From: Streptomyces seoulensis
GTDB taxonomy: Bacteria > Actinomycetota > Actinomycetes > Streptomycetales > Streptomycetaceae
DNA: 64,000 nt
Reading direction: 5' to 3'
Assembly: GCF_004328625.1 (NCBI RefSeq)
Contig: NZ_CP032229.1
Coordinates: 3,596,001 to 3,660,000, forward strand
In this document: piece by piece, positions 1 to 64,000 of the stretch
Layout: each line of letters begins with the position of its first letter
Numbering within the stretch: the stretch's first letter is position 1
Notes under the pieces: generated by a model
The model's database searches: none
What the model was told of the DNA's origin: nothing
Seen by the model: only the letters and a program-made list of their open reading frames with translations
Made by a program: the position numbers and the translations under genes

Positions 1-178
1 CGAGACGTACGACTTCTTCGGGATCGTCTTCGACGGCCACCCGGCCCTCACCCGGATCATGATGCCGGACGACTGGCAGGGCCACCCGCAGCGCAAGGAC
101 TACCCCCTCGGCGGCATCGCCGTCGAGTACAAGGGCGCCCAGATCCCGGCTCCGGACCAGCGGAGGTCCTACTCGTGA
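1..178 (+). CDS. nuoC: NADH-quinone oxidoreductase subunit C, 3' end only
   Basis: Only the last 58 codons are present, read from base 2 to the TGA at 176-178. The fragment contains the NuoC hallmark in which a Phe-Gly-Ile run is followed by a GHP and then a [16 protein letters not shown] stretch just before the C-terminus, matching the 30-kDa subunit of complex I. NuoC sits in the peripheral arm and helps NuoD and NuoB form the quinone-reduction module. The stop overlaps the GTG of nuoD by 4 nt (GTGA), so the two are translationally coupled. The 5' part and nuoA/nuoB lie outside the window. Confidence 0.93.
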
Positions 179-1497
179 GCACTCCCCACGCAACCGGCCG
201 CGCCACCACCGAGGGGACCGTCTACACGGTCACCGGCGGCGATTGGGACGAGGTCGTACAGACCGCGGCCAAGGCGGACGACGAGCGCATCGTCGTCAAC
301 ATGGGCCCGCAGCACCCGTCCACCCACGGAGTGCTCCGGCTCATCCTGGAGATCGAGGGCGAGACGGTCACCGAGGCCCGCTGCGGCATCGGCTATCTGC
401 ACACCGGCATCGAGAAGAACCTCGAGTTCCGCACCTGGACGCAGGGCACCACCTTCGTCACGCGGATGGATTACCTGACGTCCTTCTTCAACGAGACCGC
501 CTACTGCCTCGCCGTCGAGAAGCTGCTCGGCATCGAGGAGCAGATCACCGAGCGGACCGACATCATCCGGGTGCTCCTGATGGAGCTGAACCGGCTGTCG
601 TCGCACCTGGTGTGCATCGCCACCGGCGGCATGGAGCTGGGCTCCACCACGATCATGATCTACGGGTTCCGCGACCGGGAGATGATCCTCGACATCTACG
701 AGCTGATCACCGGCCTGCGCATGAACCACGCGTACATCCGCCCCGGCGGACTCGCGCAGGACCTGCCGCCCGGCGCGGTCGACCAGATCCGCGAGTTCGT
801 CAAGAAGATGCGGAAGAACCTCCCGGAGTACGACAAGCTCGCCACCGGGAACCCCATCTTCAAGGCCCGTATGCAGGACGTCGGCCACCTCGATCTGGCC
901 GGCTGCATGGCGCTCGGCGCCACCGGCCCGATCCTGCGCTCCACCGGCCTGCCGCACGACCTGCGCAAGGCCCAGCCGTACTGCGGTTACGAGAACTACG
1001 ACTTCGACGTGCCCACCGCCGAGACATGCGACTCCTACGGCCGTTTCCTGATCCGGCTGGAGGAGATGCGCCAGTCGCTGAGGATCATCGAGCAGTGCCT
1101 GGACCGGCTCCAGCCGGGACCGGTCATGGTCGCCGACAAGAAGATCGCCTGGCCCGCGCAGCTCGCGCTCGGCCCGGACGGGCTCGGCAACTCGCTGGAC
1201 CACATCAAGAAGATCATGGGCACCTCCATGGAGGCCCTGATCCACCACTTCAAGCTGGTGACCGAGGGCTTCCGGGTCCCGCCGGGCCAGGCGTACGCGG
1301 CCGTCGAGTCGCCCAAGGGCGAACTCGGCGTGCACGCCGTCTCCGACGGCGGCACCCGCCCCTTCCGGGTCCACTTCCGCGACCCGTCCTTCACCAATCT
1401 CCAGGCCATGGCGGCGATGTGCGAGGGCGGCCAGGTCGCCGACGTCATCGTGGCCGTGGCGTCCATCGACCCCGTGATGGGAGGCGTCGACCGGTGA
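175..1497 (+). CDS. nuoD: NADH-quinone oxidoreductase subunit D (49-kDa subunit)
   Basis: A 440-residue protein, the usual length for an actinobacterial NuoD. It has the signature [12 protein letters not shown] near residue 43 and [13 protein letters not shown] just after. These carry conserved positions that line the quinone pocket and contact cluster N2 in NuoB; the fold derives from the large subunit of NiFe hydrogenases without the metal ligands. It forms the quinone-binding cavity of the proton-pumping NADH:menaquinone oxidoreductase at the inner face of the membrane. The GTG start overlaps the nuoC stop, and the stop overlaps the nuoE start (GTGA). It is the only nuoD in the window, which matters because the second nuo cluster has none. 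Confidence 0.97.
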
Positions 1498-2350
1498 CCA
1501 CCTCTTCTTCCGAGCGGGGCGTCGGCCTGGGCATGCCGGAACTGCCCCCGCCCGCCTACCCGGACGACGTCCGGGCCCGGCTGGAGCGGGACGCGCGCGA
1601 GGTGATCGCGCGCTACCCCGACTCCCGCTCCGCCCTGCTGCCGCTGCTGCACCTCGTACAGTCCGAGGACGGCTACGTCACCCGCACCGGCATGAAGTTC
1701 TGCGCCGACGTGCTGGAGCTGACCACCGCCGAGGTCACCGCGGTCGCCACCTTCTACTCCATGTACCGGCGCCGCCCCTCCGGCGACTACCAGGTGGGCG
1801 TCTGCACCAACACCCTGTGCGCGGTCATGGGCGGCGACGCCATCTTCGAGACCCTCCAGGAGCACCTGGGCGTCGGCAACGGCGAGACCACCGGCGACGG
1901 CAAGGTCACCCTGGAGCACATCGAGTGCAACGCGGCCTGCGACTACGCGCCGGTGGTGATGGTCAACTGGGAGTTCTTCGACAACCAGACCCCGGCCAGC
2001 GCCACCCGCCTCGTCGACGACCTGCGCGCCGGAGCTCCCGTGGAGCCCACGCGCGGCGCCCGGCTGTGCACCTTCAAGGAGACCGCCCGCATCCTGGCCG
2101 GCTTCCCCGACGAGCGCCCCGGCGCCGTCGAGGAGGGCGGCAGCGCGGGCCACGCCTCCCTGGTGGGCCTGCGCCTGGCCAAGGGCGAGACCCAGCCCGC
2201 CCGCGTGGTCCACCCGCGCGACGCGGCCCCGCGCGAGGAGCAGGTGCACGACCCGTCGCCCACCGAGCGGCTCAGCTCCCACGACCCGGTCGACACCTCG
2301 GCCTCCGACCCGGCGCACCCGTCCGGACCGACCGCAGAGGAGGGGGAGTG

Positions 2351-2351
<1 letters not shown>
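1494..2351 (+). CDS. nuoE: NADH-quinone oxidoreductase subunit E (24-kDa, 2Fe-2S)
   Basis: 285 residues. The thioredoxin-like ferredoxin core shows the four ligands of cluster N1a as CTNTLC (C-x4-C) and CNAAC (C-x3-C). With NuoF and NuoG it makes the NADH-oxidising N module. The start is the GTG at 1494, inside the nuoD stop; the open frame extends far upstream but that part is antisense-like and unrelated. About 70 residues after the core are charged and Pro-rich, longer than in E. coli (166 aa) and in my recollection normal for Streptomyces. The stop overlaps the nuoF ATG by one base. Confidence 0.96.
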
Positions 2352-3696
<1,345 letters not shown>

Positions 3697-3700
<4 letters not shown>

Positions 3701-6201
3701 CCGTGACCACCAATGCCCCCTCGGACGGGGGGCAGGCGGCGGTCCCGCCGGAGGACCTCGTCTCGCTGACGATCGACGGCATCGGGATCAGCGTGCCCAA
3801 GGGCACCCTGGTCATCCGGGCCGCCGAGCGGCTCGGCATCGAGATCCCGCGCTTCTGCGACCACCCCCTGCTGGACCCGGCCGGCGCCTGCCGCCAGTGC
3901 ATCGTGGAGGTGGAGGGCCAGCGCAAGCCGATGGCGTCCTGCACCATCACCTGCACCGACGGCATGGTGGTGAAGACCCAGCTCACCTCGCCGGTCGCCG
4001 AGAAGGCGCAGCACGGCGTGATGGAGCTGCTGCTCATCAACCATCCGCTGGACTGCCCGGTCTGCGACAAGGGCGGCGAGTGCCCGCTGCAGAACCAGGC
4101 CATGTCGCACGGCAACGCCGACACCCGCTTCGAGGGCCGCAAGCGCACCTACGCCAAGCCGGTCCCGATCTCCACCCAGGTGCTGCTGGACCGCGAGCGG
4201 TGCGTGCTGTGCGCCCGCTGCACCCGGTTCTCCAACCAGGTCGCGGGCGACCCGATGATCGAGCTGATCGAGCGGGGCGCGCTCCAGCAGGTCGGCACCG
4301 GCGAGGGCGACCCGTTCGAGTCGTACTTCTCCGGCAACACCATCCAGATCTGCCCGGTCGGCGCGCTCACCTCGGCCGCCTACCGGTTCCGCTCCCGCCC
4401 CTTCGACCTGATCTCCTCGCCGTCGGTGTGCGAGCACTGCTCGGGCGGCTGCGCCACCCGTACCGACCACCGGCGCGGCAAGGTCATGCGGCGGCTCGCC
4501 GCCAACGACCCGGAGGTCAACGAGGACTGGGTCTGCGACAAGGGCCGGTTCGCCTTCCGCTACGCCCAGCAGCGCGACCGGCTCGACACCCCGCTGGTCC
4601 GCAACGCCGAGGGCGTGCTGGAGCCGGCCTCCTGGCCGGAGGCGCTGGACGCGGCCGCGCGGGGCCTGGGCGCCGCCCGCTCCCGCGCCGGGGTGCTCAC
4701 CGGGGGCCGGCTGACCGTCGAGGACGCCTACGCGTACAGCAAGTTCGCGCGGGTGGCGCTCGACACCAACGACATCGACTTCCGGGCCCGTGTGCACAGC
4801 GGGGAGGAGGCCGACTTCCTCGCCGCGCGGGTGGCCGGCCGGGGCCGCGACCTCGACGGCACCGGGGTCACGTACACCGCGCTGGAGCAGGCGCCCGCCG
4901 TGCTGCTGGTCGGGTTCGAGGCCGAGGAGGAGGCGCCCGGCGTCTTCCTGCGGCTGCGCAAGGCGTGGCGCAAGCACGGCCAGAAGGTGTACTCCCTGGC
5001 CACGCACGCCACCCGGGGCCTGACCAAGGCGGGCGGCACGCTGCTGCCGGCCGCGCCCGGCACCGAGCCCGAGTGGCTGGACGCGCTGGCCGGCGGGGTC
5101 GGTCTGGAGGACGCCGGCACCGGGGCGGCCGAGGCGCTGCGCGCCGAGGGCGCCGTGATCGTGGTCGGCGAGCGGCTCGCGGGTGTCGCGGGCGGCCTGA
5201 CCGCCGCCACGCGCGCGGCGGCCGCCACCGGCGCCCGGCTGGTGTGGATTCCCCGGCGGGCGGGGGAGCGCGGCGCCGTCGAGGCGGGCGCGCTGCCCAC
5301 GCTGCTGCCGGGCGGCCGCCCGGCCACCGACCCGCGCGCGCGGGAGGAGGTCGCCGCCGCCTGGGGGCTGGCCGAACTCCCCGCCCGGCACGGCCGCGAC
5401 ACCCAGCAGATCGTGGAGGCCGCCGCCACCGGCGAGCTGTCCGCGCTGCTCGTCGCCGGGGTGGAGGTCGCCGACCTGCCCGACCCGGCACGCGCGCGTG
5501 AGGCGCTCGACAGCGTCGGTTTCCTGGTCTCGCTGGAGCTGCGGCCCAGCGAGGTCACCGAACGCGCCGACGTGGTGCTGCCGGTGGCGGCGGTGGTCGA
5601 GAAGACCGGCACCTTCCTCAACTGGGAGGGCCGGGTCCGCTTCTTCGAGGCCGCGCTCAAGCCCGACCAGATGACCCGCCGGCTCGCCCCGTCCGACGCC
5701 CGCGTCCTGGAGATGCTGGCCGACGCCATGGACGTCCACCTGGGCCTGCCGGACCTGCGCACCACGCGTGCGGAGATCGACCGGCTCGGCGGCTGGACCG
5801 GGGGCACCGCGGCCGACCCGGCGCACAGCGGGGCCGCGCTGCCCCGCCCGGCGGCCGGGGAGGCCGTGCTCGCCGGACACCGGCTCCTGCTCGACCTCGG
5901 CGTCCTCCAGCAGGGCGACGAGGCGCTGGCCGGCACCCGGCACGCCGCCCACGCGCGCGTGTCCGCGGCCACGGCCGCCGAGGCGGGCGTCCAGGACGGC
6001 GACACGCTCGCCGTCACCGGTCCCGCCGGGACGACCGCGTTCCCGCTGGAGATCACCGAGATGCCCGACCGGGTGGTCTGGCTCCCGCTGGACTCGGCCG
6101 GCCGGGGCGTCGCCTCCGACACCGGGGCCGGGCCCGGCTCCCTCGTCCGTATCGGCCCGGCGGCGCTCGCCGACGAGGCCCCCAAGGAGGTTCGAGGATG
6201 A
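3697..6201 (+). CDS. nuoG: NADH-quinone oxidoreductase subunit G (75-kDa Fe-S subunit)
   Basis: 834 residues. The N-terminus has a 2Fe-2S ferredoxin domain (CDHPLL ... CRQC), then the His-Cys motif and [13 protein letters not shown], then CVLCARC, giving clusters N1b, N5 and N4. A further CEHCSGGC motif with a downstream Cys looks like the ligand set of the extra cluster N7 found in some bacteria. The remaining ~550 residues resemble the molybdopterin oxidoreductase fold, without evidence of cofactor use, and are Ala/Gly-rich. It wires electrons from NuoF to NuoI/NuoB. Start and stop overlap nuoF and nuoH by 4 nt each. Confidence 0.95.
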
Positions 6202-7559
6202 GCCCGTTCCTCGCCGCTGAAGACCTCTCGCTGTTCGGCCGCGACCCCTGGTGGCTGGTCGTCGTCAAGGCGGTGTTCTGCTTCGCGTTCCTGATGCTGA
6301 CGGTGCTGCTCTCCATCGTCTGGGAGCGCAAGGTCGTCGCCTGGATGCAGCTGCGCGTCGGCCCCAACCGGCACGGCCCCTGGGGCATGCTCCAGTCGCT
6401 CGCCGACGGCGTGAAGCTGATGCTCAAGGAGGACGTCGTCGTCAAGCGCGCGGACAAGGTGATCTACGTCCTCGCGCCGATCGTCGCGGTCATCCCGGCC
6501 TGCATGGCGATCGCGGTGATCCCCTTCGGCCCGGCCGGCAACGAGATCTCGATCTTCGGCCACCGCACCACGATGCAGCTCACCGACCTGCCGATCGCGA
6601 TGCTCTACATCCTCGCGGTCGCCTCGATCGGCATCTACGGCATCGTGCTGGCGGGCTGGAGCTCCGGATCGACCTACCCGCTCCTGGGCGGCCTGCGCTC
6701 CTGCGCGCAGATGATCTCGTACGAGATCGCCATGGGCGCCGCGTTCGCCTCGGTGTTCCTCTACTCCGGGTCGATGTCGACCTCCACGATCGTGGAACAG
6801 CAGCACGACCGCTGGTACATCCTGCTGCTGCCGGTCTCCTTCATCCTCTACGTGATCACGATGGTGGGCGAGACCAACCGCGCCCCCTTCGACATGCCGG
6901 AGTCCGAGGGCGACCTGGTCGGCGGCTTCAACACCGAGTACTCGTCGATCAAGTTCGCGCTGTTCATGCTCGCCGAGTACATGAACATGGTGACGGTGTC
7001 GGCGGTGACGGCCACCCTCTTCCTCGGCGGCTGGCGGGCCCCCTGGCCCATCAGCACCTTCTGGGAGGGCGCCAACCACGGCTGGTGGCCGATGCTCTGG
7101 TTCGTCATCAAGGTCCAGCTCCTGCTGTTCTTCTTCATCTGGCTGCGCGGCACGCTCCCCCGCGTCCGCTACGACCAGCTCATGAAGCTCGGCTGGAAGG
7201 TCCTGATCCCGGTCTCGGTGGTCTGGCTGATGCTGGTGGCGACCGTGCGGGTGCTGCGCAACGAGAACTACGACTTCGCCGACATCGCGCTCTACGTCGG
7301 CGGCGGTGTGCTCGCCCTGCTGCTGATCTCCTTCATCGCCGACATGTTCCGCGACAAGGGCAAGGCCGCCGAAGAGCCGGCCCCGCAGCCCGGATTCGAT
7401 CCGCTGGCGGGCGGTTTCCCCGTACCGCCGCTGCCCGGACAGCAGTTGCCCGCGGTGCCCAGGCGCCGGCCGCGCCAGGAGCGGGAGCTGATTGTCAGTG
7501 GTGGAGTGGACACTGTGAGTGACCAGACTCCGGATGGAAAGGAGGCGTCCGATGGCTGA
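6198..7559 (+). CDS. nuoH: NADH-quinone oxidoreductase subunit H (membrane)
   Basis: 453 residues with about eight hydrophobic segments. The conserved cytosolic loop reads [16 protein letters not shown], which keeps the acidic residues that line the quinone-entry/E-channel region. Other family marks are [20 protein letters not shown] near the N-terminus and AEYMNM. NuoH joins the peripheral arm to the membrane arm. The ~90 C-terminal residues are a charged, Pro-rich cytosolic tail absent from E. coli NuoH (325 aa) and from the second copy in this window (322 aa). The stop overlaps the start of nuoI by 8 nt. Confidence 0.96.
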
Positions 7560-8181
7560 GGAGCCCAAGGAGACCGCACCCGGTTTCCAGAACCCCGTGG
7601 CCGGCTTCGCCGTGACCTTCAAGGCCATGTTCAAGAAGCGGCTGACCGAGCAGTACCCGGAGCAGAAGAAGACCACCGCTCCCCGCTTCCACGGACGGCA
7701 CCAGCTCAACCGCCATCCGGACGGCCTGGAGAAGTGCGTCGGCTGCGAGCTGTGCGCCTGGGCCTGCCCCGCCGACGCCATCTATGTCGAGGGCGCCGAC
7801 AACACCGACGAGGAGCGCTACTCGCCGGGCGAGCGGTACGGCAGGGTCTACCAGATCAACTACGCCCGCTGCATCCTGTGCGGCCTGTGCATCGAGGCGT
7901 GCCCCACCCGCGCGCTGACGATGACCAACGAGTTCGAGCTGGCCGACTCCAGCCGGGCCAACCTCATCTACACCAAGGAGCAGTTGCTCGCCGGTCTGGA
8001 CGAGGGCATGGTCGACTCCCCGCACTCGATCTTCCCCGGCACCGACGAACAGGACTACTACCGGGGCCTGGTGACCGAGGCCGCCCCCGGCACCGTCCGC
8101 CAAGTGGCCGTCTCGAAGGGCGAACTGCATCAATCCGCAAGCCCTTCGGGCGCGGCCGAGGACGAGGGGGTGGAGGCATGA
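7552..8181 (+). CDS. nuoI: NADH-quinone oxidoreductase subunit I (two 4Fe-4S clusters)
   Basis: 209 residues. Two classical motifs, [12 protein letters not shown] and [12 protein letters not shown], bind clusters N6a and N6b that carry electrons from NuoG to NuoB. I chose the ATG at 7552 because it follows a strong ribosome binding site (GGAAAGGAGG) at 7537-7546; an in-frame start at 7519 lacks one and adds non-conserved residues. The stop overlaps the nuoJ ATG by 4 nt. Confidence 0.96.
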
Positions 8182-9020
8182 GCGCACAGCTCGCCGCCTA
8201 TTCCACGTCCACCGGAGAAGCGGTCCAGTTCTGGATTCTCGGCAGCGTCGCGGTGATCGGCGCCCTGTGCACCGTCCTGATGCGGCGCGCGGTGCACAGC
8301 GCGCTCTGTCTCGCCGGGACCATGATCGTCCTGGCGGTGTTCTACCTCGCCAACGGCGCCTATTTCCTGGGGGTCGTGCAGATCGTCGTCTACACGGGCG
8401 CGATCATGATGCTCTTCCTCTTCGTGGTGATGCTCGTCGGCGTGACCGCCGCGGACTCGCTGAAGGAGACCATCAGGGGCCAGCGCTGGCTGGCCCTGCT
8501 CTGCGGGCTCGGCTTCGGCGTCCTGCTGCTGGGCGGCATCGCCAACGCCTCGCTCACCCAGTTCAATGGCACCGGCCAGGCCAACGCGGGCGGCAACGTG
8601 CAGGGGTTGGCGACCCTCATCTTCACCAAGTACGTCTTCGCCTTCGAGCTGACCGGCGCCCTGCTGATCACCGCCGCGATCGGCGCCATGGTGCTCACCC
8701 ACCGCGAGCGCACCGAACGGGCCAAGACCCAGCGCGAGCTGGCCGACCAGCGGGTCCGCGAGGGGAAGCAACTGCCGCCGCTGCCCGCCCCCGGCGTCTA
8801 CGCCCGGCACAACGCGGTGGACATCGCGGGCCTGCTGCCCGACGGCACCCCCGCCGAGCTGAGCGTCAGCCGGACGCTGCGCGAACGCGGACAGATCCGG
8901 GACGTCTCCACCCAGGCCCTGGGCGACCTCAAGGCGCTGGAACAGCGCGCCGAGGACCGCCTGGAGCGCACGGAGAGCACTCCCGCCACCTTCAAGCGGA
9001 CGGAGGACGCGGCGCAGTGA
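8178..9020 (+). CDS. nuoJ: NADH-quinone oxidoreductase subunit J (membrane)
   Basis: 280 residues. The first ~175 hold five hydrophobic helices, including the [19 protein letters not shown] stretch typical of TM3 with its pi-bulge. After the last helix there is a ~105-residue highly charged tail, rich in Arg and Glu, which E. coli NuoJ (184 aa) does not have and which the second copy (nuoJ2) also lacks. It is part of the E-channel near NuoH, NuoA and NuoK. ATGA overlap with nuoI and GTGA overlap with nuoK. Confidence 0.95.
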
Positions 9021-9316
9021 ACCCCGTCAACTACCTCTATCTCGCGGCCCTGTTGTTCACCATCGGCGCCACCGGCGTGCTGATCCGGCGGAACGCGATC
9101 GTGGTGTTCATGTGCGTGGAGCTGATGCTCAACGCCTGCAACCTCGCCTTCGTCACCTTCTCCCGGATGCACGGCAACCTCGACGGCCAGATCATCGCGT
9201 TCTTCACGATGGTCGTCGCCGCCGCGGAGGTCGTGGTGGGCCTGGCGATCATCGTGTCGCTGTTCCGCACCCGCCACTCGGCCTCGGTCGACGACGCCAG
9301 CCTGATGAAGCTGTAA
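9017..9316 (+). CDS. nuoK: NADH-quinone oxidoreductase subunit K (membrane)
   Basis: 99 residues, three transmembrane helices, the standard NuoK size. The family-typical ELMLNACNL sequence contains the conserved Glu of helix 2, and a second acidic position ([11 protein letters not shown]) is in helix 3; both belong to the proton-conducting axis. The GTG at 9017 overlaps the nuoJ stop. A 15-nt gap follows before nuoL. Confidence 0.96.
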
Positions 9317-9331
9317 GGGGTCGGAAGAATC

Positions 9332-11227
9332 GTGGAGAACCTGATCGCGCTGCTCATCGCGGCGCCCCTGCTCGGAGCCGTCGTGCTCCTGCTCGGCGGC
9401 CGGCGCCTGGACGCCGTCGGCCACTGGGTCGGCACCCTGCTGTCGACCGCCTCCTTCGCCATCGGCCTGGTCCTCTTCACCGGGCTGCTCGGCAAGGACG
9501 CCGAACACCGCACCTGGACCCAGCACCTGTGGAACTGGATCTCGGTCGGAAACTTCCAGGCCGACGTCACCCTGCGGCTCGACCAGCTGTCGATGACGTT
9601 CGTGCTGCTGATCACCGGCGTCGGCTCGCTGATCCACCTGTACTCCATCGGGTACATGGAGCACGACGAGCGGCGCCGCCGCTTCTTCGGCTACCTCAAC
9701 CTGTTCCTCGCGGCGATGCTCCTGCTGGTCCTCGCCGACAACTACCTGCTGCTGTACGTCGGCTGGGAGGGCGTGGGCCTCGCCTCGTACCTGCTGATCG
9801 GCTTCTGGCAGCACAAGCCCAGCGCCGCGACCGCCGCGAAGAAGGCGTTCCTGGTCAACCGGGTCGGCGACATGGGCCTGTCCATCGCCATCATGCTGAT
9901 GTTCACCACCTTCGGCACCTTCGCCTTCGGCCCCGTCCTGGAGCACGCCGGCGACGCGTCGGAGGGGCGGCTCACCGCGATCGGGCTGATGCTGCTGCTC
10001 GCCGCGTGCGGCAAGTCCGCCCAGGTGCCGCTCCAGTCCTGGCTCGGGGACGCGATGGAGGGCCCGACCCCGGTCTCGGCCCTGATCCACGCGGCCACCA
10101 TGGTCACGGCGGGCGTCTACCTGATCGTCCGCTCCGCCGCGATCTTCAACGGCGCCCCGGACGCGCAGCTCGTGGTCACCGTCGTCGGCGGGGTCACGCT
10201 GCTGTTCGGTGCGATCGTCGGTTGCGCCAAGGACGACATCAAGAAGGCGCTGGCCGGCTCGACCATGTCGCAGATCGGCTACATGGTCCTCGCGGCCGGC
10301 CTCGGCCCGATCGGCTACGTCTTCGCGATCATGCACCTGGTCACCCACGGCTTCTTCAAGGCCGGGCTGTTCCTCGGCGCCGGTTCGGTGATGCACGGCA
10401 TGAACGATGAGGTCGACATGCGCAAGTACGGCGGCCTGCGCAAGTACATGCCGATCACCTTCGTCACCTTCGGCCTCGGCTACCTCGCGATCATCGGCTT
10501 CCCGGGTCTGTCCGGCTTCTTCTCCAAGGACAAGATCATCGAGGCGGCGTTCGCCAAGGGCGGCACCGAGGGCTGGATTCTGGGCGGGGTGGCCCTGCTG
10601 GGCGCGGCGATCACCGCGTTCTACATGACCCGCGTGATGCTGATGACGTTCTTCGGCGAGAAGCGCTGGCAGCCTGATGCCGAGGGACATGAACCGCACC
10701 CCCACGAGTCCCCGCGCACCATGACGATCCCGATGATCGTGCTGGCCGTCGGCTCGGTGGCGGGCGGTGCCTTCTTCGACATCGGCGACCGCTTCCTGCA
10801 CTGGCTGGAGCCGGTCACCGGGCACGCCGAGGGCCACTCCCCGCTGAGCGCGCTCACCGTCACCGGCGCCACCATGGTCTGCCTGGTCGTCGGCGTGGGC
10901 CTGGCCTGGGCACAGTACGGCCGCAAGCCCGTACCCGCCGTCGCCCCGCGCGGCTCCGTGCTCACCCGCGCCGCCCGGCGCGACCTCTACCAGGACGACT
11001 TCAACCATGTCGTGCTGGTGCGCGGCGGCGAGCACCTGACGCGCTCGCTGGTCTATGTCGACCACACCCTGGTCGACGGGGTCGTCAACGGCTCGGCGGC
11101 CGGATTCGGCGGCCTGTCCGGCCGGCTGCGCCGGGTCCAGAACGGCTTCGCCCGCTCCTACGCGGTCTCGATGTTCGGCGGCGCGGCCCTCCTGGTCGCC
11201 GCGACGCTGCTGATGAGGGCGGTCTGA
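9332..11227 (+). CDS. nuoL: NADH-quinone oxidoreductase subunit L (antiporter-like)
   Basis: 631 residues, 14-16 predicted helices, Mrp-antiporter fold. Recognisable are [18 protein letters not shown] (conserved Glu of TM5) and [18 protein letters not shown] with the TM7 Lys, then [17 protein letters not shown] long amphipathic lateral helix is expected at the C-terminus. It is the distal proton-pumping subunit. The GTG at 9332 is preceded by AAGGGGTCGGAAGA as ribosome binding site; the gap to nuoM is 5 nt. Confidence 0.97.
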
Positions 11228-11232
11228 TACCG

Positions 11233-12810
11233 ATGTCGATGTCATTTCCCCTGCTGACCGCGACAGCCGCGCTCCCGGCGCTCGGTGCGGTGGCCACGGC
11301 CGCCGTGCCGGCCCGGCAGCGCACCGCCGCCAAGTGGCTGGCGCTGCTGGTCTCCCTGGCCACGCTCGCGCTGGCGATCGTCGTCCTGGTCCGGTTCGAC
11401 CCGGACGGCGCCCGCTACCAGCTCACCGAGTCCCACTCCTGGATCAGGGACTTCGGGGTGCGCTACGAACTGGGCGTGGACGGCATCGCGGTGGCCCTGA
11501 TCGGGCTGACCGCGCTGCTGATGCCCTTCATCGTGCTGGCGGGCTGGCACGACGCCGATCCCCTGGAGACGGGCAGCCGGCGCTGGCGGCCCACGCAGGG
11601 CTTCTTCGCGCTGATCCTGGCCGTCGAGGCGATGGTGATCATCTCCTTCGAGGCGACCGACGTCTTCGTCTTCTACATCTTCTTCGAAGCCATGCTGATC
11701 CCGATGTACTTCCTCATCGGCGGCTTCGGGGACCGGGCGCACAGCCAGGGCGAGGAGGCCGCGTCCACCCAGCGGTCGTACGCGGCGGTGAAGTTCCTCC
11801 TCTACAACCTGGCCGGCGGACTGATCATGCTGGCCGCGGTGATCGGGCTGTACGTGGTCGCCGGGAGCTTCAGCCTCCAGGAGATCGTCCAGGCGCGGGC
11901 CGACGGCTCGCTGACCATGGCGACCAGCACCGAACGCTGGCTGTTCCTCGGCTTCTTCTTCGCCTTCGCGGTGAAGGCGCCGTTGTGGCCGCTGCACACC
12001 TGGCTGCCCAACGCCATGCAGGAGTCCACCGCGCCGGTCGCGGTGCTCATCACGGCGGTGGTCGACAAGGTCGGCACCTTCGCCATGCTCCGCTTCTGCC
12101 TCCAGCTCTTCCCGGAGGCGTCGAAGTGGGCGACCCCGGTGATCCTGGTGCTGGCCCTGATCAGCATCGTCTACGGGGCGCTGCTCGCGGTCGGCCAGCG
12201 GGACATCAAGCGGCTGGTGGCGTACGCGTCGATCTCGCACTTCGGGTTCATCGTGATGGGCATCTTCGCCATGACGACCCAGGGCCAGTCCGGCGCGACC
12301 CTCTACATGGTCAACCACGGCATCTCGACGGCCGCGCTGATGCTGGTCGCCGGGTTCCTGATCTCCCGGCGCGGGTCCCGGCTCATCGCGGACTACGGCG
12401 GGGTGCAGAAGGTCGCTCCGGTGCTCGCCGGCACCTTCCTGATCGGTGGCCTGGCGACCCTGTCGCTGCCCGGCCTCGCGCCGTTCGTCAGCGAGTTCCT
12501 GGTGCTGGTCGGCACGTTCAGCCGGTACCCGGTGATCGGGATCATCGCCACGGTCGGCATCGTGCTGGCCGCGCTGTACACGCTGGTGCTGTACCAGCGC
12601 ACGATGACCGGGCCGGTGAAGCCGGAGGTCTCGGCGATGCCCGACCTGAGGATGCGTGAGGTGCTGGTGGTCGCGCCGCTGATCGTGCTGCTGGTCTTCC
12701 TGGGCGTCTATCCCAAGCCCCTGACGGACATCGTCAACCCGGCGGTCAAGCAGACCATGTCCGACGTACATCAGAAGGACCCCAAGCCTGCGGTGGAGGC
12801 GGCCAAGTGA
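11233..12810 (+). CDS. nuoM: NADH-quinone oxidoreductase subunit M (antiporter-like)
   Basis: 525 residues. Family marks include FYIFFEAMLIPMYFLIG with the conserved Glu of TM5, KAPLWPLHTWLPNAM with the TM7 Lys, and RLVAYASISHFGFI. It is the middle proton-pumping antiporter-like subunit of the membrane arm. The ATG at 11233 is followed by an in-frame ATG at 11239; the first was kept. The stop overlaps the nuoN GTG. Confidence 0.97.
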   Translation: MSMSFPLLTATAALPALGAVATAAVPARQRTAAKWLALLVSLATLALAIVVLVRFDPDGARYQLTESHSWIRDFGVRYELGVDGIAVALIGLTALLMPFIVLAGWHDADPLETGSRRWRPTQGFFALILAVEAMVIISFEATDVFVFYIFFEAMLIPMYFLIGGFGDRAHSQGEEAASTQRSYAAVKFLLYNLAGGLIMLAAVIGLYVVAGSFSLQEIVQARADGSLTMATSTERWLFLGFFFAFAVKAPLWPLHTWLPNAMQESTAPVAVLITAVVDKVGTFAMLRFCLQLFPEASKWATPVILVLALISIVYGALLAVGQRDIKRLVAYASISHFGFIVMGIFAMTTQGQSGATLYMVNHGISTAALMLVAGFLISRRGSRLIADYGGVQKVAPVLAGTFLIGGLATLSLPGLAPFVSEFLVLVGTFSRYPVIGIIATVGIVLAALYTLVLYQRTMTGPVKPEVSAMPDLRMREVLVVAPLIVLLVFLGVYPKPLTDIVNPAVKQTMSDVHQKDPKPAVEAAK

Positions 12811-14456
12811 GCGCAGCAGCCGTCCACAGCCTGTGGACAACGGCGGCCGATCCGATCTCGAAGATCGACGCGCCGAAGATCGAATACGGACAATTGTCGC
12901 CGACGCTGATCGTCTTCGGCGCCGCCCTCATCGGGGTGCTCGTCGAGGCGTTCGTGCCGCGCCGCTCCCGCTACTACGCCCAGGTGTTCATCTCCGCCGT
13001 CGCGCTGTGCGCCGCCTTCGCGACGGTCGTCGCGCTCGCGGCGGGCGGTTACGGCACCACCAAGGCACACATCGCGGCCATGGGCGCGGTCGCGGTGGAC
13101 GGCCCGGCGCTGTTCCTGGAGGGCACGATCCTGCTGGCCGCGCTGGTCGGCCTGTTCACCTTCGCCGAGCGGCGGCTCGACCCGGCGGCGCACGGCAACC
13201 GGGTCGACTCCTTCGCGGCGCAGGCCGCCTCCGTACCGGGCGGTGAGGGGGAACAGGCGGCGGTGAAGGCCGGGTTCACCACCACCGAGGTGTTCCCGCT
13301 GCTGCTCTTCGCGGTCGCGGGCATGCTGGTCTTCCCGGCGGCGAACGACCTGCTGACGCTGTTCGTCGCGCTGGAGGTGCTCTCCCTCCCGCTGTACCTG
13401 CTGTGCGCGCTCGCCCGCCGCAAGCGGATGATGTCGCAGGAGGCCGCGGTCAAGTACTTCCTGCTGGGCGCGTTCGCCTCGGCGTTCACCCTGTTCGGCA
13501 TCGCCCTGCTGTACGGCTACGCGGGCTCGGTGTCCTACGCCCGCATCGCGCAGGTCGTGGACGGCACGGTCAGCGGGGTCGACCCGGCGCTCGCGGACAC
13601 CATGGGCAACGACGCGCTGCTGCTGATCGGCATGGCGCTGCTGGTGATGGGCCTGTTGTTCAAGGTGGGCGCGGTGCCGTTCCACATGTGGACCCCGGAC
13701 GTGTACCAGGGCGCCCCGACCCCGGTGACCGGCTTCATGGCGGCCGCGACCAAGGTGGCCGCGTTCGGCGCGCTGCTGCGGCTGCTGTACGTGGTGCTGC
13801 CGGGGCTGCGCTGGGACTGGCGGCCGGTGATGTGGGGCGTGGCGATCGTCACCATGCTGGCCGGCGCGATCGTCGCGATCACCCAGACCGACATCAAGCG
13901 GCTGCTGGCGTACTCGTCCATCGCCCACGCGGGCTTCATCCTCGCCGGTGTGATCGCGACGACGGAGGACGGGGTCTCGGCGGTCCTCTTCTACCTCGCC
14001 GGGTACTCCTTCGTGACGATCGGTGCCTTCGCCGTGGTCACCCTGGTCCGCGACGCGGGCGGCGAGGCGACGCACCTCTCCCAGTGGGCCGGCCTCGGCC
14101 GCCGCTCACCCCTGGTGGCCGCGGTCTTCGCCGTCTTCCTGCTCGCCTTCGCCGGCATCCCGCTGACCAGCGGCTTCGCGGGGAAGTTCGCGGTCTTCCG
14201 GGCCGCGGCGGAGGGCGGTGCGGCCCCCCTGGTCGTGGTCGGCGTGATCTCCTCGGCCATCGCCGCCTTCTTCTACATCCGCGTCATCGTCCTCATGTTC
14301 TTCAGCGACCCCCAGCCGGGCGGCCCCACGGTCGCCGTCCCCTCCCCCCTCACCATGACCGCCATCGCGGTCGGCGTAGCCGTCACGGTCGTCCTGGGCG
14401 TGGCGCCCCAGTACTTCCTGGACCTGGCGGGGAGCGCGGGGGTGTTCGTCCGCTGA
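12807..14456 (+). CDS. nuoN: NADH-quinone oxidoreductase subunit N (antiporter-like)
   Basis: 549 residues, the last gene of the operon. FVALEVLSLPLYLLCAL carries the conserved TM5 Glu; KVGAVPFHMWTPDVYQGAP carries the TM7 Lys; RLLAYSSIAHAGFI follows. It is the proton-pumping antiporter-like subunit nearest the E-channel. The GTG start overlaps nuoM. Codons 6-12 coincide with a DnaA-box-like inverted repeat (described separately). A strong hairpin terminator follows 5 nt after the stop. Confidence 0.96.
   Translation: MSAAAVHSLWTTAADPISKIDAPKIEYGQLSPTLIVFGAALIGVLVEAFVPRRSRYYAQVFISAVALCAAFATVVALAAGGYGTTKAHIAAMGAVAVDGPALFLEGTILLAALVGLFTFAERRLDPAAHGNRVDSFAAQAASVPGGEGEQAAVKAGFTTTEVFPLLLFAVAGMLVFPAANDLLTLFVALEVLSLPLYLLCALARRKRMMSQEAAVKYFLLGAFASAFTLFGIALLYGYAGSVSYARIAQVVDGTVSGVDPALADTMGNDALLLIGMALLVMGLLFKVGAVPFHMWTPDVYQGAPTPVTGFMAAATKVAAFGALLRLLYVVLPGLRWDWRPVMWGVAIVTMLAGAIVAITQTDIKRLLAYSSIAHAGFILAGVIATTEDGVSAVLFYLAGYSFVTIGAFAVVTLVRDAGGEATHLSQWAGLGRRSPLVAAVFAVFLLAFAGIPLTSGFAGKFAVFRAAAEGGAAPLVVVGVISSAIAAFFYIRVIVLMFFSDPQPGGPTVAVPSPLTMTAIAVGVAVTVVLGVAPQYFLDLAGSAGVFVR
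12822..12840. promoter_or_regulatory. DnaA-box-like inverted repeat inside nuoN
   Basis: A 7-bp perfect inverted repeat, GTCCACA and TGTGGAC around a 3-nt centre. The minus strand reads TTGTCCACA at 12840-12832, which is the Streptomyces DnaA-box consensus as I know it; the plus arm is a partial match. It sits in the coding start of nuoN. Function is unproven; a single pair can arise by chance. Confidence 0.35.
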
Positions 14457-14460
14457 TCCG

Positions 14461-14507
14461 GCACGACGGCCCGGCACCCTGCGGTTTCGGGTGCCGGGCC
14501 GTCGTGC
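14461..14507 (+). terminator. Strong hairpin terminator after nuoN
   Basis: Perfect 19-bp inverted repeat (14461-14479 with 14489-14507) around a 9-nt loop, starting 5 nt after the nuoN stop. There is no U-tract, as is usual for Streptomyces terminators. Being symmetric it may also stop transcripts of the convergent Uma2-like gene. Confidence 0.88.
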
Positions 14508-14522
14508 GTGTGCGAGCGGTGG

Positions 14523-15047
14523 CTACTCGGCTGTGTCCCGGCGGGTCTTGATCCTGGTGAGGTCCAGGTCGACGGGGAACGGCGCCTCGGCCTTCATCCG
14601 ATCCCGGAAGATGCCCACGCTGGTGTACGTACCGGTGGTCGGCTCCAGCTCGAAGGCGTGGATCACCGGGCGCCCCCGCTCGTTCTCGACGCGCCAGAAG
14701 TGCGGGATCTTGGCGCGGGCGTACTTCATCGGCTTGGTCTCGCGGTCGCGGGAGGCGGAGTCCGGGGAGACGACCTCGATAACCAGCACGACCTCAGATG
14801 CAGCTACTCGCGTCTGTTCGAATCCCCTCACGGCAGCTTGCCGGACGACGACTACGTCCGGTTCCGGCCTGTTCTGAGGGTCGATGTCAATGGTGAACCG
14901 CTGGATCACCTCAAGCTCCGGAGGTGCGGAGCTGCTGAGCCCACGACCGAAAAATCCTGTGGCACGTGAGTGAAACACCGACTGAGGGCAGGGAAAGACC
15001 AGGCTCGCGTCGATCAACTGCGTGTGCTGCGGCAGGTCCGGGAGCAA
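14523..15047 (-). CDS. Uma2/DUF820-family protein, probably 5'-frameshifted
   Basis: Uma2-family proteins have a PD-(D/E)XK-like nuclease fold; a biological role is not established. Residues LIDASLVF, EPDVVVV and VLVIEVVSPDS...RDRETKPMKYARA are the family core with the putative metal-binding Asp and Glu. The frame is open from 14523 to a TTG at 15047, giving 174 residues, but the same frame continues upstream with typical N-terminal residues (EGGWKADDLDLL) until a stop at 15090-15092. The only ATG nearby (15091-15093) is in another frame, and a run of five G at 15070-15074 lies between. A one-base slip there would restore the usual start. So this is either a TTG-started gene or a recent pseudogene. 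Confidence 0.6.
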   Translation of the reverse strand: MLPDLPQHTQLIDASLVFPCPQSVFHSRATGFFGRGLSSSAPPELEVIQRFTIDIDPQNRPEPDVVVVRQAAVRGFEQTRVAASEVVLVIEVVSPDSASRDRETKPMKYARAKIPHFWRVENERGRPVIHAFELEPTTGTYTSVGIFRDRMKAEAPFPVDLDLTRIKTRRDTAE

Positions 15048-15194
15048 GTCAAGATCGTCGGCCTTCCATCCCCCTTCGGGAGGGACGGGTCATGCAGGCG
15101 CCAAAGTGTCAACCGCCACGCTCGTGCTGCTCCTACGGTCGGGATTCTCAACGGTTGCACCAAGTTATCGGCTGGTCACGCTGAAGTGTCAGGG

Positions 15195-15204
15195 TTGTGG
15201 ATAA
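15195..15204 (-). promoter_or_regulatory. DnaA-box-like motif upstream of recQ
   Basis: The minus strand reads TTATCCACAA, matching the E. coli DnaA box TTATCCACA. It lies about 100 nt before the recQ start. It is isolated, so it is not an origin; it could be a DnaA-controlled promoter or chance. Confidence 0.3.
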
Positions 15205-15301
15205 CTCCCGGGGCTGTCGGCGGGGGCGCCTATGGTGGAGGCGGTGGTCGAGGGACCGCGTATCGGGCAGGGCGAGCAGCGGGACAGGTGGGATCAGCGG
15301 G

Positions 15302-17296
<1,995 letters not shown>

Positions 17297-17307
17297 CCGG
17301 CAAAGCC

Positions 17308-18246
17308 CTACGCCAGCGCCGTCAGCCCCGGTGCGAAGGTGATCAGCAGCGGCAGCAACGGCACCAGCGCGGCCAGCGCCGCGGTCAGCGCCCGGTGTCC
17401 GCGCGGCAGCCGGGGTGGCGGCTCCAGCAGCCGGTCGACCCGCTCGCCGAGCAGCCGCCGGGACGAGGCACAGGACAGCACACCCCGGTGCTGGTTCAGC
17501 TCGATCAGGGCCAGCGCGGTGGTGACGTGCCCGCAGCGCCGTGAGGCGGTGTCGTCGGCGGCCAGCTCCACCAGCCGGTGCGTCTGGTCGCAGAAGTGGG
17601 CGAAGAGCGGGACGCGCGGAAAGCCCGTGGCGAGCGCGCTGGACAGATGCAGCAGCCAGTCGTGGTGGGCGCGGGCGTGCCCCCGCTCATGGGTGAGCAC
17701 CGCGTCGACCTGATGCCCGGTGAGCCGGTGCAACGCGCCCGTGGTCACCACCAGTTGGGCCGGATGTCCGGGCATCCACCAGGCGTCCGGGTACTCGTCC
17801 TCCAGCACCAGCAGCGGACCGCGCGCCGGGGGCAGCCCGCCGGGCAGGTCCGGAGCCCGCTCCCGCAGCTGCGCGCGGGCCACCCCGCGCCGCCGCCGCG
17901 CCTCGGTCAGCTCGCGGCCCAGCATCGCCGTGGTCCAGGCGGCGCCGGAGGCCAGCAGCAGGGTGAGGGCGGTGGCCCAGGCGGGCGCGGCCGACAGGTC
18001 GTAGGCGGCGGTGACGGCGGGCGGGGCCGGGGCGAAGACATGGTCGCGGACGGTGTGGAAAACGGCCGCCGCGCCCAGGACCAGCGCGGTCAGGCAGCAC
18101 AGCAGCACCGTGGCGACCAGGCACTGCCACACCCACAGCGCCACCACCGGCTCCCGCTCCGGCCACGCGGCACGGGTCAGCGCCCGGGGCGCCGGTACGG
18201 CGGCCGTCAGGGCGAGGACGGTCAGCAGGAGCAGGCAGACGGTCAT
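17308..18246 (-). CDS. M56-family (BlaR1/MecR1-like) membrane metalloprotease
   Basis: 312 residues. Hydrophobic segments occur at residues ~1-20, ~35-65, ~85-110 and at the C-terminus. The zinc protease motif HERGH is in LTHERGHARAHHD near residue 187, and ELAADDTASRR supplies the downstream acidic ligand. M56 proteins usually cleave a BlaI/MecI repressor in response to a signal, but here there is no sensor penicillin-binding domain and no BlaI-type repressor next to it, unlike many Streptomyces M56 loci. Substrate is unknown. The ATG at 18246 is preceded by GGAGCCCCGGC. The stop is only ~11 nt from the recQ stop. Confidence 0.82.
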   Translation of the reverse strand: MTVCLLLLTVLALTAAVPAPRALTRAAWPEREPVVALWVWQCLVATVLLCCLTALVLGAAAVFHTVRDHVFAPAPPAVTAAYDLSAAPAWATALTLLLASGAAWTTAMLGRELTEARRRRGVARAQLRERAPDLPGGLPPARGPLLVLEDEYPDAWWMPGHPAQLVVTTGALHRLTGHQVDAVLTHERGHARAHHDWLLHLSSALATGFPRVPLFAHFCDQTHRLVELAADDTASRRCGHVTTALALIELNQHRGVLSCASSRRLLGERVDRLLEPPPRLPRGHRALTAALAALVPLLPLLITFAPGLTALA

Positions 18247-18443
18247 GCCGGGGCTCCGGTTCCTGTCGGACGTGCCTGGTCGGAAGGGGGTACGGCCCGC
18301 TGGAGAGCAGGGCGCGGGCCGCCTGTCGCGTATGCCGTCAGTATGACGGCCCGCGCCCGCCGAAGACAGGCGTACGGCACACCCGCACCCCCCGGCCCCG
18401 GCCGCTGCCCGGCCCGCGCCCCCCCCGGACGCGCCCCTCGGCC

Positions 18444-19670
18444 TCAGCCGCTGACGATCCGCCCCTCGACCTCGCCCAGCCCGATCCGCCCGCCGTCCTT
18501 CCCCGGCGCCCAGGCCGTGAAGGTCACCACGTCCCCGTCCTCAAGGAACGCCCGTTTGCCGTCCGGGAGTTCGAGGGGGTCGCGCCCGTTCCAGGTCAGT
18601 TCCAGCAGCGAACCGCGCTGTCCCTCGGCGGGTCCGCTGACCGTGCCGGAGGCGTAGAGGTCGCCGGTGCGCAGCGAGGCGCCGTTCACCGTGAGGTGGG
18701 CGAGCTGCTGGGCGGCTGTCCAGTACATGGTGGAGAAGGGCGGCTCGGCCACCACCTGGCCGTTGATCGCGACGGAGATCCGCAGGTCGTAGCCGCCGGG
18801 TTCGACCCCGGGCGCGGAGTCGTCGAGGTAGGGCAGCAGCGGGTGGGTGCGCTCGGGCGGGGCCACCCGGGCGTCCTCCAGCGCGGCCAGCGGTGTGATC
18901 CACGCCGAGACCGAGGTGGCGAAGGACTTGCCGAGGAAGGGCCCGAGGGGCACGTACTCCCACGCCTGGATGTCCCGCGCCGACCAGTCGTTGAGGAGGC
19001 ACAGCCCGAAGACGTGGTCCCGGAACCCGGTCAGCGGCACCGGGGTGCCCTGCGCGGAGGGCACGCCCACCACGAAGCCGACCTCCGCCTCGATGTCGAG
19101 CCGGATCGAGGGTCCGAAGACGGGTGCCGGGTCGGCGGGGGCCTTGCGCTGGCCGGAGGGGCGGACCACGTCGGTGCCGGAGACCACGATGGTGCCCGCG
19201 CGGCCGTGGTAACCGATGGGCAGGTGCTTCCAGTTGGGGGTGAGCGGGTCGGGGGAGTCGGGGCGGAAGATCTGGCCGACGTTCCGGGCGTGGTGCTCGG
19301 AGGCGTAGAAGTCGACGTAGTCGGCCACCTCGAACGGCAGGTGCAGGGTGACCTGCGCCGGCTCATGGAAGAGAGGCTCGACGGCCGCCCGGTGCGCGGG
19401 GTCCGTGACCCACTCGGTGAGCGCCGCGCGCACCTCGGCCCAGACGGCGGGCCCCGCGGCCAGCAGCGGGTTGAGGTTCGGCGCCGCGAGCAGGTCCGCG
19501 TGCGGGAAGTCCAGCGCGCGGGCGGCGGCGCCCGCGTCCAGCACATGGTCGCCGAGCCGGACACCGATCCGGCGGTCACTGCTGCCGGAGGGCGAGAACA
19601 CGCCATAGGGAAGGTTGTGCGGACCGAAGGGGTCGCCCTCGGGAACGTCGAACGGTGGCACGGGGGGCAT
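18444..19670 (-). CDS. fahA: Fumarylacetoacetase
   Basis: 408 residues, close to the ~420 of FAH. It splits 4-fumarylacetoacetate to fumarate and acetoacetate, the last step of tyrosine and homogentisate breakdown. The N-terminal barrel domain begins PPFDVPEGDPFGPHNLPYGVF. The catalytic domain contains FYASEHHARNVG (catalytic His), the metal-binding Glu residues in DIEAEVGFVVG, and LLNDWSARDIQAWEY with GPFLGKSF. I chose the ATG at 19670; the frame is open to 19883 but those residues are unlike the family. No other tyrosine-catabolism genes are adjacent, so it appears monocistronic. Confidence 0.93.
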   Translation of the reverse strand: MPPVPPFDVPEGDPFGPHNLPYGVFSPSGSSDRRIGVRLGDHVLDAGAAARALDFPHADLLAAPNLNPLLAAGPAVWAEVRAALTEWVTDPAHRAAVEPLFHEPAQVTLHLPFEVADYVDFYASEHHARNVGQIFRPDSPDPLTPNWKHLPIGYHGRAGTIVVSGTDVVRPSGQRKAPADPAPVFGPSIRLDIEAEVGFVVGVPSAQGTPVPLTGFRDHVFGLCLLNDWSARDIQAWEYVPLGPFLGKSFATSVSAWITPLAALEDARVAPPERTHPLLPYLDDSAPGVEPGGYDLRISVAINGQVVAEPPFSTMYWTAAQQLAHLTVNGASLRTGDLYASGTVSGPAEGQRGSLLELTWNGRDPLELPDGKRAFLEDGDVVTFTAWAPGKDGGRIGLGEVEGRIVSG

Positions 19671-19894
19671 GGGGTGCTGCCTCACTCTCATCCGCGTCGG
19701 CCTGGGTTGATGATCCATAGCGTCGGCCCACACGTTACGGCCGGAACCGGTGTGCTGGGCAGGGTGCGGCGGCTGATGGGGGCCGTGTCTAAAGAGTTCG
19801 CAATGTCCGAGTAGTGCTTGTCGGAGGGATGTGTTCCGGCTTAGCGTCCTTCGGGGGACACGGACGGGGTGGGTCCGGTCCAAAGGGGGGACAC

Positions 19895-21178
19895 GTGGGG
19901 GGACCCGTGGCCGGAAGACGCTTTGCCGCGCCCGTCGAGGCGGACCGTGAAGTGCCGGGACTGATAGTCAAGTTCGGCGGATATCCACTGCACCACGGCG
20001 GAGTCGGCGCCATCCGCAGCCTCGGCCGGCTGGGCGTGCCGATGTACGCCATCACCGAGGACCCGTACACCCCGGCCGCCGCCTCCCGCTATCTGGAGCG
20101 GGCGTTCGTCTGGCCGACGACCGGCGCGGAGGAGCCGGAGCACCTCGTGGAGGGGTTACGCCGGATCGGACGCCGCATCGGCCGCCCGACCGTGCTGATC
20201 CCGACCGACGAGGAGGCGGCCGTCCTCATCGCCGAGCACCAGGACGAGCTGTCCGGCGCCTTCCTCTTCCCGCCCGTCGACCCGGCCCTGCCGAGGCGGC
20301 TGGCGAGCAAGCAGGGGCTGCACGAGCTGTGCGAGGAGCACGGCGTCGCCAGCCCGACGACCGTCTTCCCGACCTCGTACGACCAGGTCGTGGCCTTCGC
20401 GGACGAGGCGCTGTTCCCGGTGGTGGCCAAGAACCGGGAGGCGTTCGTCCGGCGCAGCCGCCCCGCCGTGGGCGGCACCACCCGGATCGGCAGCCGCGCC
20501 GGACTGCTGGCCCTGGCCCGCGACTGGGGCGACGACCCGGGCGTGATCCTCCAGGAGTACCTGCCGAGGGAGGCGGCCGAGGACTGGATCGTGCACGCCT
20601 GCTTCGACGCGGACGCCCACCCGCTCGCCGTCTTCACCGGCGTCAAGGTCCGCTCCTGGCCCCCGCACGCGGGCATGACGGCCCACGCGTACGTCGTCGA
20701 CAACCCCGAACTCGCCGACCTGGCGACGAGGTTCGTGAAGCAGCTCGGCTTCGCCGGGGTCGTCGACCTCGACCTGCGTTTCGACCGCCGCGACGGCCAG
20801 TACAAGCTGCTGGACTTCAACCCCCGGATGGGCGCTCAGTTCCGGCTCTTCGAGAGCGAGTCGGGCGTGGACGTCGTCCGGGCGCTGCATCTGAACCTCA
20901 CCGGCCGGGCCGTTCCCGAGGGGGAGCAGCGGGCCGGGCGGCGGTTCGTCGTGGAGAACATCGACCTGCCCGCCTGGCTCGCCTACCGGCGCGGCGGCTA
21001 CACCACGCCCTCCGCCCCCAGGCGGGCCGAGGGCACGGAGCTGGCATGGCTGGCGGGCGACGACCCGATGCCGTTCCTCACGATGCTCGCCCGCTTCGGC
21101 CGCCCCGGCGCGAAGCATCTCTACCAGCTCTGGCGGACCAGCCGCCGGGGCGGCGGCACCTCGCACTCCACGAAGTAG
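19895..21178 (+). CDS. ATP-grasp ligase, in-frame TTA codon
   Basis: 427 residues. The ATP-grasp fold (carbamoyl-phosphate-synthase-like / D-Ala-D-Ala-ligase superfamily) is supported by a Rossmann-like start (KFGGYPLHHGG), VVAKNREAF as nucleotide-binding Lys strand, ILQEYLP, and LDFNPRMGAQFRLF with the Mg-binding Asp/Asn. Such enzymes join a carboxylate to an amine or thiol via an acyl phosphate; the substrate here is unknown. The GTG at 19895 has an excellent ribosome binding site (AAAGGGGGG, 4 nt away). Codon 88 (20156-20158) is TTA, the only in-frame TTA I found in this window; in Streptomyces this implies dependence on the bldA tRNA, which is active late in growth. The downstream flavoprotein gene follows after 45 nt, so they likely form an operon. 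Confidence 0.85.
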   Translation: MGGPVAGRRFAAPVEADREVPGLIVKFGGYPLHHGGVGAIRSLGRLGVPMYAITEDPYTPAAASRYLERAFVWPTTGAEEPEHLVEGLRRIGRRIGRPTVLIPTDEEAAVLIAEHQDELSGAFLFPPVDPALPRRLASKQGLHELCEEHGVASPTTVFPTSYDQVVAFADEALFPVVAKNREAFVRRSRPAVGGTTRIGSRAGLLALARDWGDDPGVILQEYLPREAAEDWIVHACFDADAHPLAVFTGVKVRSWPPHAGMTAHAYVVDNPELADLATRFVKQLGFAGVVDLDLRFDRRDGQYKLLDFNPRMGAQFRLFESESGVDVVRALHLNLTGRAVPEGEQRAGRRFVVENIDLPAWLAYRRGGYTTPSAPRRAEGTELAWLAGDDPMPFLTMLARFGRPGAKHLYQLWRTSRRGGGTSHSTK

Positions 21179-21223
21179 GCAAGGCCACGCATGTGGCGCA
21201 CCGTGTTCCTGGGGAGGGACTTC

Positions 21224-22426
21224 GTGATCCGACCGGTTGCAGTCATCGGGGCCGGGCCGTACGGCCTGTCCACCGCCGCCCATCTGCGGGCGCGCGGCAT
21301 CCCCGTACGGGTCTTCGGTGACCCCATGGTGAGCTGGCGCGAGCACATGCCGGAGGGGATGCTGCTGAAATCCACCCCGGCCGCCTCGAACCTCGACTGC
21401 CCGCAGCCCGGCCACACGCTCGCCGACTACTGCGACGCGGCGGGCGTCAGGCGCCTGGTCACCGACGAGGACATCATCCCGGCGGAGACCTTCGTCGCCT
21501 ACGGGGACTGGTTCCGGGAGCGGCTGGTGCCGGACCTGGAGCAGGTCCGGGTGGTGTCGGTGGAGCGGGGCCGGCCCGGCGGGTTCGAGCTGAAGCTGGA
21601 CTCGGGGGAGCAGTTCGCCGCCCGCGCGGTGGTCGTCGCCACCGGGCTCTCCGGCTTCGCCCATCTGCCGCCCGAGCTGGCCGGTGCCGCGCTCGGCGGG
21701 CCCGCGCTGGTCACGCACAGCTCGCTCCACCACGACCTCGGCCGGTTCGCGGGCAAGGAACTGCTGGTCGTCGGCGCCGGCCAGTCCGCGCTGGAGACCG
21801 CGGTCCTCGCCGCCGAGGCGGGCGCGACGGTACGGGTCGTCTCGCGCGGCCGGGGGAAGGTCGCCTTCGGCGCGCCGCCCTGGAAGCAGCCGAGGTTCCG
21901 GCCCGAGTCACCGTTCGGCCGCGCCTGGTCGCTGTGGGCGCTCAGCCACCACGCCGATCCCTACCGCTTCCTGCCCGAGGGCGCCCGGCACCATCTGGTC
22001 CGCCGGGTGCTGGGCCCGCTCGGCGCCTGGTGGCTGCGGGACCGCTTCGAGGGCCGGGTGCAGGTGAAGGAGGTGGCGCGGGTGGTGTCCGCCGAGGCGG
22101 TGGACGGCGCACCGGTGCTCACCGTGCGCACCCACGGCGGCCGCGCCGAGCGGCTCACCGCCGACCATGTCATCGCGGCCACCGGCTACCGGGTCGACGT
22201 GGCCGCGCTGGACTTCCTCGGCCCCGGCCTGCGCACGGACCTCGCGGTCACCCGGGGCGCCCCGCGCCTGGGCCCCGGCTACGTCTCCTCGCTGCCCGGC
22301 CTGTACTTCACCGGCCTGCCCGCGGCCGCGTCGTACGGGCCGGTGATGCGCTTCGTGTGCGGCACCGAGTTCGCCTCCCCGAGGCTGGCGAAACACCTGG
22401 CGGCGGCACACGGCGCGCGGAGCTGA
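21224..22426 (+). CDS. FAD-dependent NAD(P)H oxidoreductase (flavin monooxygenase-like)
   Basis: 400 residues. Two dinucleotide folds are clear: VIGAGPYGLSTA at residue ~7 (FAD) and VVGAGQSALETA near residue 185 (NADPH). A third conserved stretch, HVIAATGYRVDVAALDFL, is the ATG-containing motif of class B monooxygenases and ornithine/lysine N-hydroxylases. So it could be an N-hydroxylase, a Baeyer-Villiger-type oxygenase or a thioredoxin-reductase-like enzyme. The GTG at 21224 was chosen because of GGGGAGGGACTTC before it; an ATG at 21191 has no good site. Position after the ATP-grasp gene suggests both act on one substrate. No homologue of known pathway enzymes lies nearby. Confidence 0.83.
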   Translation: MIRPVAVIGAGPYGLSTAAHLRARGIPVRVFGDPMVSWREHMPEGMLLKSTPAASNLDCPQPGHTLADYCDAAGVRRLVTDEDIIPAETFVAYGDWFRERLVPDLEQVRVVSVERGRPGGFELKLDSGEQFAARAVVVATGLSGFAHLPPELAGAALGGPALVTHSSLHHDLGRFAGKELLVVGAGQSALETAVLAAEAGATVRVVSRGRGKVAFGAPPWKQPRFRPESPFGRAWSLWALSHHADPYRFLPEGARHHLVRRVLGPLGAWWLRDRFEGRVQVKEVARVVSAEAVDGAPVLTVRTHGGRAERLTADHVIAATGYRVDVAALDFLGPGLRTDLAVTRGAPRLGPGYVSSLPGLYFTGLPAAASYGPVMRFVCGTEFASPRLAKHLAAAHGARS

Positions 22427-22479
22427 GGCACGCGTCAACTCCGGTGTCGACGGGGTGAGTCGGGAGGACCGGTGATCCG

Positions 22480-22485
22480 TATTCT
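22480..22485 (+). promoter_or_regulatory. Putative -10 box giving a leaderless HAD mRNA
   Basis: TATTCT ends 6 nt before the ATG at 22492. That spacing puts the transcription start at or next to the A of ATG. No ribosome binding site precedes the ATG. A -35 box is not obvious. Confidence 0.45.
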
Positions 22486-22491
22486 CTGATC

Positions 22492-23319
22492 ATGGCCGCA
22501 CCCTCCCCTCGCTCCCCGCTCTCCCGTCCCGCGCTCATCGCCACCGACCTGGACGGGACGCTGCTGCGCGGCGACGACACGGTCTCCGCCCGGTCGCTCG
22601 CCGCGCTCGCGGCGGCGGCACGCGCCGGGGCCCGGCACCTCGTGGTGACCGGCCGCCCCGCGCCCCGCGTACGCCCCCTGCTGGCCGCGCTCGGCGGCAC
22701 CGGGCTCGCGGTGTGCGCGCAGGGCGCCCAGGTGTACGACGCCGCCACCGCCACCCTGCTGTGGTCGGTCCGGCTGGACCGGGAGCTGGCCGAGACCGCG
22801 CTCGGCAAGATCGAGGCCGAGGTCGGCCAGGTGCACGCGGCCGCCGACCAGGACGGCGTGGACGGGCTGACCCTGATCGAGGCCGGCTACCGGATGCCGC
22901 ACCCCACCCTGCCCGCGGTACGGGTGGAGCGGCGCGAGCAGCTCTGGCGGGCGCCGATCAGCAAGGTGCTGCTGCGCCACGACCGGCTGTCCGACGACGA
23001 ACTGGCGGCCACCGCCCGCTCGGTCGTCGGCTCGCTGGCCACGGTCACCATGTCGGGCCCCGGCACGGTCGAGCTCCAGCCGTGCGGGATCACCAAGGCG
23101 ACCGGGCTCGCGCTGGCCGCCGAGCACCTGGGCCTGGGCCGCGCGGACACGATCGCCTTCGGCGACATGCCGAACGACATCCCGATGTTCCAGTGGGCGG
23201 CCCACGGCGTCGCCATGGCCGGCGCCCACCCGGAACTGAAGGCGGTGGCCGACGAGGTGACCCTCTCCAACGAGGACGACGGGGTGGCCCTCGTCCTGGA
23301 GCGCCTGTTCGCCCCCTGA
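22492..23319 (+). CDS. Cof-type HAD-superfamily phosphatase
   Basis: 275 residues. HAD motif I is DLDGTLL (nucleophile Asp near residue 20), motif II is VVTGRP, the Lys of motif III lies in GITKATGL, and motif IV is GDMPNDIPMF. The insert between motifs II and III makes it a C2B-cap (Cof) enzyme; such proteins dephosphorylate sugar phosphates, FMN/PLP or similar small molecules. Substrate cannot be read from sequence. It follows the flavoprotein gene by 65 nt but appears to have its own promoter. Confidence 0.88.
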   Translation: MAAPSPRSPLSRPALIATDLDGTLLRGDDTVSARSLAALAAAARAGARHLVVTGRPAPRVRPLLAALGGTGLAVCAQGAQVYDAATATLLWSVRLDRELAETALGKIEAEVGQVHAAADQDGVDGLTLIEAGYRMPHPTLPAVRVERREQLWRAPISKVLLRHDRLSDDELAATARSVVGSLATVTMSGPGTVELQPCGITKATGLALAAEHLGLGRADTIAFGDMPNDIPMFQWAAHGVAMAGAHPELKAVADEVTLSNEDDGVALVLERLFAP

Positions 23320-23328
23320 AGCCGACAG

Positions 23329-23365
23329 CGCCCCCGTCGCACGCGAGAGGCGTGCGACGGGGGCG
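23329..23365. terminator. Bidirectional hairpin terminator
   Basis: Perfect 15-bp inverted repeat (23329-23343 with 23351-23365) with a 7-nt loop, between the convergent HAD phosphatase and the transglycosylase-like gene; it can serve both. Confidence 0.85.
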
Positions 23366-23386
23366 GGACGCGACGGTCGTACCGGC

Positions 23387-23869
23387 TTAGTACGGGCCGT
23401 TGACGTTGTCGATCGAGCCGTAGCGGTGGTACGCGTAGTTGCAGGCCGCGGTGATGTTGGCGACCGGGTTGTACGGGTCGAAGGACGTGCCGGCGACGTG
23501 GTACGTCCGGAAGGTCGGGTCGATCACCTGGAGCAGGCCCTTGGACGGGGTGCCGTTGACGGCGTTGATGTCCCAGTTGTTGATGGCCAGCGGGTTGCCC
23601 GAGGACTCGCGCATCACGTTGCGGTGGATGCCGTTGTAGGTGCCCGGGATGCCCTTCTCGGCCATGATCGCCAGGGACTGGCGGATCCAGCCGTCGAGGT
23701 TGTTCGGGTACACGGCGGAGGCGGCGGCGGGCTTGGCGGCCGGGGCGGCGGAGGCACTGGTGGCGCCGACGAGGGGGAGCGCGAACATCGCGGCACCGGT
23801 ACCGGCGACGGCGAGCGTGCGGACGAGGCGGTTGGTGCGGGCACGGCGCGGCTGAGCAGCAGCAGACAT
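23387..23869 (-). CDS. Secreted transglycosylase (SLT)-domain protein
   Basis: 160 residues. The N-terminus is a signal peptide: basic RRARTNRLVRT, a hydrophobic core, then SASA. The mature part is a lysozyme-like goose-type/SLT domain of ~100 residues: the catalytic Glu in MRESSGNPLAIN and the GLLQVIDPTF signature. It would cleave peptidoglycan glycan strands outside the cell. I chose the ATG at 23869 with GGAGAGGAAA upstream; longer in-frame readings run through the riboswitch and are not coding. The gene is preceded by a c-di-AMP riboswitch and a hairpin, so expression should fall when c-di-AMP is high, if it behaves like other actinobacterial members. Confidence 0.92.
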   Translation of the reverse strand: MSAAAQPRRARTNRLVRTLAVAGTGAAMFALPLVGATSASAAPAAKPAAASAVYPNNLDGWIRQSLAIMAEKGIPGTYNGIHRNVMRESSGNPLAINNWDINAVNGTPSKGLLQVIDPTFRTYHVAGTSFDPYNPVANITAACNYAYHRYGSIDNVNGPY

Positions 23870-23938
23870 GTCGGTGTTTCCTCTCCGTCGCCTGCGAGGT
23901 GAGCTGTCGGGTTCGGGCGGGGAGGTGCCCGGCCGCGT

Positions 23939-23969
23939 CGTCCCCGGTGCCCGTCGGACACCGGGGACG
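23939..23969 (-). terminator. Intrinsic-terminator-like hairpin in the leader of the SLT gene
   Basis: Perfect 11-bp GC-rich inverted repeat (23939-23949 with 23959-23969), loop 9 nt, placed between the riboswitch aptamer and the start codon. It is the probable expression platform. No U-run follows. Confidence 0.6.
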
Positions 23970-23971
23970 AT

Positions 23972-24115
23972 TTCGGCTTCACCCCTAGCCGTCCCGGCGC
24001 GACATGGGTCGCACCGGTCCGGCGGCTTACCTGGGTCCCCCGCTCCTGCCGTACGAATGAGTTCGTGAGTGGGTGTGCCAGGCGCGGCAGGATTCGGCGT
24101 TCGCCTGACAGGGCG
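23972..24115 (-). ncRNA. Cyclic di-AMP riboswitch (ydaO-yuaA class)
   Basis: On the minus strand the leader carries the family landmarks in order: GCCGAATCCTGCCGCGCC (24098-24081), then GGCAGGAGCGGGGGACCCA (24050-24032), then GGGGTGAAGCC (23985-23975). These are the conserved blocks of the ydaO-yuaA aptamer (Rfam RF00379), known to bind cyclic di-AMP and to precede cell-wall hydrolase genes in actinobacteria. The CCTGCCG and CGGCAGG segments pair. It stands ~100 nt upstream of the SLT-domain gene. A covariance-model search would fix the ends. Confidence 0.88.
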
Positions 24116-24578
24116 GGAACGTATGCGACCGCACATGTCCTGAACAAGTACTGGATTCACCCAAAGCGCTAGTTGACCTTGCTCTGTCCCAAATGGCCCA
24201 CTTGATCCTTTGCGTCAGCCAATCCCCAACTTCCGTGTCCCGCACGGTAAGAAGGGGGTGAGAGGGGGTCTTGCGGGGGTATCCGCGGCCGAGTGGTCCG
24301 CGTGAGCCAACTCACGGAATCGCAAAATACGCAAAATCAGACATGGGGGATTATGTGCATTTGGGCCGTCTGTGGGTATTAGGGAGTGTCGGTCCCTCCC
24401 AGGCGGAACCTCTGGGACCTTCCCGTTCGTTGGGCCGGTGTGACCGCTACCTCACGAGCTGGACCGGTGGGTGCGATCGGTGATCGAAAGAGGACCGGAT
24501 ACGCTGCCTTGACTGATGGCAGCGACCTATCGACAAGCCGTGAAGTCGCCAGCAGACACCAGCAGACAGGAGAACCTC
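24116..24578. other. Intergenic region with short repeats between divergent genes
   Basis: No gene is seen here. It must hold the promoter of the riboswitch RNA (leftward) and that of the polyprenyl synthase (rightward). At 24301-24316 there is a 6-bp inverted repeat with a 4-nt loop (CGTGAG/CTCACG). At 24321-24337 the AT-rich octamer CGCAAAAT occurs twice, 9 nt apart, unusual in DNA of this composition and compatible with a regulator site. The first arm plus loop resembles a BldD-type AGTGA...TCAC site only loosely. Confidence 0.4.
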
Positions 24579-25589
24579 GTGACCGTCGTCGGGCCGTTCG
24601 GGCTGAGCGTGCGGGACCAGGCACTGGAAGCCGATGTCCAGGCCGGACTGGCGGCTGTCGAGGCGGGCCTGCTAGAGGCCACCAAGAGCGATGTCCCCTT
24701 CATCACCGGGTCCGCCCAGCACCTGGTGCGGGCCGGCGGCAAGCGGTTCCGTCCGCTGCTCGTGCTGCTGTCCGCCCAGTTCGGCGACCGGCACGCCCCG
24801 CGCATCGTCCCCTCGGCCGTCGTCGTCGAGCTGACCCACCTGGCCACGCTCTACCACGACGACGTCATGGACGAGGCGGCCGTGCGGCGCGGCGTGGACA
24901 GCGCCAACACCCGCTGGGGCAACTCCGTCGCGGTGCTGACCGGTGACTTCCTCTTCGCCCGCGCCACGCAGATACTCGCCGATCTCGGCCCCGAGGCCGT
25001 CCGGGTGCAGGCCCTCGCCTTCGAGCGCCTCGTCACCGGCCAGATAATGGAGACCGCGGGTCCCCAGGACGGCCGCGACCCTGTCGAGCACTACCTCGAC
25101 GTGCTCTCCGGCAAGACGGGCTCCCTGGTCGCCGTGTCCTGCCGGTTCGGCGCCATGATGTCCGGCGCCGAGGAGAGCGTGGTCGACGTGCTCACCCAGT
25201 ACGGCGAGCGGCTCGGCGTCGCCTTCCAGCTCGCCGACGACGTGCTGGACATCGCCTCAGAGTCCGACGAGTCCGGCAAGACCCCCGGCACCGACCTGCG
25301 CGAGGGCGTGCCCACGCTGCCCGTGCTCCGGCTGCGCGAGCGCGCCGCCCGGCTCGGCGAGCCCGCCGACCTCGCGCTGTGCGAGCTGCTGGACTCCGAC
25401 CTCAGCGACGACGCCCGGCTCGCCGAGGCGCTCACCGCGCTGCGCGCCCACCCCGCGCTGGAGCTGGCCCGCCGCGACGCGGTGCGGTACGCGGAGGAGG
25501 CCCGCGCGGCCCTCGCCCCGCTGAAGGACTGCACCGCCAAGTCGGCCCTGATCGAACTGTGCGACGCCGTGGTGCACCGGGCGGGCTGA
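24579..25589 (+). CDS. Long-chain polyprenyl diphosphate synthase
   Basis: 336 residues. The two Asp-rich motifs are LYHDDVMDEA (first, ~residue 90) and QLADDVLDIASE (second, ~residue 218), with GGKRFRP for isopentenyl diphosphate binding. The residues before the first motif (THLAT) are small, consistent with a long-chain product such as the side chain of menaquinone. The cytosolic enzyme condenses isopentenyl diphosphate with allylic primers. I chose the GTG at 24579 because of CAGGAGAACCTC before it; an ATG at 24516 lacks a site. Menaquinone is the electron acceptor of the complex I encoded upstream, a plausible but unproven link. Confidence 0.93.
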   Translation: MTVVGPFGLSVRDQALEADVQAGLAAVEAGLLEATKSDVPFITGSAQHLVRAGGKRFRPLLVLLSAQFGDRHAPRIVPSAVVVELTHLATLYHDDVMDEAAVRRGVDSANTRWGNSVAVLTGDFLFARATQILADLGPEAVRVQALAFERLVTGQIMETAGPQDGRDPVEHYLDVLSGKTGSLVAVSCRFGAMMSGAEESVVDVLTQYGERLGVAFQLADDVLDIASESDESGKTPGTDLREGVPTLPVLRLRERAARLGEPADLALCELLDSDLSDDARLAEALTALRAHPALELARRDAVRYAEEARAALAPLKDCTAKSALIELCDAVVHRAG

Positions 25590-25816
25590 GACACAGGGGC
25601 GCTCGTCCGACCCCTACGGGTCGGTGCGGGCGCCCGGTGCGTACGTCATACCGCAGATGTACGCCGAGTTGGCTCCGTGGGCTGACGCCTGAGGACTGCC
25701 GCCTTGGTGTGATGGGAACCAGGGAAACCACCACTCCTCACCGATCCGGGTGAGAATGGCGGCTCGGGTGGAACCCATAGAGCGCAGCCGCCGCCGACGA
25801 CGGAGGTAAGGCAGAC

Positions 25817-27001
25817 ATGGCACCGTACGAATCCGACCACGCGACCGGCACCGGCCCCGACGAGGACCCGCGTACCGGCCGCCGCAAGGCCGCCCGGTAC
25901 GTCGTGCCCGTCGCGGTGGTGGGTGTCGCGGCCGCCACCATCGGGCTGGTCCCGGCGCTCGCCGCCTCCGGCGACCCGGACCTGCCGAAGATCACCGCGC
26001 AGCAGCTCGTCGAGAAGATCGCCAAGTCCGACGTCCAGCGGATGTCCGGCACCGTGAAGGTCAGCACCGACCTCGGCCTGCCCGACCTCGGCGCCCTCCA
26101 GGGCGGCATGGGCGGCCAGGGCGGCGACGACTCCTCCGCCGACCCGCGGACCAAGCTCACCGAGCTGGCCTCCGGCACCCACACCCTGCGGGTGGCCGCC
26201 GACGGCCCCGAGAAGCAGAAGGTCTCGCTGCTGGAGCGCGACGCCGAGTACAGCCTGATCCACAACGACAAGAACGTGTGGGGCTACGACAGCGCGAGCA
26301 ACGAGGTCTTCCACACCACCGCCCAGCACACCGGCGACAAGCGCGAGCACCGGCCGAGCGCCACGCCCGACGACTTCGCAAAGGAGGCGCTGAAGTCGGT
26401 CGACTCCACCACCTCGGTCACCGTCGACGGCACCGCCCGCATCGCCGGCCGCGACGCCTACCAGCTCGTGATCAAGCCCAAGCAGTCCGGCTCCACCGTC
26501 CGTGACGTCACCATCGGCGTCGACGCCAAGACCGGCCTGCCGCTGAAGTTCACCCTCACCCCGAAGAGCGGCGGCGCCCCCGTCCTCGACGCGGGCTTCA
26601 CCAAGGTCTCCTTCGCCGCCCCGCCCGCCTCCACCTTCGACTTCCGCGCGCCGGGGGGCGCGAAGGTCACCGAGGAGAAGCCGGGCAAGGACGAGCGGCA
26701 CGCCCAGGGCTTCGGCGAGGAGTTCGCCCCGGGCGGCCTGAAGGGCGCCGACACCATCGGCGAGGGCTGGGCCACCATCGCCACGTTCGACACCGGCGCC
26801 AAGGGCGACAAGTCCGCCCAGCAGGGCGGCGCGATGGGCGGCTTCCTCGGCTCGCTGGGCGACCCGGTCTCCGGCGGCTTCGGCAAGGGCACCGTCTTCT
26901 CCACCCGCCTGGTCAACGCCCTGATCACCGACGACGGCAAGGTCTACGCGGGCGCGGTCACCAAGGACGCCCTGGTCAAGGCGGCCGACGCGGACAAGTA
27001 G
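25817..27001 (+). CDS. LolA-like secreted or membrane-anchored protein
   Basis: 394 residues. A basic N-terminus (RRKAARY) is followed by one hydrophobic segment at residues ~30-50 that may be a signal peptide or anchor. The rest resembles the LolA/DUF2092 fold: a half-barrel of beta strands with repeated features such as TLRVAADGPEKQKV, GRDAYQLVIKPK and DAKTGLPLKF. Such proteins bind lipid or lipoprotein moieties; in actinobacteria the role is unclear. It has an AGGTAAGGCAG site before the ATG. The ABC ATPase starts 25 nt downstream, so a three-gene operon is likely in which this protein could be the exported partner or substrate carrier. Confidence 0.8.
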   Translation: MAPYESDHATGTGPDEDPRTGRRKAARYVVPVAVVGVAAATIGLVPALAASGDPDLPKITAQQLVEKIAKSDVQRMSGTVKVSTDLGLPDLGALQGGMGGQGGDDSSADPRTKLTELASGTHTLRVAADGPEKQKVSLLERDAEYSLIHNDKNVWGYDSASNEVFHTTAQHTGDKREHRPSATPDDFAKEALKSVDSTTSVTVDGTARIAGRDAYQLVIKPKQSGSTVRDVTIGVDAKTGLPLKFTLTPKSGGAPVLDAGFTKVSFAAPPASTFDFRAPGGAKVTEEKPGKDERHAQGFGEEFAPGGLKGADTIGEGWATIATFDTGAKGDKSAQQGGAMGGFLGSLGDPVSGGFGKGTVFSTRLVNALITDDGKVYAGAVTKDALVKAADADK

Positions 27002-27026
27002 CCCGGCCGACACGCGAGGGGAACCG

Positions 27027-27989
27027 ATGGAGCCACCGTCCGCCACGGGGGAAGAGGCCGCGCCGGTCATCGCCACGCGCGGCCTCACCAAGCGGTACCG
27101 GGGCGGACAGCTCGCCGTGGACGGTCTCGACCTGACCGTCCCGGCGGGCAGCGTCTTCGGCTTCCTCGGCCCCAACGGCTCCGGCAAGACCACCACCATC
27201 CGCATGCTGATGGGCCTGATCGACCCGACCTCGGGCACCGCGCACGTCCTGGGCCGCCCCATGCCGGGCGCCACCCGTGCCGTCCTGCCCGAGGTCGGCG
27301 CCCTCATCGAGGGCCCCGCGCTCTACGGCTTCCTCTCCGGCCGGGACAACCTGCTGCGCTACGACTCCGCCGACCCGGCCGCCGACCCCCGCACCCGGCG
27401 CGCCCGCACCGCCGCCGCGCTGGAGCGGGTGGGGCTCGCCGCGGCCGGGAGCAAGAAGGCACGGGCGTACTCGCTCGGCATGAAGCAGCGCCTCGGCCTG
27501 GCCGCCGCCCTGCTCCGCCCGCGCCGCCTGCTCGTGCTGGACGAGCCCACCAACGGGCTCGACCCGCAGGGCATGCGCGAGATCCGCGGCCTGATCCGGG
27601 AACTGGCCGCCGACGGCACCACCGTCTTCCTCTCCTCCCACCTCCTCGACGAGATCGAGCAGGTCTGCACCCACGCGGCGGTGATGACCCGTGGCCGGCT
27701 GGTGGTCCAGGGCGCGGTGGCCGACCTGTCCGCCGGGGCGCGCGGCCGGCTCGCCGTGACCACCCCGGACCCGGCGGACGCGGCCCGCGTGCTGGGGGAA
27801 CAGGGCGTCACCGGCCTCACCGTGACCGGCGGGACGGTCACCGGGGAACCGCCCGCCCGCGACCTCGCCGAGGTGAACGCCGCCCTGGTCGCGGCGGGCG
27901 TGCGGGTACGGGGGTTCACCCTGGAACGGGCCTCGCTGGAGGACGCGTTCGTGGCACTGACCGGAGAGGGCTTCGATGTCGCGGGCTGA
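27027..27989 (+). CDS. ABC transporter ATP-binding protein
   Basis: 320 residues. Walker A GPNGSGKTT, ABC signature YSLGMKQRLGLAAAL, Walker B LLVLDEPTNGLDP and the H-loop SSHLLDE are all intact. It resembles the CcmA/NatA (DRI/drug-resistance) group, which pairs with a separate ABC-2 permease. A ~90-residue C-terminal domain follows the ATPase core. The stop overlaps the permease start by 14 nt. Confidence 0.95.
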   Translation: MEPPSATGEEAAPVIATRGLTKRYRGGQLAVDGLDLTVPAGSVFGFLGPNGSGKTTTIRMLMGLIDPTSGTAHVLGRPMPGATRAVLPEVGALIEGPALYGFLSGRDNLLRYDSADPAADPRTRRARTAAALERVGLAAAGSKKARAYSLGMKQRLGLAAALLRPRRLLVLDEPTNGLDPQGMREIRGLIRELAADGTTVFLSSHLLDEIEQVCTHAAVMTRGRLVVQGAVADLSAGARGRLAVTTPDPADAARVLGEQGVTGLTVTGGTVTGEPPARDLAEVNAALVAAGVRVRGFTLERASLEDAFVALTGEGFDVAG

Positions 27990-28848
27990 GACCACGTACC
28001 CCACGGCGCCCCGCGCCCTGTGGACCTTCGGGCTGCTGCGCAGCGAGCTGGTCACCACCCTGCGCCGCTGGCGCACCCTGGTGCTGCTCGCGGTGCTGGC
28101 CGCGGTGCCGGTGCTGATCGGGATCGCGGTACGGGCCGAGACGGGCGGCGGCGGGGACCCGGACCGGGGTGGCGGGGGACCGGCCTTCATCGCGCAGGTC
28201 ACCAACAACGGGCTGTTCCTGGTCTTCACCGCGCTCGCGGCGACCCTGCCGTTCTTCCTGCCGTTGGCGGTCGGGGTGATCGCCGGGGACGCGGTGGCGG
28301 GGGAGGCGGGCGCGGGCACGCTGCGCTATCTGCTGGTCGCCCCGGCGGGCCGCACCCGGCTGCTGCTGACCAAGTACGCGACCGTGCTGGCCTTCTGCCT
28401 GCTGGCCACCCTGGTCGTCGCGGTGTCCGCGCTGGCCGTGGGAGCGCTGCTGTTCCCGCTGGGGGAGGTCACGACGATCTCCGGCACCCGGATCGGCTTC
28501 GGCGACGGGCTGCTCCGGGCGCTGCTGATCGCCCTGGCGGTGGCGGCCTCGCTGGTCGGGGTGGCGGCGCTCGGGCTGTTCGTCTCCACGCTGACCAACA
28601 GCGGGATCGCGGCGATGGCGACCACCGTGGGGCTGCTGATCACCGTCCAGATCCTCGACCAGATCCCGCAGCTCCACGCGATCCAGCCGTACCTGTTCTC
28701 GCACTACTGGCTGTCCTTCGCCGACCTGCTGCGCGACCCGGTCCTCTGGGACGACCTCCGCCGCGATCTCGTCCTCCAGGGGATCTACGCGGCGGTGTTC
28801 GGCACGGCGGCGTGGGCGCGGTTCACGGCGAAGGACATCACGGCCTAG
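27976..28848 (+). CDS. ABC-2 type permease
   Basis: 290 residues with six hydrophobic segments, the standard ABC-2/NatB-like permease layout, and LLRSELVTTLRRWRT as the N-terminal amphipathic entry helix. It pairs with the ATPase gene it overlaps. The exported substrate is unknown; context with a LolA-like protein hints at a lipid or envelope component. Its TAG stop shares bases with the stop of the convergent FMN reductase (CTAG). Confidence 0.9.
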   Translation: MSRAETTYPTAPRALWTFGLLRSELVTTLRRWRTLVLLAVLAAVPVLIGIAVRAETGGGGDPDRGGGGPAFIAQVTNNGLFLVFTALAATLPFFLPLAVGVIAGDAVAGEAGAGTLRYLLVAPAGRTRLLLTKYATVLAFCLLATLVVAVSALAVGALLFPLGEVTTISGTRIGFGDGLLRALLIALAVAASLVGVAALGLFVSTLTNSGIAAMATTVGLLITVQILDQIPQLHAIQPYLFSHYWLSFADLLRDPVLWDDLRRDLVLQGIYAAVFGTAAWARFTAKDITA

Positions 28849-29426
28849 CGGCCCGGGAACCTGGCCGTGGGGGTCTCGCCGGCGAAGAAGGTCTTCGCGC
28901 GGGCCAGCGCCTCGGTGTCGTGGCGTACGTCGCCGGGGCCGCTGCCGTTGCCGAGCAGCACTCCGCCGAAGCGCATCTTCAGATAGGCGGCGGAGTTGTT
29001 CAGGCTGCCGATCAGGGGGTCGGCGACCGAGGGGTCACGGTCCGCGAGCGCCGTCACGCCCCACAGGGTCCGGCCGGCCATCGTGTCCTTGAAGCCGACC
29101 TCGGGGATGCGCAGCCAGCCCGACCAGTGGTCCAGGTACCGCTTGGTGAGGCTGGAGAGGGAGTACCAGTAAAGCGGCGAGGCGATCACCACGTCCGTGG
29201 CGGCCAGCGTGGCGTCCAGCAGCGTTCCGGCGGGGGTGCCGGGGGCGGGGCGTACGTGGTCGGTGTCGTGCCGCAGGTCCTCCGCCTCGGGCAGCGGCAG
29301 CCCGGCCAGCCTGATCCACTCCTGCTCGACCCCCTGCGGCAACTGCTCGGCGGCGGCGCGGGCGAGGAACTCGGTGTTGCCCTGGGTGCGGGCGCTGCCC
29401 AGGACGAAGAGGAAACGACGGCTCAT
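28845..29426 (-). CDS. NADPH-dependent FMN reductase-like flavoprotein
   Basis: 193 residues, flavodoxin-like fold. The FMN phosphate loop is GSARTQGNTEFLAR at residue ~10, and SPLYWYSLSSLTKRYLDHW is the second flavin contact typical of the NADPH-dependent FMN reductase/NAD(P)H-quinone reductase group. It is probably cytosolic and reduces quinones, azo or nitro compounds; the true substrate is unknown. The ATG at 29426 is preceded by CCAGGGGTACCC. Its upstream region carries a dyad described separately. Confidence 0.85.
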   Translation of the reverse strand: MSRRFLFVLGSARTQGNTEFLARAAAEQLPQGVEQEWIRLAGLPLPEAEDLRHDTDHVRPAPGTPAGTLLDATLAATDVVIASPLYWYSLSSLTKRYLDHWSGWLRIPEVGFKDTMAGRTLWGVTALADRDPSVADPLIGSLNNSAAYLKMRFGGVLLGNGSGPGDVRHDTEALARAKTFFAGETPTARFPGR

Positions 29427-29454
29427 GGGTACCCCTGGAGCGAGTGAAGTTTAA

Positions 29455-29482
29455 TCCGCATGCATCTTATGCACGTGCAAGT
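29455..29482 (-). promoter_or_regulatory. Promoter with embedded palindromes upstream of the FMN reductase
   Basis: On the minus strand TTGCAC (29482-29477) is followed 18 nt later by an AT-rich GATTAA (29458-29453). Between them lie the inverted repeat TGCAT-ctt... (TGCAT/ATGCA at 29461-29473) and, overlapping the -35, the palindrome GCACGTGC. Such a dyad between promoter boxes is typical of repressor operators. The regulator is not identified. Confidence 0.4.
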
Positions 29483-29611
29483 ACTGTCGGGCAAGGGCGG
29501 CTGGTGCGAGGCTGTGACGTCGCGGTGACGCGCGCGGGCGCCCCGGGCGGCGAGACTGGACGCAGGAGGCGTACGACCGGGCGCGGCGCCGGGGGAAATG
29601 AGGGAACAGGG

Positions 29612-30847
29612 ATGTCTCGACTCAGCTTCGAGAAGCGGCGCGCGGACCTGCCGGTCCAGGTCCGCGTCTCGGCAGCCGGCACGGCGTCGGTCGCCGGTAC
29701 GCCCGTCCTCCGGGCGCCGGGCGAGGACATCCACGACGCCGTCCTCAACCACCTCCACCACCTCGCCACGTCCCACGGCACCCCGATCCGGGCCACCATC
29801 CACGACGACGCGGCCGGCTGCCTGGTCCCGCTGGAGATCTCGCCCGACGGCACGACCCGGATGACGGGGGAGCCGACGCGGCTGCCCGCGGCACCGGGGA
29901 CCGTGCAGCCGCCCCGGGGGGTGTTCGGGCCGCCGCCGGTGATGGGGGGTGGTGAGGGGGAGGCGATACCGAGGCGCAAGCCTCGGTCTGCGTCCAGCAC
30001 GGTCAACTTCCGCAAGGTGAAGCCTGTTTCGGGCGTTGGGGTGGCCTCCGAGCCGGGTCCGGAACTGGTCCTCGGCGCCAAGCCCGCCCCTGAGCCGGGT
30101 CCCGAAGTGGTACTCGGTCCCGAGCCTGCCCCGGGCCCGGCTTCCGAACTGGGTCTTGGCCCCGAGGCCGCCTCCGGTCCGGGCCCGGAAATGGTCCTCG
30201 GCGCCAAGCCCGCCCCGGTTCCCGAAGTGGTCCTCGGCGCCAAGGCCGCCCCCGCTCCGGGTCCCGAACTCGTCCTGGGCCCCAAGTCGGCCCCCGAAGC
30301 CGAGCCCGAGCCCGTTCCGCCGAGCCGGTTCGACGCCATCGCGGAGGAGATGCTCGCGGAGGCGCCGGTGGGGGAGACGCAGGACGGGGCCGAGGTGTGG
30401 ACGGCCGCGCTGGCGCGCGTCGGGGACGCCGTACGGGACGGAGAGGTCGAGCGGGCGGCCGAGCTGGCGAGCCGGGCGGTGGCGAAGGCGTCCCGCGCGC
30501 TGGGCCCCCGGCACCCCGAGGTGCTGCACCTGCGTGAACTCTGCGCGTACATCGCGTACTTGACCGGCGACCCGGCCCGCGCCTTCGACCTCTCGCTGGA
30601 CCTGGCCCGCAAGCGCGCCGAGTCGGGCGACCCGGCGGCGGCCTACAGCAACGTCCGCAGCGCGGCGACCGCGTGGCGCGCGGTGGGCGACGCGGAGCAG
30701 GCCCTACGGATGGGCCGTGAACTCATCGGCGTGTGGACGGCGTTGGCCGCGGCGCCCGGTCCCGCCGCGACCGACCCCCGCCCCCTGGAGTCGGCCCACA
30801 CCCGCATGACCCGCCTGACGGCGCGGGCGGGGGCGGCCGAGGCGTGA
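29612..30847 (+). CDS. Repeat-containing protein with TPR-like C-terminus
   Basis: 411 residues; not recognised as a named family. The first ~110 residues (LSFEKRRADLPVQVRVS...) look globular and are reminiscent of short domains in Streptomyces tetratricopeptide proteins. Residues ~148-229 are six degenerate copies of a 14-residue Pro/Gly/Glu unit. Residues ~250-400 are Ala-rich helices of TPR type (RVGDAVRDGEVERAAELASRA, HPEVLHLRELCAYIAYLTG). No signal peptide is seen. I chose the ATG at 29612 after GAGGGAACAGGG. Probably a scaffold or interaction protein. Confidence 0.75.
   Translation: MSRLSFEKRRADLPVQVRVSAAGTASVAGTPVLRAPGEDIHDAVLNHLHHLATSHGTPIRATIHDDAAGCLVPLEISPDGTTRMTGEPTRLPAAPGTVQPPRGVFGPPPVMGGGEGEAIPRRKPRSASSTVNFRKVKPVSGVGVASEPGPELVLGAKPAPEPGPEVVLGPEPAPGPASELGLGPEAASGPGPEMVLGAKPAPVPEVVLGAKAAPAPGPELVLGPKSAPEAEPEPVPPSRFDAIAEEMLAEAPVGETQDGAEVWTAALARVGDAVRDGEVERAAELASRAVAKASRALGPRHPEVLHLRELCAYIAYLTGDPARAFDLSLDLARKRAESGDPAAAYSNVRSAATAWRAVGDAEQALRMGRELIGVWTALAAAPGPAATDPRPLESAHTRMTRLTARAGAAEA
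30053..30298 (+). repeat. Coding tandem repeat, six ~42-nt units
   Basis: Six consecutive units of 13-14 codons encoding variants of PGPELVLGAKPAPE. The units are degenerate at DNA level and keep the frame (39 or 42 nt each), so selection acts on the protein. Confidence 0.8.
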
Positions 30848-30854
30848 GGCCGGC

Positions 30855-31199
30855 TCAGCCGCAGCTCTCCGCTACCCGTACGACCCCGAGCACGACCGGG
30901 TAGCCGGTGATCTGCCGGTTCGGTCCCGGCCGGGTCTCGCAGACCTTCCACTCGACCGGATCGCCCACCGAACGCCCCTTCCCGCTCACGTCCTTGAGGG
31001 TCACCTCGGTGCCGGGACCCAGCTGCTCGACGGCGCGCCCGGCGTTGCCACCGATCAGGTCCATCATGGTCTCGGTGACCGGCTGGGGGTTCGCACGGGG
31101 CGTGGCCGTCTGCCGAGGGTCTGGTGCGACCGCCCGAGCGCAGGCGCTGACCGAGGCCAGCAGAGCGACGGCGACGAGGACTCTCCCTACTGAACGCAA
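30855..31199 (-). CDS. Small lipoprotein
   Basis: 114 residues if it starts at the TTG at 31199. A basic start is followed by a hydrophobic core and the lipobox LASVSAC, so the Cys would be lipidated and the protein anchored outside the membrane. The rest has no recognised domain; two further Cys (WKVCETRP and the C-terminal ESCG) could form a disulfide. An in-frame ATG at 31235 would overlap the upstream VOC gene by 49 nt and put 12 extra residues before the signal, so I prefer the TTG, which overlaps it by 13 nt. Confidence 0.72.
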   Translation of the reverse strand: MRSVGRVLVAVALLASVSACARAVAPDPRQTATPRANPQPVTETMMDLIGGNAGRAVEQLGPGTEVTLKDVSGKGRSVGDPVEWKVCETRPGPNRQITGYPVVLGVVRVAESCG

Positions 31200-31660
31200 A
31201 ACTCGTTCCCCTCCGGGTCGGCCAGCACGGTCCATGCTCCCGCCGGCTCACTCACCTCACGCAGCACGGTCGCCCCCAGCGCGACGAGCCGAGCCACCTC
31301 CTCGACCCGCCGCTCCGGCCCGGCATGCAGATCGAGATGCAGCCGGTTCTTCCCGCTCTTCGCCTCCGCCACCCGCTGAAAGAGCACCCGCCGCCCCGAC
31401 CCGGTCCCCGTCTCGGAGTCGTACGGGTCCTCGGGATGCCGCACAGCCACCAAATCCCGGAACGCCGGCCGCCCGTGATACTCCACAGTCGCCTCCCCGC
31501 CCAACGCCCCGACCCCCAACAACCGCTCGATCAACCCACTGTTGTCCTCGGCCTCGTAGTGCAACGCAGCCCCCCAGAAGTCGGCCTGCGCATGCGGATC
31601 AACCGCATCCACCACAACCTTCCAGTGCAACGGCTCAGCCCGCGAAGAAGAAGTCACCAT
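31187..31660 (-). CDS. VOC-superfamily (glyoxalase-like) protein
   Basis: 157 residues, two beta-alpha-beta-beta-beta modules. The start LHWKVVVDAVDPHAQADFWGAAL and the later RLHLDLHAGPE and LADPEGNEFCV match the Glyoxalase_6-like branch, often annotated as glyoxalase or bleomycin-resistance-like. Substrate is unknown; such proteins may be metal enzymes or binding proteins. Its end overlaps the lipoprotein start, so they may be co-transcribed. Confidence 0.85.
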   Translation of the reverse strand: MVTSSSRAEPLHWKVVVDAVDPHAQADFWGAALHYEAEDNSGLIERLLGVGALGGEATVEYHGRPAFRDLVAVRHPEDPYDSETGTGSGRRVLFQRVAEAKSGKNRLHLDLHAGPERRVEEVARLVALGATVLREVSEPAGAWTVLADPEGNEFCVQ

Positions 31661-31700
31661 GCAGCCCTTTATAGAGCCGGCGCCCGCCCCACATGGCGAG

Positions 31701-31967
31701 TTACCCCACTTCCGCGCGCCTACATACGTCGCCCGACCACACGGACGTACCCCACACCCCGCGTGACCTCGCTAGGCGCGGCACGTCAGAGTCCCCCACA
31801 ACCAGCACGGACCGCGCACCCGTCTCACCGAGCACCTTCAGCATGTCCTCCCACCCACCCCGATCCAGAATCACGCACCCCGCCGGCGGATCAGGACTGA
31901 CGGACCCCAACCCCTGAGCCGACACAACGATCGCCCGCCGCATGGCTTCCAGCTCCCACGCATTCAC
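31701..31967 (-). pseudogene. RibD-like deaminase fragment
   Basis: 88 codons. The first ~38 residues (MRRAIVVSAQGLGSVSPDPPAGCVILDRGG) resemble the N-terminus of RibD-type pyrimidine deaminases, where the next expected blocks are the zinc-binding HAE and PCxxC motifs. Those are absent; instead an unrelated tail (WEDMLKVLGETGARSVLVVGDSD) follows. This looks like a 3'-truncated gene fused to other sequence. It might still be translated: GGGGTGA lies before the ATG. Confidence 0.5.
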
Positions 31968-32115
31968 CCCGGCGAACCCTCCTCCATGAGGCGCCCGGTG
32001 CCTCTTCGCCTACCGGTACGTGCGGGTGATTCGGTCGGGCAGGTGTCCCTGGCGTTCCTGTTTCGCCGGTGCGGGCCTGGCGGCCAGTGATGCTGCCGCG
32101 GCGATGCCGGCCTTC

Positions 32116-33072
32116 TCAGGCATCCACCGCATCCACCGCCACCGCCGCCGGGTCCGTCCGGCGGGACATCGCCACCACCCGGGCCCGGTGCGCGGAGCGC
32201 ATCGCGTCCCAGGTGAGGAGGGCCAGGGCCAGCCAGACCAGGGCGAAGCCGGCCCAGCGCTCCGGGGGCATGGCCTCGTGGAAGTAGAGGATGCCGAGGA
32301 GGAACTGGAAGACGGGGGCCAGGTACTGGAGGAGGCCGAGGGTCGAGAGGGGGACTCGGATGGCGGCGGCGCCGAAGCAGACCAGGGGGAGCGCGGTGAC
32401 TATGCCGGTGGAGGCCAGGAGAACCGCGTGGGTGGGGCCCTGCGTGGCGAAGGTGAGGCCGCCATGGGTGCCGAGCCAGATCAGGTAGGCCAGCGCGGGG
32501 AGGAACTGGATGGCCGTCTCGGCGGCCAGGGACTCCACACCGCCCAGGTTGACCTTCTTCTTCACCAGGCCGTACGTCGCGAACGAGACGGCGAGGCAGA
32601 GGGAGATCCACGGAGGCTGGCCGTAGCCCACCGTCAGGACGACGACGGCGGAGAAACCGACGGCGACCGCCGCCCACTGCACCGGCCGGAGCCGTTCCTT
32701 CAGCAGCAGCACGCCCAGCGCGATCGTCATCAGGGGATTGATGAAGTACCCGAGCGACGCCTCCACCACGTGACCCGAGTTCACAGCCCAGATGTAGACG
32801 CCCCAGTTCACAGTGATGACAGCCGCCGCCACCGCGATCAGCGCGAGCCGGCGCGGCTGGCGCAACAGCCGGCCCGCCCACGCCCACCGCCGTGTGAACA
32901 CCAGCGCCACAGCGACGAACACCAGGGACCACACCATCCGGTGGGCCAGGATCTCCATGGCCCCGGCCGGCTTCAGCAGCGGCCAGAAGAGGGGGACCAG
33001 CCCCCACATCCCGTACGCGGCGATGCCGTTCAGCAGCCCTATTCGGTGTTCACCCTTGGACGTCCCGGCCAC
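32116..33072 (-). CDS. rarD: RarD-type EamA-family permease
   Basis: 318 residues, ten hydrophobic helices in two EamA repeats. GLLNGIAAYGMWGLVPLFWPLL and AHRMVWSLVFVA are the RarD family start. It is an inner-membrane drug/metabolite-type transporter whose substrate is unknown (RarD was named for chloramphenicol sensitivity in other bacteria). The GTG at 33072 follows AAGGAGGAGCCC, a near-ideal site; the frame extends 22 codons further without one. The C-terminal tail ends in repeated VDA motifs. Confidence 0.9.
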   Translation of the reverse strand: MAGTSKGEHRIGLLNGIAAYGMWGLVPLFWPLLKPAGAMEILAHRMVWSLVFVAVALVFTRRWAWAGRLLRQPRRLALIAVAAAVITVNWGVYIWAVNSGHVVEASLGYFINPLMTIALGVLLLKERLRPVQWAAVAVGFSAVVVLTVGYGQPPWISLCLAVSFATYGLVKKKVNLGGVESLAAETAIQFLPALAYLIWLGTHGGLTFATQGPTHAVLLASTGIVTALPLVCFGAAAIRVPLSTLGLLQYLAPVFQFLLGILYFHEAMPPERWAGFALVWLALALLTWDAMRSAHRARVVAMSRRTDPAAVAVDAVDA

Positions 33073-33194
33073 GGGCTCCTCCTTCTCGCGATCCGCCACG
33101 CGAGAACGAAGGTAACGCCGCCCCACCCCGCCTGTCATGCCCGTATCGCCATACGGTCATGACCGAAGAGGCGGGGTGGGACACAAGGCCCGGT

Positions 33195-34049
33195 TCAGCC
33201 CTTCAGCCCCTCCTCCACCGCCACGGCCAGCGGCGTCGTCGGCCGCCCGATCAGCTTCGACAGCTCCCCGCCCGGCACCACCAGCTCGCCCCGGGCGATC
33301 GACGCGTCGACCCCGACGAGCATCTCCGCGAGCGCGTCCGGCAGCCCCGCGCCGGCCAGGATGCCCTTGAGGGTCTCCCCGGACACGGACTGATGGCTGA
33401 TCGTCCGGCCCGTCCGCGCGCTCAGCTCGGCCGCGTACTCGTCGAAGCCCCACGCCACGTCGCCGCCCAGCTCGTACGTGGTGTTCTCGTGGCCCTCGCC
33501 GGTCAGCACGGCGACCGCCGCGGCGGCGTAGTCGGCGCGCGCGGCGGAGGACACGCGGCCCTCGCCCGCCGCGGTGACCACCGCGTCGTGGGCCAGCACG
33601 GGGGCCAGGTTCTCGGTGTAGTTCTCGTGGTACCAGCCGTTGCGCAGCAGCGAGTACGGCAGCCCGGAGGCGAGCACCGCCTCTTCGGTCGCCCGGTGGT
33701 CGTCGGCCAGCGTCGCGGTCAGGGTGCCCGGCGCGCTGGTGTACGCGAGCAGCGCCACCCCTGCCGCCTTCGCCGCGTCGATGACGACCTGGTGTTGCGC
33801 CACCCGGCCCTTGTCGAACTCGTTGCCCGAGATCAGCAGCACCTTGTCGCCGGCCGAGAAGAGGCCGTCGAAGGTCTCGGGGGCGTTGTAGTCGGCGACG
33901 GCCAGCCGCACACCGCGCTCGGCGAACCCGGCGCCCTTGGCCTCGTCCCGTACGACGGCGGTGATCTCCTCGCCCGGGACCCGCTCCAGCAGCTGGGCGA
34001 TCACATGGCGGCCGAGGTGTCCGGTGGCTCCGGTGACGACGATGCTCAT
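33195..34049 (-). CDS. NmrA/QorB-type NAD(P)H-dependent quinone oxidoreductase
   Basis: 284 residues. The NADPH-binding motif is VVTGATGHLGRHV at the N-terminus. The sequence SGNEFDKGRVAQHQVVIDAAKAAGVALLAYTSA matches the QorB (type 2 NADPH:quinone reductase) branch of extended SDRs. It may reduce quinones or sense redox state. The ATG at 34049 is chosen over upstream open frame. It diverges from an HxlR-type regulator, an arrangement that usually means the regulator controls it. Confidence 0.88.
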   Translation of the reverse strand: MSIVVTGATGHLGRHVIAQLLERVPGEEITAVVRDEAKGAGFAERGVRLAVADYNAPETFDGLFSAGDKVLLISGNEFDKGRVAQHQVVIDAAKAAGVALLAYTSAPGTLTATLADDHRATEEAVLASGLPYSLLRNGWYHENYTENLAPVLAHDAVVTAAGEGRVSSAARADYAAAAVAVLTGEGHENTTYELGGDVAWGFDEYAAELSARTGRTISHQSVSGETLKGILAGAGLPDALAEMLVGVDASIARGELVVPGGELSKLIGRPTTPLAVAVEEGLKG

Positions 34050-34114
34050 GGGGTTTCTCCTAAGGGGAACGTCGGGTGATGTCACTAACCCTAGGAGAGG
34101 CGCTAACCAAACGA

Positions 34115-34141
34115 CAGTACCCACTTTGAAGTAAGGTACTG
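34115..34141. promoter_or_regulatory. Putative HxlR operator between the reductase and its regulator
   Basis: 7-bp perfect inverted repeat (CAGTACC at 34115-34121, GGTACTG at 34135-34141) spaced by 13 nt. The right arm ends 2 nt before the regulator ATG, and the site lies 66 nt upstream of the reductase. DUF24/HxlR proteins bind such spaced dyads as dimers, so it likely mediates autorepression and control of the reductase. Confidence 0.6.
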
Positions 34142-34143
34142 CC

Positions 34144-34542
34144 ATGACGGTAAGTAAAGAGGTCAGCGACGCCCTGTGCCCGCAACGCCTGGTGCTGGAG
34201 CATGTGACGAGCCGCTGGGGCACGCTCGTCCTCATCGAGCTGCTGGACCGCTCCTACCGGTTCGGCGAGCTGCGGCGGGCGGTCGGCCGCTGGGGCGGGC
34301 GCGAGGTCAGCGAGAAGATGCTCACCCAGACCCTCCAGACCCTGGAGCGCGACGGCCTGGTCCACCGGGACGCCAAGCCGGTCATCCCGCCCCGCGTCGA
34401 CTACTCCCTCACCGAACTGGGCCGCGAGGCGGCCGGGCAGGTCAGGGCGCTGGCCCTGTGGACCGAGGACCGCCTGGAGCAGGTGGAGAAGGCCCGCCGC
34501 GCGTACGACGCGGCCCGGGAGACACGCTTCCGGGCCGCGTAG
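34144..34542 (+). CDS. HxlR-family (DUF24) transcriptional regulator
   Basis: 132 residues, a winged helix-turn-helix. LVLEHVTSRWGTLVLIELLDRSYRFGELRRAV is the HxlR core and VSEKMLTQTLQTLERDGLVHR the recognition region. A single Cys near the N-terminus (DALCPQRL) is at the position used as a thiol switch in quinone- and aldehyde-sensing members such as YodB, HypR and QorR, so it may sense quinone or electrophile stress (inference). No clear ribosome binding site precedes the ATG; it may be near-leaderless. Confidence 0.9.
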   Translation: MTVSKEVSDALCPQRLVLEHVTSRWGTLVLIELLDRSYRFGELRRAVGRWGGREVSEKMLTQTLQTLERDGLVHRDAKPVIPPRVDYSLTELGREAAGQVRALALWTEDRLEQVEKARRAYDAARETRFRAA

Positions 34543-34556
34543 AACTCACCGGAGCC

Positions 34557-35615
34557 TCAGCCGACGACCGTCCAGCTGTCCCCGCCCGCCAGCAGCGTCG
34601 CCAGATCCCCCTTGCCCTGCTGCTCGATCGCGGTGTCCAGCTGCTCGGACATCAGGCTGTCGTAGACCGGCCGGTCCACCGCCCGGAACACCCCGATCGG
34701 GGTGTGGTGCAGGGTGTCCGGGTCGGCCAGCCGGGACAGCGCGAAGGCGGTGGTGGGCGAGGCCGCGTGCGCGTCGTGGACCAGCAGGTCCGCCTCGTTG
34801 TCCGGGGTCACGGTGACCACCGTCAGCTCGCCGGTCCGGTCCCGTACGACGCCCCGCGAGCCGTCCGCGCCGAACCGCACCGGCTGCCCGTGCTCCAGCC
34901 GGATCAGCGCCTCGTCCGCCCGCTGCTTGTCCTTGAGGGCGTCGAAGGCACCGTCGTTGAAGATGTTGCAGTTCTGGTAGATCTCGATCAGCGCGGTGCC
35001 CGGGTGGTCGGCGGCCGCCCGCAGCACCTCGGTCAGATGCTTGCGGTCGGAGTCGATGGTCCGGGCGACGAACGACGCCTCCGCGCCCAGCGCCAGCGAC
35101 ACCGGGTTGAACGGCGCGTCCAGCGACCCCATCGGCGTCGACTTGGTGATCTTGCCGAGTTCGGAGGTCGGGGAGTACTGGCCCTTGGTGAGCCCGTAGA
35201 TCCGGTTGTTGAACAGCAGGATCTTCAGGTTCACATTGCGGCGCAGGGCGTGGATCAGATGGTTGCCGCCGATGGACAGGGCGTCCCCGTCACCGGTGAC
35301 CACCCACACCGACAGATCCCGCCGCGAGGAGGCGAGCCCGGTCGCGATGGCCGGGGCGCGGCCGTGGATGGAGTGCATCCCGTAGGTGTTCATGTAGTAC
35401 GGGAAACGCGACGAGCAGCCGATGCCCGAGACGAAGACGATGTTCTCCCGCGCCAGCCCCAGCTCCGGCATGAACCCCTGCACGGCCGCGAGGATCGCGT
35501 AGTCCCCGCAGCCGGGGCACCAGCGGACCTCCTGGTCGGACTTGAAGTCCTTCATCGACTGCTTGCCCTCGGCCTTGGGGACAAGCTGGAGCAGCTCGCG
35601 TGCGGAGTCAGTCAT
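34557..35615 (-). CDS. korB: 2-oxoacid:ferredoxin oxidoreductase, beta subunit
   Basis: 352 residues. VRWCPGCGDYAILAAVQ near residue 30 holds an Fe-S ligand pair, and GDGDALSIGGNHLIHALRRNVN is the thiamine-diphosphate motif (GDG...N). With KorA it oxidatively decarboxylates 2-oxoglutarate (or a similar 2-oxoacid) with CoA to succinyl-CoA and reduced ferredoxin. The ATG at 35615 overlaps the korA stop by 8 nt, giving coupled translation. Its stop is 15 nt from the convergent HxlR stop. Confidence 0.93.
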   Translation of the reverse strand: MTDSARELLQLVPKAEGKQSMKDFKSDQEVRWCPGCGDYAILAAVQGFMPELGLARENIVFVSGIGCSSRFPYYMNTYGMHSIHGRAPAIATGLASSRRDLSVWVVTGDGDALSIGGNHLIHALRRNVNLKILLFNNRIYGLTKGQYSPTSELGKITKSTPMGSLDAPFNPVSLALGAEASFVARTIDSDRKHLTEVLRAAADHPGTALIEIYQNCNIFNDGAFDALKDKQRADEALIRLEHGQPVRFGADGSRGVVRDRTGELTVVTVTPDNEADLLVHDAHAASPTTAFALSRLADPDTLHHTPIGVFRAVDRPVYDSLMSEQLDTAIEQQGKGDLATLLAGGDSWTVVG

Positions 35616-37536
35616 CGATGGCCTCCTTGAGCGCGGTGGCGAGCTGTTCCGCCTTGAACGGCATGCCGTTGACCTGGTTGAACGAGCGGGCGTCGACCAG
35701 GTACTTCGCCCGGATCAGCAGGGCGAGCTGCCCCAGGTTCATCTCGGGGACCACCACCTTGTCGTACCCCTTCAGCACCTCGCCGAGGTTGGCGGGGAAG
35801 GGGTTGAGGTGGCGCAGATGCGCCTGTGCGATGGATTCGCCGGCCGTGCGCAGCCGCCGTACCGCCGCCGTGATCGGGCCGTACGTCGAGCCCCAGCCGA
35901 GCACCAGCGTCCGGGCGCCGTCCGGGTCGTCGACCTCGATGTCCGGGACGTCGATGCCGTCGGTCTTGGCCTGGCGGGTGCGGACCATCAGGTCGTGGTT
36001 GGCCGGGTCGTAGGAGATGTTGCCCGTGCCGTCCTGCTTCTCGATGCCGCCGATGCGGTGTTCGAGCCCGGGTGTGCCGGGCACCGCCCAGGGGCGGGCC
36101 AGCGTGTGCGGGTCGCGCTTGTACGGCCAGAAGACCTCGGTGCCGTCCTCCAGCGTGTGGTTGGGACCTTGCGCGAACTGCACCTGGAGATCCGGGAGTT
36201 CGTCGAGGTCCGGGATGCGCCAGGGCTCGGAGCCGTTGGCCAGGTAGCCGTCGGAGAGCAGGAACACCGGGGTGCGGTAGGTGACCGCGATCCGGGCCGC
36301 CTCCAGCGCCGCGTCGAAGCAGTCGGCCGGGGTGCGCGGGGCCACCACCGGGACCGGCGCCTCGCCGTTGCGCCCGTACATCGCCTGGAGCAGGTCGGCC
36401 TGCTCGGTCTTGGTCGGCAGACCGGTCGACGGCCCGCCGCGCTGGATGTCGATCACCAGCAGCGGCAGCTCCAGCGAGACCGCGAGCCCGATCGTCTCGC
36501 TCTTGAGCGCCACCCCGGGACCGGAGGTCGTCGTCACCGCGAGCGAACCGCCGAACGCCGCGCCCAGCGCCGCGCCGATGCCCGCGATCTCGTCCTCGGC
36601 CTGGAAGGTCCGCACACCGAAGTTCTTGTGCTTCGACAGCTCGTGCAGGATGTCGGAGGCCGGGGTGATCGGGTACGAGCCCAGGAACAGCGGGAGATCG
36701 GCCTGCCGGGAGGCCGCGATCAGCCCGTAGGCCAGGGCCAGGTTGCCGGAGATGTTGCGGTAGACACCGGGCGGGAAGGCCCGCGCGGCCGGTGCCACCT
36801 CGTAGGAGACGGCGAAGTCCTCCGTCGTCTCGCCGAAGTTCCAGCCCGCCCGGAACGCGGCCACGTTGGCCGCCGCGATGTCCGGCTTCTTGGCGAACTT
36901 GGTGGTCAGGAACTTCTCGGTTGCCTCGGTCGGCCGGTGGTACATCCAGCTCAGCAGCCCCAGCGCGAACATGTTCTTGCTGCGCTCGGCCTCCTTGCGG
37001 GAGAGGTCGAACTCCTTCAGCGCCTCCACCGTGAGCGTGGTCAGCGGCACCGGGTGCAGGTGATAACCATCGAGCGAGCCGTCGTCCAGCGGGGAGTCGG
37101 CGTACCCGACCTTCGCCAGGGCCCGCTTGGTGAACTCGTCCGTGTTGACGATGATCTCGGCGCCGCGCGGCAGGTCGCCGACGTTGGCCTTCAGGGCGGC
37201 GGGGTTCATGGCGACCAGCACGTTCGGCGCGTCGCCCGGGGTGAGGATGTCGTGGTCGGCGAAGTGGAGCTGGAAAGAGGAGACGCCGGGCAGGGTGCCG
37301 GCGGGCGCGCGGATCTCGGCGGGGAAGTTGGGAAGGGTGGAGAGGTCGTTGCCGAAGGACGCGGTCTCCGAGGTGAACCGGTCCCCGGTGAGCTGCATAC
37401 CGTCACCGGAGTCCCCCGCGAACCGGATGATCACCCGGTCCAGGCGCCGTACGTCCTTCGCTCCGCCCGGTCTGCGCTGCTCACCCGCGGGGTTCTCGTC
37501 GGCCTGCTCCGCTGGGCTGCTGACCTGACTGGTCAC
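35608..37536 (-). CDS. korA: 2-oxoacid:ferredoxin oxidoreductase, alpha subunit (gamma-alpha fusion)
   Basis: 642 residues. The N-terminal ~220 residues are a gamma domain (RLDRVIIRFAGDSGDGMQLTGDRF), followed by the alpha (pyrimidine-binding) domain with GSYPITPASDILHELSKH, FQAEDEIAGIGAALGAAFGG and TTTSGPGVALKSE. This fused layout is typical of actinobacterial and archaeal-type KOR. There is no ferredoxin domain, so a separate ferredoxin is needed as acceptor. I chose the GTG at 37536 for the AAGGAGGT site before it; the frame runs on to 37668. It is the first gene of korAB. Confidence 0.93.
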   Translation of the reverse strand: MTSQVSSPAEQADENPAGEQRRPGGAKDVRRLDRVIIRFAGDSGDGMQLTGDRFTSETASFGNDLSTLPNFPAEIRAPAGTLPGVSSFQLHFADHDILTPGDAPNVLVAMNPAALKANVGDLPRGAEIIVNTDEFTKRALAKVGYADSPLDDGSLDGYHLHPVPLTTLTVEALKEFDLSRKEAERSKNMFALGLLSWMYHRPTEATEKFLTTKFAKKPDIAAANVAAFRAGWNFGETTEDFAVSYEVAPAARAFPPGVYRNISGNLALAYGLIAASRQADLPLFLGSYPITPASDILHELSKHKNFGVRTFQAEDEIAGIGAALGAAFGGSLAVTTTSGPGVALKSETIGLAVSLELPLLVIDIQRGGPSTGLPTKTEQADLLQAMYGRNGEAPVPVVAPRTPADCFDAALEAARIAVTYRTPVFLLSDGYLANGSEPWRIPDLDELPDLQVQFAQGPNHTLEDGTEVFWPYKRDPHTLARPWAVPGTPGLEHRIGGIEKQDGTGNISYDPANHDLMVRTRQAKTDGIDVPDIEVDDPDGARTLVLGWGSTYGPITAAVRRLRTAGESIAQAHLRHLNPFPANLGEVLKGYDKVVVPEMNLGQLALLIRAKYLVDARSFNQVNGMPFKAEQLATALKEAIDD

Positions 37537-37562
37537 TGAACTGGACCTCCTTCGAGGCGGCC

Positions 37563-37587
37563 GTCCGGGGGCGGTCTTCCCCCGGAC
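37563..37587 (-). promoter_or_regulatory. Hairpin in the korA leader
   Basis: 9-bp perfect stem (37563-37571 with 37579-37587), 7-nt loop, ~27 nt before the korA GTG. It could be an attenuator, a processing site or a read-through barrier from the two-component operon upstream. No other evidence is available. Confidence 0.4.
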
Positions 37588-37687
37588 CAATCCCAGGGTC
37601 AACCCTACGTCGCTCAGGGTCGGCTTCCGAGGATCGCTTTGGTATCTCCCGTTATGTGGACTCGCCACACGGCCCAGTCTCGGTGTG

Positions 37688-38359
37688 TCAGGAGTTCAGA
37701 TAGGTCAGCACCGCCAGAACACGCCGGTGGTCTCCGTCGCTCGGGGTCAGGCCCAGCTTCATGAAGATGTTGCTGACGTGCTTCTCCACCGCGCCGTCGC
37801 TCACCACGAGCCGCCGGGCCACCGCCGAGTTGGTCCGCCCCTCCGCCATCAGCCCCAGCACCTCCCGCTCGCGCGGGGTCAGCGCGGCCAGCACGTCCTG
37901 CTTGCGGCTGCGGCCCAGCAGCTGCGCCACCACCTCCGGGTCCAGCGCAGTACCGCCCTGCGCGACCCGCTCCACGGCGGCGACGAACTCGCGCACGTCC
38001 GCGACCCGGTCCTTGAGCAGATAGCCGACGCCCCGGCTGGAACCGGCCAGCAGTTCGGTGGCGTAGCGCTCCTCCACGTACTGCGACAGCACCAGCACCC
38101 CGAGGTCGGGGTGGCGGCCGCGCAGCTCCACGGCGGCCCGCACCCCTTCGTCGGTGTGCGTCGGCGGCATCCGCACGTCCGCCACCACCACGTCCGGCAG
38201 CTCGTCCCGGCCGGCCAGCTCCGCGATGGTGGCGAGCAGCGCCTCCGCGTCGGCGACCCCGGCCACCACCTCGTGGCCGAGGTCGGTCAGCAGCCGGGTC
38301 AGCCCCTCTCTGAGCAGCACCGAGTCCTCGGCGATGACCACACGCACCTTGTTCTCCAC
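37688..38359 (-). CDS. NarL/LuxR-type response regulator
   Basis: 223 residues. The receiver domain has the acidic pair in [14 protein letters not shown], the phosphoacceptor Asp in [11 protein letters not shown], and the conserved Lys in YLLKDRV. The C-terminal LuxR helix-turn-helix is [25 protein letters not shown] ... [14 protein letters not shown]. It would be phosphorylated by one or both adjacent kinases. I chose the GTG at 38359 (GGGGAATC before it); an ATG at 38404 also has a site (CGGAG) and adds 15 residues. The target is unknown; nuo2 (divergent) and korAB (downstream) are candidates. Confidence 0.92.
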
Positions 38360-38414
38360 GATTCCCCGAGCCCCCACACGTCTGTCGACAAGGAGGCCCA
38401 GCATTTCAGCTCCG

Positions 38415-39734
38415 TCAGGCGCGCCAGGGCAGTTCCGCCGTCACGACGGTCGGTCCGCCGGGCGGGGAGTCCACCACCAGCACTCCGTCGACGGCGCCGA
38501 GGCGTTCGGCGAGTCCGGCGAGGCCGGTGCCGCGGCCGGGGTCTGCTCCGCCGATTCCGTCGTCGCGGATTTGGAGCATGAGGTGGTGGGGGGTGTGCCA
38601 GAGGTCGAGGGTGGCGTGGTGGGCGTGGCTGTGTTTGCTGATGTTCTGGAGGAGTTCGCTGGCGGTGTAGTAGGTGATGCCTTCGATGGCGGGTGTGGGT
38701 CGGGTGGGGAGGTCGACGGTGAGGGTGACGGGGACGGTGCAGCGGGTGGCGATGTGGGAGAGGGCTGCGTCGAGTCCTCGGTCGGTGAGGATGGCGGGGT
38801 GGATGCCTCGGGCGAGGTCGCGGAGTTCTTTGAGGGCGGTTTTGACTTCGCCGTGGGCTTCTTCGACCATGCGGGCGGCTGTTTCGGGGTCGTGGTGGAG
38901 TTTTTCCTTGGCGAGTCCGAGTCCCATGGCGAGGTTGACCAGGCGTGCCTGTGCGCCGTCGTGCAGGTCGCGTTCGATGCGGCGGAGGTCGGCTGCGGCG
39001 GTGTCGACGACGACACCCCTGTCCGACTCCAGCTCCTCCACGCGTGCCGTCAGCCGGGAGGGGCCGAGCAGTCCGCGCACCAGCAGCCCGTCCACGGTGG
39101 TCAGGCCCCGCAGCAGCCACGGCGTGAGCAGCGTGAACACCAGCCCGACCAGCGCGGTCGCGGTGATCTCCCAGGGGTTGTCCAGGTAGACGCTGTGGTG
39201 GTCGTCCCCATAGAGCTGGATGCCGCCCTGCCCGGCCCACATCGGGAACACCCAGAACCACAGCGGGTACGTCAGCAGCGCCCAGCCGTACGTCCAGAAG
39301 CTGATGGCCAGCGAGAAGGAGAACACCGCCCACGGGAAGTGGACCAGCGCGTACACCAGGTGCCGCCAGGACGAGCCGCTCTTGAGCACCGCGCCGAGCC
39401 AGGACAGCGGCCCCGGTCCACCGGGCCTCAGCGGCTCCGGCGCGGCCACCTTCACCTTCAGCAGCGCCCCGGCCCGCGCCCGCTCCAGTGTCCCGAAGCC
39501 CCGGCAGCCGACCAGGCCCAGCGCGAGGACCGGCACCCCGACGAAGGTCACCAGCAGACCGGCGCCGAGCGAGACCATCGTGACCGTCCAGACGAACAGC
39601 GCGACGGCCACCGGCAGCCCGGTCAGTACGTATCCCAGCTCCCGCCAGGTCCGCGCCTCCAGCGGCGCCCGCAGCGCGGCGGGGAGGCGGTGGCGGTCCG
39701 GCTCTTCCCGGTACGGCGTGTAGTGCGTGGCCAT
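38415..39734 (-). CDS. Sensor histidine kinase (HisKA_3), copy 2
   Basis: 439 residues. The N-terminal ~210 residues form a membrane sensor domain with four hydrophobic segments (DUF-type sensor shared with copy 1). The dimerisation/phosphoacceptor site is [16 protein letters not shown]; the ATPase has [12 protein letters not shown] (N box) and [10 protein letters not shown] (G1) with [11 protein letters not shown] (G2). It differs from copy 1 mainly in the sensor and the extreme C-terminus; the block encoding the core (38537-39036) is practically identical to copy 1. The stop lies ~55 nt before the response regulator start. Confidence 0.93.
38537..39036. repeat. Near-identical 500-bp block, copy in kinase 2
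   Basis: Matches 39989-40488 at all but two of 500 positions by eye (38949 C/T, silent; 39020 T/G, silent). It encodes the phosphoacceptor and ATPase core. Sequence outside diverges abruptly at both ends. Codons in it favour GAA, AAA, GGA, CGA and CTC, unlike the GAG/AAG/CTG-rich flanks. Confidence 0.93.
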
Positions 39735-39839
39735 CGGTGTGGTCCCCGTTCTCCTCGTGTGGGCCTGCCTGCTCAGCCTGCTGGTCCGGCCCGGGTGCGG
39801 GCCATGGCGTGCGTCCCCGTGTTGAACAGGGGGTTTTCC

Positions 39840-41039
39840 CTACCGTCCGGCGTGGTGTTCGTCCGCGCGGTCCCGCCAGGGCAGCTCGGCGGTGATGACC
39901 GTCGGTCCGCCGGGCGGGGAGTCCACGACGAAGACTCCGTCCACCGCGCCGAGCCGCTCCACGAGTCCGGCGAGGCCTGATCCGTGGGCGGGGTCTGCTC
40001 CGCCGATTCCGTCGTCGCGGATTTGGAGCATGAGGTGGTGGGGGGTGTGCCAGAGGTCGAGGGTGGCGTGGTGGGCGTGGCTGTGTTTGCTGATGTTCTG
40101 GAGGAGTTCGCTGGCGGTGTAGTAGGTGATGCCTTCGATGGCGGGTGTGGGTCGGGTGGGGAGGTCGACGGTGAGGGTGACGGGGACGGTGCAGCGGGTG
40201 GCGATGTGGGAGAGGGCTGCGTCGAGTCCTCGGTCGGTGAGGATGGCGGGGTGGATGCCTCGGGCGAGGTCGCGGAGTTCTTTGAGGGCGGTTTTGACTT
40301 CGCCGTGGGCTTCTTCGACCATGCGGGCGGCTGTTTCGGGGTCGTGGTGGAGTTTTTCCTTGGCGAGTCCGAGTCCCATGGCGAGGTTGACCAGGCGTGC
40401 TTGTGCGCCGTCGTGCAGGTCGCGTTCGATGCGGCGGAGGTCGGCTGCGGCGGTGTCGACGACGACACCCCGGTCCGACTCCAGCTCCGCTATCCGGCGC
40501 TCCAGCTCGTCCGACGGCGCCAGCAGGGCGCGGGCCAGCGCCCGGTCCACGTTCGCCAGACCCCGCGCCAGGTGACCCAGCAGCGGCCACAGCACGAAGA
40601 ACGAGACCAGCATCGTGGTGAAGGTCAGCACGCCCCAGGGCAGCCGGATCAGGCAGTAGAGCAGCGACCGCCAGCCCACCGGGTCCCGCAGCGCCTGCCA
40701 CAGCCGCCGCACCACCCCGCCGCCCCGCGCGAGGGGCAGCGGCGACGGCTCCGGCACCCGCACCCCGAGCAGCACGCGCACCCGCGCTCGCTCCAGCTTC
40801 CCCAGCAGCCGGGCGCCCAGCAGGGAGCCCGCCAGCAGCGGCAGCCCGAGTACCGTGACGGTGAGGCCCCCGCTCACCGACAGCACGGTGACCGCGTACA
40901 CGAAGCCCACCACCGCCAGCGGCAGGTTCAGCAGGAGATGCGCGATCTCCTTCCAGGTGTACGCGTCGAAGGCGAGCCGGGCGGACGGCGGACGGCCGGG
41001 GTCGCCGGCCGGTCCGGCGGCGGAAGCGGGAGCGGTCAT
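39840..41039 (-). CDS. Sensor histidine kinase (HisKA_3), copy 1
   Basis: 399 residues. Four hydrophobic segments occur in the first ~190 residues (sensor domain with TWKEIAHLLLNLPLAVVGF), followed by the same [16 protein letters not shown] phosphoacceptor and ATPase core as copy 2. The C-terminus ([21 protein letters not shown]) is related to but distinct from copy 2. It is the promoter-proximal gene of the kinase-kinase-regulator operon (105 nt to copy 2) and is divergent from the second nuo cluster. Two kinases for one regulator suggests dual signals or heterodimers. Confidence 0.93.
   Translation of the reverse strand: MTAPASAAGPAGDPGRPPSARLAFDAYTWKEIAHLLLNLPLAVVGFVYAVTVLSVSGGLTVTVLGLPLLAGSLLGARLLGKLERARVRVLLGVRVPEPSPLPLARGGGVVRRLWQALRDPVGWRSLLYCLIRLPWGVLTFTTMLVSFFVLWPLLGHLARGLANVDRALARALLAPSDELERRIAELESDRGVVVDTAAADLRRIERDLHDGAQARLVNLAMGLGLAKEKLHHDPETAARMVEEAHGEVKTALKELRDLARGIHPAILTDRGLDAALSHIATRCTVPVTLTVDLPTRPTPAIEGITYYTASELLQNISKHSHAHHATLDLWHTPHHLMLQIRDDGIGGADPAHGSGLAGLVERLGAVDGVFVVDSPPGGPTVITAELPWRDRADEHHAGR
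39989..40488. repeat. Near-identical 500-bp block, copy in kinase 1
   Basis: Partner of 38537-39036 at a constant offset of 1452 bp. See that entry for mismatches. It is a direct repeat and could recombine to fuse the two kinases in frame. Confidence 0.93.
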
Positions 41040-41143
41040 GGCGGCCAGCCTGCCGTGCCCCGAGGCCCGTACGCCATGTGGTGGACCGCCTTCCGGACCC
41101 TGGGGAAAACCCCACCCCCGGCCTCGCGGGCGGTCACGGCCTG

Positions 41144-41186
41144 CTTACGGGCGCTTTATCAGGGCCTAGACTCCCGTGCGTACGCA
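41144..41186 (+). promoter_or_regulatory. Putative promoter and palindrome of the second nuo operon
   Basis: A -10-like TAGACT at 41167-41172 is preceded at 17 nt by the weak -35 CTTACG (41144-41149). A 10-bp perfect palindrome TGCGTACGCA at 41177-41186 would overlap the transcription start, a good place for a repressor. I do not see a Rex-type TGTGAAC...GTTCACA site. The leader to the nuoA2 GTG is about 80 nt. Confidence 0.45.
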
Positions 41187-41260
41187 AACCTCCGGCCGCA
41201 TCCGTCACACGGTGCGCGGAGGCCACGGAGGACACCCGGTCAGGGAGCGAGGGACGGACG

Positions 41261-41677
41261 GTGCGGGAGACGTTGGGGGTGACGACGGTCGCCGCGGGCG
41301 GCACCCCGTCGGACTACTTCGGGTCCTACTCGGTCGTGGGCCTGCTCGCCGTCGTCGGCGTGCTCTTCGTCGCGGCCGCGTTCGGCGCCGGCCGCCTGCT
41401 GCGGCCCGTGGTGCCGACCCCCGAGAAGCTCATGACCTACGAGTGCGGCGTCGACCCCGTCGGGGAGGGCTGGGCCCACACCCAGGTCCGGTACTACGTC
41501 TACGCCTTCCTGTACGTCATCTTCGCCGTCGACTCGATCTTCCTGTTCCCCTGGGCGACGGTCTTCGCCGCCCCCGGCTACGGCGCGGCCACCCTGGTGG
41601 AGATGTTCATCTTCCTGGGCTTCCTCGCCGTCGGCCTGCTGTACGCCTACAAGAAGGGCGTCCTGACATGGACGTGA
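41261..41677 (+). CDS. nuoA2: NADH-quinone oxidoreductase subunit A, second copy
   Basis: 138 residues, three transmembrane helices. The TM1-TM2 loop holds [40 protein letters not shown], a typical NuoA signature including the loop Cys and the acidic residues of TM2. I chose the GTG at 41261 after GAGGGACGGACG; the frame extends upstream through non-conserved sequence. It overlaps nuoB2 by 10 nt and begins a ten-gene cluster A2-B2-C2-H2-I2-J2-K2-L2-M2-N2. Confidence 0.93.
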
Positions 41678-42273
41678 ACCCGGCCGCCCCCGAGCCGGTG
41701 CTGCTGCCCGAGCCGAAGCGTCTGGGCGCGCTCTCCCGGCTGGCCCCCGAGCCGATGAAGATCGTCCTCAACTGGGGCCGCCGCTACTCGCTCTGGGTCT
41801 TCAACTTCGGCCTCGCCTGCTGCGCGATCGAGTTCATCGCCGCGTCGATGGCCCGCCACGACTTCATCCGGCTCGGCGTCATCCCCTTCGCCCCGGGCCC
41901 CCGTCAGGCGGACCTGATGGTCGTCTCCGGCACGGTCACCGACAAGATGGCGCCCGCCGTGAAGCGGCTGTACGAGCAGATGCCCGAGCCGAAGTACGTC
42001 ATCTCCTTCGGCGCCTGCTCCAACTGCGGCGGGCCGTACTGGGACTCCTACTCCGTCACCAAGGGCGTGGACCAGATCATCCCCGTCGACGTGTACGTGC
42101 CGGGCTGCCCGCCGCGCCCCGAGGCGCTGCTCCAGGGCATCCTCAAGCTCCAGGAGAAGATCGCCCGCGAGTCCCTGGCGGAGCGGTACGGTTCCCGGCC
42201 GTCCGCCGCCGCGCTCCAGAGCGACCTGGTGCGTCCGCCCGCCGTTCCCTCTTCGGAGGGGGACGCGCGATGA
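41668..42273 (+). CDS. nuoB2: NADH-quinone oxidoreductase subunit B, second copy
   Basis: 201 residues. The four ligands of cluster N2 are present: the adjacent pair in [15 protein letters not shown], and [12 protein letters not shown]. Thus the terminal Fe-S centre that reduces quinone in complex I is intact. The ATG at 41668 lies inside the end of nuoA2; the stop overlaps nuoC2. In complex I NuoB packs against NuoD, for which this cluster has no gene. Confidence 0.94.
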
Positions 42274-43631
42274 CCGCGCCCGGCTGGCTGCCCGCCCCCG
42301 TGGACGAACTCTTCGGCCCCGACGCCACCGCCGAGGAGTCGTACGACGTCCTCACCGTCGACGTGCCTCCCGCCGCGTGGCTCACCGCCCTTGAGACGGC
42401 CCGTACGACGCTGACCTGCACCTACTTCGACTGGCTGAGCGCGGTCGACGAACCCGGCACCGGGTTCCGGGTCTCCGCCCACGTCGTCGCCCTGCACCCG
42501 GTCCGCCGCCTGCTGGTGCGTACGACCGTCCCGCACGAGGCGCCGGTGCTGCCGAGTGCCGTCGGCGTGTACGCGGGTGCGGCGTGGCACGAGCGGGAGA
42601 CCCACGAGATGTTCGGGGTCGACTTCACGGGCCACCCTGGCCTCGACCACCTGCTCCTCCCGGAGAACTTCGAGGGCCACCCTCTCCGCAAGGACTTCGT
42701 CCTCGCCGCCCGCGTCGCCAAGGCGTGGCCCGGCGCGAAGGAGCCCGGCGAGTCGGAACACGGCGGCCCGAAGCGCCGCCAGATGCTCCCACCGGGCGTC
42801 CCCGACCCCAACGAATGGGGCCCCCTGAAGGGCCAACTCCCACCCGCCCCGTCGCGTCCCGCGCGGGGGGCGGCGGGAGAGCGCCCGGCCCGGCGTGCGG
42901 GCGCCGCGGGCGAGCCGGGAGCCGAGGCGGTTCGTCCGCGCCGGGCTCGGAGTGCGGGGGAGGGTTCGGCGAGTCAGGTTGCTCCGGAGCCGGGGGCTGC
43001 TGCGCCTCGGCGGGCTCGGAGTGCGAGTGAGGGTTCGGCGAGTCAGGTTGCTCCGGAGCCAGGGGCTGCTGCGCCGCGCCGGGCTCGGAGCGCGGGCGAC
43101 GGGTCTGTGAGTCAGGTTGCTGCGGAGTCCGGGGCTGCTTCGCCCCGGCGGACGCGTAGTGCGAGTGAGGGTTCGGCGAGTCAGGGTACGGCGGAGCCGG
43201 GTGCCGGGGCTCCGGCGCGGCGGATGCGGAGTGCCTCGGAGGGGTCCGCGAGTCAGGCTGCTCCGGAGGGTGCGGAGGCCCCTGCCGGGACGCCCGCCGA
43301 GGCACCGAGGGGGCCGCGCAGGTCGCGCAGCGCCTCCCAGGGATCGGCCTCGCAGCGAACCGGGACGCCCGAGCCTGCCGAGCCGACCGAGTCCTCGGAG
43401 CCACCCGAGCCGAGCGGGCCCACCGAGCCGACCGAGCCCGCACAGCCGACCGAGCCCGCACAGCCGGCCGAGCCGAAGAAGCCGGCCGAGCCCGCGCAGC
43501 GTCGCAGCGCGGACGCGCCCTGGCATCACGCGCGGCCCGCCTTCGAGGAGGCCGACGAGTCGCCGAAGGCACCTGCTCCTGAGCAGGAGACCACCGACAC
43601 CCCCGACGACCCCGCAGGAGGCGCGCAGTGA
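42270..43631 (+). CDS. nuoC2: NADH-quinone oxidoreductase subunit C, second copy, with repeat tail
   Basis: 453 residues, against ~200-250 for a normal NuoC. Residues 1-~190 are a NuoC domain: [52 protein letters not shown]. From ~224 to ~372 there are six imperfect copies of a 23-residue Arg/Ser/Ala/Gly/Gln unit, then a Glu-Pro-Thr-rich stretch (EPTEPAQP repeats) and an acidic end. The tail is certainly in frame up to the overlap with nuoH2 (GTGA). It is predicted disordered; its role is unknown. It is not a NuoCD fusion: no NuoD-like sequence is seen. Confidence 0.9.
42939..43385 (+). repeat. Tandem 69-bp coding repeats in nuoC2
   Basis: Copies start at 42939, 43008, 43077 and 43146 (the first three exactly 69 nt each), then two more diverged copies to about 43385. 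Copies 1 and 2 differ in only a few bases. Each copy encodes a variant of [19 protein letters not shown]. The repeats have more T and G-rich codons than the rest of nuoC2. Confidence 0.9.
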
Positions 43632-44596
43632 ACGACGTGCTGGACGTCGCCCTGCGACTCGTCGTCGTGTTCGTGGTGTTCCTGACGTTCCCGCTGGTCA
43701 TCGGCCAGACCGAGCACAAGGTGATGGCCCACATGCAGGGCCGCCTCGGCCCGATGTACGCGGGCGGCTTCCACGGCTGGGCCCAACTGGTCGCCGACGG
43801 AGTCAAGTTCGCGCAGAAGGAGGACGTGGTCCCGGCGGGAGCCGACCGCCGCGTCTTCCAGCTCGCCCCGGCCGTGGCCCTGCTGCCGTACCTCCTCGTA
43901 CTCCTCGCCATTCCCATCGGCCCGAGCGCCGGCGCCGTCGGCCAAGTGCTGGACGCCGGCATCTTCTTCGTGCTCGCGGTGATGGGCGTGGGCGTCCTCG
44001 GCTCGCTGATGGCGGGCTGGGCCAGCGCCAACAAATTCTCCCTGCTGGGCGGCCTGCGCACCGCCGCCCAGCTGCTCGCGTACGAACTCCCGATGCTGCT
44101 CGCCGCCGCCTCCGTGGCGATGGCGGCCGGCACGGTCTCGCTGCCCGGCATCGTGAACGCCTTCCATTGGTGGTGGCTGCCCTGGCAGCTCACCGGCGCG
44201 GTGGTGTTCTTCGTCGCCGGTCTCGCCGAGCTGCAACGGCCGCCGTTCGACATGCCGGTGGCCGACTCGGAGATCATCTTCGGCGCGTACACCGAGTACA
44301 CCGGCCTGCGCTTCGCCCTGTTCCTGCTCGCGGAGTACGCGGGGATCGTCGTCCTGTGCGGTCTGACCACCGTCCTCTTCCTCGGCGGCTGGCACGGCCC
44401 CTGGGGCGCCGACGGGCTCGGCTGGGTGTGGACCCTGGTGAAGACCGCGCTCCTCGCCTTCCTGGTGATCTGGCTCCGCGTCACCTACCCCCGGCTGCGT
44501 GAGGACCAGCTCCAGAAGCTGTCCTGGACCGTCCTCGTCCCGCTCGCCCTCGCCCAGATCGCCCTCACCGGCGTCGTCAAGGTGGTGACCGCCTGA
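43628..44596 (+). CDS. nuoH2: NADH-quinone oxidoreductase subunit H, second copy
   Basis: 322 residues, eight hydrophobic segments, no C-terminal tail (nuoH has one). Recognisable parts are [21 protein letters not shown] and AEYAGIVVL. The usually conserved quinone-loop reads [18 protein letters not shown] where the first copy has [17 protein letters not shown]; one acidic position of the PE-x-E motif is Val. That loop touches NuoD and the quinone entrance in complex I, so its drift fits with the absence of nuoD2. The GTG start overlaps nuoC2; the stop overlaps the nuoI2 ATG by one base. Confidence 0.93.
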
Positions 44597-45165
44597 TGTC
44601 CGTCCCCTTCTCCGGCCTGGCCAAGGGACTCGCCGTCACCCTGCGCACGATGACGAAGAAGACGGTCACCGAGCAGTACCCCGACGTGCAGCCCGACCTC
44701 CCGCCCCGCACGCGCGGCGTGATCGGCCTGTTCGAGGAGAACTGCACGGTCTGCATGCTCTGCGCCCGTGAGTGCCCCGACTGGTGCATCTACATCGACT
44801 CCCACAAGGAGACCGTCCCGGCCGCCGCCCCCGGCGGCCGCGAGCGCAGCCGGAACGTCCTCGACCGGTTCGCCATCGACTTCTCCCTCTGCATGTACTG
44901 CGGCATCTGCATCGAGGTCTGTCCCTTCGACGCGCTGTTCTGGTCCCCGGAGTTCGAGTACGCCGAGACCGACATCCGCGAACTGACCCACGAGCGCGAC
45001 AAGCTCCGCGAGTGGATGTGGACCGTCCCGGCCCCGCCCGCGCTGGACCCGCACGCGGAGGAGCCGAAGGAGATCGCCGCCGCCCGCAAGAGCGCCGACA
45101 AACTGGCCGCCGCCCAGGCCGCCGAGCAGGCCGAACAGAACCCGGACCAGGAGGGAGGACAGTGA
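44596..45165 (+). CDS. nuoI2: NADH-quinone oxidoreductase subunit I, second copy
   Basis: 189 residues. Both 4Fe-4S motifs are intact: [12 protein letters not shown] and [12 protein letters not shown]. The N-terminal amphipathic helix ([13 protein letters not shown]) is as in NuoI. In an enzyme without NuoE/F/G, this subunit would be the natural docking site for a ferredoxin, as proposed for related ferredoxin-dependent complexes. A charged Ala/Glu/Gln tail ends the protein. The stop overlaps nuoJ2. Confidence 0.94.
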
Positions 45166-45761
45166 GCCTCGCCGCCACCGCCCCGCACGGCTTCCTCTCC
45201 CCGACCGGCGTCGAGATCGCGTTCCTCCTCGTCGGCCTGGTCACCCTCGGCGCCGCGCTGATCACCGTCACCACCCGCCAGCTGGTGCACGCCGCCCTCT
45301 GGCTGGTGGTCGCCCTCGGCGGACTGGCCGTCGAATACCTCCTGCTCACCGCCGAGTTCATCGCCTGGGTGCAGGTCCTCATCTACGTCGGCTCCGTCGT
45401 CGTCCTCCTCCTCTTCGGGCTGATGCTCACCCGGGCCCCCATCGGCCGCTCCCCGGACGCCGATTCGGGCAACCGGCTGCCCGCCCTCGTCGTCGCCGTG
45501 GGCGCGGCGGGCGCCCTGGTCTGGGTGGTGGCGGACGCGTTCCGCGCCTCCTGGATCGACCTGGACGGCCCGGCCGCCGGCACCACCCGCGTCACCGGCG
45601 AGAGCCTCTTCCGGCACTGGGTACTGCCCTTCGAGGCGCTGTCCGTGCTGCTCCTCGCGGCCCTGGTCGGCGCGATCGTGCTGTCCCGCAAGACCACGGC
45701 GGAGACGCCCGCCACCCCGGACCCGGCCAAGGTCCCCGGCGACCAGGAAGGCGCCCGCTGA
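45162..45761 (+). CDS. nuoJ2: NADH-quinone oxidoreductase subunit J, second copy
   Basis: 199 residues, five helices, including [19 protein letters not shown] (TM3 signature). It lacks the ~100-residue charged tail of the first copy. The GTG at 45162 has an excellent GAGGGAGGACA site. The stop shares a base with the nuoK2 ATG. Confidence 0.93.
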
Positions 45762-46141
45762 TGCACCTCGCCTACGCCGCCGTGCTCGCCGCCCTCCTCT
45801 TCTGCACCGGCCTCTACGGCGTCCTCGCCCGCCGCAACGCGATCCTGGTCCTGATGTCGGTCGAGCTGATGCTCAACGCCGTCAACCTCAACCTCGTCGC
45901 CTTCGACGTCTGGCTCAGCCGGGCCGCGAAGGACACCCTGCACTCCGGCCAGGCGCTGACCCTGTTCACCATCGCCGTCGCGGCCGCCGAGATCGGCATC
46001 GGCCTGGCGATCGTCCTCGCCGTCCACCGCGACCGGGGCACCGCCGACATCGACCGGCTCCGCGACACCGCCGAGACCCCCGGCGACGACCCCGACCATC
46101 CCGACGCCTCCGGGACCGAGAAGGCTGAGGCCACCGCGTGA
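45761..46141 (+). CDS. nuoK2: NADH-quinone oxidoreductase subunit K, second copy
   Basis: 126 residues: a normal ~100-residue NuoK core ([14 protein letters not shown] with the helix-2 Glu, [14 protein letters not shown] with the helix-3 Glu) plus a ~25-residue acidic tail ending GTEKAEATA. Overlaps nuoL2 by 4 nt. Confidence 0.93.
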
Positions 46142-48132
46142 CCACCACCACCCTCGCCGTCCTCGTCCCCCTCCTGCCCTTCCTCGGCGCCGTCGCCGGA
46201 CTCCTGCTGGGCCGCACCGCGCCCGGCTTCGTCCGCCCGCTCGCCGTGCTGCCGCCGCTGGCCTCGCTCGTGCTGGCCGCGCTGGTCGCGGTCCGGCAGG
46301 GCGGCGGCCGGGCCGTCGACGCGTACACCCTGCTGACGCCCACCGGCTCGGTCCCCGTCGACCTGGCGCTGCACATCGACGGGTTCGCCGCGCTCGTCGC
46401 GATCCTGGTGGCCTTCGTGGCGACCTGCGTGCAGATCTACTCCACCGGCTACCTGCGCGACGACCCCCGCTACCCCTCCTACGCTGCCCTCGTCTCCCTC
46501 TTCACCTCCGCGATGCTCCTCGTCGTCTACTCCGGCGATCTGATCGTGCTGCTGGTCGGCTGGGAGGTCATGGGCATCTGCTCCTACTTCCTCGTCGGCC
46601 ACTACTGGGGCACCCCCGAGGCCCGCGCCGCCTCCCTCAAGGCGTTCCTGGTCACCAAGCTCGGTGACGTCCCGTTCCTGATCGGCCTGTTCGCGCTCGG
46701 CACGGACGCCGGGTCCTTCCGCATCACGAGCGTCCTCGACACGGTGGCGAGCGGCGGACTCGACCACCCCACCCTGATCGCGCTGCTGCTCCTCGCGGGC
46801 GTGGCCGGGAAGTCGGCGCAGTTCCCGCTGCACACCTGGCTTCCCGACGCGATGGCGGGCCCCACGCCCGTCTCCGCGCTGATCCACGCGGCCACGATGG
46901 TCGCCGCCGGTGTCTACTTCACCGCCCGTCTCCTCCCCGTGTTCGAGGCGTCCGCCGCCGCGATGACCGTCCTCGCGGTGATGGCCGCCGTCACCATGCT
47001 GGGCTCCGGCCTCGCCGCCCTCGCCCAGGACGACATCAAGCGCGTCCTGGCCTACTCGACGATCGGCCAGCTCGGCTACATGACCGGCGCCCTCGCCGTC
47101 GGCGACCGCGGTGCCGCCGTCTTCCACCTCCTCGCCCACGGCGCCTTCAAGGCGCTGCTGTTCCTCGCCGCCGGAGCCGTCATCCACGCCGCCGGCACCA
47201 ACTCGCTGGCCGCCATGTCCCGGATGAGCCACCTGCGCGACCGCGTCCCGGACGCCTTCTGGACGATGACCGTGGCCCTGCTCGCGCTGGCCGCGATCCC
47301 TCCGTTCAGCGGGTTCTTCTCCAAGGAGTCCGTCCTCGGCGCCGCCGAGCGCCTCGCCACCGGCCACCCCGGCCCGGCACCGGGCGCCGCCGGCTGGATC
47401 GTGCTCGTCGCCGCGCTGGCCACGGCCGTGCTCACCGCCGCCTATGCCACCCGCCTCTGGCTGCTGGCCTTCCGGGGCCGGGGCGTCGAGGCCCCGGATC
47501 ACGGCCGTCAGCCGCTCACCATGACCGTGGTGCTCTGGGTGCTGGCCGTGCCCTCGCTGGCCTTCGGCGCGCTCGCCTACCGCACGCTGCCCGGCTGGTT
47601 CGACGGCGAAAGCCTCGCGCCCACCCTGTTCACCTCCCTCCTCGGCACCGGCCTCGCCGTGGTCGGCGGGCTGCTGGCCTACGGCGCCTGGCAGCGGGCC
47701 GCCGCCCGCGCGCCCCGGGTCCCGCTGGGCGCCGTCGCCGCCCATCCGGAGGGCGACGCGGGCCTGGTCGAGGCCGAGGCCATCGCCGCCCACGAACCGG
47801 CGTACGGCGACATCGCCGGGGCCCCCGACCCGGCCGACCCCGGCCGCCTGCTGCTCGGCCCGCTGTACGGGCCCGCCGCCTCGGGCTTCCACCTGGACGC
47901 CGTCTACTCGGCGCTGTTCGTCCGCCCGGTGCTGGGCGCGGCGAACCTGGTCCGCTTCCTGGACCGCGAGGTCGTCGACACCTACGTACGCGGCGCCGCC
48001 GCCCTGCCCCGGCTGCTCGGCGCGGCCGTACGGCGGGCGCAGACCGGCAATGTGCAGACCTATGTGAGCGCGCTGCTCGCCGGCACCGTCGTCCTGACGG
48101 TCGCCGTCCTCCTCGTCGCCTCGGGAGCGTGA
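46138..48132 (+). CDS. nuoL2: NADH-quinone oxidoreductase subunit L, second copy
   Basis: 664 residues. [18 protein letters not shown] carries the TM5 Glu and [18 protein letters not shown] the TM7 Lys; [14 protein letters not shown] follows. All marks of an active proton-translocating antiporter-like subunit are kept. A His/Glu-rich insert near residue 540 precedes the C-terminal helix. The start is GTG; a 6-nt gap separates it from nuoM2. Confidence 0.95.
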
Positions 48133-48138
48133 GCGAGC

Positions 48139-49713
48139 GTGATCGGTATCAGCGGATCAGTGATGCAGTTCCTTCTGGCGTTCGTCGTCGCCGTGCCGCT
48201 CCTCGGCGCGGCCGCCGCCCTCCTGCCCGCCCCGCCCGGACTGAAGGGCAGGTCGCCCGAGCAGGCCGTGCTCCGGCACGGCGTGACCGTGACCGGCGTG
48301 GTCCTCGTCGCCGCCATCGTCCTGGCGCTCGGCCTCGACCACGACCACCCCTCGAAGATGCAGGCCACGACCGACATCAGCTGGATTCCCGCACTCGATG
48401 TGCGCATCCACCTCGGCATCGACGGCATCTCCCTCCCCCTTCTTCTCCTGACCGCGCTGCTGACCTTCCTCTGCGCGCTCTACTCCTACTTCAAGCCGCC
48501 CACGGGGCCCTCCCCGAAGGCGTTCACCGCCCTGGTCCTGCTGCTCGAAGGGGGCACCCTCGCCTCCTTCGCCGTGCTCGACCTCGTGCTGTTCTTCCTG
48601 GCCTTCGAGACCGTGCTGATCCCGATGTACTTCCTCATCGCCCGCTGGGGCGGCGAGGGCCGGACCCGGGCCGCGTGGAAGTTCATCCTGTACACGCTGC
48701 TCGGCTCCGTGATCATGCTGCTCGGCCTGCTCCTGATCGGGATCAAAGCGGGCACGTTCGACATGGTGGCACTCGCCACTGACAACGGCCGGTCGCTGAC
48801 CACATCCGTGCAGGTCATCGCCGTTCTGGCGATCGGGATCGGGCTCGCGGTGAAGGCGCCGATGTGGCCGCTGCACAGCTGGCTCCCGGACGCCCACACC
48901 GCCGCCCCGACCGTCGGCTCGGTGCTGCTGGCGGGCGTCCTGCTGAAGATGGGCACGTACGGGTTCGTCCGCATCCTGCTCCCGGTCGCGCCCGACGGCT
49001 TCCGGGTCTTCGCGCCGTACCTCGCCGCGTTCGCGGTGGTCGGGATCATCTACGGGTCGCTGGCCTGCCTCTCGCTGGCCAGGCGGGGTGCCAAGGGCGA
49101 CCTGAAGCGGCTGATCGCGTACTCCTCGGTCGGCCACATGGGCTTCGTGCTGCTCGGCATCTCCACCATGACCCCGACCGGCGTCAACGGCGCCCTGTTC
49201 GCCAACATCGCCCACGGACTCATCACCGGCCTGCTGTTCTTCCTGGTCGGCGCGCTCAAGGACCGTACCGGCAGCACCGACCTCGACACCCTGGCCGCGC
49301 ACAGCGGGGGCGCCCTGTACGGCAGGGCCCCGCGCCTCGGCGGGCTGCTCGCCTTCGGTGCCGTCGCCTCGCTCGGGCTGCCCGGCCTCGCCGGGTTCTG
49401 GGGCGAGATGCTCGCCCTGTTCGGCGCGTTCCAGCCCGCCGCCGGGCTCAGCCGGGCCGCCTACCTGGTCTTCCTGGCGATCGGCGCCTTCGGCACCCTG
49501 CTGACCGCCGCCTACCTGCTGGTCGTGGTCCGCCGCGTCTGCATGGGCGACCCGCGCCAGGACCTGCCCGAACTCGCCGACGTACGCGGCTACGAGTTCG
49601 CTGCCTGGACCCCGCTCGTCGTCCTCACCGTCCTCGCCGGACTCTGGCCCAGGGCCCTGCTCGGCCTCAGCGACCCGGCCGTGCAGCAGCTCCTCGCAGG
49701 AGGCACCCGATGA
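48139..49713 (+). CDS. nuoM2: NADH-quinone oxidoreductase subunit M, second copy
   Basis: 524 residues. FFLAFETVLIPMYFLIARW carries the TM5 Glu, KAPMWPLHSWLPDAHTAAP the TM7 Lys, and RLIAYSSVGHMGFV follows. GTG start at 48139 following AGCGAGC. The stop overlaps the nuoN2 ATG (ATGA). Confidence 0.95.
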   Translation: MIGISGSVMQFLLAFVVAVPLLGAAAALLPAPPGLKGRSPEQAVLRHGVTVTGVVLVAAIVLALGLDHDHPSKMQATTDISWIPALDVRIHLGIDGISLPLLLLTALLTFLCALYSYFKPPTGPSPKAFTALVLLLEGGTLASFAVLDLVLFFLAFETVLIPMYFLIARWGGEGRTRAAWKFILYTLLGSVIMLLGLLLIGIKAGTFDMVALATDNGRSLTTSVQVIAVLAIGIGLAVKAPMWPLHSWLPDAHTAAPTVGSVLLAGVLLKMGTYGFVRILLPVAPDGFRVFAPYLAAFAVVGIIYGSLACLSLARRGAKGDLKRLIAYSSVGHMGFVLLGISTMTPTGVNGALFANIAHGLITGLLFFLVGALKDRTGSTDLDTLAAHSGGALYGRAPRLGGLLAFGAVASLGLPGLAGFWGEMLALFGAFQPAAGLSRAAYLVFLAIGAFGTLLTAAYLLVVVRRVCMGDPRQDLPELADVRGYEFAAWTPLVVLTVLAGLWPRALLGLSDPAVQQLLAGGTR

Positions 49714-51233
49714 CCGCCCTGGCCGCACCGGCGGTGAACGGCCTGATCCAGTCCGTCGACTGGCTCGCCATCGCCCCGCCCGTCATCGTCGCCGTCACGG
49801 CCCTCGCCGTACTCGTCACCGACCTGTTCCTGCCCGAGGCCCGCAAGCCGCTCCTCGGCCGGCTCTGCGTCGCCGGCCTGGCCGCCGCCGCGCTCATGCT
49901 GCTGCCGCTGCTGGACGGCGACCGAGCCACCTTCTGCCTGACCGGCTCCACGCGCGCGTGCAGCTACACCGCCGACCACTTCACGGTCGTCATCCAGTTC
50001 CTCGTCCTCGGCGGCGCGCTGCTCGCGGCCCTGCTGTCCGTGACCGGCGTCCAGGACGACCGGCGGCGCGTCCCGGCCGGGGAGTTCTGGTTCCTGCTGC
50101 TCTCCTCGGCGGCCGGCGCCGCCCTGCTCCCCGCCTCCCGCGACCTCGCCACCCTGATCGTCGCCCTTGAGGTCGCCTCCCTGCCCGCCTTCGCCCTGGT
50201 CGGCATCCGGCACGGCGAGGCCCGCTCGGCCGAGGCCGCCCTGAAGTTCTTCCTCTCCTCGGTCACCGCCACCGCCGTCAGCCTGATGGGCGTCAGCTTC
50301 GTCTACGCCGCCACCGGCACCCTGCACCTCACCGAGATCGCTCGCCGCCTGCCCGGCGTCGACGGCCAGCTCCACACGCTCGTCCAGACCGGCGTCGTCC
50401 TCACCCTGGTCGGCTTCGCCTTCAAGACCGCCGCCGTGCCCTTCCACTTCTGGGTGCCCGAGACCTACGTGGGCGCGCCGCTCCCGGTCGCCGCCTACCT
50501 CTCGGTCGTCGGCAAGGCGGTCGGCTTCTCCGGCCTCATCCTCGTCACCGTGATCGCCTTCCCGTCGTACGCCGACGTCTGGGGCCCCGCCCTCGCCGTG
50601 CTGGCCGCGCTCACGATGACCGCGGGCAACGCCGGCGCCCTGCGGCAGCGGGCCACGCGCGCGTACAGCGCCGTACGCCTGCTCGCCTGGTCCTCCATCG
50701 GCCAGGCCGGCTACCTCCTGGTGCCGATCGCCGCCGCCGGATACACGCGGGACGGCCAGAAGGCGATCGGCTCCACCGTCGCCTACGCCCTGATGTACGC
50801 CGCCGTGAACCTCGGCGCCTTCGCGGTCGCCGCCCTGGTGGGCCGTACGAAGCCGCTCAACCGGATCGCCGACTACCGGGGCCTGTACGCCACCAACCCC
50901 GTCACCGCCGTCCTCCTGGCCTTCTTCCTGCTGTGCCTGGCCGGGCTCCCGCCGGGCGTGATCGGCCTGTTCGCCAAGGTCACGGTGTTCTCGGCAGCCG
51001 TGGACGCCGGACTCGGCTGGCTCGCGGTGGTCATGGCCGTCAACGTGGTGATCGCGCTCTACTACTACCTCCGGTGGACGTCCCTGCTGTTCCGCGCCCC
51101 CGAGGGCGAGCCCGTACGCCACCGCGTCCCCGCCCCCCTCACCGTCGCGCTCGCCCTCACCGGGGCCGTCGGCGTGGTCCTCTCCGGCGCTCCCCAGCTG
51201 GTGCTGCGCTTCGCCGCGACGACCCTCTTCTGA
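49710..51233 (+). CDS. nuoN2: NADH-quinone oxidoreductase subunit N, second copy
   Basis: 507 residues. [17 protein letters not shown] gives the TM5 Glu; [19 protein letters not shown] gives the TM7 Lys; [14 protein letters not shown] follows. It is the last gene of the cluster; the ATG is preceded by CAGGAGGCACCCG. No clear terminator follows before htpX, 146 nt away, so read-through into htpX-yccF is possible. Confidence 0.95.
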
Positions 51234-51320
51234 CGGGCGCGACGAACCTCGCTCACTCGTACGGGTGGCCGCGCCACCGCGCCCACCTGGGAACTCGCGG
51301 CCTCCGCCTGGCGTTGACCA

Positions 51321-51376
51321 GATCGGGAGGGTCCACTGGACCGAAGGATTCCCCGCGCCGCACGATCGGGAGGGTC
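51321..51376 (+). repeat. Direct repeat GATCGGGAGGGTC upstream of htpX
   Basis: The 13-mer occurs at 51321-51333 and 51364-51376, 43 nt apart. The second copy contains the htpX ribosome binding site. A TTGACC at 51314-51319 lies just before the first copy and may be a -35 box. The duplication could be a regulator site or a small duplication of the translation start region. Confidence 0.45.
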
Positions 51377-51379
51377 AGG

Positions 51380-52243
51380 GTGCACCGCCGGCACAACGGG
51401 CTCAGGACCGCAGTACTCCTCGGGGCACTGTCGGCGATCATCATCGTCATCGGCAGCTTCTTCGGCCGCACGGGACTGATCGTCGCGGTCCTGGTCGCGC
51501 TGGGCACGAACGCGTACGCGTACTGGAACAGCGACAAGCTGGCCCTGCGCGCGATGCGGGCGCGCCCGGTGAGCGAGTTCGAGGCGCCCGAGCTGTACCG
51601 GATCGTGCGCGAGCTCTCCACCCAGGCCCGCCAGCCCATGCCCCGGCTGTACATCTCGCCCACGGAGGCGCCCAACGCCTTCGCCACCGGCCGCAACCCG
51701 CGCCACGCGGCCGTCTGCTGCACCGAGGGCATCCTGCGCCTGCTCGACCCGCGCGAGCTGCGCGGCGTCCTCGGCCACGAGCTGAGCCACGTCTACAACC
51801 GGGACATCCTCATCTCGTCCGTGGCCGGCGCCCTCGCCTCGGTGATCATGTTCCTGGTCAACTTCGCGTGGCTGATCCCGGTCGGCCGCTCGGACGACGA
51901 CGAGGGTCCGGGCCTGATCGGCATGCTGCTGACCATGCTGCTGGGCCCGCTCGCGGCCACCCTGATCCAGATGGCCGTCAGCCGCTCCCGGGAGTACGAG
52001 GCGGACGCGTCCGGCGCCCAGCTCACCGGCGACCCGCTGGCCCTCGCCTCGGCGCTGCGCAAGCTGGAGAGCGGCACCCAGCAGCTCCCGCTGCCCCCGG
52101 AGCCGCGCATCGAGACCGCGAGCCACATGATGATCGCCAACCCGTTCCGGCCGGGCCAGGGACTGTCGCGGATGTTCTCCACGCACCCGCCCATGGCCGA
52201 GCGGATCGCCCGACTGGAAGAGATGGCAGGTCGAAACCGGTGA
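51380..52243 (+). CDS. htpX: HtpX-type M48 membrane metalloprotease
   Basis: 287 residues. Two N-terminal helices are followed by the M48 core: zinc site HELSH in [13 protein letters not shown], the third ligand Glu in [13 protein letters not shown], and two further helices between. HtpX degrades misfolded membrane proteins. I chose the GTG at 51380 with GGGAGGGTC before it. Its stop overlaps the yccF-like gene. Confidence 0.94.
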
Positions 52244-52638
52244 AGACCCTTCTGAACATCATCTGGCTCGTCCTGAGCGGCTTCTGGCTGTTCCTCGGCT
52301 ACCTGCTCGCCGGCGTGCTGCTGTGCGTCACGATCATCGGCATCCCCTTCGGGATCGCCGCCTTCCGTATCGCCGTCTACGCCCTGTGGCCCTTCGGGTA
52401 CACCACCGTCGAGCGGCGGGACGCGGGTGCGCCGTCCTGCGTCGGCAACGTGCTCTGGCTGGTGCTGGCGGGGTGGTGGCTGGCCCTGGCCCACATCACC
52501 ACGGGCATCGCGCTGTGCCTGACGATCATCGGCATCCCGTTCGGCATCGCCAACTTCAAGCTGATCCCGGTGTCGCTGCTCCCACTGGGCCGCGAGATCG
52601 TCCGTACCGACGAGCCGTTCGGAACGCGCGTCGCCTGA
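52240..52638 (+). CDS. YccF-domain membrane protein
   Basis: 132 residues with two similar halves. Each half has a helix pair containing [10 protein letters not shown] ([15 protein letters not shown] and [15 protein letters not shown]), the YccF signature, preceded by a Trp-rich helix ([28 protein letters not shown]). Function unknown. It overlaps htpX by 4 nt and is probably co-expressed with it. Confidence 0.9.
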
Positions 52639-52657
52639 GGCAACCGCCTGAGGCAAC
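52632..52657 (+). repeat. Tandem 13-bp repeat across the yccF stop
   Basis: CGCCTGAGGCAAC is repeated perfectly head to tail (52632-52644, 52645-52657). The TGA of the gene is in the first copy. Confidence 0.7.
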
Positions 52658-52756
52658 CGGAACCCATCCACGCGGCGTCCTGGCAGGGGACGGGGCACAC
52701 CGGCTTCTTACGGAACCAGGGTGTGCGGAAGCGGCGTCGAAGGGCAGGTTCCTGGC

Positions 52757-53023
52757 ATGAGCATTCTCGGTTGGATCATCCTGGGCCTGCTGGCCGGAGC
52801 CATCGCCAAGCTGCTGCTGCCGGGCCGCGACCCAGGCGGCTTCCTCGGCACGACCCTGATCGGCATCGCGGGCGCGTTCCTCGGCGGCTGGATCTCGTCA
52901 CGCTGGCTGGACCACCCGGTCTCCAAGCACTTCTACGACGGCGCGACGTGGGCGGCCGCGATCGGCGGCTCGCTGGTGCTGCTGATCCTGTACCGGGTGA
53001 TCTTCGGCAACTCGCGCGACTGA
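52757..53023 (+). CDS. GlsB/YeaQ/YmgE-family small membrane protein
   Basis: 88 residues, three helices, GWIILGLLAGAIAKLLLPG at the start and GIAGAFLGGWIS in the middle, which is the transglycosylase-associated/YeaQ signature. These proteins are stress-induced in many bacteria; the mechanism is unknown. I chose the ATG at 52757; GGGCAGG lies upstream. Ends 8 nt from the convergent small gene. Confidence 0.92.
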   Translation: MSILGWIILGLLAGAIAKLLLPGRDPGGFLGTTLIGIAGAFLGGWISSRWLDHPVSKHFYDGATWAAAIGGSLVLLILYRVIFGNSRD

Positions 53024-53030
53024 TCCGGTG

Positions 53031-53291
53031 CTAGTCCTCGGAGCGGCGCTCACTGCGGTGGGTGCCCCGGGCCAGCTCCTGGAGGATCTCGTGCTCGGAC
53101 CGCCGCGTCGTACGGGCCAGCGTGTGCAGCAGCGCCGCGCACAGGGCCGCCGTACCGTCCAGCAGCGTGTCCGCCGCCCCGGGGTCCTCCTGCCGCCGCT
53201 CCTCCAGATACTCCGTCAGGAGCTCGTCCCCGGAGACATAGGCAGTCATGAACTCGATACCGGTGCGCACACGGTCGTAGTCACTGCTCAT
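53031..53291 (-). CDS. Small hypothetical protein
   Basis: 86 residues, not recognised. It is helical and charged (ELLTEYLEERRQED, ALLHTLARTTRRSEHEILQELARG) with no membrane segment. Neither the ATG at 53291 nor an in-frame one at 53309 has a ribosome binding site, so it may be leaderless; codon use is typical. Confidence 0.65.
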   Translation of the reverse strand: MSSDYDRVRTGIEFMTAYVSGDELLTEYLEERRQEDPGAADTLLDGTAALCAALLHTLARTTRRSEHEILQELARGTHRSERRSED

Positions 53292-53361
53292 GCCGGAACG
53301 ATCGCACATACGGCGCCCCGCCGCCGGGGAAGCCGGGGCGGGGCGGGGTGCGCGGCCGGTC

Positions 53362-53850
53362 CTACCGGTAGTTCACGAACTGGAGCGCGAAGTCGAAGTC
53401 CTTGCCCTTGAGCAGGGCGATGATGGCCTGGAGGTCGTCGCGGCTCTTGGAGCTGACGCGCAGCTCCTCGCCCTGGACCTGCGCCTTGACGCCCTTGGGG
53501 CCCTCGTCGCGGATGATCTTCGCCACCTTCTTGGCGTTGTCCTGGGAGATGCCCTCCTCGATGGACGCGAAGATCTTGTACTCCTTGCCGGACAGCTGGG
53601 GCTCGCCCGCGTCCAGCGCCTTCAGCGAGATGCCACGCTTGATCAGCTTGGACTCGAAGACGTCGAGCACGGCCTTCACCCGGTCCTCGGAGTTGGCCTC
53701 CATGAGGATCTTCTCGCCGGACCACGCGATCGAGGCACCCACGCCCTTGAAGTCGTAGCGCTGCGAGATCTCCTTGGCGGTCTGGTTGAGGGCGTTGTCG
53801 ACCTCCTGCCGCTCGACCTTCGAGACGATGTCGAAACTGGAGTCGGCCAT
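53362..53850 (-). CDS. yajQ: YajQ-family cyclic-di-nucleotide/nucleic-acid binding protein
   Basis: 162 residues, exactly the family length. The start [22 protein letters not shown] and the later [24 protein letters not shown] and [11 protein letters not shown] are diagnostic. It has two ferredoxin-like domains; a Xanthomonas member binds cyclic di-GMP, others bind GTP or RNA. The ATG at 53850 follows AAGGAGCCACAGGAC. Confidence 0.95.
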
Positions 53851-54073
53851 GTCCTGTGGCTCCTTGCGTCGGGGGCGGAACGGGGGCGGGCCGTGCGCCG
53901 GGGCACCGGCCGCCGAGCCCGGCATTCAGCCGGACCGCATCCGCCCCAGCCTAGCCACCCCCGGCCCCCGGAGACGGCGATCAACCGGGTGGCGGAGCAC
54001 CCCCGCGCATCAGGTATTGTTTACGTCGTTGCCAGGGAGCACCGCCAAGGCGGACCCCCTTACAACAACCCCC

Positions 54074-54155
54074 GGCGGTGTGCCCGAGCGGCCAAAGGGA
54101 GCAGACTGTAAATCTGCCGGCTCAGCCTTCCCAGGTTCGAATCCTGGCGCCGCCA
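54074..54155 (+). tRNA. tRNA-Tyr (anticodon GTA)
   Basis: 82 nt class-II tRNA. The acceptor stem GGCGGTG pairs with CGCCGCC; the anticodon GTA is at 54108-54110 in a 7-nt loop; a long variable arm and the T-loop TTCGAAT follow. Discriminator base A. CCA is not encoded. Confidence 0.96.
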
Positions 54156-54163
54156 CACGGGAA

Positions 54164-54210
54164 ACTCAGGGCCCGTGACCTGCTATCACAGCAGGTCACG
54201 GGCCCTGAGT
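54164..54210 (+). terminator. Strong hairpin after tRNA-Tyr
   Basis: Perfect 21-bp inverted repeat (54164-54184 with 54190-54210), 5-nt loop. Confidence 0.9.
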
Positions 54211-54282
54211 CGTTGATCGCCGGTCACGGGCCTGTCAGGTGTGCCGGTCCAGGCGCGCGGAGATCTCGCGGGTGTCGGGTGT

Positions 54283-54288
54283 TAGTTT
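54283..54288 (+). promoter_or_regulatory. Putative -10 box of the methyltransferase gene
   Basis: TAGTTT about 7 nt before the GTG at 54296, without a ribosome binding site in between, points to a leaderless transcript. A clear -35 was not identified. Confidence 0.4.
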
Positions 54289-54295
54289 CCCTCCC

Positions 54296-54925
54296 GTGTT
54301 GAGGCACCAGGAGGAGACCAGGGCGGCCTATGACGGGGTTGTCGACCTGTATGCGTCCATGTTCTCCAGTCAGTTGGAGACGCGGCCGTTCGCGCGGAAC
54401 ATGATCGGGACCTTCGCCGAGCTTGTGCGTGGCACGGGGAACCTGCGGGTGGCCGATGTCGGGTGCGGACCCGGTCATCTGACGGCCATGCTGAACGACC
54501 TGGGGCTGGACGCCTTCGGGCTCGACCTGTCCCCGGCCATGATCGCCCATGCCCGGCGGGCCCATCCGGTGCTGCGGTTCGAGGAAGCGCGGATGGAAGC
54601 CCTGCCGGTCGAGGACCGCGCGCTCGGCGGCGTGCTGGCCCACTACTCGATGATCCACACCCCACCCGGGGAATTGCCCGCGTTGCTCGCCGAACAGGTG
54701 CGTGTTCTGGCATCAGGGGGCCTGCTCCTGGTGTCCTTCTTCGGGACCGAGGGAGCAGAGCCCGTCCGCTTCGACCACAAGGTGGCGCCCGCCTACAGCT
54801 GGCCGGCGGACCGGTTCGCCGAGCTGCTGGCCGGGGCCGGCCTCGTCACGTTCGCCCGGCTGCTCCACGACCCGGCGTCCGAGCGGGGTTTCCTCGACAC
54901 CCATTTGCTGGCCCGCCGCCCGTAG
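54296..54925 (+). CDS. Class I SAM-dependent methyltransferase
   Basis: 209 residues from the GTG at 54296. Motif I is VADVGCGPGHLTAML near residue 53, the acidic post-I residue is in GLDLSPAMIAHAR, and the Methyltransf_11-type core ends with EQVRVLASGGLLLVSFFG. The substrate is unknown; small-molecule methyltransferases of this type are common in Streptomyces. The frame extends to 54239 without conserved residues. It stands alone after the tRNA terminator. Confidence 0.88.
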   Translation: MLRHQEETRAAYDGVVDLYASMFSSQLETRPFARNMIGTFAELVRGTGNLRVADVGCGPGHLTAMLNDLGLDAFGLDLSPAMIAHARRAHPVLRFEEARMEALPVEDRALGGVLAHYSMIHTPPGELPALLAEQVRVLASGGLLLVSFFGTEGAEPVRFDHKVAPAYSWPADRFAELLAGAGLVTFARLLHDPASERGFLDTHLLARRP

Positions 54926-55073
54926 GGCGTGTGACCTGGGTCGGGGTGGTGAGGCGCCGCGCTCAGGCACGGCTGCATGCGGCCCTCGTCATCCAGTTCG
55001 CCGCCCAGGCGGGCAACACTCGGATACGTCGAGCGCCGATCGCCCTTGTGTCTCCAGGCAGCACCGCGACGAA

Positions 55074-55109
55074 AACCGGCGCGGGCCCCCCAGAAGGGTC
55101 CGCGCCGGT
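55074..55109. terminator. GC-rich hairpin between methyltransferase and lamin-tail gene
   Basis: Perfect 10-bp stem (55075-55084 with 55100-55109), extendable with one mismatch toward the loop, in the gap between convergent genes. The 220-bp gap holds no other gene that I can support. Confidence 0.65.
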
Positions 55110-55145
55110 CGTAGGAAGTCCGGGGGCGCCCGTCAGGGCGTCCGG

Positions 55146-55676
55146 TCAGCGGCGGGGGTCGTGGTTGCGGCCGTCGTGCCCGCGGCCCTCGTGGTCGCGG
55201 TTGTCGTTCCAGCGGGAGCCGCGCTCGCCCCACGAGACGCTGTCGACGACGCGGCGGAAGTCGTTGCGGAGGGTGGCGGTGTCGCGGCGGTTGTCCCAGA
55301 CGTAGTTGCGGCGGTCCTGGAAGAGGTCGCGGGCGCTGTCGCGGCCGACGCCGGTGTGGACGCGGACGGTCTGGTGGCCGCCGAGGCTGAAGTGGCGGAA
55401 GGTGTACGTGACCCCGCGCCGGTCCTCCGTCAGCCTCCAGCCGTCGAGGTTCACACGGTGGCGGGAGTTGTTGGTGACCTCCACCCACTCGTTGTTGAGG
55501 GAGCGGTTGGAGCCGTTGTCCCAGCCGGGGGAGTCGTACTGCACGCGGCTGATCTCGACGTTCTCACGGTGGGAACGGTCCGCGGCGGTGGCCGGCAGGG
55601 CCGCCGCTCCGACCAGCGCCCCGGCAGCGAGAGCGGCGGCGGCCAGGCGACGGGCGGTCACGGAAGACGAAGTCAC
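55146..55676 (-). CDS. Secreted lamin-tail-domain-like protein
   Basis: 176 residues. A signal peptide (ARRLAAAALAAGALVGAAALPATA) is followed by an Ig-like lamin-tail domain: NEWVEVTNNSRHRVNLDGWRLTEDRRGVTYTF and GHQTVRVHTGVG. The C-terminal ~45 residues are rich in Arg, Asp, Asn and His. In bacteria this domain occurs in secreted nucleases and surface proteins; no catalytic domain is present here. I chose the GTG at 55676 with CAGGAGAACCT before it. Confidence 0.85.
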   Translation of the reverse strand: MTSSSVTARRLAAAALAAGALVGAAALPATAADRSHRENVEISRVQYDSPGWDNGSNRSLNNEWVEVTNNSRHRVNLDGWRLTEDRRGVTYTFRHFSLGGHQTVRVHTGVGRDSARDLFQDRRNYVWDNRRDTATLRNDFRRVVDSVSWGERGSRWNDNRDHEGRGHDGRNHDPRR

Positions 55677-56023
55677 AGGTTCTCCTGCATGGTGCGGGCA
55701 CCCGCCCACGGGCGGACCGGGGCGGAAGACGTGCGGTGTGCGGATGGCGACCTGCTGGCCGCGCAGCACTCACTCTGGCCGGATGCGGAGGAGATGTGGT
55801 GGAAACGTGAACCGTGTTACCGATCGACCATGTTCCCGTGACTCTCGGCTGTAACGTCCATTCATAGGAAAAATGCACCAAGTTGACGGCCCGAAAGGGG
55901 CAGAACCCTTGTGATCGCTGGGGCGAACCCTCATTTCGCCAGGTCACGCCACCCCGGCCACCCCGAGGGCGTCACCCGAAAGTGAGTAACAGCCCTGTCA
56001 GACCCGCAGGGCACACTGGCCCC

Positions 56024-56254
56024 ATGGCCTCCATGTCCTCAACGTCGTCGCGCCGCAGAACCTGTCCCGTGTGCCACCGCGAGATCGCCGTCGTCGCCGG
56101 CCGCTTCGCCCGCCACGACCCGCCGGGCGTGCGGGAGAGCAAGGAGATGGTCTCCTGCGCGGGCTCCCGGCAGCACGCCCAGATCGGCGCGGCCCAGCCC
56201 ACGCTGGACGGCTACGTCGTCCCCGAATTCCCGGGCCAGCTCCCGCTGTTCTGA
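56024..56254 (+). CDS. Small zinc-ribbon-like protein
   Basis: 76 residues, not recognised by name. TCPVCHREIAVVAGRFARHD contains a CPVC pair, with a nearby His and a later Cys (VSCAGS), so it likely binds zinc. The C-terminus ends PEFPGQLPLF. A second ATG at 56033 is an alternative start. There is no ribosome binding site; it may be leaderless. Confidence 0.72.
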   Translation: MASMSSTSSRRRTCPVCHREIAVVAGRFARHDPPGVRESKEMVSCAGSRQHAQIGAAQPTLDGYVVPEFPGQLPLF

Positions 56255-56282
56255 CCGGGACCGGAGCCCCGCTGAGCCCTCC

Positions 56283-56939
56283 TCAGTTCCCCGCGACCGC
56301 CTTCACCGCGACCGCCACCGGCACCGAACCCTCGATCAGCTCCAGCGTCAGCCCCGCCGTCGACGAGGACTCCACCAGGTCCGCCAGCACCGCCGCCACG
56401 TCGTCCCGCGCGACCGATCCCCGCCCGGTGTGCGCCGCCAGCCTGACCAGCCCCGTGCCCGGCTCGTCCGTCAGCGAACCGGGGCGCAGGATCGTCCAGT
56501 CGAGCGCGTCCTGCGCGGTGACGTACGCGTCCGCCTCGCCCTTGGCCCGCTGGTACACGTCGAAGACCTCGGTACCGGTGTGGTGCGGGTCCGCGCCCAT
56601 CGAGGACACCACCACGAACCGGCGCACCCCGGCCCGTACCGCCGCGTCGGCGAACAGCACCGCCGCGCCCTTGTCCACCGTCTCCTTGCGGGAGGTCCCG
56701 CTGCCCGGACCGGCGCCGGCCGCGAACACGGCGGCGTCGGCGCCCCTGAGCGCCTCCGCGACCTCCTCCACCGACGCGGACTCCAGGTCCAGCAGGACCG
56801 GGTCGGCACCGGCCGCCCGCAGCTCCGCCGCCTGTTCCGGCTTGCGGATGATGCCCGCGACCTCGTCCCCGCGCGCCGAGAGCAGCCGCTCCAGCCGCAG
56901 CGCGATCTGACCATGACCTCCAGCTATGACAATGCGCAT
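56283..56939 (-). CDS. NAD(P)H-binding (NmrA/SDR-like) protein
   Basis: 218 residues. The dinucleotide motif is VIAGGHGQIALRL at the N-terminus, with VVVSSMGAD as the active-site Ser strand and YQRAKGEAD where the SDR Tyr-x3-Lys lies. It is an atypical short-chain reductase of the NAD(P)H-binding family; substrate unknown. The ATG at 56939 is the first plausible start. The stop lies 28 nt from the zinc-ribbon gene stop. Confidence 0.88.
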   Translation of the reverse strand: MRIVIAGGHGQIALRLERLLSARGDEVAGIIRKPEQAAELRAAGADPVLLDLESASVEEVAEALRGADAAVFAAGAGPGSGTSRKETVDKGAAVLFADAAVRAGVRRFVVVSSMGADPHHTGTEVFDVYQRAKGEADAYVTAQDALDWTILRPGSLTDEPGTGLVRLAAHTGRGSVARDDVAAVLADLVESSSTAGLTLELIEGSVPVAVAVKAVAGN

Positions 56940-57097
56940 GGCTACGACCGTACGCCCGCCGCGACCCATCCGCTCCACGAGCCCGCGCCGCCCGGCGAAC
57001 GTCCCCCCACAGGACCACGGCGCACGACGGCAACCGGGGGCGCACACGGCCCCCACCCGTGCCACGAGTGGGCCAACTCCCCGTAGAAAAAACGCTG

Positions 57098-58336
57098 TTA
57101 CGACAACTTCTTGCGTCCCTGCCGGGGCAGCCCCGGCTCCGCCTCGGCCACCGAGTTGCAGTACTCCCGCACCGCGCTGGTCCGGGCCACCACCCGCCCC
57201 CGGTGCACGACGATCCTGCTGTACGCCAGCGACAGCGCCCCCGCCAACTCCTCGCCGCGCACCGCCAGCAGCTCGGCCGGGAACCCCGCCTCCACGCGCA
57301 CCTCCGGCAGCCCCAGCACCGCCCGCGCCGAGGCGCTCACCGAGTCGTAGGCGTCGGCCGGGCGCATCCCGTGCACGGAGGCGAGGAGATACGCCGCCTC
57401 CAGGGGGTCGCCCCGGCCCACCGGGTTGGCGAGGTCCCGCAGGGCGCCGCTGCCCGCCGCGACGCGCACCCCGGCCGCGCGCAGCAGCCGTACCGGCGCG
57501 GTGCCCCGGCGGTCGGTGCCGGCGCAGCCGCCCTGGGGGAGGCAGACCACCGCGATCCCGGCGGCCGCCAGCCGGTCGGCGACGCGGTGCGCGGTCTCGG
57601 CCGGCAGCCGGGTCAGGGCCGCGCACGGGCCGAGGGTCACACCGGGACGCAGGCCCCCCGCCATCGCCGCGAGCCGGGACAGCCGGGCCGAGTCCGCCGC
57701 GTCGGTGTGCAGGTCGACCGGGCAGCCCTGCTCGGCGGCCACCTCCAGCACCGTCTCCACATAGCCGATGGGGTCGGGGTCCAGGTCGGGGCAGCCGCCC
57801 ACCACGTCGGCGCCCATCTTCACCGCGTCCCGCAGCATCGCCAGACCGTCCGCACCGGCCACCCCGGTCAGCAGCCGGGGCATCGCCACCGTGGTCAGCT
57901 CCGCGAGCCCGCGCAGGGCACGGCGGGCCTGGAGCACCGCCTCCAGCGCGCCGAGTCCCCGCACATCACCGATCCGCACCTGGGCCCGTACCGCCGTCGC
58001 ACCGTGACCGAGCTGGAGCAGGGTCGCCTCGGTCGCTCTGCGTTCAATTTCCTCGGGGCCGGCCGAGGGCGGGCCGGGGGGTTCGGCGGTGAGGCAGGTG
58101 TCGCCGTGGGCGTGCGGCTCGGCGGGGGCCGGGAGCAGCAGGTAGCCGCGCAGGTCCACGCGCGGGGCGCCGGCGCGGGCCGGGCCGCGGGCCAGGGTGC
58201 CCGCCGTGCCGACCGCCTCGATACGGCCGCCGCCCAGCCGTACGTCCACCGTCCGCCCGTCGGTCAGCCGCGCCCCGCACAGCACGAGGGCGCCCTGGTC
58301 GGGGGCGGGAGGGGGCTGTTGCCGGCTGTCGGGCAT
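57098..58336 (-). CDS. Amidohydrolase (cytosine-deaminase-like), active site altered
   Basis: 412 residues. It follows the cytosine deaminase layout: an N-terminal beta sandwich, the metal pair HAH in EPHAHGDTCLT, VDLHTDAAD for the next His, and GRGDPLEAAYLLAS near the end. In cytosine deaminases an Asp is expected in the GSDN-type motif before that; here it reads GSGALRD, so the catalytic/metal Asp is Gly. The segment usually holding another metal His reads CLPQGGCAG. The protein may be a non-hydrolytic relative. I chose the ATG at 58336. The preceding 231 nt up to the tRNA-Thr gene carry no other gene. Confidence 0.8.
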   Translation of the reverse strand: MPDSRQQPPPAPDQGALVLCGARLTDGRTVDVRLGGGRIEAVGTAGTLARGPARAGAPRVDLRGYLLLPAPAEPHAHGDTCLTAEPPGPPSAGPEEIERRATEATLLQLGHGATAVRAQVRIGDVRGLGALEAVLQARRALRGLAELTTVAMPRLLTGVAGADGLAMLRDAVKMGADVVGGCPDLDPDPIGYVETVLEVAAEQGCPVDLHTDAADSARLSRLAAMAGGLRPGVTLGPCAALTRLPAETAHRVADRLAAAGIAVVCLPQGGCAGTDRRGTAPVRLLRAAGVRVAAGSGALRDLANPVGRGDPLEAAYLLASVHGMRPADAYDSVSASARAVLGLPEVRVEAGFPAELLAVRGEELAGALSLAYSRIVVHRGRVVARTSAVREYCNSVAEAEPGLPRQGRKKLS

Positions 58337-58567
58337 CGGGCGCTCGGACTCCAGGAGGCGGGGGGACGGCGCAAGATCACGCAGAGTGTCCGAGCGTAGG
58401 GTCGGCGGCCGCGCGGACCGCGGAGGAGGGCAATAGTCGTACCGGCGTGGCACAAGGGCTTTCGGGGGTGCCGGAGCGGCCTCAGGGGCAGGCGGGACGG
58501 CCCGCGATGGGCCCCCGGATACGGATTTGGGCGATCGGCGGCGGACCGTGTAATGTCTTCCTCGCTC

Positions 58568-58640
58568 GCCCCAATAGCTCAGTCGGCAGAGCGTCTCCAT
58601 GGTAAGGAGAAGGTCAACGGTTCGATTCCGTTTTGGGGCT
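58568..58640 (+). tRNA. tRNA-Thr (anticodon GGT)
   Basis: 73 nt. Acceptor GCCCCAA pairs with TTGGGGC; the anticodon GGT is at 58601-58603; T-loop TTCGATT. Discriminator T. CCA not encoded. Confidence 0.96.
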
Positions 58641-58686
58641 CTGGTGTGAGAGGTACCCGTCGTAAGGCGGGTTCCGATCTCATCAA

Positions 58687-58759
58687 AGCGGTGTAGCTCA
58701 GTCGGTAGAGCAAGCGGCTCATAATCGCTGTGTCACCGGTTCAAGTCCGGTCACCGCTA
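58687..58759 (+). tRNA. tRNA-Met (anticodon CAT)
   Basis: 73 nt. Acceptor AGCGGTG pairs with CACCGCT; the anticodon CAT is at 58720-58722; T-loop TTCAAGT. The A1-T72 pair and absence of the three G-C pairs of initiators indicate an elongator or a modified Ile-type CAU tRNA; elongator Met is the better guess. 46 nt after tRNA-Thr, likely co-transcribed. Confidence 0.93.
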
Positions 58760-58764
58760 CTGAC

Positions 58765-58804
58765 AGTAGCCGATTGCGGGGTCGGTCCTTCGATCGGCTA
58801 CTCT
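58765..58804 (+). promoter_or_regulatory. tRNA terminator hairpin and rpmG promoter, overlapping
   Basis: A 10-bp inverted repeat (58765-58774 with 58793-58802) follows tRNA-Met. Within it lie TTGCGG (58774-58779) and TACTCT (58799-58804), 19 nt apart, a plausible promoter for rpmG. Confidence 0.5.
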
Positions 58805-58849
58805 TACATGCGTTGAACTAGCCCATCCGTTCGTCCTAGGAGCACTCAC

Positions 58850-59014
58850 GTGGCTGCCACCGACGTCCGCCCGAAGATCACGCTGGCCTGCGTGGAGTGC
58901 AAGGAGCGGAACTACATCACCAAGAAGAACCGGCGTAACAACCCGGATCGCATGGAGATGAAGAAGCACTGCCCGCGTTGCAATGCGCACACCGCGCACC
59001 GCGAAACGCGATAA
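58850..59014 (+). CDS. rpmG: Ribosomal protein L33 (zinc-binding form)
   Basis: 54 residues from a GTG at 58850 preceded by [31 protein letters not shown] and [15 protein letters not shown] are L33, with two CxxC pairs, so this is the zinc-containing (C+) form. Component of the 50S subunit. Actinobacteria often have a second, zinc-free copy elsewhere. It leads the rpmG-hadA-hadB set. Confidence 0.96.
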
Positions 59015-59115
59015 TTTCAGGCTCGTACTTGAGGTCGCCCCCGGCACTATGGGGGGCGGCCTCAAGTCGTTTTTCCCCTCGTACTCACTCCGCTAGACCA
59101 GGAGGTACCGGGCCC

Positions 59116-59568
59116 ATGGCGCTCGACCAGTCCTTCGTGGGGCGTACCTACCCGCCCACCGAGCCCTACGAGGTGGGCCGGGAGAAGATCCGCGAGTTCG
59201 CCGAGGCCGTCGGCGACACCAACCCGGCGTACCGGGACCCGGAGGCCGCCAAGGCGTACGGGCACGCCGATGTGATCGCCCCGCCGACCTTCGTGTTCTC
59301 CATCACCTTCCGCGCCGCCGGACAGGTCGTCGAGGACCCCCAGCTCGGCCTGGACTACAGCCGCGTGGTGCACGGCGACCAGAAGTTCGCCTACACCCGC
59401 CCGGTGCGGGCCGGTGACCGGCTCACCGTCACCTCCACCATCGAGGCGATCAAGTCCATGGCGGGCAACGACATCCTGGACATCCGGGGTGAGGTGCACG
59501 ACGCGTCCGGCGAGCACGTGGTGAGCGCCTGGACCAAGCTGGTGGCCCGCGCGGCCGAGGAGGTCTGA
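59116..59568 (+). CDS. hadA: MaoC-like hot-dog protein, HadA-like
   Basis: 150 residues, hot-dog fold. It starts DQSFVGRTYPPTEPYEVGREKIREFAEAVGDTNPAYRD and has VIAPPTFVFSI. The Asp/His catalytic pair of hydratases is not clear (AYRD instead of IHxD), as in mycobacterial HadA, the non-catalytic partner of HadB. The pair would form a (3R)-hydroxyacyl dehydratase. In mycobacteria rpmG2-hadA-hadB stand in the same order before secE. Start ATG after AGGAGGT. Confidence 0.88.
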   Translation: MALDQSFVGRTYPPTEPYEVGREKIREFAEAVGDTNPAYRDPEAAKAYGHADVIAPPTFVFSITFRAAGQVVEDPQLGLDYSRVVHGDQKFAYTRPVRAGDRLTVTSTIEAIKSMAGNDILDIRGEVHDASGEHVVSAWTKLVARAAEEV

Positions 59569-59574
59569 GCAGCG

Positions 59575-60003
59575 ATGACCGCGAAGATCGCGTACGCCGA
59601 CGTCGAGGTCGGCACCGAACTCCCGGCGCAGTCCTTCCCCGTGACCCGCGCCACCCTGGTGCGCTACGCGGGCGCCTCCGGGGACTTCAACCCCATCCAC
59701 TACAACGAGCGGTTCGCCAAGGAGGTGGGCCTGCCGGACGTCATCGCGCACGGCATGTTCACCATGGCCGAGGCCGTCCGCGTCGTCACCGACTGGGCCG
59801 GTGACCCGGCCGCCGTCGTGGAGTACGGCGTCCGCTTCACCAAGCCGGTCGTCGTGCCCGACGACGACAAGGGCGCGCTGATCGAGGTCACGGCGAAGGT
59901 CGCGGCCAAGCTGGACGACAACACCGTCCGCGTCGACCTCATCGCGACCTGCGCCGGCCAGAAGGTGCTCGGCATGTCCCGGGCGGTCGTGCGGCTGGCC
60001 TGA
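59575..60003 (+). CDS. hadB: MaoC-like dehydratase, HadB-like catalytic subunit
   Basis: 142 residues, hot-dog fold. GASGDFNPIHYNERFAKEVGLPDVIAHGMFTMA contains the Asp and His of the (R)-specific hydratase motif. With HadA it probably dehydrates (3R)-hydroxyacyl-thioesters. Streptomyces makes no mycolic acids, so the physiological role differs from the mycobacterial one. It starts 6 nt after hadA. Confidence 0.9.
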   Translation: MTAKIAYADVEVGTELPAQSFPVTRATLVRYAGASGDFNPIHYNERFAKEVGLPDVIAHGMFTMAEAVRVVTDWAGDPAAVVEYGVRFTKPVVVPDDDKGALIEVTAKVAAKLDDNTVRVDLIATCAGQKVLGMSRAVVRLA

Positions 60004-60011
60004 GGGCAGCG

Positions 60012-60038
60012 GGGGGTGTCCTGCTCCGGGACACCCCC
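60012..60038 (+). terminator. Hairpin after hadB
   Basis: 10-bp perfect stem (60012-60021 with 60029-60038), 7-nt loop, 8 nt after the hadB stop. Confidence 0.8.
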
Positions 60039-60059
60039 GTCACGGTCCGGGCCATCTCG

Positions 60060-60065
60060 TAGTCT
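60060..60065 (+). promoter_or_regulatory. -10 box of a leaderless murB transcript
   Basis: TAGTCT ends 7 nt before the GTG at 60073, and no ribosome binding site lies between. Transcription would start at the GTG itself. Confidence 0.55.
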
Positions 60066-60072
60066 TGCCCCC

Positions 60073-61128
60073 GTGCACGTACTCCACGACGCCCCCCTGG
60101 CCCCGCTGACCACCTTCCGGCTGGGCGGACCCGCGACCCGGCTGGTCACCGCCACCACCGACGCCGAGGTGATCGACGCCGTCCGTGAGGCCGACGACAG
60201 CGGCACCCCGCTGCTGATCATCGGCGGCGGCTCCAACCTGGTCATCGGCGACAAGGGCTTCGACGGCACCGCCCTGCGCATCGCCACCCAGGGCGTCGCA
60301 CTGAGCGGCACCACCCTGGAACTGGCCGCCGGCGAGATCTGGACCGACGCCGTCGCCCGCACCGTCGAGGCCGGGCTCGCCGGCATCGAGTGCCTGGCCG
60401 GCATCCCCGGCTCGGCCGGCGCCACCCCGATCCAGAACGTCGGCGCGTACGGCCAGGAGGTCTCCTCCACCATCACCGAGGTGACCGCCTACGACCGCCG
60501 CGCGGGCGAGACCGTCACGCTCACCGGCGAGGAGTGCGCCTTCTCCTACCGCCACAGCCGCTTCAAGGCCGACCCCGAGCGCTACGTCGTGCTCCGCGTC
60601 CGCTTCGAGCTGGAGGACGCGGCCGGCCTGTCCGCGCCGGTCCGGTACGCGGAGACCGCGCGCGTCCTCGGCGTCGAGCCCGGCGACCGGGTGCCGCTGG
60701 CCGACGCCCGCGAGACCGTGCTGCGGCTGCGCGCGGGCAAGGGCATGGTCCTGGACCCCGAGGACCACGACACCTGGTCCGCCGGGTCCTTCTTCACCAA
60801 CCCGATCCTGGGCGAGGAGCGGTTCGCCGCCTTCCAGGCAAGGGTGCGCGAGCACCTCGGCGCGGACGCCGTACCGCCCGCCTACCCGGCGGGGGAGGGG
60901 CTCACGAAGACCTCCGCGGCCTGGCTGATCGACAAGGCCGGCTTCACCAAGGGGTACGGCACCGGGCCGGCCCGTATCTCCACCAAGCACACCCTGGCGC
61001 TCACCAACCGGGGTGACGCCACCACCGAGGACCTGCTCGCGCTGGCCCGCGAGGTCGTCGCCGGGGTCCGGGACGTCTTCGGCGTGACCCTGGTCAACGA
61101 GCCGGTGACCGTGGGCGTCAGCCTCTAG
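60073..61128 (+). CDS. murB: UDP-N-acetylenolpyruvoylglucosamine reductase
   Basis: 351 residues. The FAD-binding part has LLIIGGGSNLVIGDKGFDG; GIECLAGIPGSAGATPIQNVGAYGQEV is the MurB signature; the catalytic Ser is in AGSFFTNPI, and TSAAWLIDKAGFTKGYG with the C-terminal Glu (VNEPV) completes it. It reduces enolpyruvyl-UDP-GlcNAc to UDP-MurNAc in cell-wall synthesis. Start is GTG 60073, probably leaderless; upstream in-frame residues overlap the hadB terminator. Confidence 0.95.
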   Translation: MHVLHDAPLAPLTTFRLGGPATRLVTATTDAEVIDAVREADDSGTPLLIIGGGSNLVIGDKGFDGTALRIATQGVALSGTTLELAAGEIWTDAVARTVEAGLAGIECLAGIPGSAGATPIQNVGAYGQEVSSTITEVTAYDRRAGETVTLTGEECAFSYRHSRFKADPERYVVLRVRFELEDAAGLSAPVRYAETARVLGVEPGDRVPLADARETVLRLRAGKGMVLDPEDHDTWSAGSFFTNPILGEERFAAFQARVREHLGADAVPPAYPAGEGLTKTSAAWLIDKAGFTKGYGTGPARISTKHTLALTNRGDATTEDLLALAREVVAGVRDVFGVTLVNEPVTVGVSL

Positions 61129-61139
61129 TACGCCACCGA

Positions 61140-61772
61140 CTAGTACGCCACACCGACGCCCTGCCGGACCGTCGCCGGGTCACCGACCGCCGCCAGCATC
61201 GCGTGCGCCACGTCCGCGCGGCCGATGGCCCGGCCGGCGCGCGGGAAGCCGCCGACCACCGTGCGGTAGCGGCCGGTCAGGGGCCGGTCGAGCAGGCGCG
61301 GCGGGCGTACCGAGGTCCACTCGGCGGTGCTGCGGGCCAGCTCCGCCTCCGTCTCGCGCAGGTCCGTGTAGACGTCCTTGAGGACGGCCGACACCACGGA
61401 CCGCAGCGCGCGGTCCAGCGGGCCGTCGTCCTCGGCGGCCGGGCCCACCGGGGCGGCGCTGACGATCACCAGCCGGCGTACGTCCTCCGCCGCCATCGCG
61501 GCCAGCACCGCGCGGGTCAGCCGGGCGGTGACGCCCGCGGCCCTGCGGGAGCGCGCCCCCAGCCCCGACAGGACCGCGTCCCGGCCCGCGACGGCCGCGC
61601 GCAGCGCCTCCGGGTCCGACAGGTCGGCCTCGACCACGCGCAGCCGCTCCCCGGTGGAGGTGAGCCGGGCGGGGTCCCGGACGACGGCCGTCACCTCGTG
61701 TCCGGCGTCCAGGGCCTGCCGGACGATCTCGCCGCCCACCCCGCCGGTGGCGCCGAACACGGTCAGCCTCAT
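61140..61772 (-). CDS. NAD(P)H-binding SDR-like protein
   Basis: 210 residues. LTVFGATGGVGGEIVRQAL is the dinucleotide motif; RRLVIVSAAPVGP and WTSVRPPRLLDRP are family features of the NAD(P)-binding Rossmann group (BVR-B/NmrA-like). Substrate unknown. The ATG at 61772 overlaps the adenosine deaminase stop (ATGA), so it is translated downstream of it. Confidence 0.88.
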   Translation of the reverse strand: MRLTVFGATGGVGGEIVRQALDAGHEVTAVVRDPARLTSTGERLRVVEADLSDPEALRAAVAGRDAVLSGLGARSRRAAGVTARLTRAVLAAMAAEDVRRLVIVSAAPVGPAAEDDGPLDRALRSVVSAVLKDVYTDLRETEAELARSTAEWTSVRPPRLLDRPLTGRYRTVVGGFPRAGRAIGRADVAHAMLAAVGDPATVRQGVGVAY

Positions 61773-62812
61773 GCGCTCACCGGCTCGGTCAGCCACCGGT
61801 CCACGCCCGCCAGCAGGCGCTCCTTCGTCTCGGTGGGTGCCGCCGAGCCGCGCACCGACTGCCGTGCCAGTTCGGCGAGTTCGGCGTCGGTGAAGGCGTG
61901 GTGGTGGCGGGCGATCTCGTACTGGGCGGCCAGCCGGGAGCCGAAGAGGAGGGGGTCGTCGGCGCCGAGGGCCAGCGGGACGCCGCTCTCGAACAGAGTG
62001 CGCAGGGGGACGTCCTCGGGCTTCTCGTAGACGCCGAGCGCCACGTTGGAGGCCGGGCAGACCTCGCAGGTGATGCCCCGGTCCGCCAGCCGCTTCAGCA
62101 GGCGCGGGTCCTCCGCCGCGCGCACCCCGTGCCCGATCCGGGTGGCGTGCAGGTCGTCCAGGCAGTCCCGCACCGACGCCGGGCCGGTCAGCTCACCGCC
62201 GTGCGGGGCGGAGAGCAGGCCGCCCTCGCGGGCGATGTGGAAGGCCCGGTCGAAGTCGCGGGCCATGCCGCGCCGCTCGTCGTTGGAGAGGCCGAAGCCG
62301 ACGATGCCCCGGTCCGCGTACCGCACCGCGAGCCGGGCCAGGGTGCGGGCGTCCAGCGGGTGCTTCATCCGGTTCGCGGCCACCAGCACCCGCATCCCGA
62401 GCCCGGTGTCGCGGGAGGCGGTGTCCACCGCGTCCAGGATGATCTCCAGCGCCGGGATCAGCCCGCCCAGCCGGGGGGCGTACGAGGTCGGGTCGACCTG
62501 GATCTCCAGCCAGCCTGAGCCGTCCCGGACGTCCTCCTCGGCGGCCTCGCGGACCAGCCGCTGGATGTCCTCGGGCTCCCGTACGCAACTGCGCGCCGCG
62601 TCGTACAGCCGCTGGAAGCGGAACCAGCCGCGCTCGTCGGTGGCCCGGAGTTTCGGCGGTTCGCCGCTGGTCAGGGCCTCGATCAGGGTCTCGGGCAGCC
62701 GCACGCCGTATTTGTCGGCCAGCTCCAGGACGGTGCCGGGGCGCATCGAGCCGGTGAAGTGCAGATGCAGATGGGCCTTGGGAAGCTCCGAGAGATCACG
62801 TACACGCTCCAT
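61769..62812 (-). CDS. add: Adenosine deaminase family protein
   Basis: 347 residues. Zinc and catalytic residues are present: HLHLH at residue ~15, SAPHGGELTG (His and catalytic Glu), RIGHGVRA, and LGADDPLLF (Asp pair). It converts adenosine to inosine, or a related aminopurine derivative. The start is the ATG at 62812. Coupled with the SDR-like gene downstream. Confidence 0.92.
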   Translation of the reverse strand: MERVRDLSELPKAHLHLHFTGSMRPGTVLELADKYGVRLPETLIEALTSGEPPKLRATDERGWFRFQRLYDAARSCVREPEDIQRLVREAAEEDVRDGSGWLEIQVDPTSYAPRLGGLIPALEIILDAVDTASRDTGLGMRVLVAANRMKHPLDARTLARLAVRYADRGIVGFGLSNDERRGMARDFDRAFHIAREGGLLSAPHGGELTGPASVRDCLDDLHATRIGHGVRAAEDPRLLKRLADRGITCEVCPASNVALGVYEKPEDVPLRTLFESGVPLALGADDPLLFGSRLAAQYEIARHHHAFTDAELAELARQSVRGSAAPTETKERLLAGVDRWLTEPVSA

Positions 62813-62827
62813 CCAGAGATCCTGCCA

Positions 62828-62871
62828 GAAGCGGGCCCGACCTACTCACGTGAGTAGGTCGGGCCCGCTTC
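62828..62871 (-). terminator. Terminator after aspC (44-bp perfect palindrome)
   Basis: Arms of 22 bp (62828-62849 and 62850-62871) meet without spacer; a few central bases would form the loop. It lies 10 nt after the aspC stop, between it and the deaminase gene. Confidence 0.9.
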
Positions 62872-62880
62872 CACAGGTCC

Positions 62881-64000
62881 TCAGTCCCGCGCCTCCGCCA
62901 GCAGCTTCTGCATCCGGCTGACGCCCTCGATCAGGTCCTCGTCACCCAGCGCGTACGACAGCCGCAGGTAGCCCGGCGTGCCGAACGCCTCACCCGGGAC
63001 GACCGCGACCTCGGCCTCCTCCAGGATCAGCGCGGCCAGCTCGACCGTGGTCGCCGGGCGCTTGCCCCGGATCTCCTTGCCCAGGAGGTCCTTCACCGAC
63101 GGGTAGACGTAGAAGGCGCCCTCGGGCTCCGGGCACAGCACGCCGTCGATCTCGTTCAGCATCCGCACGATCGTCCGGCGGCGCCGGTCGAACGCCTCGC
63201 GCATCTCGGCCACGGCCTTCAGGTCGCCGGAGACGGCGGCCAGCGCGGCGGCCTGCGCCACGTTGGAGACGTTGGAGGTGGCGTGCGACTGGAGGTTGGT
63301 CGCGGCCTTGACCACGTCCTTCGGGCCGATGACCCAGCCCACCCGCCAGCCGGTCATGGCGTACGTCTTGGCGACACCGTTGACGACGATGCACTTGTCC
63401 CGCAGCTCGGGCAGGATCGCGGGCAGCGAGGTGAAGGTGGCGTCGCCGTAGACCAGGTGCTCGTAGATCTCGTCGGTCAGCACCCACAGGCCGTGCTCGA
63501 CGGCCCAGCGGCCGATGGCCTCGGCCTCGGACTCGCTGTAGACCGCGCCGGTCGGGTTGGACGGCGAGACGAAGAGGACGACCTTCGTCTTCTCCGTGCG
63601 GGCCGCCTCCAGCTGCTCGACGGTGACGCGGTAGCCGGTCGTCTCGTCGGCCACGACCTCCACCGGGACACCGCCCGCGAGCCGGATCGACTCCGGGTAG
63701 GTGGTCCAGTACGGGGCCGGGACGATGACCTCGTCGCCCGGGTCGAGGATCGCGGCGAACGCCTCGTAGATGGCCTGCTTGCCGCCGTTGGTCACCAGGA
63801 TCTGGGAGGCGTCGACCTCGTAGCCCGAGTCCCGCAGGGTCTTCGCGGCGATGGCCGCCTTCAGCTCCGGCAGGCCGCCGGCCGGGGTGTAGCGGTGGAA
63901 CTTCGGGTTCCGGCAGGCCTCTACGGCTGCCTCGACGATGTAGTCCGGGGTCGGGAAGTCGGGTTCACCGGCGCCGAAGCCGATCACCGGACGCCCGGCG
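62881..64000 (-). CDS. aspC: Aspartate aminotransferase (class I/II), 5' end missing
   Basis: About 373 codons are present; the frame stays open to the window edge, so some 35 N-terminal residues are missing. It is a fold-type I PLP enzyme: [39 protein letters not shown] (PLP-contacting Asp/Tyr) and the Schiff-base Lys in [16 protein letters not shown], with the substrate-carboxylate Arg in LRLSYAL. It transfers amino groups between aspartate and 2-oxoglutarate. In Streptomyces I recall secE and nusG just upstream. Confidence 0.94.

Follow-up and report, generated by a model that had tools for sequence, protein, structure and literature searches.

In Streptomyces seoulensis, a nuo2 cluster and a detached nuoD2 probably encode a second, NADH-module-free complex I

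The window (the whole 64,000-nucleotide stretch of Streptomyces seoulensis DNA analyzed here) contains a second cluster of complex I genes, nuo2, together with korAB, a regulatory operon, and nuoD of the main nuo operon. A further gene, nuoD2, lies outside the window.

175..1497, forward strand: nuoD of the main operon (D1), for comparison; PF00346 match at 637-1494 and alignment
34557..35615, reverse strand: korB, 2-oxoacid:ferredoxin oxidoreductase beta; TIGR02177/PRK11866
35608..37668, reverse strand: korA, 2-oxoacid:ferredoxin oxidoreductase alpha; TIGR03710, 659 bits, above cut-off
37688..38404, reverse strand: NarL-type response regulator; profile match
38415..39734, reverse strand: sensor kinase, NarL/UhpB-type, in the operon of the NarL-type regulator; profile match
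39840..41039, reverse strand: second sensor kinase, NarL/UhpB-type, in the same operon; profile match
41261..41677, forward strand: nuoA2; NCBIfam NuoA models, top score 119.2 bits
41674..42273, forward strand: nuoB2, N2 cluster subunit with Cys51/52/117/147; PRK06411/NuoB, 226 bits, above cut-off, and Cys conservation
42270..43631, forward strand: nuoC2; TIGR01961 (NuoC_fam), E 9e-26
43628..44596, forward strand: nuoH2, quinone-tunnel membrane subunit; NuoH models, 299 bits, and loop signature
44596..45165, forward strand: nuoI2, two 4Fe-4S clusters and a ninth Cys; NuoI models and alignment
45162..45761, forward strand: nuoJ2; NuoJ models
45761..46141, forward strand: nuoK2; NuoK models
46138..48132, forward strand: nuoL2, antiporter-like subunit; TIGR01974, above cut-off, and key residues
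48139..49713, forward strand: nuoM2, antiporter-like subunit; TIGR01972, 549 bits, and key residues
49710..51233, forward strand: nuoN2, antiporter-like subunit; TIGR01770, 309 bits, and key residues
G000:C1:3471983-3473131 (L004:8983-10131), outside the window: nuoD2, ~165 kb off (164.5 kb from nuoB2)

The subunits A2, B2, C2, and H2 to N2 were identified by NCBIfam subunit models, several with scores below the models' curated cut-offs, and the cluster is composed as originally described, with no nuoD, nuoE, nuoF, or nuoG inside it. NuoC2 comprises the 30-kDa domain (approximately the first 150 residues) and a C-terminal tail rich in repeats, encoded in part by tandem 69-bp repeats at 42936-43268. 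All four cluster cysteines are present in NuoB2, and NuoI2 has the eight canonical cysteines plus a conserved ninth (CPDWC); by alignment, the ligands of N2, N6a, and N6b are all in place. NuoI2 has an N-terminal helix that lines up with the helix of the main NuoI. The charged residues that form the antiporter path in complex I align with those of the main set: E143, K225, H250, and K396 of L2, E137, K239, K270, and E423 of M2, and E154, K239, K269, and K423 of N2. The original prediction was thus correct that both the Fe-S ligands and the antiporter Lys/Glu residues are intact. It had also stated that NuoH2 has lost part of its acidic quinone loop. The loop does differ (FDMPVADSE in NuoH2 versus FDMPESEGD in NuoH1), but the motif FDMP(V/I)A(D/E)xE is kept by all 18 other H2-type proteins compared, so the change is modest and family-wide.

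From the absence of nuoD in the cluster, it had been argued that the complex has no NuoD and may either borrow the main operon's copy or work with a different acceptor. This does not hold genome-wide, because a second, full-length NuoD (NuoD2, 382 aa) is encoded on the same chromosome. The closest solved relatives of NuoD2 are complex I D subunits, with NdhH (6hum) at the top (276.7 bits, a lead of 1.9 bits). Its only cysteines are Cys267 and Cys288. The B and D subunits have homologs in group 4 [NiFe] hydrogenases (chains of formate hydrogenlyase and Mbh were matched), but NuoD2 lacks the two Ni-binding CxxC pairs of these enzymes, and we rejected a role as hydrogenase large subunit on this basis.

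In other actinomycetotal classes, D2 lies between C2 and H2 within an A2-N2 operon at 16 of the 20 loci fetched. This placement inside nuo2-type operons marks NuoD2 as the partner and the set as a complete 11-subunit complex I, with A, B, C, and H to N encoded in the cluster and NuoD2 elsewhere. Among 148 genomes of the class Actinomycetes, D2 and I2 occur together in 65 and are both missing from 76, with D2 alone in 2 and I2 alone in 5 (Fisher co-occurrence values for such counts ignore relatedness). Among the matches listed (80 loci), 79 are full clusters and the remaining one is interrupted by a contig end. Based on operon structure in other classes and on co-occurrence, we conclude that NuoD2 is the cognate partner of nuo2, with which it would physically assemble. 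The separation of nuoD2 from nuo2 in Streptomyces was already recorded in the available portions of PMC3765725 and PMC8388888.

One 100% complete genome, G128, has single B, D, H, and I genes, each of the “2” type, and its 60-contig assembly yielded no match to B, D, H, I, or F of the main type. The idea that nuo2 has no NuoD of its own and uses NuoD1 fits the window, where nuo2 is without nuoD and the main nuoD is present, but it conflicts with the existence of NuoD2, its place in the operon elsewhere, its tracking of I2, and the lack of any NuoD1 found to borrow in G128. We rejected it at the level of gene content and regard it as scarcely credible. The available text of PMC9239103 and, for NuoL2/M2, of PMC3765725 instead suggests that nuo2 products are alternative parts swapped into the main complex I to give a hybrid enzyme. 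Such swapping would suit the presence of both operons in one window and the conserved antisense RNAs on nuoL2/M2 described in the accessible part of PMC3765725. It is nevertheless very unlikely, given that the 11-gene set stands complete by itself, that the nuo2 type is the sole complex I found in G128, and that D2, H2, and I2 carry family-specific signatures.

We searched the S. seoulensis genome for a hidden NADH module with PF01512, PF10588, and PF01257 and recovered a single NuoE, a single NuoG, and an additional protein of NuoF type, which by visual inspection carries a ferredoxin-like tail and adjoins a multi-pass membrane protein. The original prediction had named a second nuoD/E/F/G set elsewhere in the genome as evidence against itself; this applies in part, since the genome has the nuoD paralogue. 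The 3.5 kb inspected around the extra NuoF-type gene contain no other nuo gene, and NuoE and NuoG are single-copy and encoded in the main operon. On these grounds, we rejected a hidden NADH module for nuo2 and, there being no NuoEFG module, its operation as a 14-subunit NADH:quinone oxidoreductase.

Profile matches place korAB and the two-kinase operon beside nuo2, as first reported, with the two sensor kinases and the NarL-type regulator separating korAB from the cluster. By position, this regulator appears to match the AbrC system, the nuo2 neighbor in S. coelicolor (available text of PMC9239103). The reading of nuo2 as a second complex I that lacks an NADH module is supported, and ferredoxin is a reasonable donor for it, given that korA lies ≤6 kb from the cluster in 44 of the 64 genomes having both, 18 of these 44 being without H2. 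The suggested check on co-occurrence of nuo2 and korAB gave frequent adjacency but no strict association: among the 148 genomes, korA occurs without I2 in 55 and I2 without korA in 6 (G128 included), and korA was seen at none of 20 other-class loci. In those 6 genomes and at those 20 loci, another donor must serve. The donors of 11-subunit complexes are also described as unsettled in the available text of PMC11238625. All of this would suit an 11-subunit complex fed by flavodoxin, F420H2, or NADPH via an unlinked module rather than by KorAB-reduced ferredoxin. The 4Fe-4S pair of NuoI is the usual entry point for ferredoxin, and both clusters are kept in NuoI2; together with the korA neighborhood, including the genomes without H2, this makes a different donor unlikely. 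Ferredoxin would likely serve as donor for the nuo2 complex.

Alignment revealed HRG and RHDW in NuoD2 where D1 has HTG and RMDY. At the quinone site, His31 is kept and the complex I Tyr is replaced by Trp80, which is present in 41/41 aligned NuoD2 proteins, as is Arg57 at the methylated HRGXE site (Thr in D1); both residues also occur in 16/16 D2 proteins of other-class operons. The Trp could indicate a changed acceptor, not quinone. If this held for full and reduced forms alike, the Trp80 pocket would reduce another small molecule throughout, in keeping with the invariant Trp and with the loss of NuoB quinone-side residues in the reduced forms described below. Full forms, however, retain His31, the NuoB PRQ motif, NuoH2, and the antiporter residues, and we consider this extension improbable.

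A PF02636 methyltransferase (MidA/NDUFAF7 family) is encoded near nuoD2 in the S. seoulensis genome. No NCBIfam model matched it; the best solved match is a COG1565 protein (43.9 bits), with an NDUFAF7 homolog at 20.9 bits. Relatives occur in 61 of the 67 D2 genomes, with 6 of the 148 genomes having D2 alone, 6 the methyltransferase alone, and 75 neither. Three near-complete D2 genomes (G116, G127, and G137) gave no match to the methyltransferase, and it is absent from the fetched stretch at 8 of 41 D2 loci; it adjoins nuoN2 in 3 of 16 other-class operons. Because D2 and the methyltransferase belong to a conserved block of housekeeping genes (of folate, pan, and nad type, as judged by eye), their proximity within the class Actinomycetes may reflect synteny. 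NDUFAF7/MidA methylates Arg85 of NDUFS2 (PMC3829151), and here a PF02636 enzyme adjoins a NuoD bearing the HRGXE arginine; the sequence relation is distant, and methylation of NuoD2 is predicted.

B2-C2-I2 occur without H2 in 27 of the 148 class genomes, 24 of which have D2. The NuoI membrane helix is missing in 27/27, and NuoB has lost its quinone-side residues while retaining all cluster cysteines, a combination that makes it less likely that the reduced core docks on the membrane arm of the main complex. Since D2 is not adjacent to B2-C2-I2 in these genomes, the partnership there rests on co-occurrence. No replacement membrane-arm subunit was seen among the B2-C2-I2 neighbors of reduced loci, 4 of the 27 being on contigs of <6 kb, so that their surroundings are little known. 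By eye, the neighbors resemble genes of the YajQ, HtpX, CorA, RarD, or polyprenyl synthase type. The redox core B2-C2-D2-I2 is what is conserved across the class, with the membrane arm seemingly dispensable. We lean toward the view that in many Actinomycetes, including Motilibacter, NuoB2, C2, D2, and I2 alone (with no H, A, or antiporter subunits and no NuoI helix) make up a soluble iron-sulfur oxidoreductase, often linked to KorAB, with a non-quinone acceptor at the NuoD2 Trp/Arg site.

Photosynthetic NDH-1 of cyanobacteria and chloroplasts takes ferredoxin input and, like nuo2, has no NADH module, although its NdhH, the top solved relative of NuoD2, keeps Tyr (RWDY) in place of Trp. By description in the available text of PMC11238625, the 11-subunit complex I of Desulfitobacterium hafniense resembles nuo2 in its subunits (A, B, C, D, and H to N), lack of an N-module, 4Fe-4S ligands, and antiporter residues; nuo2 differs by the same description in its detached nuoD, the Trp at the quinone-site Tyr, the MidA-type methyltransferase beside NuoD2, and the membrane-arm-less relatives. 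The cluster was known in Streptomyces, as the original prediction noted: PMC3765725, PMC8388888, and PMC9239103 describe the same cluster. In their available portions, these accounts list no nuoC2, call the function unclear or suggest hybrids, and give no partner test, methyltransferase link, or membrane-free forms, unlike the present analysis. New here are the Trp/Arg signature of NuoD2, the co-occurrence of NuoD2 with the methyltransferase, and the predicted soluble complex I core in class genomes without H2.

Overall, we assign a probability of roughly three in four to the reading that nuo2 and nuoD2 encode a second, 11-subunit complex I that lacks the NADH module, likely with KorAB-reduced ferredoxin as donor, quinone as acceptor, and proton pumping, with NuoD2 as cognate subunit, predicted Arg57 methylation, a conserved redox core, and a seemingly dispensable membrane arm. 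KorAB would reduce ferredoxin, which would likely feed electrons to the nuo2 enzyme; these would pass through N6a, N6b, and N2 to quinone, coupled to proton pumping. For the neighboring MidA/NDUFAF7-family enzyme, the predicted role is an assembly step, the methylation of Arg57 of NuoD2.

This settles the puzzle of a seemingly impossible cluster without NuoD, which is part of a complete second complex I. The conserved KorAB neighbor offers a direct test, using a laboratory streptomycete, of the donor question for complex I without an NADH module, a question left open in the available text of PMC11238625. If the B2-C2-D2-I2 forms are soluble, they would allow the redox chemistry on the quinone side of complex I to be examined on its own, with proton pumping set aside, and would prompt the question of which substrate is reduced; a complex I core would then have reverted to a soluble enzyme.

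The ten nuo2 genes each match a curated subunit model, several with scores under the model's own cut-off, and sequence comparison found their Fe-S ligands and antiporter residues intact, which bears out the originally predicted content of A2, B2, C2 and H-N2. The features discussed here are as follows (window coordinates unless stated).

41261-51233, head to tail: nuoA2, B2, C2, H2, I2, J2, K2, L2, M2 and N2 (curated subunit models)
34557-37668, strand opposite to nuo2: korAB (2-oxoacid:ferredoxin oxidoreductase)
Own genome, G000:C1:3471983: NuoD2, 382 residues (PF00346 match)
23874-24073, minus strand: match to the c-di-AMP riboswitch at 40.2 bits (gathering threshold, 38)
54074-54155, 58568-58640 and 58687-58759: three tRNA genes

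One response regulator and two sensor kinases, the two-kinase regulatory operon of the original prediction, lie between korAB and nuo2. They agree in position and content with the atypical two-component system encoded next to the nuo2 cluster of S. coelicolor (SCO4596-SCO4598 and SCO4599-SCO4608; PMC9239103). We infer that the name AbrC pairs with these S. coelicolor genes. The two kinases share an identical 412-base DNA block (38537-38948 and 39989-40400), which looks like recent gene conversion; their longest identical protein run is 166 residues. In aligned segments summing to 9.3 kb, the nuo2 DNA shares 88.5% identity with another Streptomyces locus (L151), which places the host among the streptomycetes or near them. 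The NuoC2 tail (42936-43493) contains tandem repeats, 69-bp and shorter, that are rich in Ser, Ala, Pro and Glu.

The absence of NuoD from the cluster does not extend to the genome. A nuoD paralogue search with PF00346 matched two genes, the main nuoD (window 175-1497) and nuoD2, the latter 164.5 kb from nuoB2. A second nuoD/E/F/G set elsewhere, named in the original prediction as contrary evidence, was found in part: NuoD2 is present, and NuoE and NuoG are each single-copy. The second 51-kDa (NuoF-type) protein (L006, C1:1978619) has, by eye, a ferredoxin-like C-terminal tail and an adjoining multi-pass membrane protein, and no nuo genes were noticed around it within the stretch seen. The separation of streptomycete nuoD2 from nuo2 is already published (PMC8388888, PMC3765725); the nuo2 gene lists in the available portions of both papers have no nuoC2, and PMC9239103 describes the cluster as one without NuoC, D, E, F, G and L, whose function is unclear.

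NuoD2 is the partner of nuo2, based on operons outside the class Actinomycetes, co-occurrence and one informative genome. We drew 148 Actinomycetes genomes evenly, of which 127 have ≥90% completeness and ≤5% contamination, and classed the presence of B, D, H and I from the matches listed. Among these, 65 genomes had both D2 and I2, 76 neither, 2 D2 only and 5 I2 only, counting fragments as D2 (e.g., a 160-residue piece in G097) and G023, with weak NuoD matches only, as lacking it. Five of the seven mismatched genomes are <90% complete; the others are G070 (91%), whose nuo2 cluster is cut by a contig end, and G004 (93%). Among 20 other-class loci chosen from D2-type matches, 16 carry an A2-B2-C2-D2-H2-I2-J2-K2-L2-M2-N2 operon, with D2 flanked by C2 and H2 (L171 stops before N2, and for six the best score of the L gene is to main NuoL); D2 stands by itself in L172 and L174, and the NuoD genes of L185 and L186 are of other types. 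Finally, the matches listed for G128 (100% complete, 60 contigs) include a single copy each of B, D, H and I, every one of them "2"-type, and NuoF was not found in this genome. The nuo2 complex thus seems able to serve as a cell's only complex I, with no NuoD1 to borrow in G128. A scattered nuo2 set also occurs: in G095 (L043), nuoB2 and nuoC2-H2 are ∼4.5 kb apart with unrelated genes between and I2 further on.

H2 was present in 41 of 70 I2 genomes among the matches listed. The NuoI2 match starts at residue 1-7 in all 41 and at residue 27-43 in 27 of the 29 without H2, so that the N-terminal helix is absent. These 27 reduced genomes, spread over 12 families, all carry B2, C2 and I2 together with no membrane-arm genes seen (four of the loci sit on contigs shorter than 6 kb); among the matches listed, the I2 frame opens near the C2 stop, and the neighbors are korAB or ordinary genes. 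The two exceptions are G016, split by contig ends, and G030, which has A2, B2, C2, three H2 fragments and I2, with J2-N2 not found within the stretch, and looks like membrane-arm loss in progress. Absences in draft genomes are soft, including that of any NuoH in G023, G042 and G060 (78 to 85% complete), and genome counts treat related species as independent.

The reduced form retains D2 in 24/27 genomes, all four NuoB2 cluster cysteines in 26/26 (excluding G027, whose B2 is partial) and all nine NuoI2 cysteines in 27/27. NuoB2 residues of the stretches NW.RR.SLW, D..R.G and PRQ, which in known complex I lie toward the quinone and the membrane, are kept in ≥90% of full and other-class forms and in ≤35% of reduced forms. 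The ninth invariant NuoI2 cysteine (CPDWC here; gene at 44596-45165) occurs in full, reduced and other-class forms and not in main NuoI. A tree built from concatenated B2, D2 and I2, with 34 sets plus an outgroup set, puts the reduced forms in one clade (support, 100) with longer internal branches, inside the full forms, with support of 32 to 59 at the nesting nodes and a long outgroup branch. Because the NuoI2 helix aligns with that of main NuoI, its absence is best read as loss. Main complex I appears mostly to stay beside the reduced form, since 12 of 13 reduced genomes scanned have a NuoF match of at least 150 bits (G060, 78% complete, has weaker matches only). Reduced genomes include Motilibacter peucedani (G046), M. 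rhizosphaerae (G093) and Motilibacter sp. K478 (G064), where NuoI2 is annotated merely as a 4Fe-4S binding protein. We found no description of this form in a search mainly of openly accessible literature.

An alignment of 41 NuoD2 proteins (16 from full forms, 24 from reduced forms and that of G030) revealed invariant Arg57 (the HRGXE site) and Trp80 (R-x-[D/E]-W), with His31 in 40/41; in main NuoD, Thr replaces the Arg and Tyr the Trp. All three residues are kept in the 16 other-class operons. In alignments to solved chains, Trp80 falls on a Tyr that has a quinone role in known complex I. L172 and L174 read HRAAEK, not HRG, and have a methyltransferase relative within 8 kb.

In complex I of mitochondria and of Paracoccus, the HRGXE arginine is dimethylated, and Thermus has Thr in its place (PMC8042128); the human enzyme is NDUFAF7 (PMC3829151). 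A PF02636 (MidA/NDUFAF7-family) protein (64.3 bits; no NCBIfam match) lies end to end with nuoD2. Relatives, scored among at most 14 candidates per genome so that some may be missed, co-occur with D2 in 61 of the 148 genomes, with 6 methyltransferase only, 6 D2 only (including G116, G127 and G137, each at least 97% complete) and 75 neither among the matches listed. The pair lies within the fetched stretch in 33/41 Actinomycetes cases, and this closeness could be synteny alone, because both sit in a conserved block resembling folate, pan and nad genes (named by eye). However, in 3 of 16 other-class operons (L179, L180 and L181), a relative (29 to 38% identity) adjoins nuoN2. Our search, mainly of openly accessible literature, found no description of the D2-methyltransferase link.

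The proposed co-occurrence of nuo2 with korAB held in part. Among the matches listed, korA is in 119/148 genomes, 64 with I2 and 55 without, and 6 have I2 without korA. In 44 of the 64 (26 with H2, 18 without), no more than 6 kb separates it from B2 or I2; the rest have the genes on different contigs (18) or far apart (two). No korA was seen in the 20 other-class stretches. Given this distribution, KorAB is a good but not universal candidate donor, via a putative ferredoxin.

The analysis shows the gene content, the partner NuoD2, conserved cofactor ligands and family signatures. In the mechanism that we propose, KorAB would oxidize 2-oxoglutarate and reduce ferredoxin, which would dock at NuoI2. 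Electrons would then pass from N6a through N6b and N2 to quinone in a NuoB2/D2/H2 pocket, with protons pumped by the antiporter arm. In the reduced genomes, this redox core would work as a soluble enzyme and pass its electrons to a different acceptor.
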